Under the pieces are notes generated by a model, which did not search any database, was not told the origin of the DNA, and worked only from the letters and a program-made list of their open reading frames with translations. The position numbers were made by a program, and so were the translations under genes. Shown in pieces: positions 1 through 31,759 of a stretch of 31,759 nt of DNA. The stretch spans positions 1-31,759 of the IMG/VR virus record IMGVR_UViG_3300030109_003008. One strand, given 5' to 3'. Each line of letters begins with the position of its first letter. Position 1 is the first letter of the stretch. The stretch comes from a virus.

Positions 1-98
1 GTTTCAACAGGTACTCTAGGAAGCAGTTTCAACAGCACATACGTGGATGATGAATGGCATCATTATTTTGTGCAAGTGCGTTTGAATCAAACTGACCC
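1..98. repeat. Terminal direct repeat, left copy
   Basis: Bases 1-98 are identical to 31661-31758; the next base differs (T at 99, C at 31759). The reading frame of the LamG-type gene continues without a break from the right copy into the left. This shows that the contig closes into a circle of about 31,660 bp. The length fits an assembler k-mer overlap of a circular or circularly permuted molecule better than a T7-style terminal repeat, which is usually longer, but a short true repeat is not excluded. Confidence 0.9.
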
Positions 99-735
99 TG
101 GCCAGACCAGGATCATGATTGACGGTGTTGACAAGACACCATTTCCAAAGACCTCAACTTTCAACGCACCTGACGCCATGAACACAGTGTTTAATTTCTT
201 TGGCAGGGCAGATGGCACAGGAGATAAAAATTTCAGTGGTGACATAGCACAGATATGGTTAGACATCAGCGACAACAGTGACATGTTGGCATCCAAGGTC
301 ACAGTGATAACAGGCATCACACAGGCCAATCCAGCAGTGGTAACCAGTGCAAACCATGGCAGGAGCAACGGTGACACGGTCAGGATAGATCACGTGGTTG
401 GCATGACGCAGGTCAATGGCAGGGAGTTTACAGTGGCCAACGCAACAACAAACACTTTTCAATTGAGCGGAGAAGATTCATCAGGGCACACTGGTTACAG
501 CAGTGCAGGACAGGTGATAGATACCGCGGCCAACACCAACATTGGCAAATGGTATAACCTATCAACAACAGGACCAGTTGATCTTGGCACAGACGGCACA
601 GCAAGTGGTCTAGGACAGCCTGACATGTATTTTTACGTTGATGGTAGCAGTGTGGCATCAGGTGGTAATCTAGGTGGCACTTTATCAACACAAGGCAACA
701 TTACCATAACATCAACAGGAGGACCAACAGGATAA
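1..735 (+). CDS. LamG-type receptor-binding/tail protein with FCCH-like insert (3' part; 5' part at 31325)
   Basis: This is the C-terminal 244 codons of a protein of about 356 residues that starts at 31325 and crosses the contig junction. Its frame is open from base 1; a GTG at 43 is only an internal codon. The visible DDEWHH segment followed by an IMIDGVDKT strand and an NFFGRADGTG..FSGDIAQIW stretch is typical of LamG/concanavalin-like beta-sandwich domains of phage tail proteins. Between about 292 and 516 lies a module reading GITQANPAVVTSANHG...GMTQVNG..F.V, which resembles the ubiquitin-E1 FCCH-like domain seen in phage tail proteins. The likely role is host-surface binding at the fibre tip. 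It is translationally linked to the next gene by a TAATG overlap. Fold assignment is by pattern only. Confidence 0.75.
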   Translation, partial: VSTGTLGSSFNSTYVDDEWHHYFVQVRLNQTDPGQTRIMIDGVDKTPFPKTSTFNAPDAMNTVFNFFGRADGTGDKNFSGDIAQIWLDISDNSDMLASKVTVITGITQANPAVVTSANHGRSNGDTVRIDHVVGMTQVNGREFTVANATTNTFQLSGEDSSGHTGYSSAGQVIDTAANTNIGKWYNLSTTGPVDLGTDGTASGLGQPDMYFYVDGSSVASGGNLGGTLSTQGNITITSTGGPTG

Positions 736-968
736 TGGGACAATTTATTAGATCAGACAGCGATGTTTTTACACAAGGCCAAGGCAGGGTATGGGTGTCA
801 TGGTCAGACGCTACAAGATATCTACGTGCATTCATGCATGACCAAGAACTGTGCGAGACATTGATCGCCCGTCAAGAAGCGTTGCATTCAAACGAATGGG
901 ACAGGTGGATAATGTTTATACAGGACAAAACACAATACACAGTATCCGTATACGCAAAAGGGGGATAA
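735..968 (+). CDS. Small unknown protein downstream of LamG gene
   Basis: A 77-residue protein beginning MGQFIRSDSDVF. Its ATG overlaps the stop of the LamG gene (TAATG), with GGAGGA at 718-723 as a possible ribosome site. It is rich in aromatic residues (several W and Y) and has no signal peptide or membrane span. I do not recognise the family. Its position after a receptor-binding candidate, mirrored by the 66-residue gene at 2135 after the second LamG gene, suggests a fibre chaperone or accessory protein. The two small proteins do not look alike, so this rests on context only. Confidence 0.7.
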   Translation: MGQFIRSDSDVFTQGQGRVWVSWSDATRYLRAFMHDQELCETLIARQEALHSNEWDRWIMFIQDKTQYTVSVYAKGG

Positions 969-969
969 C

Positions 970-2148
970 ATGCCAATAGGTTTTTCAAAATCAATCTTTG
1001 GCGGCGCCGCAGAAGACAACACCAAAGCATCATCATTCAGGAGCACCAACAACGGTTCAACCAGCAATGGTGCAGGCATAGTTATAAATTTACTCCATAG
1101 TGGTGGTACTGATGCAAGGATAAAGCAAGGCACTAACTCAACTGAAACAGTAAATTTTTCAATAGCATCTTTTTGGTTCAAAGGACAAACTAGTGATCTA
1201 CACAGCAACAAACAGGCAGTTGTTGGCTGGAGATGGAGAGAAGGTGGAGATCAAGTCACTATAACCAACACAGGCATAGTGTGTGAAAGGCTGGTTGATA
1301 CACCCAACACCAGCGGATGGGATGGTGGAGGTAATCCAACGTACACTGGTGATTCAAACACGGTAATTACTCAAGCCATAACACCCACGAACTTTGCTAC
1401 AAATTATTTGGATGATGAGTGGCACCATTGTTTTGCATTATGGGGTGATCATGATGATAGATCAGCACCCTTCAACGAATGGGGCACTCCAAACACCATA
1501 CATCTTGACGGTGTTGCCCAAACATTAAGCACAAATAACAAACACTCAAGTGCAAGTAGGATAACAGGTTTTACTACAGGAACACCACCTGAAGGCAAAA
1601 GTGAAAACATTTATTTGTTAATGGAACCACCAACTGGAGCAGACTCATCAGATTTCAACAACAACAGTGATGCCTACAATGACGTTGGTGTAGGCACAAT
1701 TGAATTTGCCTATATTTGGTATCATTCGTTCTACAATGGTGGTGGTGGATTACCAATACGTATCAATAACAATTATTCAGGTTCATTCACACAACCAACT
1801 CCCATACCACAACCAGGTGGAGACCTAGCAATACAATTTTACAACGACGGTTGGGTGCAACCGCGTCAAGGTGGCCTCATACTATGGCACAAAGAAGACA
1901 GTTCTACGGCGTGGATACAACCAAGGGTGTTCTTACGTAGGAACAGATCAAACAGTGCCACGTCACTATCAGGTAACCTAGGAACAACAGGTGCGATACA
2001 AAACAAAGACGCCGTTCAAGTTGCAAGTTACGAAGCAACAACACCGTCCTTTGAAACAGATATACAAACTACTGGTGTAGCAGTGGTCAATGAAGGTTCA
2101 GGGACAATAACAATGACACCAGGGGCGGGACCAGATGGGTCTACCTAA
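970..2148 (+). CDS. Second LamG-like receptor-binding/tail protein
   Basis: A 392-residue protein starting MPIGFSKSIFGG after a purine-rich AAGGGGGAT ribosome site. Its first residues match the LamG protein that starts at 31325 (MPLGFAKSVF), and both carry a YxDDEWHH signature (residues about 153-160 here), so the two are diverged paralogues. The shared N-terminus probably docks both onto the same part of the tail or fibre. The middle has the Gly/Asn/Thr-rich beta character of LamG sandwiches (NTIHLDGVAQTL, GTIEFAYIWYHSF). The second half (GDLAIQFYNDGW..PRQGGLILWHK) is different from the paralogue and lacks the FCCH-like insert. Receptor binding is inferred from position and fold. Confidence 0.75.
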   Translation: MPIGFSKSIFGGAAEDNTKASSFRSTNNGSTSNGAGIVINLLHSGGTDARIKQGTNSTETVNFSIASFWFKGQTSDLHSNKQAVVGWRWREGGDQVTITNTGIVCERLVDTPNTSGWDGGGNPTYTGDSNTVITQAITPTNFATNYLDDEWHHCFALWGDHDDRSAPFNEWGTPNTIHLDGVAQTLSTNNKHSSASRITGFTTGTPPEGKSENIYLLMEPPTGADSSDFNNNSDAYNDVGVGTIEFAYIWYHSFYNGGGGLPIRINNNYSGSFTQPTPIPQPGGDLAIQFYNDGWVQPRQGGLILWHKEDSSTAWIQPRVFLRRNRSNSATSLSGNLGTTGAIQNKDAVQVASYEATTPSFETDIQTTGVAVVNEGSGTITMTPGAGPDGST

Positions 2149-2335
2149 GCAAGACCTATTCAGAGCGATCAGGGACATCAACTACAAAGACACTGAACGC
2201 ACATTCCACACACTCACGGAACTATATCACAGACACTATCCTGACACAGGATATGACATCTTGCCTTTTGGATTTGACAACTGGGATCAGGTAGAACGTG
2301 TGATAATTGAATTAGCAGAAAGATTGGGAAAGTAG
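2135..2335 (+). CDS. Small unknown protein, overlaps end of second LamG gene
   Basis: A 66-residue protein (MGLPKQDLFRAIRDINYKD...) whose ATG lies 14 bases inside the preceding gene, implying coupled translation. It is predicted mostly helical, with charged heptad-like stretches and the segment GFDNWDQVERVIIELAERLGK near the end. No family is recognised. By position it is the counterpart of the small gene at 735 and may assist folding or assembly of the LamG protein. It is the last clear gene before a region of about 500 bp of structured DNA. Confidence 0.65.
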   Translation: MGLPKQDLFRAIRDINYKDTERTFHTLTELYHRHYPDTGYDILPFGFDNWDQVERVIIELAERLGK

Positions 2336-2339
2336 CGTG

Positions 2340-2444
2340 GTGCCTGTCAAAGGAGAAATTGTAAATGGCATTATACAGTATTTCAAGAAACGAAACACCA
2401 CGCAAGATTGGATGTCAATATGCAACGTGTCAGAAGTATGACGA
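2340..2444 (+). CDS. Candidate micro-protein (34 residues, GTG start)
   Basis: GTG at 2340 opens a 34-residue frame (MPVKGEIVNGIIQYFKKRN... ending NVSEV) five bases after the stop of the 66-residue gene, with GGGAAAG upstream. The composition looks protein-like: an amphipathic start and a conserved-looking DWMSIC segment. A competing overlapping frame starts at ATG 2365 behind AAAGGAG and ends at 2493 (42 residues), running through a hairpin. At most one of the two is likely to be real. No function can be proposed. Confidence 0.3.
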
Positions 2445-2451
2445 CATCCAA
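2408..2451. repeat. Inverted repeat TTGGATGTC / GACATCCAA
   Basis: Perfect 9-bp arms at 2408-2416 and 2443-2451 with a 26-base loop. It is the first of six inverted repeats between 2.4 and 2.93 kb. It overlaps the candidate micro-ORFs, so it may be an RNA structure or an operator. Confidence 0.55.
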
Positions 2452-2454
2452 ATG

Positions 2455-2461
2455 TATTTAT
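2455..2461 (-). promoter_or_regulatory. ATAAATA motif on minus strand
   Basis: On the minus strand this reads CATAAATACA (2462-2453), close to the motif copies before real genes. It points left, towards the end of the LamG block, where no minus-strand gene is apparent. It is either an antisense/ncRNA promoter or a chance match in an AT-rich gap. Confidence 0.3.
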
Positions 2462-2472
2462 GTATGATACAG

Positions 2473-2491
2473 AGACGAGTAAAACTCGTCT
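2473..2491. repeat. Perfect 8-bp hairpin with AAA loop
   Basis: AGACGAGT-AAA-ACTCGTCT. On the plus strand it is followed by A residues rather than T residues, and on the minus strand it is not followed by a T run, so it is not a standard intrinsic terminator. A T-rich stretch (GTTTTTC) follows about 20 bases further on. Confidence 0.65.
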
Positions 2492-2530
2492 AAAAACTCA
2501 CTAACGTTCGTTTTTCTTTGCTCCGCCACA

Positions 2531-2566
2531 AGAAGACTTTTAGTAAGATACTAAAAAAAATCTTCT
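2531..2566. repeat. Long interrupted hairpin
   Basis: Outer arms AGAAGA (2531-2536) and TCTTCT (2561-2566) enclose TTTTAGTA (2538-2545) and TACTAAAA (2549-2556) around an AGA loop. The two helices are separated by a bulged C opposite AAAA. It would form a stable extended stem as RNA. Confidence 0.6.
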
Positions 2567-2647
2567 GCGAAGGCACACTACATCCAATATTACGGTAAAG
2601 GGTTTGCATATCTTACCAACCTTGTAAAAGGAATCCAACTTCCAACA

Positions 2648-2740
2648 TTGCAAACTACAGGTGTGCTGTGTGTCGTTGTTTGCAAAGCCTGACTACCAAA
2701 CTGCTTAAAAACCGTAGTCAGCATAACTGCCCATTTTTTT
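2648..2740 (+). ncRNA. Candidate RNA element: two consecutive hairpins and T tract
   Basis: Stem 1 is TTGCAAAC/GTTTGCAA (2648-2655 with 2678-2685). Three bases later stem 2 is CTGACTAC/GTAGTCAG (2689-2696 with 2714-2721). A run of seven T residues follows at 2734-2740. The T run lies 12 bases after the stem, too far for a textbook intrinsic terminator, but the compact arrangement suggests the 3' part of a transcribed RNA. Confidence 0.4.
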
Positions 2741-2821
2741 ATACTGTCCTAGCCTAACAGTGTTGACTGCAACTTGTCTACGCAATCAGAGGGTGCGATA
2801 AACTCTTATAAAATTTTGTTG

Positions 2822-2852
2822 TTGCTATTTTGCCTGGAGTGTGCCGTATAAT
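2822..2852 (+). promoter_or_regulatory. Candidate host sigma70 promoter
   Basis: A perfect -10 hexamer TATAAT at 2847-2852 is preceded by TTGCTA at 2822-2827 (4/6 match, 19-base spacer). It lies about 90 bases before the first gene of the small-gene cluster at 2943. This is a reasonable place for transcription by the unmodified host polymerase to begin. The long spacer lowers confidence. Confidence 0.4.
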
Positions 2853-2872
2853 GCCTGTGTGTTTTTACAATC

Positions 2873-2925
2873 ATATTTATGCTGACTCAGTTTCTGTGCC
2901 TAGTTTTCTGGTTCAGCATAAATAT
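2873..2925. promoter_or_regulatory. 13-bp perfect dyad carrying two outward-facing ATAAATA motifs
   Basis: ATATTTATGCTGA at 2873-2885 and its exact complement TCAGCATAAATAT at 2913-2925 flank a 27-base spacer. Each arm contains the CAGCATAAATA form of the phage motif, so the two copies point away from each other. The right arm sits 18 bases before the ATG at 2943, with AGAAGGAGA between them. It could be paired divergent promoters, an operator, or an mRNA hairpin just above the ribosome site. Confidence 0.6.
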
Positions 2926-2942
2926 ATTAGAAGGAGACAAAC

Positions 2943-3218
2943 ATGGCAAAACACAATAACATAACAACACGTAAAGAACTATTGATATTGTTGCGTCTAA
3001 GGCAAATACAAAAGGATGCCATAGCGTTGCATAATTTACAACTGCGTAAAGGCAATAGAGAAGAACAAGCATTATACAATATCATGGTAATGACTTTGGA
3101 AAACACAATACAAATTTTGAAAGGCTGTTGCAAAGACGCCTGTCATATAACAGTACCTAAAGAAGAATGGGAACAACTGCCAGAAGGCGATATGATAAAT
3201 TGGAGGGATATGCAATGA
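2943..3218 (+). CDS. Unknown small protein, first gene of cluster
   Basis: A 91-residue protein beginning MAKHNNITTRKELL, with strong ribosome site AGAAGGAGA and the ATAAATA dyad directly upstream. Residues 10-60 look like two long charged helices (RKELLILLRLRQIQKDAIALHNLQLRK is basic and amphipathic). A short Cys pair follows (KGCCKDACH, about residues 60-68), then an acidic C-terminus. The two or three Cys plus His could bind a metal but do not match a known zinc ribbon. It overlaps the next gene by ATGA. No family is recognised; its place beside sigma70-like boxes suggests early expression. Confidence 0.7.
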   Translation: MAKHNNITTRKELLILLRLRQIQKDAIALHNLQLRKGNREEQALYNIMVMTLENTIQILKGCCKDACHITVPKEEWEQLPEGDMINWRDMQ

Positions 3219-3376
3219 CACCAGAAGAAAGAAAACATCAACTTGCAGAACAAACAAGGGCATTGTTAGAAGCAGTGTCAATCACTGAGATCACAAGGAA
3301 GAAAGAACAAAAAATGATAGAAAAAAAAGCAAAAGAAATATTCAGACAAAACTATGGAAGGAAAAACAATGAGTAA
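3215..3376 (+). CDS. Unknown small charged protein
   Basis: A 53-residue protein (MTPEERKHQLAEQ...). I chose ATG 3215 because it overlaps the previous stop as ATGA and follows GGAGGGA at 3202-3208; a longer frame from 3167 lacks such a site. The sequence is almost entirely helical and highly charged, with a lysine-rich C-terminal half (KKEQKMIEKKAKEIFRQN) that could form a coiled coil or bind nucleic acid. Function unknown. Confidence 0.6.
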   Translation: MTPEERKHQLAEQTRALLEAVSITEITRKKEQKMIEKKAKEIFRQNYGRKNNE

Positions 3377-3920
3377 GTTTCACACACCAGCGTCAGGTGG
3401 ATACACTGACAAGAACGGCAAGTTTAAGAAAGCAGTAATGGTAGTAGGCACAACTGATGAAAGGATATCAGCATACGTGTGGTTAGCAAATCTGCAATCA
3501 ATTGTGGATGAACTGTTATCCAAGCAACAACTGCCAGGATGGAACACACACGATGTAGAAATAATAGGAGGTATGGCGGCCAACATAGCACCAATACACA
3601 GGGGCGGCCGTAATAAAGACATAACCTCAAACCAATTAATGAAATTTATTAGGGCGTTCAAGAAGATAAAGAATGCTTTGGAGTCACACTACAATGAAAA
3701 ATTGAGCGTGAATCCGTATTTCAAACCAGACAACTATGAAGACGAAGAACCGCAGTTGTCAAGCCAGGTAGTCAAGAGATCCATGGACGAACAACGTGCC
3801 ACGTCCGCAGATCAAGATTGGCTAAAACAAAATCCTGATTTGATCACTGACAAGTTACCAGTGTTCAAAAATGTTTGGTTTGATTACTACAAAAAGCAAA
3901 AACAAAAGACCAAGCACTAA
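3369..3920 (+). CDS. Unknown 183-residue protein
   Basis: Starts MSKFHTPASGGYTDKNGKFKKAV at ATG 3369, behind GGAAGGAAA and overlapping the previous gene by 8 bases; an in-frame ATG at 3354 has a poorer site. A beta-rich N-terminus (AVMVVGTTDERISAYVWLANLQSIVDELL) precedes a helical, basic middle (MKFIRAFKKIKNALESHYN) and a charged C-terminus ending KKQKQKTKH. I see no helix-turn-helix, nuclease or sigma-factor pattern. It is the largest unknown protein of the 2.9-4.3 kb cluster, so it is a candidate for the missing replication or transcription control function, without direct evidence. Confidence 0.7.
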   Translation: MSKFHTPASGGYTDKNGKFKKAVMVVGTTDERISAYVWLANLQSIVDELLSKQQLPGWNTHDVEIIGGMAANIAPIHRGGRNKDITSNQLMKFIRAFKKIKNALESHYNEKLSVNPYFKPDNYEDEEPQLSSQVVKRSMDEQRATSADQDWLKQNPDLITDKLPVFKNVWFDYYKKQKQKTKH

Positions 3921-3926
3921 TAAATA
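3920..3926 (+). promoter_or_regulatory. Late-promoter-like ATAAATA
   Basis: AATAAATATTG overlaps the stop codon of the 183-residue gene. It is the first intergenic motif before the packaging genes (next ATG at 4075, about 150 bases on). A transcript from here would carry the hairpin at 3987-4035 in its leader. Confidence 0.45.
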
Positions 3927-3986
3927 TTGTTTGCAATAGGTATCTAATTACGTGCTCAAACTAGTTAAAACCTACTGCTTATAAGT

Positions 3987-4035
3987 GTGCGTCATGCTGT
4001 TCCAAAACCCTTGCAGGTTCCCAAGCATGGCGCAC
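3987..4035 (+). repeat. Inverted repeat in leader of terminase operon
   Basis: GTGCGTCATGCT (3987-3998) pairs with AGCATGGCGCAC (4024-4035) at 11 of 12 positions around a 25-base loop. It is followed by A-rich sequence, not T, so it is not an intrinsic terminator. It may be an mRNA processing or stability element ahead of the gene at 4075. Confidence 0.5.
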
Positions 4036-4074
4036 TAAAAAAGAAACTAAAACAACATAACACAAAGGAAAAAA

Positions 4075-4254
4075 ATGAGACAAACATTGACAGACCAAGA
4101 ACTTACAGTAATCGTTAGAATAATAGACACTGCAGGACAGAGAGGTGTATTCAGAGGACCCGACCTTACAACTGTAGGACAGATACATGACAAGATTGTA
4201 TCTATGTTACCAAAACCAAAACCAGAGGCAGACAAAAATGACGACAAAAAATAG
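4075..4254 (+). CDS. Small unknown protein before terminase small subunit
   Basis: A 59-residue protein (MRQTLTDQELTVIVRIIDTA...) with ribosome site AAAGGA. A helical first half (DQELTVIVRIIDTAGQRGVF) is followed by TTVGQIHDKIVSML and a charged tail ending ADKNDDKK. Short proteins of this LxxxELxxIVxxI...TVGxIxxKI style are common as hypothetical proteins in T7-like marine phages as far as I recall, but I cannot name a function. It overlaps the terminase small-subunit start by 17 bases. Confidence 0.7.
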   Translation: MRQTLTDQELTVIVRIIDTAGQRGVFRGPDLTTVGQIHDKIVSMLPKPKPEADKNDDKK

Positions 4255-4555
4255 AGTTGAACAGGAATGGTTGAAAATACTCAAAGGCTTTGCTGATGAG
4301 TATTGGGAAAAAGAAATGATGGAGGCCAAAAATCTTTTTGACACCCCATACCCAAGTCCAGACGACAAGGACTTCATAAAGAAGACTACATTTCTTGACA
4401 ACAGCAAAAGGTCAAAATTGCAAATGTTGAAGTATCTAGCACAGGCATCTTCAGGTGCGGTGCATCCAACAGGTGCAAACAGCAGAGAAGAAAAAGATCA
4501 AGCGGCTAAACTCTTGGACATGGCACAAAAGAGAATACAAGCAAAAAATGGATAA
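4238..4555 (+). CDS. Terminase small subunit candidate
   Basis: A 105-residue protein beginning MTTKNRVEQEWLKILKGF, directly before the large terminase with a TAATG junction. I chose ATG 4238, behind AGAGG, rather than the longer frame from 4187, whose first 17 codons lie inside the 59-residue gene. It is acidic and helical, with the segment KRSKLQMLKYLAQASSGAVHPTG and a basic C-terminus. T7 gp18-type small subunits are about this size and sit here; they recognise DNA and regulate cutting and packaging. Assignment is mainly positional. Confidence 0.6.
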   Translation: MTTKNRVEQEWLKILKGFADEYWEKEMMEAKNLFDTPYPSPDDKDFIKKTTFLDNSKRSKLQMLKYLAQASSGAVHPTGANSREEKDQAAKLLDMAQKRIQAKNG

Positions 4556-6024
4556 TGTTAAAGACATCTTTCAAAGTATTCTTAGATACATTGAACATTG
4601 TATCAAACCAAGAAACACCTGAACTGCATTGTGAGATTGCTGATTGGTTGGAAAAAACAGATCATGAACCCAGAAGGATGTGTCAAGTGTTTAGGCACGG
4701 TGGCAAAAGTTACATATTGGGTGCATACATCTGTTGGAAACTGCTTACGGATCCAAACTGGACCTGTCTGCTGATATCCGCCAAACGTAATCTTGCACTG
4801 CGTAACAGTTTATTCATACGTAATCTTATAGAATCACACCCCATGTTACAACACATGAAGAGTGATCTGTATCAATGGAAAGCAGAAACATTTACTGTTG
4901 AAAGACCAATCATGCAATTAAATCCTTCTGTTACTGTAAGTAGTTTAGGTGCGTCATTTACGGGATTTCATGCCTCGATGGTAATTGCAGACGACATCGA
5001 GACGAGTGATAACTGTCTAACTATGGACCAGCGTGAAAAGATCAAAGAACGTGTTGCTGAATTTGGAAAATTATCAAAACAGATATTGATGTTTGGCACA
5101 CCGCACCATGAGATGTCAATATATCTGCATCTACAAGACATAGGATATGTGGAAAAAAAGATACCAGTGGTAAGAACAAAGATGGTTAAACAGGAAGACT
5201 CTACAGAAATGGAAGAAGAATACCTTGCTTGGCCAGACCACCCAGAAGAAATGTTTAGTTACAATTGGTTAGAACAACAGAGACGTGAAACAACAGAAGG
5301 TGATTTTAATTCGCAATACATGTTGATACCACAAACAGTCTATCAACCATTAATTGACCTTGAAAAAATTAACACCTATGAAGATGAATTTGAATGGCAA
5401 CAAATTGCACAACCATTTGGTAATTACATCAACGCATGTAGGTTAGGCAAACGTAACATCACAAGATTGGTTGGTGCATGGGACGTTGCGACAGGATTAC
5501 AAAACAGAGACAACAGTGTGTTGTCAATATGTGCAAGGGATGATGATGGTAATACCTTTGTCCATGATGTTAAAGTTTTATCTGCTGTTGATGAAGAAAC
5601 AAAAGATTTTAGAAATCAGTGTCGTGAAGTTATTTTAGCGTGTGCATATCACAAGTTGAACAACATAATTGTTGAAGAAAACTTCAGTCAGACGCTGGCG
5701 AGTGAATTAAGACGTGTGGCCAAAGAAATGAAAGTGTTTGTAAACATCATACCAAGATTCAGAACAACCAATAAAAAAGTTTTCATAGCACAGACCATTG
5801 AACCAATTATTAAAGTTGGTAGGTTATATGTGCATAAAAAGGTTGATGAACAATCACCGTTTATGGATGAATTGATGGCGTTTCCAAGGAACAAGATGGA
5901 TGACTGTATTGATGCCACGTGTGAAGCAATTAACTACTTGCCTAATATAGCCGTAGATGTATCTAAAGTTGGTAGGATTTCTAACCCTCTCAACAACGCT
6001 GGTTCGTCGTTTAAGATTAATTAA
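4555..6024 (+). CDS. terL: Terminase large subunit (T7 gp19-like)
   Basis: A 489-residue packaging ATPase and nuclease that moves DNA into the prohead through the portal and cuts it. Visible motifs: a Walker A region VFRHGGKSYI at about residues 45-54, a Walker B MVIADDIE at about 142-149, and a coupling motif QILMFGTPHH at about 177-186. The C-terminal nuclease carries GAWDVATGLQNRDNS (D310), an acidic IIVEEN (about 371-376) and KMDDCIDA (D449/D450). The P-loop is a little unusual because His-Gly-Gly replaces the usual R-G-x-G-K order. Length fits the podovirus family (T7 gp19 is nearly 590). The C-terminal end marks the boundary of this cluster. Confidence 0.92.
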   Translation: MLKTSFKVFLDTLNIVSNQETPELHCEIADWLEKTDHEPRRMCQVFRHGGKSYILGAYICWKLLTDPNWTCLLISAKRNLALRNSLFIRNLIESHPMLQHMKSDLYQWKAETFTVERPIMQLNPSVTVSSLGASFTGFHASMVIADDIETSDNCLTMDQREKIKERVAEFGKLSKQILMFGTPHHEMSIYLHLQDIGYVEKKIPVVRTKMVKQEDSTEMEEEYLAWPDHPEEMFSYNWLEQQRRETTEGDFNSQYMLIPQTVYQPLIDLEKINTYEDEFEWQQIAQPFGNYINACRLGKRNITRLVGAWDVATGLQNRDNSVLSICARDDDGNTFVHDVKVLSAVDEETKDFRNQCREVILACAYHKLNNIIVEENFSQTLASELRRVAKEMKVFVNIIPRFRTTNKKVFIAQTIEPIIKVGRLYVHKKVDEQSPFMDELMAFPRNKMDDCIDATCEAINYLPNIAVDVSKVGRISNPLNNAGSSFKIN

Positions 6025-6050
6025 ACATTCAAACCAGGTAAATAATTGGA

Positions 6051-6082
6051 CTGACAAGAGTATTTATATTTGATTATATAAT
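6051..6082 (+). promoter_or_regulatory. Candidate sigma70-like promoter before structural operon
   Basis: CTGACA (6051-6056) precedes TATATAAT (6075-6082) with an 18-base spacer to TATATA, in the only gap between terL and the next gene. The same gap holds a minus-strand ATAAATA copy. AAAGGA and the ATG at 6110 follow. Confidence 0.35.
6061..6068 (-). promoter_or_regulatory. TATAAATA on the minus strand
   Basis: The minus strand reads ATATAAATACTC, a full match to the T4 late-promoter octamer. It points into the 3' end of terL, so use would make antisense RNA. It may simply be part of the AT-rich promoter region for the rightward genes. Confidence 0.3.
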
Positions 6083-6109
6083 ATACACACGCACGAAAAG
6101 GATTGACAA

Positions 6110-6469
6110 ATGAAGATTTATTCAAAATTAGTTTGGGACAAAGATTTTAACATCATAGAAGAATTATCATCAGAATACACAGGCCCAGTTGCGAAGATGA
6201 TGTGCATATCGCCACCACCTCCGCCACCACCACCACCACCGCCACCACCACCACCAAGTCCAGCACCCGCACCTGCACCAACAGGCAGTAGCAGAAGAGG
6301 AACTGGTAGAAGAGCAACAGCGGCTGGTAGAGGTAGAGGTGTATTGATCAGATCAAGATCACCACTAGGTGTAACTGATCCAAATGAATTAGGTGCAAGA
6401 AAAAATTTACTACAACCAACTCTTAAAGCGGCACAGAACGTTATGAGATTATTAGGAGGCGGCTACTAA
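6110..6469 (+). CDS. Small protein with 15-proline tract, portal-proximal
   Basis: A 119-residue protein with three parts. An N-terminal beta-like segment (MKIYSKLVWDKDFNIIEELSSEYTGPVAKM) resembles short head-region proteins of marine podoviruses. Next comes an uninterrupted run of 15 prolines (residues 35-49, bases 6212-6256), continued by SPAPAPAPT. The last part is arginine/glycine-rich (RRGTGRRATAAGRGRG) and ends in LLGGGY. Its ATG follows AAAGGA, and it overlaps the next gene by TAATG. The position between TerL and portal suggests a minor virion or connector-associated protein. The proline run would stall ribosomes unless EF-P assists. Confidence 0.7.
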   Translation: MKIYSKLVWDKDFNIIEELSSEYTGPVAKMMCISPPPPPPPPPPPPPPPSPAPAPAPTGSSRRGTGRRATAAGRGRGVLIRSRSPLGVTDPNELGARKNLLQPTLKAAQNVMRLLGGGY

Positions 6470-6768
6470 TGTGTTTTCCTAAAGTGCCTGAGATGCCTTC
6501 AGCGGCAGAAATGCAAAAGCAACAACTAGAAACACAAAGAGCATTGCAACGTGATGCTGATGACAGAGCGGCTGGTGAACTTGCAGACGAAAGACGTAGA
6601 GCAAGAAGAACACAAATTAGACAAAGTGCTAGAAGAAGAGGGAGATCAAGTTTGATAACAAGAAGAGATATTGCTGGTGGATTGTTTGGAGCAACTGACA
6701 CAGGCGCGGCGGCTAACACAATTACTCCTTTGAATCCTGGCATAACTAATTCAATATCAAACTACTAA
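6469..6768 (+). CDS. Small arginine-rich protein upstream of portal
   Basis: A 99-residue protein starting MCFPKVPEMPSAAEMQKQQLE. The MCFxxPxMP start is a pattern I associate with small structural proteins next to podovirus portals. A helical, highly charged centre (ERRRARRTQIRQSARRRGRSSLITRRD, residues about 42-68) gives way to a glycine/alanine/asparagine-rich C-terminus. Likely a minor virion protein; no enzyme motif is visible. It is coupled to the upstream gene by TAATG, and the portal ATG follows six bases after its stop. Confidence 0.65.
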   Translation: MCFPKVPEMPSAAEMQKQQLETQRALQRDADDRAAGELADERRRARRTQIRQSARRRGRSSLITRRDIAGGLFGATDTGAAANTITPLNPGITNSISNY

Positions 6769-6773
6769 CAGAT

Positions 6774-8288
6774 ATGGAACAATTTATTGCAAAGGCCTAC
6801 AAACTGGCCAAAAATGCTAGAGAAATACACGAAGACGAGATCTCTGAAGCATACAAATATACAAGACCTAACAGAGACATCTACAGAGCAGACAACAACA
6901 AGACAGACAGAACAAAGATATATGATTCAACTGCTGTTGATGGTGTGCAGAATCTAGTATCAACAATCTTAAATTTATTAATACCACAATCAAGCCAATG
7001 GGCAACGCTGTCAGTCAGAGAAGACATCAAAGAACGTGTGGCGTCAGATGTAAAAAAAGCACTGGATGTTGCAAACAGAACAGTGTTTAAAACAATCAAA
7101 GATTCAAACTTCTATGTTGCGGCGTCAGAAGCATTGACAGATGCTATCATATCTGGTTGCGGTTGTATTGGTACATATGAAGACCAAGACGTCAATTTCA
7201 TAGCAATACCAAGTTATCAATTATATTTTTTAGACAACGCCAAAGGCGAGATAGACACAGTATTCAGAGAACACGAACTTACAGGACAATACATCATAGA
7301 AAAATACGGTGAAGTGTTGGACGAAGACATGCGTCAGTCATGCACAGAAGACCCATACAAGAAACACAAAGCACTTGAAAGTTGTTTCCGTATGCCAAAT
7401 GAAACGGATTATACCTACGTGGTGCAAATAGGCAAGGACAACAAGATCATGGAGATGAGAAAAATGCCAGTGCCTATGTTTACAGTTTTTAGATTTGGCA
7501 AGACAGTGGGAGACACATGGGGTGCCAGTCCAATCAGAGAAGCGTTACCACACATTAGAGTTGTAAATGAAGCACAATTCTTGTTCATGCAGAGTGCGGC
7601 ATACCTATCAATGGGTGCTTGGATGGTGTCAAGTGACACAGCGGTTAACTTCAGCAACATGAGATTGAATCCAGGTGATGTTATCACTGTTGACAGTGAA
7701 CTTAAACCTGTGCCATTCCCAGGACAGTTGAATGTTACAGAAGCAACAATACAGGATCATAGAACACAGATAAGAAGAATGTTGTTCAACGATGTTATAT
7801 TACCACCAGAAGAATCAAAATACCAAACTGCCACAGAAATACAGACTAGGCAAGCGGAGTTCTATCGTAGGTTAGGCCCATATGGTCTTAGACTAGAAGC
7901 AGAATTCTTAAAACCTGTTGTTGGTAATCTTATTGTAAGATTGCAACAAAGAGGTGAAGTTGAAGATTTCGTCATAGACGGACAACAGTTTGAATTGGTA
8001 GTGAACAGTGCAGTCAAGAGAGGTATTGCATTAACAGAAATACAAAGAGACTTACAGTTGTTATCAACAATACAACAACTAGGTCCAGAAGCAATGGCGA
8101 ATGTGAACACACAGAAACTTGCTAGAAAAATTTTACGAGATGGAGACATGTCACCAGAGGCGGTGCGTAGCGAAAGTGAAGTAGAAGAACTACTACAACA
8201 AGCACAGCAACAACAACAAGCGATACAATTACAAGAAGCCGCTAGAGCAATCGCTGGTCAGAATCCAGATCCTAATACACCTGCGTAA
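6774..8288 (+). CDS. Portal (head-tail connector) protein, T7 gp8-like
   Basis: A 504-residue protein that forms the dodecameric ring at the head vertex, the channel for DNA and the base for the tail. Typical features of the T7-type head-tail connector family are visible: ISEAYKYTRPNRDIY near the N-terminus, TAVDGVQNLVSTILNLLIPQSSQWATL (about 53-79), FRFGKTVGDTWGASPIREALPHIRVVNEAQ (about 238-267), and TATEIQTRQAEFYRRLGP (about 350-367). A glutamine-rich tail (LLQQAQQQQQAIQLQEA) ends the protein. Length is close to T7 gp8 (536). A Bbp19-like gene and scaffold follow. Confidence 0.92.
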   Translation: MEQFIAKAYKLAKNAREIHEDEISEAYKYTRPNRDIYRADNNKTDRTKIYDSTAVDGVQNLVSTILNLLIPQSSQWATLSVREDIKERVASDVKKALDVANRTVFKTIKDSNFYVAASEALTDAIISGCGCIGTYEDQDVNFIAIPSYQLYFLDNAKGEIDTVFREHELTGQYIIEKYGEVLDEDMRQSCTEDPYKKHKALESCFRMPNETDYTYVVQIGKDNKIMEMRKMPVPMFTVFRFGKTVGDTWGASPIREALPHIRVVNEAQFLFMQSAAYLSMGAWMVSSDTAVNFSNMRLNPGDVITVDSELKPVPFPGQLNVTEATIQDHRTQIRRMLFNDVILPPEESKYQTATEIQTRQAEFYRRLGPYGLRLEAEFLKPVVGNLIVRLQQRGEVEDFVIDGQQFELVVNSAVKRGIALTEIQRDLQLLSTIQQLGPEAMANVNTQKLARKILRDGDMSPEAVRSESEVEELLQQAQQQQQAIQLQEAARAIAGQNPDPNTPA

Positions 8289-8293
8289 CACTG

Positions 8294-8301
8294 TATAAAT
8301 A
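8294..8301 (+). promoter_or_regulatory. Late-promoter-like TATAAATA before Bbp19-like/scaffold genes
   Basis: TGTATAAATACAAC, a full T4-type late octamer, stands in the 50-base gap after the portal gene and 38 bases before ATG 8339. No -35-like hexamer is visible at the expected distance. Confidence 0.55.
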
Positions 8302-8338
8302 CAACTGAACATAACTTAACAATAACAGAACGCAAACT

Positions 8339-8572
8339 ATGAAAACCACAAGACAGATCCAACAACATTATCGTCAGGTATTTGAATCACCTGCAGGACA
8401 AGCCGTAATAGAAGATTTAGAAAGAGTAGTGAACCAAACACGTGTTAGTTCAGACTCGCCAAATCCATATTCAGCGGTATACATCATTGGCCAACAGCAG
8501 TTGATAAGAAGGATACGTAACATGATGAAGGAGACTAGTGCCGTTCAAAATAACAAGGAGCATATAATCTAA
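8339..8572 (+). CDS. Bbp19-like small phage protein
   Basis: A 77-residue protein (MKTTRQIQQHYRQVFESPAGQAVIEDLERVV...). The pattern F-x-S-P-A-G-Q-x-V-I-x-D-L-E-R followed by A-x-x-x-x-G-Q-x-x-L-I-x-R-I matches my memory of the Bbp19-like family, found beside portal and scaffold genes in podoviruses. Its molecular role is not settled; a virion assembly role is likely from position. The ribosome site is weak. Its stop overlaps the scaffold start by TAATG. Confidence 0.6.
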   Translation: MKTTRQIQQHYRQVFESPAGQAVIEDLERVVNQTRVSSDSPNPYSAVYIIGQQQLIRRIRNMMKETSAVQNNKEHII

Positions 8573-9342
8573 TGGCTGAAGAAACACAGACACAAGAACA
8601 AGCACCAGTAGAAAACACAAACACTGGTCTTCTAGAAACAACACAAGAACAGGTGCAACCAGACACAAGTCAAGCAACAACGCCAGAACAAACAGAGGCG
8701 GATGCGAGACCTGAATGGTTACCAGAAAAATTCAAGACTGGCGAGGACCTAGCAAAATCCTACAGCGAACTTGAAAAGAAAATGACCAACCACGTACCCA
8801 AGGAATATGATTTCAGCGTGACCAAAGAGATTGGATTAGCGGACTTCCCAGAAGACCTTACACAAGAAGTCACTGACGTGTTCAAGAAGGCAAACTTCTC
8901 ACAGGGACAGGTCAAGACAGCACTTGCACTCTACAGTGATCAATTGGCAAAGATACAGGACCAAATGCAGAACGCACCAAGGACTGATCTAGGCAAGGAA
9001 GAATCAGCATTGAAGACACAATGGGGTGATCAATACGACAACAGGTTACAGGCAGTGAAGAAATTTGCAAACACACTACCTGAACGTGTGTTGAACGTGC
9101 CACTGGTTGACAGTGCAGAAGGTATCATGTATCTAGAACAGATAATGGAAGCGGGCAGGATGCCAAATCCAATACAGAACAACACTGTGATAGGCAAGCA
9201 AGATCCAATAGAGATCAGAGAAGAGATACAGAAGATGAGGGGCGACCCAAAGATGAAGTTACCTCCTGGAGATCCATTGGGCGACGCACACCAACAGAGA
9301 CTATACGCACTATACGAGAAACTAGACAGACTAGAGAAGTAG
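8572..9342 (+). CDS. Capsid assembly scaffolding protein, T7 gp9-like
   Basis: A 256-residue acidic protein with a Gln/Thr/Glu-rich, probably disordered first third. The segment PEWLPEKFKTGEDLAKSYSELEKK (about residues 43-66) is characteristic of scaffolding proteins of T7-like marine phages. The C-terminal part is helical and ends in LYALYEKLDRLEK. Scaffold directs capsid protein into the prohead and leaves before DNA enters. Unlike in T7, the capsid gene does not follow: 5 kb of accessory genes lie between. Confidence 0.85.
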   Translation: MAEETQTQEQAPVENTNTGLLETTQEQVQPDTSQATTPEQTEADARPEWLPEKFKTGEDLAKSYSELEKKMTNHVPKEYDFSVTKEIGLADFPEDLTQEVTDVFKKANFSQGQVKTALALYSDQLAKIQDQMQNAPRTDLGKEESALKTQWGDQYDNRLQAVKKFANTLPERVLNVPLVDSAEGIMYLEQIMEAGRMPNPIQNNTVIGKQDPIEIREEIQKMRGDPKMKLPPGDPLGDAHQQRLYALYEKLDRLEK

Positions 9343-9343
9343 T

Positions 9344-9919
9344 ATGAGTGGCGTGGCCAACAGCACAGATCTACGTGACTACGTGCAGGTGTATCAGAAC
9401 CTGCTGAAGCCAGAGACCTGTGCAAAAATCATTGAATGGGCGGACCAGCAACCTGACGCTGACAGCGGTTGGGACGGTTGGGAAGTGGCCAAGTCCGCCG
9501 TTTCAAACACAGAGAACGAGGTCACCAAGCACAGGAAGTGTGATTTCACTATGATGAATGAACACAGGGGCGTTTGTGTTGATCAGATAGAGCAGGCCAT
9601 ATACCACATACAACAGACCTATCCATACCATCATGGCACCACAGCACACACAGGCATACAGATCATGCGTTATGGCGAAGGACACTACTTTGAAGAACAC
9701 ATAGATCACTATGGTGGTGCGGAGCGTATACTTTCTATGAGCATATATCTCAACGACCAATACACTGGCGGTGAGTTAACTTTCTGGCAGGACAAATTAC
9801 AACACAGCAACATGCACACAGGTGATGCAGTGGTGTTTCCCAGCAACCTGTGTTTCCCACACGAGGTCAAACCAGTGTTGTTGGGCACTAGATATGTGAT
9901 TGTTGTATGGCTGTTGTAA
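9344..9919 (+). CDS. 2-oxoglutarate/Fe(II) dioxygenase, prolyl-4-hydroxylase-like
   Basis: A 191-residue enzyme of the P4H-type 2OG-Fe(II) oxygenase superfamily, which hydroxylates a peptide or other substrate with O2 and 2-oxoglutarate. The iron-binding triad is visible: HID (H119, D121) and H173 in CFPHEVKPV. R183 in GTRYVIVVW is the expected 2-oxoglutarate anchor. TGGELTFWQDK and GDAVVFPS are typical strands around the site. Such genes are common auxiliary genes in marine cyanophages. The substrate is unknown; this phage has a 15-proline virion-region protein, but any link is speculation. GC of a sampled 60-base stretch is about 53%, above the capsid gene (about 38%). Confidence 0.85.
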   Translation: MSGVANSTDLRDYVQVYQNLLKPETCAKIIEWADQQPDADSGWDGWEVAKSAVSNTENEVTKHRKCDFTMMNEHRGVCVDQIEQAIYHIQQTYPYHHGTTAHTGIQIMRYGEGHYFEEHIDHYGGAERILSMSIYLNDQYTGGELTFWQDKLQHSNMHTGDAVVFPSNLCFPHEVKPVLLGTRYVIVVWLL

Positions 9920-10014
9920 AGAAATGCAAACGTGATCTACTGTGGACTGTGTATCACACAGTGCTGGTGGCGGAATTGGCCATAGTCATAGTGCTGTTGT
10001 ATCTTCAGATCTAG
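9907..10014 (+). CDS. Single-span membrane micro-protein (holin candidate)
   Basis: A 35-residue frame, MAVVKKCKRDLLWTVYHTVL..., overlapping the end of the oxygenase gene by 13 bases. A basic N-terminus (KKCKR) is followed by about 23 hydrophobic residues ending LAIVIVLLYLQI, a clear transmembrane helix with an inside-positive start. There is no good ribosome site, so translation would depend on coupling. A pinholin-like or regulatory lysis role is possible, since no other holin or endolysin is recognised. It could also be a chance frame, although long unbroken hydrophobicity with a charged start is uncommon by chance. Confidence 0.45.
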   Translation: MAVVKKCKRDLLWTVYHTVLVAELAIVIVLLYLQI

Positions 10015-10100
10015 AATGGGTCATCCCCTAGCAGATCTTACCAAAAAAAATTTGTTTTCAGAATGGGTCAAACGCTAGGCGCGATTACCAGAAAAAATCA
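10013..10100. repeat. Two imperfect direct repeats, 47-bp period
   Basis: AGAATGGGTCA occurs exactly at 10013-10023 and 10060-10070. After each copy comes CTAG-like sequence and then TTACCAAAAAA or TTACCAGAAAAAA. The pair fills the gap between the rightward oxygenase/micro-protein genes and the end of the leftward operon. No GC stem plus T run is visible, so it is not an obvious bidirectional terminator; a protein-binding site is possible. Confidence 0.55.
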
Positions 10101-10129
10101 CGAAAAATCCTGATTGTGCGGTAATACCA

Positions 10130-10483
10130 TTACTCGCTGTCTTGTTCATACTCTATCCATCTGTCAACAGCCGCCTTCATATCTTTGTCGTTGACATCGT
10201 AAGTTGCTTCATCTAGGAATATTGTTCCGTCTTCTTCATCAACTTCATCACTGTCATATGATTCCATATAACCAGCCGCCATACGATCACGGACCTGTTG
10301 TAATTGGTCAGGACAGGCTATCCTTCCTGTCTTAACGCTCGCGACATAGCGTTCGTCCGTAACGTCTACTACGGTGTAAAAATAGTCCGTGTAGGTTTTG
10401 TCGTAGGTGTGCTCAACCTTCACCATCTGTTTACCAGGCGGTAATGCTCCCAGGTTGGTAAATGTGCGTAGTTTACTCATCAT
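10130..10483 (-). CDS. Unknown acidic protein, third gene of minus operon
   Basis: A 117-residue protein starting MMSKLRTFTNLGALPPGKQMVKVEHTYDKTYTDYFYTVVDV. The first half looks like a small beta sheet; the second half is strongly acidic (YDSDEVDEEDGTIFLDEATYDVNDKD). The start ATG overlaps the upstream stop as ATGA, so translation is coupled. No family is recognised. Acidic, beta-rich small proteins in such early operons are often DNA mimics or host-takeover inhibitors, but nothing here proves that. Confidence 0.65.
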   Translation of the reverse strand: MMSKLRTFTNLGALPPGKQMVKVEHTYDKTYTDYFYTVVDVTDERYVASVKTGRIACPDQLQQVRDRMAAGYMESYDSDEVDEEDGTIFLDEATYDVNDKDMKAAVDRWIEYEQDSE

Positions 10484-10755
10484 CTACCCCGCTCTATGTC
10501 AGCCAGTCTACGCTTACAACCAGCGATCAATAACTTGCGCCATTTGTTTGGTTCCTTGTCAGATTCAACGATGATGGTGCTAGTGTCGCCATCCCTGTTG
10601 TAGGTAGTGTATGCTGATGTGACCCCAACTCCTTCATCGTGTATGATGTGTGTGACGTAGGGGTCTGTGTTTACATATTCTTGCCAGGCCGCGGGATCTG
10701 TTTCTGCCAGTTTAGCGGCTTCAGATCTAGTCAGCCATTTTGTTTGTTTTGTCAT
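10480..10755 (-). CDS. Unknown small protein, second gene of minus operon
   Basis: A 91-residue protein starting MTKQTKWLTRSEAAKLAETDPAAWQEYVN, with a good ribosome site AAAGGAGC. The N-terminal helix is followed by a beta-like centre (VTSAYTTYNRDGDTSTIIVESDKE) and a basic end (WRKLLIAGCKRRLADIERGR). LTRSEAAKLAETDPAAW has some resemblance to the start of small DNA-binding proteins, but no complete helix-turn-helix is seen. Function unknown. Confidence 0.65.
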   Translation of the reverse strand: MTKQTKWLTRSEAAKLAETDPAAWQEYVNTDPYVTHIIHDEGVGVTSAYTTYNRDGDTSTIIVESDKEPNKWRKLLIAGCKRRLADIERGR

Positions 10756-10781
10756 AACGTGCTCCTTTTGTTTATGTTACA

Positions 10782-11189
10782 TTACTTGCGTAAATTAGTC
10801 AACCTTTCTTCATACCAGAAATGACGGTTTTCCTTTGTTCCTTGCTTGGCCGCCCTTACTTCATACATACTATCTCGCTCAGGTTGTTGCTTGGCCAGTT
10901 CTTCAGCCTTGGCCCAGTCCTTTACCATCTGTTCTGCTGATCTAGTGTCCGCGGGTTTTTTTATGGTAAATGCGTCTTTGTCTTTGGCCAGTATCTCAGA
11001 GCGTAAATCAGATAATAGCCATTCATATTGCTTGTTTGGTGATACGTAAAAACTCCACTTCAATAGGTGATAACGTTCCATCAGATCGCGATTCAACCAC
11101 TGCGTTGTTTCATCACAATCTTTACACTCTTTTATAGTGCTTTTACGTATTATGCGACGCCATTGTTGTATACTTGTAATCTGTGCCAT
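10782..11189 (-). CDS. Unknown 135-residue protein, first gene of minus operon
   Basis: Begins MAQITSIQQWRRIIRKSTIKECKDCDETTQWLNRDLMERY. It is a charged, tryptophan-rich helical protein with one ECKDCD Cys pair near residues 21-26. No family is recognised. The ATG lies only nine bases after a minus-strand ATAAATA and no Shine-Dalgarno sequence is visible, so the mRNA could be leaderless. The operon of three leftward genes is the only minus-strand set in the genome, and it starts at the edge of the repeat-rich region, suggesting control separate from the virion genes. Confidence 0.65.
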   Translation of the reverse strand: MAQITSIQQWRRIIRKSTIKECKDCDETTQWLNRDLMERYHLLKWSFYVSPNKQYEWLLSDLRSEILAKDKDAFTIKKPADTRSAEQMVKDWAKAEELAKQQPERDSMYEVRAAKQGTKENRHFWYEERLTNLRK

Positions 11190-11198
11190 TTACTAGTG

Positions 11199-11205
11199 TA
11201 TTTAT
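11199..11205 (-). promoter_or_regulatory. ATAAATA promoter of the leftward operon
   Basis: The minus strand reads AGCATAAATACAC, identical over 13 bases to the plus-strand copy at 11953-11965. It lies just before ATG 11189. The two copies point outward from the 750-bp repeat region, so they form a divergent pair. Confidence 0.55.
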
Positions 11206-11462
11206 GCTAATGTGTTTACAGACTGCTTGAATGTGAGTTTGGTAATGCCGCCCATACCAGGTTGCGTAAGAGTTTGGTTGATTTGGTGTGTTTGGTCGTT
11301 TGGTCTAGCAGGAGCACGGACCTTACCATTACCAGATTTGGTAATCGCCGTAGATAATTGTAGTGTGTTTATGGATGTTGGCTGACTTGGTCGTTATGGT
11401 TGTTGCGGTAAAGCATAGTAGAGCCACCGTGTGAATGATACAGCCAACCGCTTAAAGGTTTA

Positions 11463-11552
11463 CCAGAGTAGGCCACCGTAGGCACCATTCAGCCAGATTG
11501 GGCCAGAGTAGGCCAGCCAGGGTCAGATTGGGCCAACCTCAACCAGGGTCAG
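11463..11552. repeat. Iteron-like GC-rich degenerate repeats
   Basis: Three different short repeats are interleaved here, each present twice: CCAGAGTAGGCCA (40 bp apart), CAGATTGGGCCA (30 bp apart) and CCAGGGTCAG (26 bp apart). All share the core CCAGnnTnGG and the GGCCA word, so they look like diverged copies of one binding site. Confidence 0.65.
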
Positions 11553-11954
11553 GGGGCCTTAGATAGGTTGGGTCTACGGTAACACTCTACCTACCCAGAT
11601 AATTGGGCCACAACCTTTGGTAAAGTGTTACCCTAGGCCCACGCTTGATGCGAACCACGTCAGGGCCACGAAGGTGATCAGGGCCAGGGCCGTGAGCACA
11701 TATATATAATTCATACTAGAGTATAGCACGATCCTAGAATTTGGTCAACCAGATAGTTTGGTAAAGTTGGCGACAGTAGGCCCCACAAAAACTGCAAGAT
11801 TGGTAATATGTAGTAACTTCCATTTTCCACGGCCATCGTTTAAGTTAACCGTTCTGACAGTAAATACAGTTAGGCCCACGGGTGCAATACTCCTCTTGAC
11901 GAGGCGCCATATAGTAGTTGCATCCAGGGCCAACTCCAGCCAGTCAGCACCAGC

Positions 11955-11961
11955 ATAAATA
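11955..11961 (+). promoter_or_regulatory. ATAAATA promoter before HNH-like and basic-protein operon
   Basis: CAGCATAAATACAC lies 17 bases before ATG 11979, with GAAGGAGA in between. A start about six bases after the motif would give a very short leader that still contains the ribosome site. It is the rightward partner of the divergent copy at 11199. Confidence 0.55.
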
Positions 11962-11978
11962 CACGGAAGGAGATCACA

Positions 11979-12329
11979 ATGAACACCAAAAAAATTTTAC
12001 GCAAATACAAGGGTGCGGACAAGTCTAGGCCCGCCATGTGGAAGACAGGCACGGACCCACAGCGCCATGCCCAATACCGTGCATGGATGCTGAAGAAGAC
12101 ACAGGCCAGATACAGGGACGAGGCATGGTCGTTGACCTTTGAGGACTTTGAACAGTTATGGTCAGGCAGATGGTTCATGCGGGGCAGGGACGGCCTATGG
12201 TTGACCAGGGTGGACAACACACGTGCATGGAGCAAGGCCAACTGCAGGTTGGCCACACGTAGCAGACATTTTAAACATGTATTAAAAAACTACAAGGGAC
12301 TTAAATACTCAAAAACAAAACACTTTTAG
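11979..12329 (+). CDS. HNH-like nuclease/DNA-binding protein (divergent)
   Basis: A 116-residue basic protein. The segment HAQYRAWMLKKTQARYRDEAWSLTFEDFEQLW followed by LWLTRVDNTRAWSKANCRLATRSRHF aligns by eye with phage HNH-type proteins carrying RIDNxxGYxPxNCRWATxxEQ. The Asp-Asn and Asn-Cys-Arg positions are kept (VDN, ANCRLAT). A canonical catalytic His pair is not obvious, so it may bind DNA or be a weakened nuclease. It starts directly beside the candidate origin behind GAAGGAGA. A nicking role in replication or transcription, or a homing endonuclease remnant, are both possible. Confidence 0.5.
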   Translation: MNTKKILRKYKGADKSRPAMWKTGTDPQRHAQYRAWMLKKTQARYRDEAWSLTFEDFEQLWSGRWFMRGRDGLWLTRVDNTRAWSKANCRLATRSRHFKHVLKNYKGLKYSKTKHF

Positions 12330-12340
12330 GAGGACTCACG

Positions 12341-12409
12341 ATGCACAAGAAAGGCAAGAAGCACAAGAAAAAAGGCGGAAAACGTGGCGGCAAGAAAAGA
12401 AGAGGTTGA
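12341..12409 (+). CDS. 22-residue polybasic peptide
   Basis: ATG 12341 follows an almost ideal ribosome site (AGGAGG at 12328-12333, spacing 7) and encodes MHKKGKKHKKKGGKRGGKKRR-G. Thirteen of 22 residues are Lys or Arg, with two His and no acidic residue. It overlaps the GTG start of the next gene. The strong ribosome site argues for real translation. A DNA- or RNA-condensing peptide, or a translated leader for the next gene, are the main possibilities. Confidence 0.55.
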   Translation: MHKKGKKHKKKGGKRGGKKRRG

Positions 12410-12752
12410 TTGGGCGAGTTACTTCGCTTCAATAGTCAGCGTGTGTCCATGGTCAAAAGCATATTGGCACAAGCAGAAGATTGAGGTGTGTGACTGGCAG
12501 GGAGAACACACAATCAAACCACTTGGCCGTGTAGTGGCCAGGATGTACTTGCACAGGAGGGCCAGTGCAAGGCAGTTGAAAAAGTTCATGGAAAGATTCA
12601 ACTGTGAGAGGCCAAAGGAGGAATGGCTGTATAGCCACCCAAGATTTGGCGGGCACTCAACACCAGTGGGTGTGCTGATACAACAGGATCACGCACTGCT
12701 GACTAAGATAAGGAAACAGAATGACAAAAAAGATACCAAAAGGCTTCCATAG
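12384..12752 (+). CDS. Unknown 122-residue protein
   Basis: Starts at GTG 12384 (MAARKEEVDWASYFASIVSVCPWSKAYW), with AAGGCGGA upstream. The WASYF-SI-SVCPWS-AYWxxxIEVCDW stretch near the N-terminus looks conserved; I recall similar hypothetical proteins in marine phages but cannot name a function. The middle is basic (RRASARQLKKFMERFNCERPKEEW), and the C-terminus ends NDKKDTKRLP. It overlaps the next small gene by 32 bases. No catalytic motif is seen. Confidence 0.65.
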   Translation: MAARKEEVDWASYFASIVSVCPWSKAYWHKQKIEVCDWQGEHTIKPLGRVVARMYLHRRASARQLKKFMERFNCERPKEEWLYSHPRFGGHSTPVGVLIQQDHALLTKIRKQNDKKDTKRLP

Positions 12753-12900
12753 GACCAAGTCAGGAAGGATAGCACGTAAAGGCCTGTATTACTATGCTAA
12801 CAAGAGACGGAAAGCAGGCAAGAAACCAATCAAAAAAGGCAGACCAGGTTACGTCACGAGGGCGGCAGTGACCAGATCAGCCAGAACAGCGAGGAGTTAG
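12721..12900 (+). CDS. Small basic protein, 59 residues
   Basis: MTKKIPKGFHRTKSGRIARK followed by GLYYYANKRRKAGKKPIKKG. It has about 21 Lys/Arg and no acidic residue. The HRTKSGRIARKGLYYYANKRRKAG pattern resembles small basic proteins of marine phages that I recall as hypothetical or DNA-binding. The ribosome site AAGGA lies six bases before the ATG. It probably binds nucleic acid, perhaps packed with DNA in the head or bound to the genome during infection. Confidence 0.6.
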   Translation: MTKKIPKGFHRTKSGRIARKGLYYYANKRRKAGKKPIKKGRPGYVTRAAVTRSARTARS

Positions 12901-12903
12901 ACG

Positions 12904-13035
12904 ATGGCAAGACCAAAAGGCAGAAAACTTTCACCAAAACAGATGAAGATAGCAAAGGCGGCACCACCTTTCAACAGGATCACGGGCAGGGACTTTGCTG
13001 TGCTGAGAACAGGCAGGAAGAAAAAGAAGAGATAA
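12904..13035 (+). CDS. Small basic protein, 43 residues
   Basis: MARPKGRKLSPKQMKIAKAA then PPFNRITGRDFAVLRTGRKKKKR. The ribosome site GAGGAG at 12891-12896 is well placed. About 16 of 43 residues are Lys/Arg, with a single Asp. The LSPKQxKIAKAAPPFNxITGxDF core looks like a conserved small phage motif; the function is unknown. Its stop overlaps the next ATG (TAATG). Confidence 0.6.
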   Translation: MARPKGRKLSPKQMKIAKAAPPFNRITGRDFAVLRTGRKKKKR

Positions 13036-13178
13036 TGAAAAAAACAATCAAAGCACCAAGGGGATACCACTGGATGAAGCGTAAGTCAGGTTTCAACCTG
13101 ATGAAAGGCGCATACAAACCACACAAGGGTGCCGTGAAGCGGGCATCATTCAAGGTGGTCAAGAAACATAGGAGTTAA
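13035..13178 (+). CDS. Small basic protein, 47 residues
   Basis: MKKTIKAPRGYHWMKRKSGF then NLMKGAYKPHKGAVKRASFKVVKKHRS. It has about 16 Lys/Arg and no acidic residue. The PxGYHWMK...LMKG.YxPHxGAVxxASFKV pattern looks like a compact conserved domain in marine phages (memory, unverified). It is translationally coupled by TAATG to the gene before it. It probably acts on nucleic acid or inside the virion together with its neighbours. Confidence 0.6.
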   Translation: MKKTIKAPRGYHWMKRKSGFNLMKGAYKPHKGAVKRASFKVVKKHRS

Positions 13179-13192
13179 CATGGAGGTGCAGG

Positions 13193-13429
13193 ATGGCCGG
13201 GACGAAAAAGGCCAAAGGCCAACAGACAGTTCATACGAAATACTACCGCAATGGTCAGGAATGGAAACCAGCGATGGTGATCACACGCAAAATGTTTGGC
13301 AATGGCTACAAAGAATATATGGCCGCACAAAGCGTCCAGACAGGAGAATTATACAGGAATAGCCACGGCAGGATAGCACCATGGCACTCAATACAGTTTA
13401 CAAGTATTGAACCAGATGAAATAAAATGA
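13193..13429 (+). CDS. Unknown 78-residue protein
   Basis: MAGTKKAKGQQTVHTKYYRNG followed by QEWKPAMVITRKMFGNGYKEY. I chose ATG 13193 because GGAGG lies at 13182-13186; a different frame from 13180 is less protein-like. The protein mixes basic and aromatic residues and ends HSIQFTSIEPDEIK. No family is recognised. It overlaps the next gene by ATGA and belongs to the same tight run of small basic genes. Confidence 0.6.
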   Translation: MAGTKKAKGQQTVHTKYYRNGQEWKPAMVITRKMFGNGYKEYMAAQSVQTGELYRNSHGRIAPWHSIQFTSIEPDEIK

Positions 13430-13656
13430 GAAAACTAAACAAACCATTCAGGACACCAGGCAAGAGCAAAAAATTTGCCGTGCGTGTGCGTAATCCAAAA
13501 ACTGGCAACGTGAAGACTGTGAGATTTGGTGATCCCAACATGCGTATCAAGAAGAATCAACCAGCACGTAGGCGTAGTTTCCTAGCAAGGCACAGGTGTT
13601 CAACACCAGGACCAAAGACAAAGGCGAGATATTGGTCATGCAAGATGTGGCGTTAG
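13426..13656 (+). CDS. Conserved small basic phage protein (RRRSF.ARH.C..PGPK family)
   Basis: A 76-residue protein. It contains KFAVRVRNPKTGNVKTVRFGDPNM followed by ARRRSFLARHRCSTPGPKTKARYWSCKMW, a pattern I recognise from many T4-like cyanophages and other marine phages as a conserved protein of unknown function. Two cysteines with a His (ARHRC, SCKMW) could bind a metal. About 25 residues are Lys/Arg and one is acidic. It is likely to be real and conserved. Its role may be in the virion or on DNA; no experiment I know of defines it. Confidence 0.75.
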   Translation: MRKLNKPFRTPGKSKKFAVRVRNPKTGNVKTVRFGDPNMRIKKNQPARRRSFLARHRCSTPGPKTKARYWSCKMWR

Positions 13657-14165
13657 AATGCACAGTCATAGGTAATGGCCATAGCAGGCGCAAACATAAC
13701 CTAGAAGACATCAATCATCCAACATTTGGATGCAATCAAATATACACAGAATACCAACCATCATGGCTGATAGCCAAAGACAGGCGTGTGCTGGAACAGA
13801 TGACACGTGACGGAGTCAAACAGGTCTACGTGCCAATGATGTCACACAGGGCACACAGGGAGACCAGCACCATCAACATACCAGACATGCGTGAGATACG
13901 TTTTCCGTTGTTCAGGATGAACAGTTGGCTCACAGGAGAGATAGCCATCGTGTTCGCGGCACAGATGGGTTTCAAAAACATCAACGTGATTGGTTTTGAC
14001 GGTGGACACACCAGCATGTATCGTGGCAACACAGACACAAACTCCAGCATGATACACTGCCAAGTGCCCAAATGGAGATACGAACACACGTTTGATAAAA
14101 TATACGCACATTATCCTGATATCAATATAAAAACAGATAAAGACTTTTTGCGAACTTATAAATAA
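13638..14165 (+). CDS. DUF115/MptE-like or glycosyltransferase-like protein
   Basis: A 175-residue protein starting MQDVALECTVIGNGHSRRK at ATG 13638; a frame from 13596 would overlap the previous gene further. A nucleotide-binding-like VIGNGHSRRK near the N-terminus, TFGCNQIY (about 33-40), a DRRVLEQM segment and INVIGFDGGHTSMYRGN (about 115-131) recall the DUF115/6-hydroxymethylpterin pyrophosphokinase-like fold and related sialyltransferase-like proteins. It might modify a surface sugar or a nucleotide. The stop codon overlaps TATAAATA, the motif upstream of the capsid gene. Confidence 0.45.
   Translation: MQDVALECTVIGNGHSRRKHNLEDINHPTFGCNQIYTEYQPSWLIAKDRRVLEQMTRDGVKQVYVPMMSHRAHRETSTINIPDMREIRFPLFRMNSWLTGEIAIVFAAQMGFKNINVIGFDGGHTSMYRGNTDTNSSMIHCQVPKWRYEHTFDKIYAHYPDINIKTDKDFLRTYK
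14157..14164 (+). promoter_or_regulatory. Late-promoter-like TATAAATA before major capsid gene
   Basis: CTTATAAATAATCACG matches the T4 late octamer completely and overlaps the stop of the DUF115-like gene. The capsid ATG is 177 bases on, so the transcript would carry a structured leader. There is no TTGACA-like element 17-18 bases before it. Confidence 0.6.
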
Positions 14166-14340
14166 TCACGTAGATAACCATTAGGCCTACTTTGGTTGCA
14201 CAAGATTGCAAACAGTTGGTATTGCTGTGAAATACAAGTTCTAGAACGTTGTATTAGAAGGACAACCGCAAGGCCCATTCAAAGTATAACACAATTCAAA
14301 AGCGTTAAATTATAAACAATAACTATGAGGAGACCATAAA
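14166..14340 (+). promoter_or_regulatory. Structured capsid mRNA leader
   Basis: GGCCT (14184-14188) and GGTTG (14194-14198) can pair with AGGCC (14271-14275) and CAACC (14263-14267). They enclose a near-perfect palindrome at 14231-14255. AGGAGA lies just before ATG 14341. The leader of about 170 bases is much longer than the 9-40 bases seen for most genes here. A role in translation control, mRNA stability or as an operator is possible. Confidence 0.5.
14231..14255. repeat. Near-perfect 25-bp palindrome
   Basis: AATACAA (14231-14237), the self-complementary GTTCTAGAAC (14238-14247), one unpaired G, then TTGTATT (14249-14255). Only one base breaks the symmetry. The centre contains CTAG. It may be a repressor site or an RNA hairpin. 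Confidence 0.7.
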
Positions 14341-15234
14341 ATGGCTTTAGTAGCAAATGCTGGAACGAGTGTATCTAATGCATTCAGCACTATGTTTAGT
14401 GATGATGTAAAACACGCTTATCAGCAACTTACAGCAAACCTTTTGGGATCTGTTAGAGTAGTTAGAAATGTAACTGGAAGCACTTACAAATTTAACACTT
14501 TAACAAAAGGTGGTTCTATCAAGAACAAAGCAAGATTTGAAGATATCGTAGTGATGTCTGATACATCTAAATCCCTAACTTCACCAGGTGCCTACACAGG
14601 CGGAACGGCTCAGAACGCACAGGTAACTGCCACTTTGGCAAATTACCATGCAGGTGAGTATGTTCAAACACTTGATGAGGTGAAAACTAACGTAGACTTA
14701 CGTCAATCTTTTGCAGAATCAATTGCGGCGGCCCTAGCGAGAGCAACGGACCAATCAATTGTTGATGCCTTAGATGCAGGTACGCCTACAAACATTAAAA
14801 CAACAGCACAAGGTGCCAATGGATTAAACAAAGCGGCTCTTTTAGAAGCACATGAGGCGTTAAACGCTTTATCTGTTCCTGCAAATGACAGAGTTCTTTT
14901 AGTTTCACCTGCGGCTCTTACTGACATCTTAACTGACACAACAATCGTTTCAGCGGCTGATGGACAATTAAGTAACATCGCGTTATCAACTGGATTCATT
15001 CCAAACATCTTTGGATTCAGAGTGATATCAAGCAACCTTTTAACTGCAGATTCTGTAGTTAGAAAATGTTACGCTTTCCAAAAACAGTCAATTGGAGCGG
15101 CTATTGGTAGAGACGTTGGTATTCAGGTTAATTACGTTCCCCAAAAAGCATCAACACTTATCTTAGGTGAGATGTCAATGGGTGCAACAATGATTGACGC
15201 TGACGGCGTTGTTGAAATACAAGTAACGGAGTAA
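14341..15234 (+). CDS. Major capsid protein, HK97-fold (T7 gp10-like)
   Basis: A 297-residue shell protein with ribosome site AGGAGA. Visible features fit podovirus capsids: a helical N-terminus (NAFSTMFSDDVKHAYQQLTANLLGSVRVVRNV), the YKFNTLTKGGSIKNKARFEDIVV loop, DEVKTNVDLRQSFAESIAAALARATDQSIVDAL (spine helix) and PNIFGFRVISSNLL. A strong intrinsic terminator follows the gene. Codon use is shifted towards T-ending codons (GCT, CTT, TCT, GTT) compared with neighbouring genes, as expected for very high expression. The gene stands alone as a promoter-leader-gene-terminator unit. Length is shorter than T7 gp10A (345). Confidence 0.92.
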   Translation: MALVANAGTSVSNAFSTMFSDDVKHAYQQLTANLLGSVRVVRNVTGSTYKFNTLTKGGSIKNKARFEDIVVMSDTSKSLTSPGAYTGGTAQNAQVTATLANYHAGEYVQTLDEVKTNVDLRQSFAESIAAALARATDQSIVDALDAGTPTNIKTTAQGANGLNKAALLEAHEALNALSVPANDRVLLVSPAALTDILTDTTIVSAADGQLSNIALSTGFIPNIFGFRVISSNLLTADSVVRKCYAFQKQSIGAAIGRDVGIQVNYVPQKASTLILGEMSMGATMIDADGVVEIQVTE

Positions 15235-15260
15235 TCATAAAAGGATTACCTCACTCATTA

Positions 15261-15301
15261 AGGCGGGTCTTCACTGGATTGTTGGGGGCTCGCCTTTTTT
15301 T
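15261..15301 (+). terminator. Intrinsic terminator after capsid gene
   Basis: AGGCGGG (15261-15267) pairs with CTCGCCT (15289-15295) over seven base pairs including one G-T pair. It is followed directly by seven T residues (15295-15301). It lies 26 bases after the capsid stop and is the clearest terminator in the genome. Confidence 0.85.
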
Positions 15302-15307
15302 ATGTTC

Positions 15308-15315
15308 AATAAATA
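15308..15315 (+). promoter_or_regulatory. Late-promoter-like AATAAATA before tail genes
   Basis: TTCAATAAATAGTG stands immediately after the capsid terminator and 19 bases before ATG 15335, with AAAGGAAAT between. It would restart transcription for the tail and core genes. Confidence 0.55.
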
Positions 15316-15334
15316 GTGTAAAAGGAAATTAATC

Positions 15335-15955
15335 ATGGCTGAATCAAAAGTTTCTATTTCAAACCAATCGCTGACAAAATGCGGTGCGACTACTATATCA
15401 TCGTTTACAGATGGATCACACGAAGCAAACGTGTGTTCTACGATGTATGATAATGCAAAAAAAGGCCTTATGTATTACACATTTTGGAACTTTGCAATGA
15501 CAAAAGTAAGATTGAATCTTACCACAGACACACCAGTAGATAAAAGTTTTACAAAAGCACACAGTTTACCAGGAGACACAATCAGGGTGAAAGGTGTATT
15601 TGACAACCAAGGTAACATCATAGTTGATTACGAAATACAAGGTGACAAAATATTTTCAAACACATCAGATTTGTTTGTAGAATACGTGCAAGAAATGACA
15701 GAAGATAAATTTCCTGCATTTTTTATAGAAGCGTTAGTGTCAAAACTGGCGTTAGAAATTAATGAAGCAATTACAGGAGTTGGGACTCTTACAACAAGGC
15801 TAGCAGAAGACTTTAACGCTAAATTAAGAGCGGCTAGAATTGCAGATGCACAGGAAGAACCGCCACAAAACATCATGCCAGTAGGCAGATTGGTTGAGGC
15901 ACACCTAGGTGGAGGTGCATTTATACAAGGTAGGTTGAAACACCCAACAAGTTAA
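15335..15955 (+). CDS. Tail tubular protein A (T7 gp11-like)
   Basis: A 206-residue protein that forms the adaptor ring between portal and nozzle. The family signature is clear: ISNQSLTKCGATTISSFTDGSHEANVCSTMYDNAKKGLMYYTFWNFAM at residues about 6-53, then a beta region (TIRVKGVFDNQGNIIVDYEIQGDKIF) and FPAFFIEALVSKLALEINEAITG. Length matches T7 gp11 (196). The ribosome site is AAAGGAAAT. It is followed by the nozzle gene after three bases. Confidence 0.9.
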   Translation: MAESKVSISNQSLTKCGATTISSFTDGSHEANVCSTMYDNAKKGLMYYTFWNFAMTKVRLNLTTDTPVDKSFTKAHSLPGDTIRVKGVFDNQGNIIVDYEIQGDKIFSNTSDLFVEYVQEMTEDKFPAFFIEALVSKLALEINEAITGVGTLTTRLAEDFNAKLRAARIADAQEEPPQNIMPVGRLVEAHLGGGAFIQGRLKHPTS

Positions 15956-15958
15956 TGA

Positions 15959-18064
15959 ATGGCTACAAGAAAAATATCACAAAATTCATTCAACACTGGT
16001 CAAGTAGGGCCGTTCATGGATGGAAGAGTGGATTCACAACTATACAAAACTGGACTAGAAACGTGCGAAAACATGTTGCTTCTGCCACAAGGCGGAATGC
16101 AAAAAAGAAAAGGTTTTAAGTTTATATCTGCTGACCCAGATAATACTACAACACCAGACGGTTCTACAAGTTTAACAACAACAGGTTTTCACTTGCAAAG
16201 CAGGTTGATACCTTTCAAATTCACTGACGGACAAGAATATGTAATCGTGTTAGAGCCAAAAGACACAGGCGCAGGCACTGAAGCAGAGATGCACATATTC
16301 TATCAGAACACAAGAGTGGCACATTTAACAAATGGCTCAGGTGGACAAGTATTTCCAATCACAACAGCAGAGATAGGCGACGTAAGATTCACACAGAGTT
16401 TTGATGTAATGATATTAGTGCATCCTGACCTGCAACCAATACAGTTGCAACGTGGATCTGTAAACACAGATTGGACTGCAAGTAATCTAGTTTTTGATTT
16501 CATACCTTTGGCCAATTTTAGTTTTGGCACAACACTTACACCAAGTGCAACAAGTGGTAATGGCATCAACATGACCTTGAGCAACGGATCCTATGAATGG
16601 GTGAACGCAACGGCACCAAATGGACACATTGGAATGCACGTGAATATAAATGGTGGACTGGTTGAGTTGACAGGATTTACAAGTTCTACTGTGATGACAG
16701 GTAATGTAATATTTGAAATGGTAGACACAGAAGGTGCAAATGGTAATGAATGGGAACTTGATGCATTCAGCAATTTAAATTCAACACTAGGCGGCGGACA
16801 ACCAAGGTCTGTATCTTTCCACCAAAACAGATTAATCTTTGGCGGAACCAGAGACAAACCACAAACAATATTTGGATCACAATCAGGAGATTTCTTCAAC
16901 TTTAATCCTTTCACAAAAACAGTAACAGAGTCAGGTGGCTCTACAACTGTAACAGGTGACATCACAGACGATGCAGGATTTACATTTACTATTGCTTCAG
17001 ACCAACTTAACATTATACGACATTTGATATCACAACAATCACTATTCATATTCACATCAGATGGTGAATTTGATATGTCAGGTGAACCTGTGACTCCATC
17101 AAATGTTCTAGTAAGGCAACAAACAAGATACGGCATTGGACAAGGTGTGTCAGAACCTGTGGTGGTTGACAATGAAGTTTTGTTCCATGACAAATCAGGC
17201 AAACAGTGCAGGGCGTTTGTTTACAACTTCAACACAGATGCCTATTCTGCAAAAAATTATTCTTTGATCCATCATGACATATTGGATGGTGCAACATCAA
17301 TTGCACACTTGACAAATTACAGCAACAACAACACCAACTACGTGGTAAGTTTGAATTCAGACGGCTCACTAGGTATACTAGGAATCAACGTGGAATTCAG
17401 TGTAGTAGGTTGGAACAAATGGACCACTAACGGTGAATTCAAAGCATTAGGAGTTGTAGATGATTCGTTATATGTTTTGGCTAGGCGATATGACAATGAT
17501 GGTTCTACTCTGCAGTCAGGTCTGTTTTTAGAACAACTAACTGCTGACAACATATTCTTAGATTCCTTTCACACAACAAGTGCTTCAGCAAGTAGTTTCA
17601 CAGGCGCTGTTGGACTTGAAGGACAAACTGTGCAAGTAGTTGCAGATGGTATGAAACATCCAGACGTAACAGTTGCCAACACTGGTAATTTTGATTTAAC
17701 AAGAACAAGTTCATCAACACAGATAGGACACGGTTACACGTCAACTGCAAAGACTTTGAATTTGATCTTGAATGCACCAGCACAAAGCACCATGGGAGAA
17801 AAGGTAAGAAAAGTTTTAGTTGATATACAACTGAATGAATCAAAAACATTAGAAGTAGACGGTATGACTGTGCCTTTCAGAGAGTTAGGAACAAGTTTAT
17901 TAGGTCAGGCAGTGTCATCTTTCACAGGTTTCAAACGAATGCGTATGACAGGTTACCATACATCGCCACAAGTTACATTCACGATCACTGACCCATTACC
18001 TTGCACGATATTAAGTATAGTAACAGAGGTAAAATTTGGCGCAGGAAAACTTCAAGGCGGTTAA
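15959..18064 (+). CDS. Tail tubular protein B / nozzle (T7 gp12-like)
   Basis: A 701-residue protein forming the tail nozzle. The N-terminus SFNTGQVGPFMDGRVDSQLYKTGLETCENMLLLPQGGMQKRKGFKFI is diagnostic of the gp12 family. Further segments fit: VSFHQNRLIFGGTRDKPQTIFGSQSGDFFNF (about 278-308) and the beta-propeller-like LLSLIFTSDGEFDMS region. T7 gp12 is 794 residues. It interacts with tail protein A above and the fibre at the side. The following gene starts inside its last 29 bases. Confidence 0.9.
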   Translation: MATRKISQNSFNTGQVGPFMDGRVDSQLYKTGLETCENMLLLPQGGMQKRKGFKFISADPDNTTTPDGSTSLTTTGFHLQSRLIPFKFTDGQEYVIVLEPKDTGAGTEAEMHIFYQNTRVAHLTNGSGGQVFPITTAEIGDVRFTQSFDVMILVHPDLQPIQLQRGSVNTDWTASNLVFDFIPLANFSFGTTLTPSATSGNGINMTLSNGSYEWVNATAPNGHIGMHVNINGGLVELTGFTSSTVMTGNVIFEMVDTEGANGNEWELDAFSNLNSTLGGGQPRSVSFHQNRLIFGGTRDKPQTIFGSQSGDFFNFNPFTKTVTESGGSTTVTGDITDDAGFTFTIASDQLNIIRHLISQQSLFIFTSDGEFDMSGEPVTPSNVLVRQQTRYGIGQGVSEPVVVDNEVLFHDKSGKQCRAFVYNFNTDAYSAKNYSLIHHDILDGATSIAHLTNYSNNNTNYVVSLNSDGSLGILGINVEFSVVGWNKWTTNGEFKALGVVDDSLYVLARRYDNDGSTLQSGLFLEQLTADNIFLDSFHTTSASASSFTGAVGLEGQTVQVVADGMKHPDVTVANTGNFDLTRTSSSTQIGHGYTSTAKTLNLILNAPAQSTMGEKVRKVLVDIQLNESKTLEVDGMTVPFRELGTSLLGQAVSSFTGFKRMRMTGYHTSPQVTFTITDPLPCTILSIVTEVKFGAGKLQGG

Positions 18065-18509
18065 GCAACCAGTTAGACACGAACTCAACTATCCACATTT
18101 CAAATACGTGGTTGAGAATTGCCGTGTTGCAGACGAAATGGAATGTATGTTAATGGGATACACCAAACAAAAATTGTTAGACAAATATGAACAATTGGAA
18201 GATGGCGTGACAGGCACATACTACAACTATCCATTCCTAGCGGCAGGCACCCATGTTATAAATGATGAAGTTTGGTATTGGTTCTTTGCAACACCAGTTG
18301 TCAAAGATTTTTTCATCAGGATAACCAGAGAGGCGAACCGTTTAATAAAAAAAAGTATGATTAAACACCCAGATAAAAGACATCTAGTGCAGGTTTGGAG
18401 CAAACACCATCATTCTGTAAAATGGTTAAATACACTAAAGTTTAAGCGTTTTGCATCGTATAACGTTGGAGACGAAGAAATTTATCTAGTGGAGAGGAAA
18501 AGAACTTAA
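18036..18509 (+). CDS. T7 gp13-like internal/GNAT-like protein
   Basis: A 157-residue protein starting at TTG 18036 behind AGAGGT, overlapping the nozzle gene by 29 bases; an upstream ATG is not available in this frame. The features EMECMLMGYTKQ, DEVWYWFFATPVVKDFFIRITREANRLIKK and HHSVKWLNTLKFKRFASYNVGDEEIYLVERK match the layout of T7 gp13 (138 residues), whose fold resembles GNAT acetyltransferases and which takes part in head assembly. There is no evidence for catalysis. Stop and next start overlap (TAATG). Confidence 0.7.
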   Translation: MAQENFKAVKQPVRHELNYPHFKYVVENCRVADEMECMLMGYTKQKLLDKYEQLEDGVTGTYYNYPFLAAGTHVINDEVWYWFFATPVVKDFFIRITREANRLIKKSMIKHPDKRHLVQVWSKHHHSVKWLNTLKFKRFASYNVGDEEIYLVERKRT

Positions 18510-19165
18510 TGTGTGCACCAAAAAATGATCTAGCCAAATTAGCAATTATAGGAGCGGCCGCTTATGCATCAGGTGGCACCAGCCTTTTTGCTACATCATC
18601 AGCATCAACGGCGGCTACTGCTTCAGCAACAAACACAACCATACTGTCAACACTAGCAAACGCGGCAAAAGTTGCGTTACCAGTGATAGGTGCGGCAGGA
18701 CAAGTGTATTCAGGATACATGAATGCACAGATGTTGCGTAACAGAGCCAATTTTACAGATTACCAAGTGGGTGTTGAAGAAGAAAGTTTTGCTTTGCGTA
18801 AGGTCAAAAGACAAAGAGCACTTGCACAACAACTAGGTAAACAGAGAGCATTGTATGGATTGAGTGGTGTTACCATAGCAGGATCACCAGGAGACATACT
18901 TGCACAGACTAGAGCCAACTATGCAGAAGACGAATTCATTGATGCATACAACACATCACAATCTATCCTAAGTAAAAAATTCAGTAGCACTGCGTTGAGA
19001 AGTGAAGCAAAAACGGCCATCATAGGTGGTTACACAAACGCGGCCACAACACTAGGCACAAGAGGTGACATCTTCACAACTGTAAGGAACAAACCCAACG
19101 TTGGACCAAACAGTGAAATTACAAAAACAGGTGCAATTAGAACAGCAACAGAAGGATCAAACTAA
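18509..19165 (+). CDS. Internal virion protein, T7 gp14-like
   Basis: A 218-residue protein with a hydrophobic, Ala/Gly/Thr-rich N-terminal half (residues 10-70: LAIIGAAAYASGGTSLFATSS... ALPVIGAAGQVYSGYMNA) and a charged second half with RKVKRQRALAQQLGKQRALYGLSGVTIAGSPGDILAQTRANY. This matches gp14-type ejection proteins, which form the outer-membrane part of the channel that extends the short tail during DNA entry. T7 gp14 is 196 residues. It is coupled by TAATG to both neighbours. Confidence 0.8.
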   Translation: MCAPKNDLAKLAIIGAAAYASGGTSLFATSSASTAATASATNTTILSTLANAAKVALPVIGAAGQVYSGYMNAQMLRNRANFTDYQVGVEEESFALRKVKRQRALAQQLGKQRALYGLSGVTIAGSPGDILAQTRANYAEDEFIDAYNTSQSILSKKFSSTALRSEAKTAIIGGYTNAATTLGTRGDIFTTVRNKPNVGPNSEITKTGAIRTATEGSN

Positions 19166-22053
19166 TGGCTAGAATACCAATCACTCCACCAGAAAGACCA
19201 GACGTAATCAAAGGCAAAAGACGTAACATGCAGATGAACACAGAGACTGGTAGCAGATTGACACCAAGGAATAATTTTGCATTGCCATACCAAGAAGGCA
19301 ACGCCGCTATCAAGATAGTTGACAACGTTTCAAAACTCGCAAACAACCTAGCGGACAAGCAAACAGTTGATGCCGCTTACGACAGAGGCCTAAGGACACA
19401 ACAGGATTCAGAATCGTACGTTGCAAAACAAGGCACACCTTTTACACTAGCAGGCACGGCTTTCCAGAAAGGTGCCAACGTAGCATACGTCAACAGCAAA
19501 ACAATTGAATTAGGCAGAGAACTAAAACAAATCGCAACTGACAACCCATTGAACAACGACAAGTTCATGACCATGTCAGAAGAATACAAAACAAAATGGA
19601 GTGAAGATTTACCCAGCAATCTACAAGCGGCACTCACAGAAAAATTCAACAGCGAACAGGCAAGATTCAGCACAACCATACAAACTAATTTGAAGATTGA
19701 TGAAAGAAATACACAGATCAACACACACAAAGAAAAATATGGTTTGACCATGCAAAAAATAAAAGGAGCAATTGAAACAGGCAACACTATTGGCCTGCCT
19801 GAATATTTTGCAGAATTGCAATCTGAATTTGAAACATTTGACACCGTATACCAAGTTGGATCAAACAACCAAAATGCCAGAGCACAAATCACACAATTAA
19901 CTATTGCAAAAGCAATACTAGAACAGGAATACAAAAACAGTGACACAGCAGGCAGAATCAAAATAAAAAATCAATTACAGAACGGCACATACACTTTTGG
20001 CGAACTAGGAGAAGAATATGCGTCAGTCATACCAGGCGGTTTCAAATTTGGAGTAAAAGATACAACAGCATTATTATCTGTAATTGACGAAACTGATAAA
20101 GTAATTACAGATGCATTTGCTGATGCAAGAGGCCTAAAAAATGATGCATTGGAAAACACAAACAAAAAAATTGCAGAAGGTAAAACAACAAGGTTTGTTA
20201 CTTTTGCTGAAGGACCAGATGGGTTTGAAAAAACAGTTGTAGAACAACAACAAGATAATATTGATATTGAAGAATTAAAAGAATTACAATACAGTGATAC
20301 TGAGATAGCAGACATTATAGACAAAAGAGCACAAGCAGAAGCAATTGGCGACTACACGTTTAGAGCAACTGTGTTGTCATTGCCACAGTCATCTACACTT
20401 ATCACAGAACTTGAAAACCAATTGACAGAATTAGAATCTTCCAATTTATCAGCGGCAGAAAAAATTAAAGGCAAAGCATTGATCAACAAACAGATACAAG
20501 CAGTAGAGCAAGTTAGAAATCAAAAACGAGAAATATTGAACGACCCAAGCAAAGATATTGCGTCATACGTCATTGACAGTTTAGGTCTGAAACAAGATGA
20601 AAATTTATTCAGCGACGAAGGTTTGAATGCATTCAGGAAAAGAACTGAACAATATTTCAACGTGCCTGTCAGCCTAGTAAACATGATGCCAGTGTCTGTT
20701 GCAAACACAGTTACAGGCAACATACTTGGTAAAACAAACGCTGATGAAATGATAAATGCAGTAGGAAATGCAAAAGCACAATACCCAGAAAATTTTAACA
20801 ACCTTATCAAGAAAGCATCAAGATCAAGTGAAGAACCACAAACAGATGCGTTGTTGGTAGCGGCGGACGTTTTAGACACAGACGAAAACACTGCAAGACT
20901 GATGTTTGATGCCATCAGCCAATATAATGTAAACTTAGAAGCATCAAGCGGAAAACTGCCTGCAGATGTCAATACAAAAGTTGACACATACATCAACAAC
21001 ACAGTAGGCGACATATACAAAGACGGCGGAGCATACTATAATCTTACAGGTGCGGACACAGACCTAGGTCAATCACACCGTGCTATGTATAAGGTGATGT
21101 TTACAAAATATTTTGCACTACACGGTGACGAAGAACAAGCACATAGGTTAACACAAGAACAAATGGACAAAAGTTTTACAACCATTGACATGCCAAACGG
21201 CACACAGGCATTGTTCAGCAACACAATAATAAAAACAGATTCAGACAAGGCACAAATTACAAATCTTGTAGAAGACATGATGAACAATCCTGCAAGATAC
21301 AGCACAATAACAGGTGCACCTGATGGTTATGAAGATTTTGTAAACAACACTGACCAATATCTTTTTGTTTCAAAAAATGGTGGTATACAAGTGTTGGACA
21401 AAAACGGCACACAGATAATGTTTCAAAAACTACCAAGTGGTGCAGATGAATATGTGTATGCTGACATGACAGTTACACCACCAGGATTTAGGAAAGCACC
21501 TGCAGTGTATGAAGATGCAGAAAACACATGGGTGACAACATTAAATCTACAAACAAAAGAGTTTGAAAAAAATTATGATGAACTTGTATTTGTTGAAACT
21601 TATGACGAAACTGGAGACGGTGGATTTCAAAGAACAAAAACAATAAATGAAAAAATGACAGACTATGCAGATCATTACAACAAAACATTGCCATTAGAAG
21701 ATAGGAAAAAATATGTTGATTGGATGGCTGGAGAACTAGATCCAGAACAAAGATACAAACCTGAATTAAAAGCAATTAGTATTGCAATGGTAAATGGTGA
21801 TTTGTTAGATTGGCATTTGGAATGGTTGGGCAACAACATAGAACATTTGCAAAAATTAAGAAATGGATTTGCAAGAAAGAAAATTTTACAAATATACAAA
21901 GATAGCGGACTGTTACAATTACCAAGCAACAACGATGCACCAATCACCATGTCACCGTTGCAATCGTTGACAGTGGTAGTGCGTGACTTGACGTCTGATG
22001 ATTACTTAGAGTTCAGACCTGAACCAACAGAAATTGATCCGCTACAACCATAA
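19165..22053 (+). CDS. Internal virion protein, T7 gp15-like
   Basis: A 962-residue protein, nearly all helical and charged. It starts MARIPITPPERPDVIKGKRR and has long coiled-coil-prone stretches (about residues 100-260 and 330-460). It sits between the gp14-like and gp16-like genes, where T7 encodes gp15 (747 residues), the periplasmic section of the ejection channel. Identity cannot be proved by motif. No lytic transglycosylase motif is seen. Codon use is A-rich, with a sampled stretch at about 35% GC. Confidence 0.7.
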   Translation: MARIPITPPERPDVIKGKRRNMQMNTETGSRLTPRNNFALPYQEGNAAIKIVDNVSKLANNLADKQTVDAAYDRGLRTQQDSESYVAKQGTPFTLAGTAFQKGANVAYVNSKTIELGRELKQIATDNPLNNDKFMTMSEEYKTKWSEDLPSNLQAALTEKFNSEQARFSTTIQTNLKIDERNTQINTHKEKYGLTMQKIKGAIETGNTIGLPEYFAELQSEFETFDTVYQVGSNNQNARAQITQLTIAKAILEQEYKNSDTAGRIKIKNQLQNGTYTFGELGEEYASVIPGGFKFGVKDTTALLSVIDETDKVITDAFADARGLKNDALENTNKKIAEGKTTRFVTFAEGPDGFEKTVVEQQQDNIDIEELKELQYSDTEIADIIDKRAQAEAIGDYTFRATVLSLPQSSTLITELENQLTELESSNLSAAEKIKGKALINKQIQAVEQVRNQKREILNDPSKDIASYVIDSLGLKQDENLFSDEGLNAFRKRTEQYFNVPVSLVNMMPVSVANTVTGNILGKTNADEMINAVGNAKAQYPENFNNLIKKASRSSEEPQTDALLVAADVLDTDENTARLMFDAISQYNVNLEASSGKLPADVNTKVDTYINNTVGDIYKDGGAYYNLTGADTDLGQSHRAMYKVMFTKYFALHGDEEQAHRLTQEQMDKSFTTIDMPNGTQALFSNTIIKTDSDKAQITNLVEDMMNNPARYSTITGAPDGYEDFVNNTDQYLFVSKNGGIQVLDKNGTQIMFQKLPSGADEYVYADMTVTPPGFRKAPAVYEDAENTWVTTLNLQTKEFEKNYDELVFVETYDETGDGGFQRTKTINEKMTDYADHYNKTLPLEDRKKYVDWMAGELDPEQRYKPELKAISIAMVNGDLLDWHLEWLGNNIEHLQKLRNGFARKKILQIYKDSGLLQLPSNNDAPITMSPLQSLTVVVRDLTSDDYLEFRPEPTEIDPLQP

Positions 22054-22062
22054 GGAGCAAAG

Positions 22063-23961
22063 ATGCCAGTAGAAATTACACAAGGCTCTTTACCTGCTAG
22101 AGATAAAACACAAGTAGAAGCAAGAGATACAAGCACATGGGAAAACTTCAAGACAGGTTTTGGTGTTGGTATAAAACAGACTACGGGCAGTTTGGTAACG
22201 GACATACTAGCGGCCAAACGTGCAAAAAGAGAATACGAACAGACAGGTGAGTCTGCGATACCAGAAGATGAATGGAATGAAACAAATGAATTTTTTGTTC
22301 CAGGCGTAGAGTGGGAACCACACATAACAATAGAATTAGCAGAACGTATGCGTGATGCATACGTGGCCAATATGAAATTTGCACAAACACCAGGCATAGC
22401 AAAATGGGGTGGTGCATTGGCTGGCGGATTAGTTGATCCTGTAAACCTTATACCACTAGGCGTTGCTACGCCAGGCAAAGTGTTAACAAGCATGGCCAGA
22501 GTAGGAGCGGCCAACGCCATGTTGGAATTTGGTTTGACTCCTGTGTTAAAAGCAGGTTATGAAGCACGTGGAGAAGAGTTTGGTGCGGATGACGTGTTGA
22601 TGAATATGGGAATAGCATTTGCGGCTGGTGGTGTGCTGTCAGGTGGTGCAAGTGGACTTGGCCTGCTTGTAAAAAGAATGCGAGGCACAAACCTAAACAG
22701 TTACACAACAGCAGATAGGTTGATAGATGAATCATTCAAAAATCAAAGTGAACTATCAATAGATGCAAATCTATCACAGGTCATAAACGGACAAGTTTTG
22801 AAAACATCATCTTACACACCAAGATCAGGTGGCCAAGATTTCATTGGTAATAGAAGACTAGACACAGTTGCGGATGACTTTTTCGTAGACAGTTACGGCA
22901 CGGTGTTTAGAAATGCAGACGAAACTGCAAACGAGACTGTAAGGTTTGGATTCAACACCAACGGTAACATTGTAATCACAGGCAGTCAAGGATTGATTGC
23001 AAAACTGTCAAACAGGATACAACAGATATTACCAGATCAAAACAAAATAGAAATTGTTACAGGCGATGAAATCACACGTTTGACTAACAAACAAGATTTT
23101 GTAAATTGGTCAAAAGAAGCAAAAAGATTTTACACAGGCAAAGATAATTTTAGTGATGATATTGATCAAGTGTTCTTTGCAGAGAACAGCGACGGCAGTA
23201 TCAAGATTGAGATAGATCCAAAAACAAACAAGAAAACTGCTTTCAGGACATTGAATAAAAAACAATTGAAGAAAGACAGAGACGTAACAACATTACCATC
23301 AGATGAACAGTTAGAAAGTTTAGGATTGGTATTGGAAGGCAACAGGATAATTGACACTGGTGACAGCAACATACAGGCAATAAAAGAAGCACCTAAACGG
23401 TTACAAGCACAAGCAAGAAAACAACAAATATTAGAAAATTTTGAAAACATACAAGTCACAGAAAGATTGAACGATGTAGAGTATGACAACCTTATAAGAC
23501 AACTAGGCAAAACACTAGACACCACAGACATAGAAAGGGTGCCTACAGCAAGAGATGTAGACGCTGACGATAATGCAAGGATAGCCAGACAAGAAGAAAT
23601 TGAAAACACAAAGTTTGACCAGAACATGAAAAACAATCAACCAGTAGAAGGCGAACTAAAAAATACATCCGCCGTGGTGCAAGAGACAGCACGTAATCCG
23701 CAAAAATATGTGTATGGTAGAGTTAAGGATCTAGGTTTGTTTGACAACAGAGATATTGCATTGACCAAATACGGTATTGAATTGGATGACGTAAATCAAA
23801 CGGTGATTGTTAGAGATGAACCAGCAAACGCTTCAGAGTTAGTAAAAACTATGAGACGACAGGTAAAAGAAAAAATAGAAAGAGCAGAACAAGAATACAC
23901 AAGAGTAGAAGGCGAGAAAGCCACTGCTAGATGTGCCGCAGGGAAAGGACTAGGTGAATAA
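22063..23961 (+). CDS. Internal virion protein, N-terminal gp16-like part
   Basis: A 632-residue protein with good ribosome site AAGGAG. The segment GALAGGLVDPVNLIPLGVATPGKVLTSMARVGAANAMLEFGLTPVLKAG (about 114-162), followed by GIAFAAGGVLSGGASGLGLLVKR, has the hydrophobic membrane-active look of the central part of gp16-type ejection proteins. The second half is charged and helical. T7 gp16 (1318 residues) starts with a lytic transglycosylase domain; I see no such domain here. It ends in a TAATG overlap with the next large gene, so gp16 function may be split across two genes (632 + 892). Confidence 0.65.
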   Translation: MPVEITQGSLPARDKTQVEARDTSTWENFKTGFGVGIKQTTGSLVTDILAAKRAKREYEQTGESAIPEDEWNETNEFFVPGVEWEPHITIELAERMRDAYVANMKFAQTPGIAKWGGALAGGLVDPVNLIPLGVATPGKVLTSMARVGAANAMLEFGLTPVLKAGYEARGEEFGADDVLMNMGIAFAAGGVLSGGASGLGLLVKRMRGTNLNSYTTADRLIDESFKNQSELSIDANLSQVINGQVLKTSSYTPRSGGQDFIGNRRLDTVADDFFVDSYGTVFRNADETANETVRFGFNTNGNIVITGSQGLIAKLSNRIQQILPDQNKIEIVTGDEITRLTNKQDFVNWSKEAKRFYTGKDNFSDDIDQVFFAENSDGSIKIEIDPKTNKKTAFRTLNKKQLKKDRDVTTLPSDEQLESLGLVLEGNRIIDTGDSNIQAIKEAPKRLQAQARKQQILENFENIQVTERLNDVEYDNLIRQLGKTLDTTDIERVPTARDVDADDNARIARQEEIENTKFDQNMKNNQPVEGELKNTSAVVQETARNPQKYVYGRVKDLGLFDNRDIALTKYGIELDDVNQTVIVRDEPANASELVKTMRRQVKEKIERAEQEYTRVEGEKATARCAAGKGLGE

Positions 23962-26639
23962 TGAGTTGGAAAGACTGTGCAAAACAATACATAGAAAAGA
24001 CTGGTAAAAAATTAACAGATTCTGAAATAGAAGTTTTAAGAACGCAATACGGCAAAGCACTGTTGGAATCTGTCAAGCAAGGCAAGAAGTTAGACAGCGT
24101 GGTAGGCAACTATGCTGACGGCACACAAAAAACTTTTGTAGATGATTTCTTTGACAAGATATTGCAAAACAAAATACTGGCTGAAGGACAACAATTGAAT
24201 GCTGATCTAAAAACTACTTCAAAGTTAGTAGATTTTGAAGATAAGGTAGCCTTCACTGCAAACGAAATCAAAACCAGAGAACCAAATGTGACAGATGTTG
24301 AAGCACAAGGACGTGCATTGATAGGATCAATTATCACGACCAATGACACCACAGGACACCTGCCTTTAGATTTCTTACAAAGAAGTGAAATATCAAACCT
24401 TTTAGGAGATTATGATGGAAGGATCAGTCGTGTGTTTCCAGAGGATTTTGATTATGACGGATTTATAAAAAACAAAGACAACGCAAAAAAAATATATTCT
24501 GAACTATTTGAAATGGAAAAACGTTACGCCAAGACAGGATCAGTTTCTGAAAATGTAAAATCAATCACAGGTGATTTGAACGCATTTAAGATTGCAGAAG
24601 CAGTGTTCATGGAGGTGACACACAAGGGCAAAAGAATATTAGATAGATTAGGCAAAGTGGCACGATTCAATAGATTAGGTTTGAAAATAAGATACAATAG
24701 ATTAAAAGTTACCAAGATGGGTAGCAAAAGATTTGTTGACGAGGTTGCGCCACGATTGGATGAATCAGTGCATGGTGATTTGTATTCAAGGCAAAAAATT
24801 GCACAAGAATTGTATGAACAACTAGCGGATCCGTCAGGCGATTGGAGGACTGCTGGTGTGAAAACATTTGACGATGCAAATCAATTTTTCAAAGCAGGCG
24901 AAAAGGACAGAGGATTATTGGTATACAAAGATGGTGAATCATTTGGAGAACTTATTAGTCAGTTCAGTGACGATGTAACTTTTAGATCTCAATTGGCCAC
25001 ACACATAACAGAGACAGGCAAAACAATAGCAAAAACAAAAATGTTTGGCCCATCAGACGGTGATGCCGCAGAAACATTAAGAAAACTTTTAAAAAATCAA
25101 GAAAATAATGCAAGTAATCCTGTGTTGAAAGCACAACTAGGAGCAGTGCAAAGTTATTTAGAAGACGTTTACAATCCTAGAATTAGAGAAAACACAGGTC
25201 AGATGAACATAAGCAGTACCTTAAGGAATTTACAGGCCGCGGCCAAACTAGGTAGTGCAGTGATTACAGCAATTTTAGATATACCAACGTTTATAGTAAC
25301 TGGTAAAAGATTGTTCAATCTTCCAATAATGGATCTGATTGCACAGGCAACTAACACATTACCGTTTAGGGGATCACCTGTAGAACAACGTAATTTTGCA
25401 AGATATGTTTTAGAAATACAAGAAAGTTACATGGATGACATAAGATCAAGATTTTTTGCAGGCGATGGTATTAACAACACTGGTATCATACAACGAGGCG
25501 CTAGTGGATTTGCTACAGGAATATTCAAATTATCAGGTCTCAATTGGTGGACAAGAACATTGCAATCCAGTGCCGCTGGTGTGTATTCAAAACACCTAGG
25601 CGAATTAATATCAAGCAGGACTGTGTGGGCAAACCTAGGTAAAGATTTTAAATTTCAATTGAACAAATTTGGCATCACGGAACAGGATTGGAACGTGTTG
25701 TTAAAGAACAGTAACAACATCCTAGACGGCAGAGGTAGATTGGACATGTATAAACTAGGCAACATTACAGAAGTGCAATTGGAAACAGGTGCAACCGTGC
25801 GTAACAAAATTACCGCCGCTGTTGCAGATGCTGTAGACACAATGGTCATGAAGCCAAGTGAATTTGATAAAATGTCAGCGGCATTCTTTCAAGCACCTGA
25901 AGGTTTTGCTGGTTCAATATTCAGAGTATTGACACAATTCAAAGCACACCCAATCAGTTACACAAGGAAAACGCTTTGGAGATCAAAAAAACAAAAAAGT
26001 GCTCTACAAGGCAAAGATGCAACATTCTTAAATGCAGAAACTATACAAGACGTCAGTTTCTTAATGGCATCATTGACAATGACAGGCGCAGTTGTAATTC
26101 AATTAAAAGAATTCATAGCAGGTAGAAATCCTTACAAAGCAGACAACCCTGAATTATACGTCCGTGCGTTTAGAGAAGGTGGTGGTTTTGGTTTGTTACA
26201 GGATCTGTTTATGCAGACAGGTGGCACAGAATTATTAGAACAAATTTTTGCAGACAAGAAAGTTAGATTTCCAACTTCAGGACAGATTGCAGAAAACCAC
26301 ATAGGACCGTTGTTAGGTGATGCATTAAAAATCATGGCCACTGGTTTTGGTGTTGGCAAAGGTGCAATATTACAAGCAAAAGGCCTTGACGACGGTGAGT
26401 TCTTGAATAAAAGATTATTAGACACAACAAAAATGATTGGCGGCTACACAGGTCTTCAAAGACTATGGTGGACAAAAATGCTTTACAGAAAATACGTTAC
26501 AGAATACCTAACAGAAATGATGGATCCTGCTGGTTATAGGCGTAGAGAAAGAAAGGCAAAACGAGACGCCATAAACGCAAGATACGGAAATAGACAAAAC
26601 AACATCCTGTTTGACAAGTTGCTACCAGATACGGATTAA
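23961..26639 (+). CDS. Internal virion protein, C-terminal gp16-like part
   Basis: An 892-residue protein, starting MSWKDCAKQYIEKTGKKLTDSEIEVLRTQYGKALLESV. The C-terminal half resembles the end of T7 gp16: PSEFDKMSAAFFQAPEGFAGSIFRVLTQFKAHPISYTRKTLW (about 632-673) and GLQRLWWTKMLYRKYVTEYLTEMMDPAGYRRRERK. Several hydrophobic helices around 430-520 and 690-720 could insert in the host inner membrane. It is coupled to the preceding gene. This protein probably completes the channel through which DNA enters the cell. Confidence 0.7.
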   Translation: MSWKDCAKQYIEKTGKKLTDSEIEVLRTQYGKALLESVKQGKKLDSVVGNYADGTQKTFVDDFFDKILQNKILAEGQQLNADLKTTSKLVDFEDKVAFTANEIKTREPNVTDVEAQGRALIGSIITTNDTTGHLPLDFLQRSEISNLLGDYDGRISRVFPEDFDYDGFIKNKDNAKKIYSELFEMEKRYAKTGSVSENVKSITGDLNAFKIAEAVFMEVTHKGKRILDRLGKVARFNRLGLKIRYNRLKVTKMGSKRFVDEVAPRLDESVHGDLYSRQKIAQELYEQLADPSGDWRTAGVKTFDDANQFFKAGEKDRGLLVYKDGESFGELISQFSDDVTFRSQLATHITETGKTIAKTKMFGPSDGDAAETLRKLLKNQENNASNPVLKAQLGAVQSYLEDVYNPRIRENTGQMNISSTLRNLQAAAKLGSAVITAILDIPTFIVTGKRLFNLPIMDLIAQATNTLPFRGSPVEQRNFARYVLEIQESYMDDIRSRFFAGDGINNTGIIQRGASGFATGIFKLSGLNWWTRTLQSSAAGVYSKHLGELISSRTVWANLGKDFKFQLNKFGITEQDWNVLLKNSNNILDGRGRLDMYKLGNITEVQLETGATVRNKITAAVADAVDTMVMKPSEFDKMSAAFFQAPEGFAGSIFRVLTQFKAHPISYTRKTLWRSKKQKSALQGKDATFLNAETIQDVSFLMASLTMTGAVVIQLKEFIAGRNPYKADNPELYVRAFREGGGFGLLQDLFMQTGGTELLEQIFADKKVRFPTSGQIAENHIGPLLGDALKIMATGFGVGKGAILQAKGLDDGEFLNKRLLDTTKMIGGYTGLQRLWWTKMLYRKYVTEYLTEMMDPAGYRRRERKAKRDAINARYGNRQNNILFDKLLPDTD

Positions 26640-26643
26640 ACAA

Positions 26644-26650
26644 ATAAATA
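26644..26650 (+). promoter_or_regulatory. Late-promoter-like ATAAATA before tail fibre gene
   Basis: AACAAATAAATAACAAGGAG lies in the 30-base gap after the gp16-like gene; ATG 26670 follows 19 bases later. It separates control of the fibre and receptor-binding genes from the core genes. Confidence 0.5.
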
Positions 26651-26669
26651 ACAAGGAGTTTAAATTTAT

Positions 26670-29600
26670 ATGACAACTAGCACTACAACACCGAGAATAG
26701 CCTACACAGCAGACGGATCTACAGCATCTTTCACGTTTAATTTTGAGATAGCGGATAGTTCAAGTATTGCAGTATATGAAGGTTCTACAAAGAAAACATT
26801 AACTACGCACTATTCTGTTAACTTTGATTCAGGCACATCAGGAACAGGTGCAATCGTTTTTGTATCAGCACCCAGCGCCAGCACAACAGTAACGTTGGTA
26901 AGGGACACAAACCTAGCAAGAACAACAGACTTTACACAGTCAGGTGCTTTCTTGGCAAACACGGTCAACGCAGAACTAGACAGGTTATCACAGGCAGTTA
27001 TAGATGCAACAGACAAAATTGAAAACCACGCACTTTCAGCCGCAGAACCACACACAGACACAGCAACACTAACAATACCTTCAGCATCATCTAGAGCAGG
27101 CAAAGTATTAAGTTTTGACGGTGATGGTAATGTTTCTGCCACAGATAGTGGTTCAGGAACAGTTTCTAGCATAGTAGCAGGCACAGGATTGAGTGGTGGC
27201 ACTATCACATCATCAGGCACGATAGCAATTGACTCAACAGTTGCAACATTGACAGGTTCACAGACACTTACAAACAAAACACTCACATCACCTGTGATTG
27301 ACACAGGTGTATCAGGCACAGCAATAAAAGATGAAGACGATATGTCTTCAAACAGTGCAACAGCACTAGCAACACAACAATCTATCAAAGCGTTTGTAGA
27401 TAACCAAACACTATCGCTGATTGACGAAGATGACATGTCAACAAACTCCAACACACGACCACCTTCGCAACAGAGTGTTAAAGCATATGCTGACACAAAA
27501 GCAGAACTTACTGGATCTACAAACAACACAATTACGACAGTAACTGGTGCCCACGCAATACAAGGCGAAGCAAATTTAACATTTGACGGTAGCACACTAG
27601 CAGTCACTGGAGCGGCCACTGTGTCAACAACACTAGGCGTAACAGGTGCATCAACGTTGGACGGTGTCACAGTAACAGACAACACCATATCAACAAATGC
27701 CTCAAACGCAGACCTAGAGTTGACAGGTAACAGTTCAGGCTCAGTAACAATTAACGGATTAAAATTTCCAACATCAGATGGCACTGCAAATCATGTATTA
27801 AAAACAGATGGTAGTGGTAATTTAAGTTTCACAGAAAACACAGGTGCATCAACTGGAGATCTTACTTTCTCAGGTTCAACAATTAGTTCACCTTCAAACG
27901 CAGACGTAACTTTAGATCCATCAGGATCAGGAAGCATAGTCTTGAATGCCAACACTAGCGTAACAGGATCAGTCACTGCAACAACTAGCATTGAAAACGA
28001 TGCAATTAGAATTACAGACAACACCATCGTTGGATTGAGAAGCAATGAAAACCTAATACTAGATCCAGCGGGCACAGGTGTTATACAAGTTAACAGCAAC
28101 ATAGATCTAAACAGTCTTAAAATTACAGGTGGATCAACAGCGGCACCAAGTGCTGACGGTGACCTAGCAAACAAGAAATATGTTGATGATTCAATAGGAT
28201 CAATTAACACAGCACAAATTAACACAGGCACTAACAGAGTAATCACAGATAGCAACAGTGTCAAAATACAAATTGCAAATGGTGACGAAATCACGGTCAC
28301 AGATGACCACGTAAGGATACACGGTGATTTGACTGTTGACGGAACAACAACAACTGTCAACACAACAAACACAAGTATTGAAGACCCAATATTAGAGTTG
28401 AGCAGAAACAATTCAGGACCAGCAGATATTGATGCAGGTATAATGATCAACAGAGGCGCGGCAAATAATGCGGCGATCTACTGGAACGAAGGTGATGATG
28501 TATTCAAAGCAGTTACAACAACATCAGCAGGCAACGCCACGTCTATCACAGACACAGCGTTTGCTGACTTCCAAGTAAAAGATTTAACAGCGGCAAGTTT
28601 AACACTTACTACAGATTTATCAGTAGCCAACGGTGGAACAGGTGCTTCAAGTCTTACAGACAATTCTGTATTGACAGGAACAGGCACATCGCCAATCACG
28701 GCAGAAGGTAATCTTACTTTCAATGGTTCAACACTAGCAGTAACAGGTGCCGCAACAATATCAACTACATTGGGTGTCACAGGTGCATCTACACTGGATG
28801 GTGTAACGATCACGGACAACACAATTTCTACAAATGCCTCAAATGCAAATTTAGAAATAAATGCAAACGGTTCAGGAACCGTAAACCTAGAAAATTTAAA
28901 AATAGGCACGGGCGGTGCAACAGTCACGAGCATATTAGACGAAGACACGCTGTCATCAAACAGTGCCACAGGACTAGCCACACAGCAATCTATCAAGGCG
29001 TACGTTGACACGGAAGTGGCGGCTGTTCCAACACCATCATTAATAACAGCAGGCAATTCAAACGTCACTGTTGCAGATTCAGGCACAGGTTCAATCACAG
29101 TCACAGCAGACGGTAACACGGTAGCAGGATTCACTGATGCCGCTGGTTTGACCATGAGCAAAAATATTGCAATGGGCGGTTTCCAGATCACGGGCATTGA
29201 CACATCAAGTTTCCCATCAGCGGATGGAGATGTTGCAACTAAGAAATACGTTGATGACAACGCAGGATCAAATGCAGTAACGGCGTTGAACAACGCAACA
29301 GCAAATGAACTTGTAACAGTTGGGGCAACCACAACAGAATTAGACGCTGAAGCAAATGCAACTTTTGATGGTTCAACACTTGCAATCACAGGCAACATAA
29401 CAGCGACAACATCAATAGCCAACGACGCTATCACCATAGACGACAACGGTATCACAGCATCAAGATCAAACGACAACTTGAACTTGAGTGCAAACGGCAC
29501 TGGTGCAGTGGTGATGTCTGGTTCAGGCGGTGCATATGCACCATCAAATAACACTAAAAACATTATGTTTCACTCAAACCTATCACAAGCATTTGGTACT

Positions 29601-31313
29601 AAAGTGTATGCAAACATAATACGTAATGAAATTAAGATTGATGGCAGTGCGTCAGACAGTTCTAGTTCAAACGACAGATACAGAAACAATTTAGAAGTTG
29701 AACTTGACCTAAACGGTAAAGATTCAACAGCATCAAATTCAGTCATATCCAGAGGTCCTACTAACTTGGTTGGTATTGACCTTAAAAACAGTAGCAGTGG
29801 TGATTCTATTTTGGGAAATGCCTCAGCAAACAACAACTTCATTTACGCATCAACTCAAAGCACAGGTGATTTAACAATTAATTTAGCGGCTTCAAACAGT
29901 GCTAGTATTGAAGCAGGAGCAAACACAGGTTCAACTATCACATACGTAGATGCTAGGGTGTATAACAGTAATGCACAAGCAGGTGGTGGCGGCGGAACAG
30001 ATGCAATCACAAACCTATACCATTTCAAGGCAAACGCACAATCAGGATTCAACGTAACAAACGAGTTTGGTTTCCATTCACCAGACGACATGAAGAGTAT
30101 AATTGGTGGTGTAACACTATTAAATGGAAACATAACTCACACAGGAAACATTACCACAACTGGTAACATCAGTTCTACAGGCACAATTGGTAATGATGCT
30201 ATATCATTAGATGACAACTGCATCAAGACGATTAGGTCAAACGACAGTTTATATTTCCAAGTAAGTGGAACTGGAAGAATAAATTTAACACCAAATGGTG
30301 GTGACTTCAGCAATTATTCAACAAGTTCAAGATACGACAACGGTAACATTTTATACTACCAAGATCTCGACGATGTCATAGGCGACAACACCAGGGCATA
30401 CAAAAACATTATAGCACAGGACATCAAACTTAGGGGGTCACAAAGCAGTTCAAACTCCAATGACAGATGGAGAAACCAAGTTTTAATCAATTTGGACATG
30501 AATGGTTCAAGTTCAACGGCTAGCAGTTCTCAATACAGGAGCAGAGGTCCAATGGCGTTGGAAGGGTTCCTAAACCTAAAGAACACAACAACATCAAATG
30601 TCACACTAGGAAACGCATCAGGCGGAAACTATGGTGTTTCAATCTATCCTTCAACATCAGGTAATTTCACGCTTACTGGTGGAACAGGTATGGGAGCATA
30701 CTTTGAAATTGGATCTCATGAAGGCGATGTTACTGCTACAGACTTCGTGGCATTTGAGTCACTTGGTGTTGACAGATATGTTAGTGGAGGAGTTGGATCG
30801 CCAGGAGATTTAACGGTTACAGATTTCTATCATTTCAGGGCAGGTGCGTCATCAGTTAGTGGCTCAGGAACAAAAACCCTTACAAACAATTATGGTTTCA
30901 AATTTGAAACAGATTCAAACTTCACAAACCATTATGCTTTTTACTCAGACAACGACACAGCAAAATCAAGAGTTGGAACACTAGAGAGATACAGGGAATC
31001 AATTAACTCGTTGACATCAAGTTCAACAATCACAGTTGACTGTGGTTTGGCTCCAATACACAAGGTAACACTGGCAGTCAACACAGGTTTTGTTATATCA
31101 AACCTAGGCACAGGACAAAGTGTCACTTTAATCATAACACAGGATGGCACAGGTTCAAGGACCGCAACATTTGGCACAGATGGTTCAACAGCAGTTAAGT
31201 TTTCAGGCGGTGCACCAACGTTATCAACAGCCGCAAGTGCTATAGATGTTGTAACTATCTTCAACGATGGGACAAATTTCTTAGGAAACATAGCAAAAGC
31301 ATACGCGGCGTAA
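26670..31313 (+). CDS. Long tail fibre protein with T7 gp17-like N-terminus
   Basis: A 1547-residue fibre. Residues 1-115 (TPRIAYTADGSTASFTFNFEIAD...TVTLVRDTNLARTTDFTQSGAFLANTVNAELDRL) match the T7 tail-fibre N-terminal domain that binds the tail. A short coiled segment follows, then hundreds of Gly/Thr/Ser/Asn-rich repeat modules. A 49-residue unit (302-350) recurs at 681-729 with four substitutions. The motif DEDxxSSNSAT..ATQQSIKA.VD occurs three times, and SNDxxxLxxxGTGxV several times. Near 1010 and 1300 a larger module (SNDRxRN...LDxNG...SRGP..L.G..LKN) is duplicated. No S74 peptidase is visible at the end. Likely a long beta-helical trimer. Confidence 0.85.
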   Translation: MTTSTTTPRIAYTADGSTASFTFNFEIADSSSIAVYEGSTKKTLTTHYSVNFDSGTSGTGAIVFVSAPSASTTVTLVRDTNLARTTDFTQSGAFLANTVNAELDRLSQAVIDATDKIENHALSAAEPHTDTATLTIPSASSRAGKVLSFDGDGNVSATDSGSGTVSSIVAGTGLSGGTITSSGTIAIDSTVATLTGSQTLTNKTLTSPVIDTGVSGTAIKDEDDMSSNSATALATQQSIKAFVDNQTLSLIDEDDMSTNSNTRPPSQQSVKAYADTKAELTGSTNNTITTVTGAHAIQGEANLTFDGSTLAVTGAATVSTTLGVTGASTLDGVTVTDNTISTNASNADLELTGNSSGSVTINGLKFPTSDGTANHVLKTDGSGNLSFTENTGASTGDLTFSGSTISSPSNADVTLDPSGSGSIVLNANTSVTGSVTATTSIENDAIRITDNTIVGLRSNENLILDPAGTGVIQVNSNIDLNSLKITGGSTAAPSADGDLANKKYVDDSIGSINTAQINTGTNRVITDSNSVKIQIANGDEITVTDDHVRIHGDLTVDGTTTTVNTTNTSIEDPILELSRNNSGPADIDAGIMINRGAANNAAIYWNEGDDVFKAVTTTSAGNATSITDTAFADFQVKDLTAASLTLTTDLSVANGGTGASSLTDNSVLTGTGTSPITAEGNLTFNGSTLAVTGAATISTTLGVTGASTLDGVTITDNTISTNASNANLEINANGSGTVNLENLKIGTGGATVTSILDEDTLSSNSATGLATQQSIKAYVDTEVAAVPTPSLITAGNSNVTVADSGTGSITVTADGNTVAGFTDAAGLTMSKNIAMGGFQITGIDTSSFPSADGDVATKKYVDDNAGSNAVTALNNATANELVTVGATTTELDAEANATFDGSTLAITGNITATTSIANDAITIDDNGITASRSNDNLNLSANGTGAVVMSGSGGAYAPSNNTKNIMFHSNLSQAFGTKVYANIIRNEIKIDGSASDSSSSNDRYRNNLEVELDLNGKDSTASNSVISRGPTNLVGIDLKNSSSGDSILGNASANNNFIYASTQSTGDLTINLAASNSASIEAGANTGSTITYVDARVYNSNAQAGGGGGTDAITNLYHFKANAQSGFNVTNEFGFHSPDDMKSIIGGVTLLNGNITHTGNITTTGNISSTGTIGNDAISLDDNCIKTIRSNDSLYFQVSGTGRINLTPNGGDFSNYSTSSRYDNGNILYYQDLDDVIGDNTRAYKNIIAQDIKLRGSQSSSNSNDRWRNQVLINLDMNGSSSTASSSQYRSRGPMALEGFLNLKNTTTSNVTLGNASGGNYGVSIYPSTSGNFTLTGGTGMGAYFEIGSHEGDVTATDFVAFESLGVDRYVSGGVGSPGDLTVTDFYHFRAGASSVSGSGTKTLTNNYGFKFETDSNFTNHYAFYSDNDTAKSRVGTLERYRESINSLTSSSTITVDCGLAPIHKVTLAVNTGFVISNLGTGQSVTLIITQDGTGSRTATFGTDGSTAVKFSGGAPTLSTAASAIDVVTIFNDGTNFLGNIAKAYAA
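27573..27719 (+). repeat. Fibre repeat unit, copy 1
   Basis: Encodes NLTFDGSTLAVTGAATVSTT and onward for 49 residues. The other copy (28710-28856) differs at 4 of 49 residues but at many third codon positions, so the protein sequence has been kept while the DNA diverged. Confidence 0.8.
28710..28856 (+). repeat. Fibre repeat unit, copy 2
   Basis: Encodes NLTFNGSTLAVTGAATISTT and onward, 45 of 49 residues identical to the copy at 27573. The two units are 1137 bases apart in the same frame. Another weaker relative (NATFDGSTLAITGNITATTS) follows further on. Confidence 0.8.
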
Positions 31314-31324
31314 TAGGAGACTAG

Positions 31325-31759
31325 ATGCCTTTAGGCTTTGCAAAATCAGTTTTTACACAGGCGGATGACGCCCTATCTTTGGGATTCTGGAGACAGACCG
31401 CTGACGCATTTAACAGTAACAGCACAAGCACAGGTGAAGGTGCAATAAGGTTTACCGCATCCAGCACACCCACAGCAGTTAATTTTTTCACCTTGAGTTG
31501 GTGGATGAAGGCCAACACCAATGATTTTGATGCGGCATTTGATTCAATGGAACCATTCAGGAACGCTAGCGGAAGCAATGGATCTTTATTGGCTGACTAC
31601 AACAAGAACAACGGATTGCAAGGAATGGTATTTGAAAACGACGGTGCAGGTGGTGACACAGTTTCAACAGGTACTCTAGGAAGCAGTTTCAACAGCACAT
31701 ACGTGGATGATGAATGGCATCATTATTTTGTGCAAGTGCGTTTGAATCAAACTGACCCC
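31325..31759 (+). CDS. LamG-type receptor-binding protein (5' part; continues at base 1)
   Basis: This is the first 145 codons of the protein completed at 1-735, with AGGAG five bases before the ATG. The N-terminus MPLGFAKSVFTQADDALSLG matches the start of the second LamG protein (MPIGFSKSIFGG), suggesting a common docking segment. Next come a strand-rich segment ending NFFTLSWWMKAN, typical of the first LamG strands, and the DDEWHHYF signature inside the terminal repeat. The last 98 bases repeat the start of the window; joined at the repeat, the protein is about 356 residues. Confidence 0.75.
   Translation, partial: MPLGFAKSVFTQADDALSLGFWRQTADAFNSNSTSTGEGAIRFTASSTPTAVNFFTLSWWMKANTNDFDAAFDSMEPFRNASGSNGSLLADYNKNNGLQGMVFENDGAGGDTVSTGTLGSSFNSTYVDDEWHHYFVQVRLNQTDP
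31661..31758. repeat. Terminal direct repeat, right copy
   Basis: Exact copy of 1-98. The reading frame 31325-31759 is in phase with the frame at base 1 (336 bases from the ATG to 31661). The final base 31759 (C) does not match base 99 (T), so the overlap ends one base early, as at a sequencing or assembly edge. Confidence 0.9.

Follow-up and report, generated by a model that had tools for sequence, protein, structure and literature searches.

Late-type promoter motifs and no recognisable late factor in a family of integrative marine phages: a possible satellite-like dependence on another virus

How a small phage expresses its genes when it carries promoters of the T4 late type and no recognisable factor to read them is the question raised by the viral DNA analysed here, IMG/VR record IMGVR_UViG_3300030109_003008, positions 1 to 31,759 (the window). 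An earlier note on this DNA had proposed that the element borrows late transcription, and perhaps replication, from a co-infecting T4-like phage. Bases 1-98 of the window are identical to 31661-31758, and this 98-bp direct end repeat joins the contig up as a full circle, 31,660 bp in length. A fibre-like gene whose first part lies at 31325..31759 (+) continues at 1-735 on the joined ends, where it reads through in frame (31325..31660+1..735, 356 aa). Since the contig closes, the genes missing from the window are truly absent from it, and a fragment artefact is ruled out as the cause of these absences.

The window is one complete genome from a new family of phages that infect marine bacteria and integrate; their genomes measure about 30-32.5 kb and their particle is of the T7 type. 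The family set comprises the window, a second complete circle (G001, 31,453 bp), G002, G003, G208-G210 and an element from a SAR11 single cell (the SAG element); besides the window and G001, five family genomes measure 29.7-32.5 kb, and none is larger. In its cell, the SAG element lies integrated within the tRNA-Lys gene, and SAR11 is the host for at least one family member. Integrases are carried by G001, G208 and G209, while neither an integrase nor a tRNA was found in the window itself. Scanning the window for tRNAs and for RNA families gave no hit, and no relatives at the DNA level were found among deposited phages.

PHROG and Pfam scans of the window recognise genes for packaging, for the head, tail and fibres and for internal virion proteins, together with a single 2OG-Fe(II) oxygenase; the other genes are unknowns. 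Unless stated otherwise, all lie on the plus strand. The packaging region holds a probable small terminase subunit (4238..4555, assigned by position and a weak helix-turn-helix match) and the large subunit (4555..6024; PHROG 38, 7e-78), followed by the portal, or head-tail adaptor (6774..8288; PHROG 332), a scaffold-like protein (8572..9342; PHROG 3742/1052) and the oxygenase (9344..9919), whose best cultured relatives belong to T4-like cyanophages at about 30%. A leftward island of three unknown genes (10130..11189, minus strand; 117, 91 and 135 aa) occupies a site of variable cargo in the family. Further on lie a 116-aa protein with a weak match to HNH/endonuclease VII families (11979..12329), a basic protein of 47 aa (13035..13178), conserved at about 48 loci, among them that of the distant G001, a 76-aa basic protein (13426..13656; PHROG 7595) and a gene with weak glycosyltransferase/MptE-like matches (13641..14165), whose placement beside the capsid gene is conserved. 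The particle is completed by the major capsid protein (14341..15234; PHROG 3437), tail tubular proteins A and B (15335..18064; PHROG 394 and 376), the internal virion protein module (18036..26639; PHROG 308, 418, 342, 684) and a tail fibre gene (26670..31313; PHROG 1640). Portal, tail tubes and internal virion proteins are of the T7 type (PHROG 332, 394, 376, 308, 418, 684). The resemblance of small genes to those of T4-like phages, to which the earlier note had pointed, holds for the oxygenase and for 13426..13656 (67% to T4-like C48C1, 51% to HTVC008M, 40% to Melnitz), but the latter is common to T4-like and many other marine phages, and small genes are shared by many phage types. HTVC111P and HTVC202P, cultured SAR11 phages sharing gene 13426, were considered as users of the motif described below, and they show no motif signature.

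The same scans reveal no recognisable sigma, clamp, polymerase, helicase or primase in the window, nor the single-subunit RNA polymerase typical of Autographiviridae, the T7 group. Across the window and six further family genomes, no polymerase, helicase, primase or SSB was recognised as a replication gene. In the variable regions of the family no replication, transcription or lysis genes were found, with two exceptions: G002 has an ATPase resembling a clamp loader, and the SAG element has an ORF with a weak Rep-like match (PF23343, E = 6e-4). No lysis gene is recognisably encoded by the family. Moreover, gp33 and gp45 were not recognised in the family, and a profile built from ten gp55 proteins of T4-like phages reached E = 1 or worse as its best family score, a negative result against a gp55 present but missed. 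The absence of a recognisable gp55-like sigma, clamp and polymerase, which had been read from the sequence earlier, is thus confirmed in a closed genome.

The core ATAAATA occurs in 11 copies in the window. Nine are wholly non-coding, whereas dinucleotide shuffling of the non-coding stretches predicts 0.72 (P <= 0.0005); in those stretches ATAAATA and TAAATA are the most enriched 7-mer and 6-mer, respectively. The genes of the window contain 0 copies, with 5.3 expected under synonymous-codon shuffling (P 0.005). Chance AT-rich words were ruled out by 20 permuted words together with the dinucleotide and codon shuffles. Most copies lie 10-40 bp ahead of start codons, usually 15-29 nt, in gene direction, whereas several head no gene on their own strand and some form inverted pairs. 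No promoter class other than the late type emerges from the window, and the earlier reading of T4-late-type promoters is borne out by the non-coding excess and by the conservation of sites.

On the plus strand, the promoter-like site at 2918..2924 (AGCATAAATA) lies 18 nt before gene 2943, and 3920..3926, which shares one base with a stop codon, lies in the gap that precedes the operon of the small terminase (from 4075 on), where similar sites occur in G002 and G003. The site at 8295..8301 (TATAAATAC), between the portal and g8339, is conserved, while 11955..11961 (AGCATAAATAC) stands 17 nt before gene 11979. The copy at 14158..14164 (TATAAATA) falls within the final codons of ORF 13641-14165 and precedes the capsid gene by about 180 bp; its octamer, TATAAATA, is rare, with 3 sites, a number reached by 10 of 100 shuffles. 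A family-conserved intrinsic terminator (15262..15300, +) fills the gap between capsid and tail tube A, and directly after it comes the site at 15309..15315, 19 nt before tail tube A, in whose place relatives carry ATAAATA, CTAAATA or GTAAATA. The last plus-strand copy, 26644..26650, is conserved before the main fibre gene. On the minus strand, 2455..2461 (CATAAATAC) has no gene behind it, and 11199..11205 (AGCATAAATAC) precedes the minus-strand operon 11189-10130. An 18-bp inverted repeat (hairpin of -20.2 kcal/mol, z -4.9) has the minus-strand copy at 2874..2880 as its left arm and the site at 2918 as its right. The copy at 6061 belongs to a family-conserved inverted pair, TAAATAAT...ATTTATA (6039..6067; + at 6039, - at 6061), in the gap between TerL and g6110. 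The sites in this gap and those at 15309, 8295 and 26644 are kept in many relatives whose proteins are 51-92% identical.

In the family, ATAAATA is the top upstream 7-mer (x22), as it is in pelagimyophage HTVC008M (x16) and cyanophage S-H9-1 (x9); it is not the top word in four autonomous pelagiphages. The word is purged from family genes on both strands, with 17 copies found and 110 expected in 413 kb (codon shuffle), and marine T4-like genes behave likewise (55 found, 232 expected). The sequences thus show the TAAATA elements, mostly ATAAATA, to be conserved in position and purged from genes, as would be expected of sites that RNA polymerase really uses. They might instead serve another DNA-binding process, such as origin or Rep nicking, packaging or a repressor operator, and merely look like late promoters. 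The conserved inverted pairs 6039/6061 and 2874/2918 and the Rep-like ORF of the SAG element fit such a role, which is nevertheless very improbable: gene-upstream sites concentrate at 15-29 nt ahead of the start codon, oriented with the gene, and one TAAATA site stands directly behind a terminator, both of which are promoter anatomy, and avoidance on both strands throughout the genes is more readily explained by a promoter than by an operator.

The specificity of the putative reader can be followed through the neighbouring words. In a comparison with 80 gp55-bearing contigs and three reference phages, GTAAATA is purged from family genes (13 found, 83 expected, 0.16; codon shuffle), whereas marine T4-like genes leave it at expectation (172/174, 0.99); for TTAAATA the ratios are 0.38 and 0.98. 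The family uses GTAAATA and TTAAATA and also purges them, two words to which marine T4-like phages are indifferent, and identity of the two specificities is ruled out. Because the NTAAATA profile differs, the reading factor would differ in specificity from known marine gp55, and a gp55 of the sampled marine kind is an unlikely reader of the family promoters.

A factor of the host could also read these promoters, either a housekeeping sigma taking TATAAA(T) as its -10 or an alternative sigma induced by infection, with host dependence resembling that of HTVC010P-type phages. Cultured relatives with related capsids do rely on host polymerases, ATAAATA is weakly enriched upstream of genes on the SAR11 chromosome (7 of 150, x6), and SAR11, the comparison host, may not be the host of the window. 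However, ATAAATA is not purged from the genes of the SAR11 chromosome and of four autonomous SAR11 phages dependent on the RNA polymerase of the host (184 found, 174 expected), and these phages do not place it upstream. Both sets purge TATAATA instead (0.68 in each), as expected of a sigma70 -10, and no -35 box is conserved at the TAAATA sites. A host reader is hence improbable, and the purging test sets the reader apart both from ordinary SAR11 transcription and from marine gp55 of the ordinary kind.

The main rival is an autonomous temperate phage encoding a late-type factor that has escaped recognition, be it a diverged mini-sigma, an activator that redirects host sigma70, or a factor carried in the virion and injected with the DNA. 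This is a substantial, if tentative, possibility. Integrases occur in family genomes, many short family genes of no known function could hide such a factor, and a family-specific specificity unlike that of marine T4-like gp55 is what a private factor would predict. On the other side, the gp55 profile finds nothing, and a comparison limited to small proteins found no non-structural protein above 60 aa common to all members (window, G001, G002, G003, G208-G210, SAG element), yet the promoter is common to all. Structure models of two candidates gave no significant PDB match, for 12384-12752 with a predicted fold at pLDDT 77 and for 3369-3920 with a model of low confidence that is not interpretable (pLDDT 54).

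With no recognisable late factor, polymerase, helicase, primase or lysis gene in the family, a satellite mode is the most likely explanation. We assign a probability of roughly 0.4 to the reading that the family consists of satellite-like integrative phages whose transcription depends on a late-type factor provided in trans, perhaps from a helper phage other than an ordinary marine T4; an ordinary marine T4-like helper accounts for a small part of this probability and is itself quite improbable. The element would wait in integrated form, or enter the cell together with the other phage, and its transcription, probably also its replication, would be carried out by machinery which that phage supplies in trans. 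The TAAATA sites would then be late-type promoters read by host core polymerase with a gp55-like specificity factor, and the helper would be a phage whose late sigma differs somewhat in specificity from those of sampled marine T4-like phages. No helper has been seen: co-occurrence was looked at in one partial SAR11 single-cell genome bearing a relative, where T4-like gp23 and gp55 had no match (one cell, no positive control). Sites that head no gene on their strand, or that form inverted pairs, also count against the satellite reading. The proposed reliance on a T4-like phage survives in part. The T4-like behaviour of the motif, the completeness of the genome, the lack of a recognisable own factor and the integrative relatives agree with it, but the GTAAATA profile speaks against its sampled kind of gp55, and polymerase-less phages such as MEP301 and the Skadi/HTVC010P type grow on pure hosts.

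HTVC010P-type phages (Polarivirus skadi, PMC10504331) and the OM43 phage MEP301 (PMC8024684) have genomes of about 34-36 kb without DNA or RNA polymerase and yet grow on pure hosts, so that the absence of polymerases alone does not imply a satellite; they retain regulators and lysis genes as well as a helicase loader or genes for recombination. The family shares with them a similar head and tail module (capsid identity 28-35%) and the lack of polymerases. Capsid, tail and portal of the window are distant from the HTVC010P type (22-34%), regulators or lysis genes of that type were not found in the window, and the TAAATA signature is absent from these phages. With the gp55 regulon of T4, cyanophages and HTVC008M, the family shares the ATAAATA core just before the ribosome-binding site, the lack of a -35 and the purging from genes; it departs from T4-type late promoters in also using and purging GTAAATA and TTAAATA and in lacking recognisable gp55, gp33 and gp45. 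Additionally, the sites of HTVC008M are mostly followed by G, whereas those of the family are not.

Among satellites, the Streptomyces phages MulchRoom and MiniFlayer carry their own packaging and capsid genes and no replicase, and one of the two has a tyrosine integrase; they are described as satellite viruses in a paper that does not mention promoters (PMC10690885). The family resembles them in gene content, with no sequence relation known, but encodes a whole T7-type virion with tail, and no helper is seen for it. Capsid-forming PICIs, as summarised in the same paper, are likewise integrative elements with their own capsid and packaging genes; they use helper-derived tails, while the family has genes of its own for tail tubes, for internal virion proteins and for fibres. 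By analogy, the family may also be compared with the virophage Sputnik, a capsid-encoding parasite of mimivirus in which some genes carry the helper's late promoter motif (PMC11998528), although Sputnik is an unrelated virus of a eukaryotic host and its helper is known.

Capsid-bearing satellite viruses of phages have been reported only recently, from Streptomyces. The stronger claim, that a widespread ocean family consists of obligate integrative satellite viruses, each encoding a whole T7-type particle and transcribed only through the late sigma of another virus, is doubtful. If the helper idea fails, the family still calls for either a new specificity factor of the late type or some host factor that was not anticipated. 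If it is true, late-type promoters purged from genes and lacking an encoded sigma would offer a cheap genomic test for dependence, and an obligate marine satellite family would be the bacterial counterpart of virophages. A virus-dependent marine family with a SAR11 member would then add a parasitic layer to the phage ecology of the ocean.

The T4-late-type promoter motif is real. While the octamer TATAAATA is by itself unremarkable in the window, the core ATAAATA is the top non-coding 7-mer, with nine copies lying entirely in non-coding stretches, where 0.7 would be expected, and none inside genes, where synonymous-codon shuffling predicts 5.3 occurrences. Relatives retain the core at homologous positions in the form ATAAATA, CTAAATA or GTAAATA, and one such site lies directly after the conserved terminator separating capsid and tail tube A. 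Upstream of genes, ATAAATA is the most enriched 7-mer family-wide, as it is in HTVC008M and S-H9-1. It is not the top upstream word in four SAR11 phages that use the host polymerase, and its upstream enrichment in the SAR11 chromosome is weak. No conserved -35 was seen near the motif. In HTVC008M (handles L078, L117, L118), k-mer enrichment makes late promoters visible as (T)ATAAATAG and early ones as GCTTGACTTT; late promoters in pelagimyophages were reported as not predictable (PMC7029224). An inverted pair, TAAATAAT/ATTATTTA (6039-6067), lies between the large terminase gene and gene 6110-6469. Close relatives keep the spacer of this pair, which may function in packaging, as an origin or as a paired promoter. 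A strong hairpin (2873-2925, -20.2 kcal/mol) contains AGCATAAATA in both arms, on opposite strands.

The window covers an entire IMG/VR record (31,759 bp). Because bases 1-98 are repeated perfectly at 31661-31758, and joining the ends restores an uninterrupted reading frame of 356 aa in the gene that they split, the genome carrying these promoters closes into a 31,660-bp circle and is complete, subject to the usual assembly-overlap doubt. With gene starts called mechanically, PHROG scans recognised a T7-type virion set (terminase, portal, scaffold-like protein, capsid, tail tubes A and B, internal virion proteins and fibres); alongside it stand a single 2OG-Fe(II) oxygenase and about 15 small unknowns. 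The same scans recognised no polymerase, helicase, primase, sigma, clamp, repressor, integrase or lysis gene in the window, although lysis genes may escape recognition. No deposited sequence is similar to the window at the DNA level, and its terminase and capsid reach at most 26-28% and 28-35% identity, respectively, to those of cultured phages. A GC-rich non-coding stretch of 789 bp (11190-11978), rich in TAGGCCA/GGGCCAG-type short repeats, adjoins the variable island, and a proline-codon run occupies 6212-6260 within gene 6110-6469.

Related loci, well over 100 of them, turned up when viral contigs were scanned with terminase, capsid and portal; their gene order is identical wherever readable. 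The relative G001 forms a second complete circle (31,576 bp, 123-bp end overlap), five others measure 29.7-32.5 kb (G002, G003, G208, G209, G210), and no longer family contig was found in these scans; thus, the small genome and the absent replication module are traits of the family rather than effects of one fragment. Variable genes include DNA methylases, HNH nucleases, integrases (in G001, G208 and G209) and unknowns. In G002 (contig L074) they include an S-adenosylmethionine decarboxylase and a T4 gp44-type clamp-loader-like ATPase of the AAA type (PHROG 168, 4e-36; about 30% to cyanophage gp44), reported together at L074:4650-5393 (-) and L074:7189-7629 (+); the ATPase sits behind its own ATAAATA site. 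The T4-like cyanophage S-RIM8 likewise has this decarboxylase gene next to its clamp genes. GCGC- and AGCTC-centred words are nearly missing from family genes (about 280 kb), a restriction-avoidance pattern that differs from that of HTVC008M (GATC, TCGA).

A profile built from ten gp55 proteins found no gp55 in the family. The earlier note's observation of T4-late-type promoters without a gp55-like sigma, clamp or polymerase stands, on motif statistics, the complete circle, PHROG scans and the negative gp55 profile. An undetected factor of the family's own would also explain the promoters. In iterated profile searches, however, the only small proteins common to all seven free genomes are the small terminase, the proteins g6469 and g8339, and structural ones. 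Five of the eight genomes compared have the 47-aa basic protein 13035. Two structure models of candidate proteins were uninformative. The promoter is universal but no non-structural candidate of sigma size is, which favours, without proving, a factor supplied in trans, by another phage or an unseen host state; a family-encoded factor ranks second, as a tentative reading.

Avoidance of a motif inside genes hints at the machinery to which a genome is exposed. In the 413 kb of family genes left after the redundant sets were de-duplicated by shared peptides, 110 copies of ATAAATA are expected and 17 occur; marine T4-like genes (442 kb) have 55 where 232 are expected. The expectations come from codon shuffling, which takes no account of codon-pair effects, but the neighbouring words AAAATA, GAAATA, TAAATC, TAAATG and TAAATT give ratios near 1. 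In genes of the SAR11 chromosome and autonomous pelagiphages (217 kb) the motif is unpurged (184 against 174), so ordinary SAR11 transcription is not what reads it; such transcription purges TATAATA instead. Reading of the promoters by some host factor is improbable, ranking behind dependence on another phage and behind an undetected factor of the family's own. GTAAATA (13/83 observed/expected) and TTAAATA (47/125) are likewise purged in the family, whereas marine T4-like genes keep them near expectation (172/174 and 295/300). Words altered at the fourth base of TAAATA are also purged in the family, and a second, independent set of family loci returned the same profile. The factor that shaped these genomes thus resembles gp55 in its target but is probably distinct from the gp55 proteins of those marine T4-like phages that were sampled.

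A capsid-alignment scan of genome contigs found a relative on a 35-kb contig of the Pelagibacteraceae single cell AG-916-B03. Phage genes extend to about 26.6 kb and are followed by a complete tRNA-Lys, a gap, and a second tRNA-Lys of which only the 5' 39 nt are present, the break falling at the anticodon loop; beyond it lie chromosomal genes, read from sequence as tgt, ppi, coaD, gyrA, ssb and uvrA. As judged from sequence, this layout is the anatomy of a tRNA-gene-integrated element bringing a replacement copy, the host evidence covering this relative rather than the window. An amplification chimera could also produce such a contig, but its junction would not be expected to fall within a tRNA. 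Elsewhere in the family, locus L013 has a similar tRNA-Lys (95%), L014/L015 a partial one, and G001 a tRNA-Arg. Adjoining the tRNA-Lys of the SAR11-integrated relative, a 126-aa ORF (L128:8744-9124, minus strand) matches PF23343 Rep (E = 6e-4) and has HVH and YxxK motifs of HUH-like type; it is a possible replication or integration enzyme.

The earlier note also proposed a satellite that borrows late transcription, and perhaps replication, from a co-infecting T4-like phage. Lack of a polymerase is weak ground by itself, because MEP301 (PMC8024684) and HTVC010P-type phages (PMC10504331) have neither polymerase yet grow on their own. In its literal form, with an ordinary marine T4-like phage as helper, the proposal is disfavoured by the specificity difference and by the partial genome of the single cell, which showed no T4-like gp23 or gp55, and it takes a minor share of the probability given to dependence as a whole. 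In the openly readable literature, the closest precedent for a phage satellite with its own capsid genes but no replicase is the Streptomyces Mulch/Flayer pair (PMC10690885), and Sputnik (PMC11998528) offers the closest analogy for a parasite bearing late promoters of its helper. When the promoter signature is combined with the integrative habit and the lack of replication, regulator and lysis genes, dependence on another phage becomes the leading single reading, at a probability of about 0.4.
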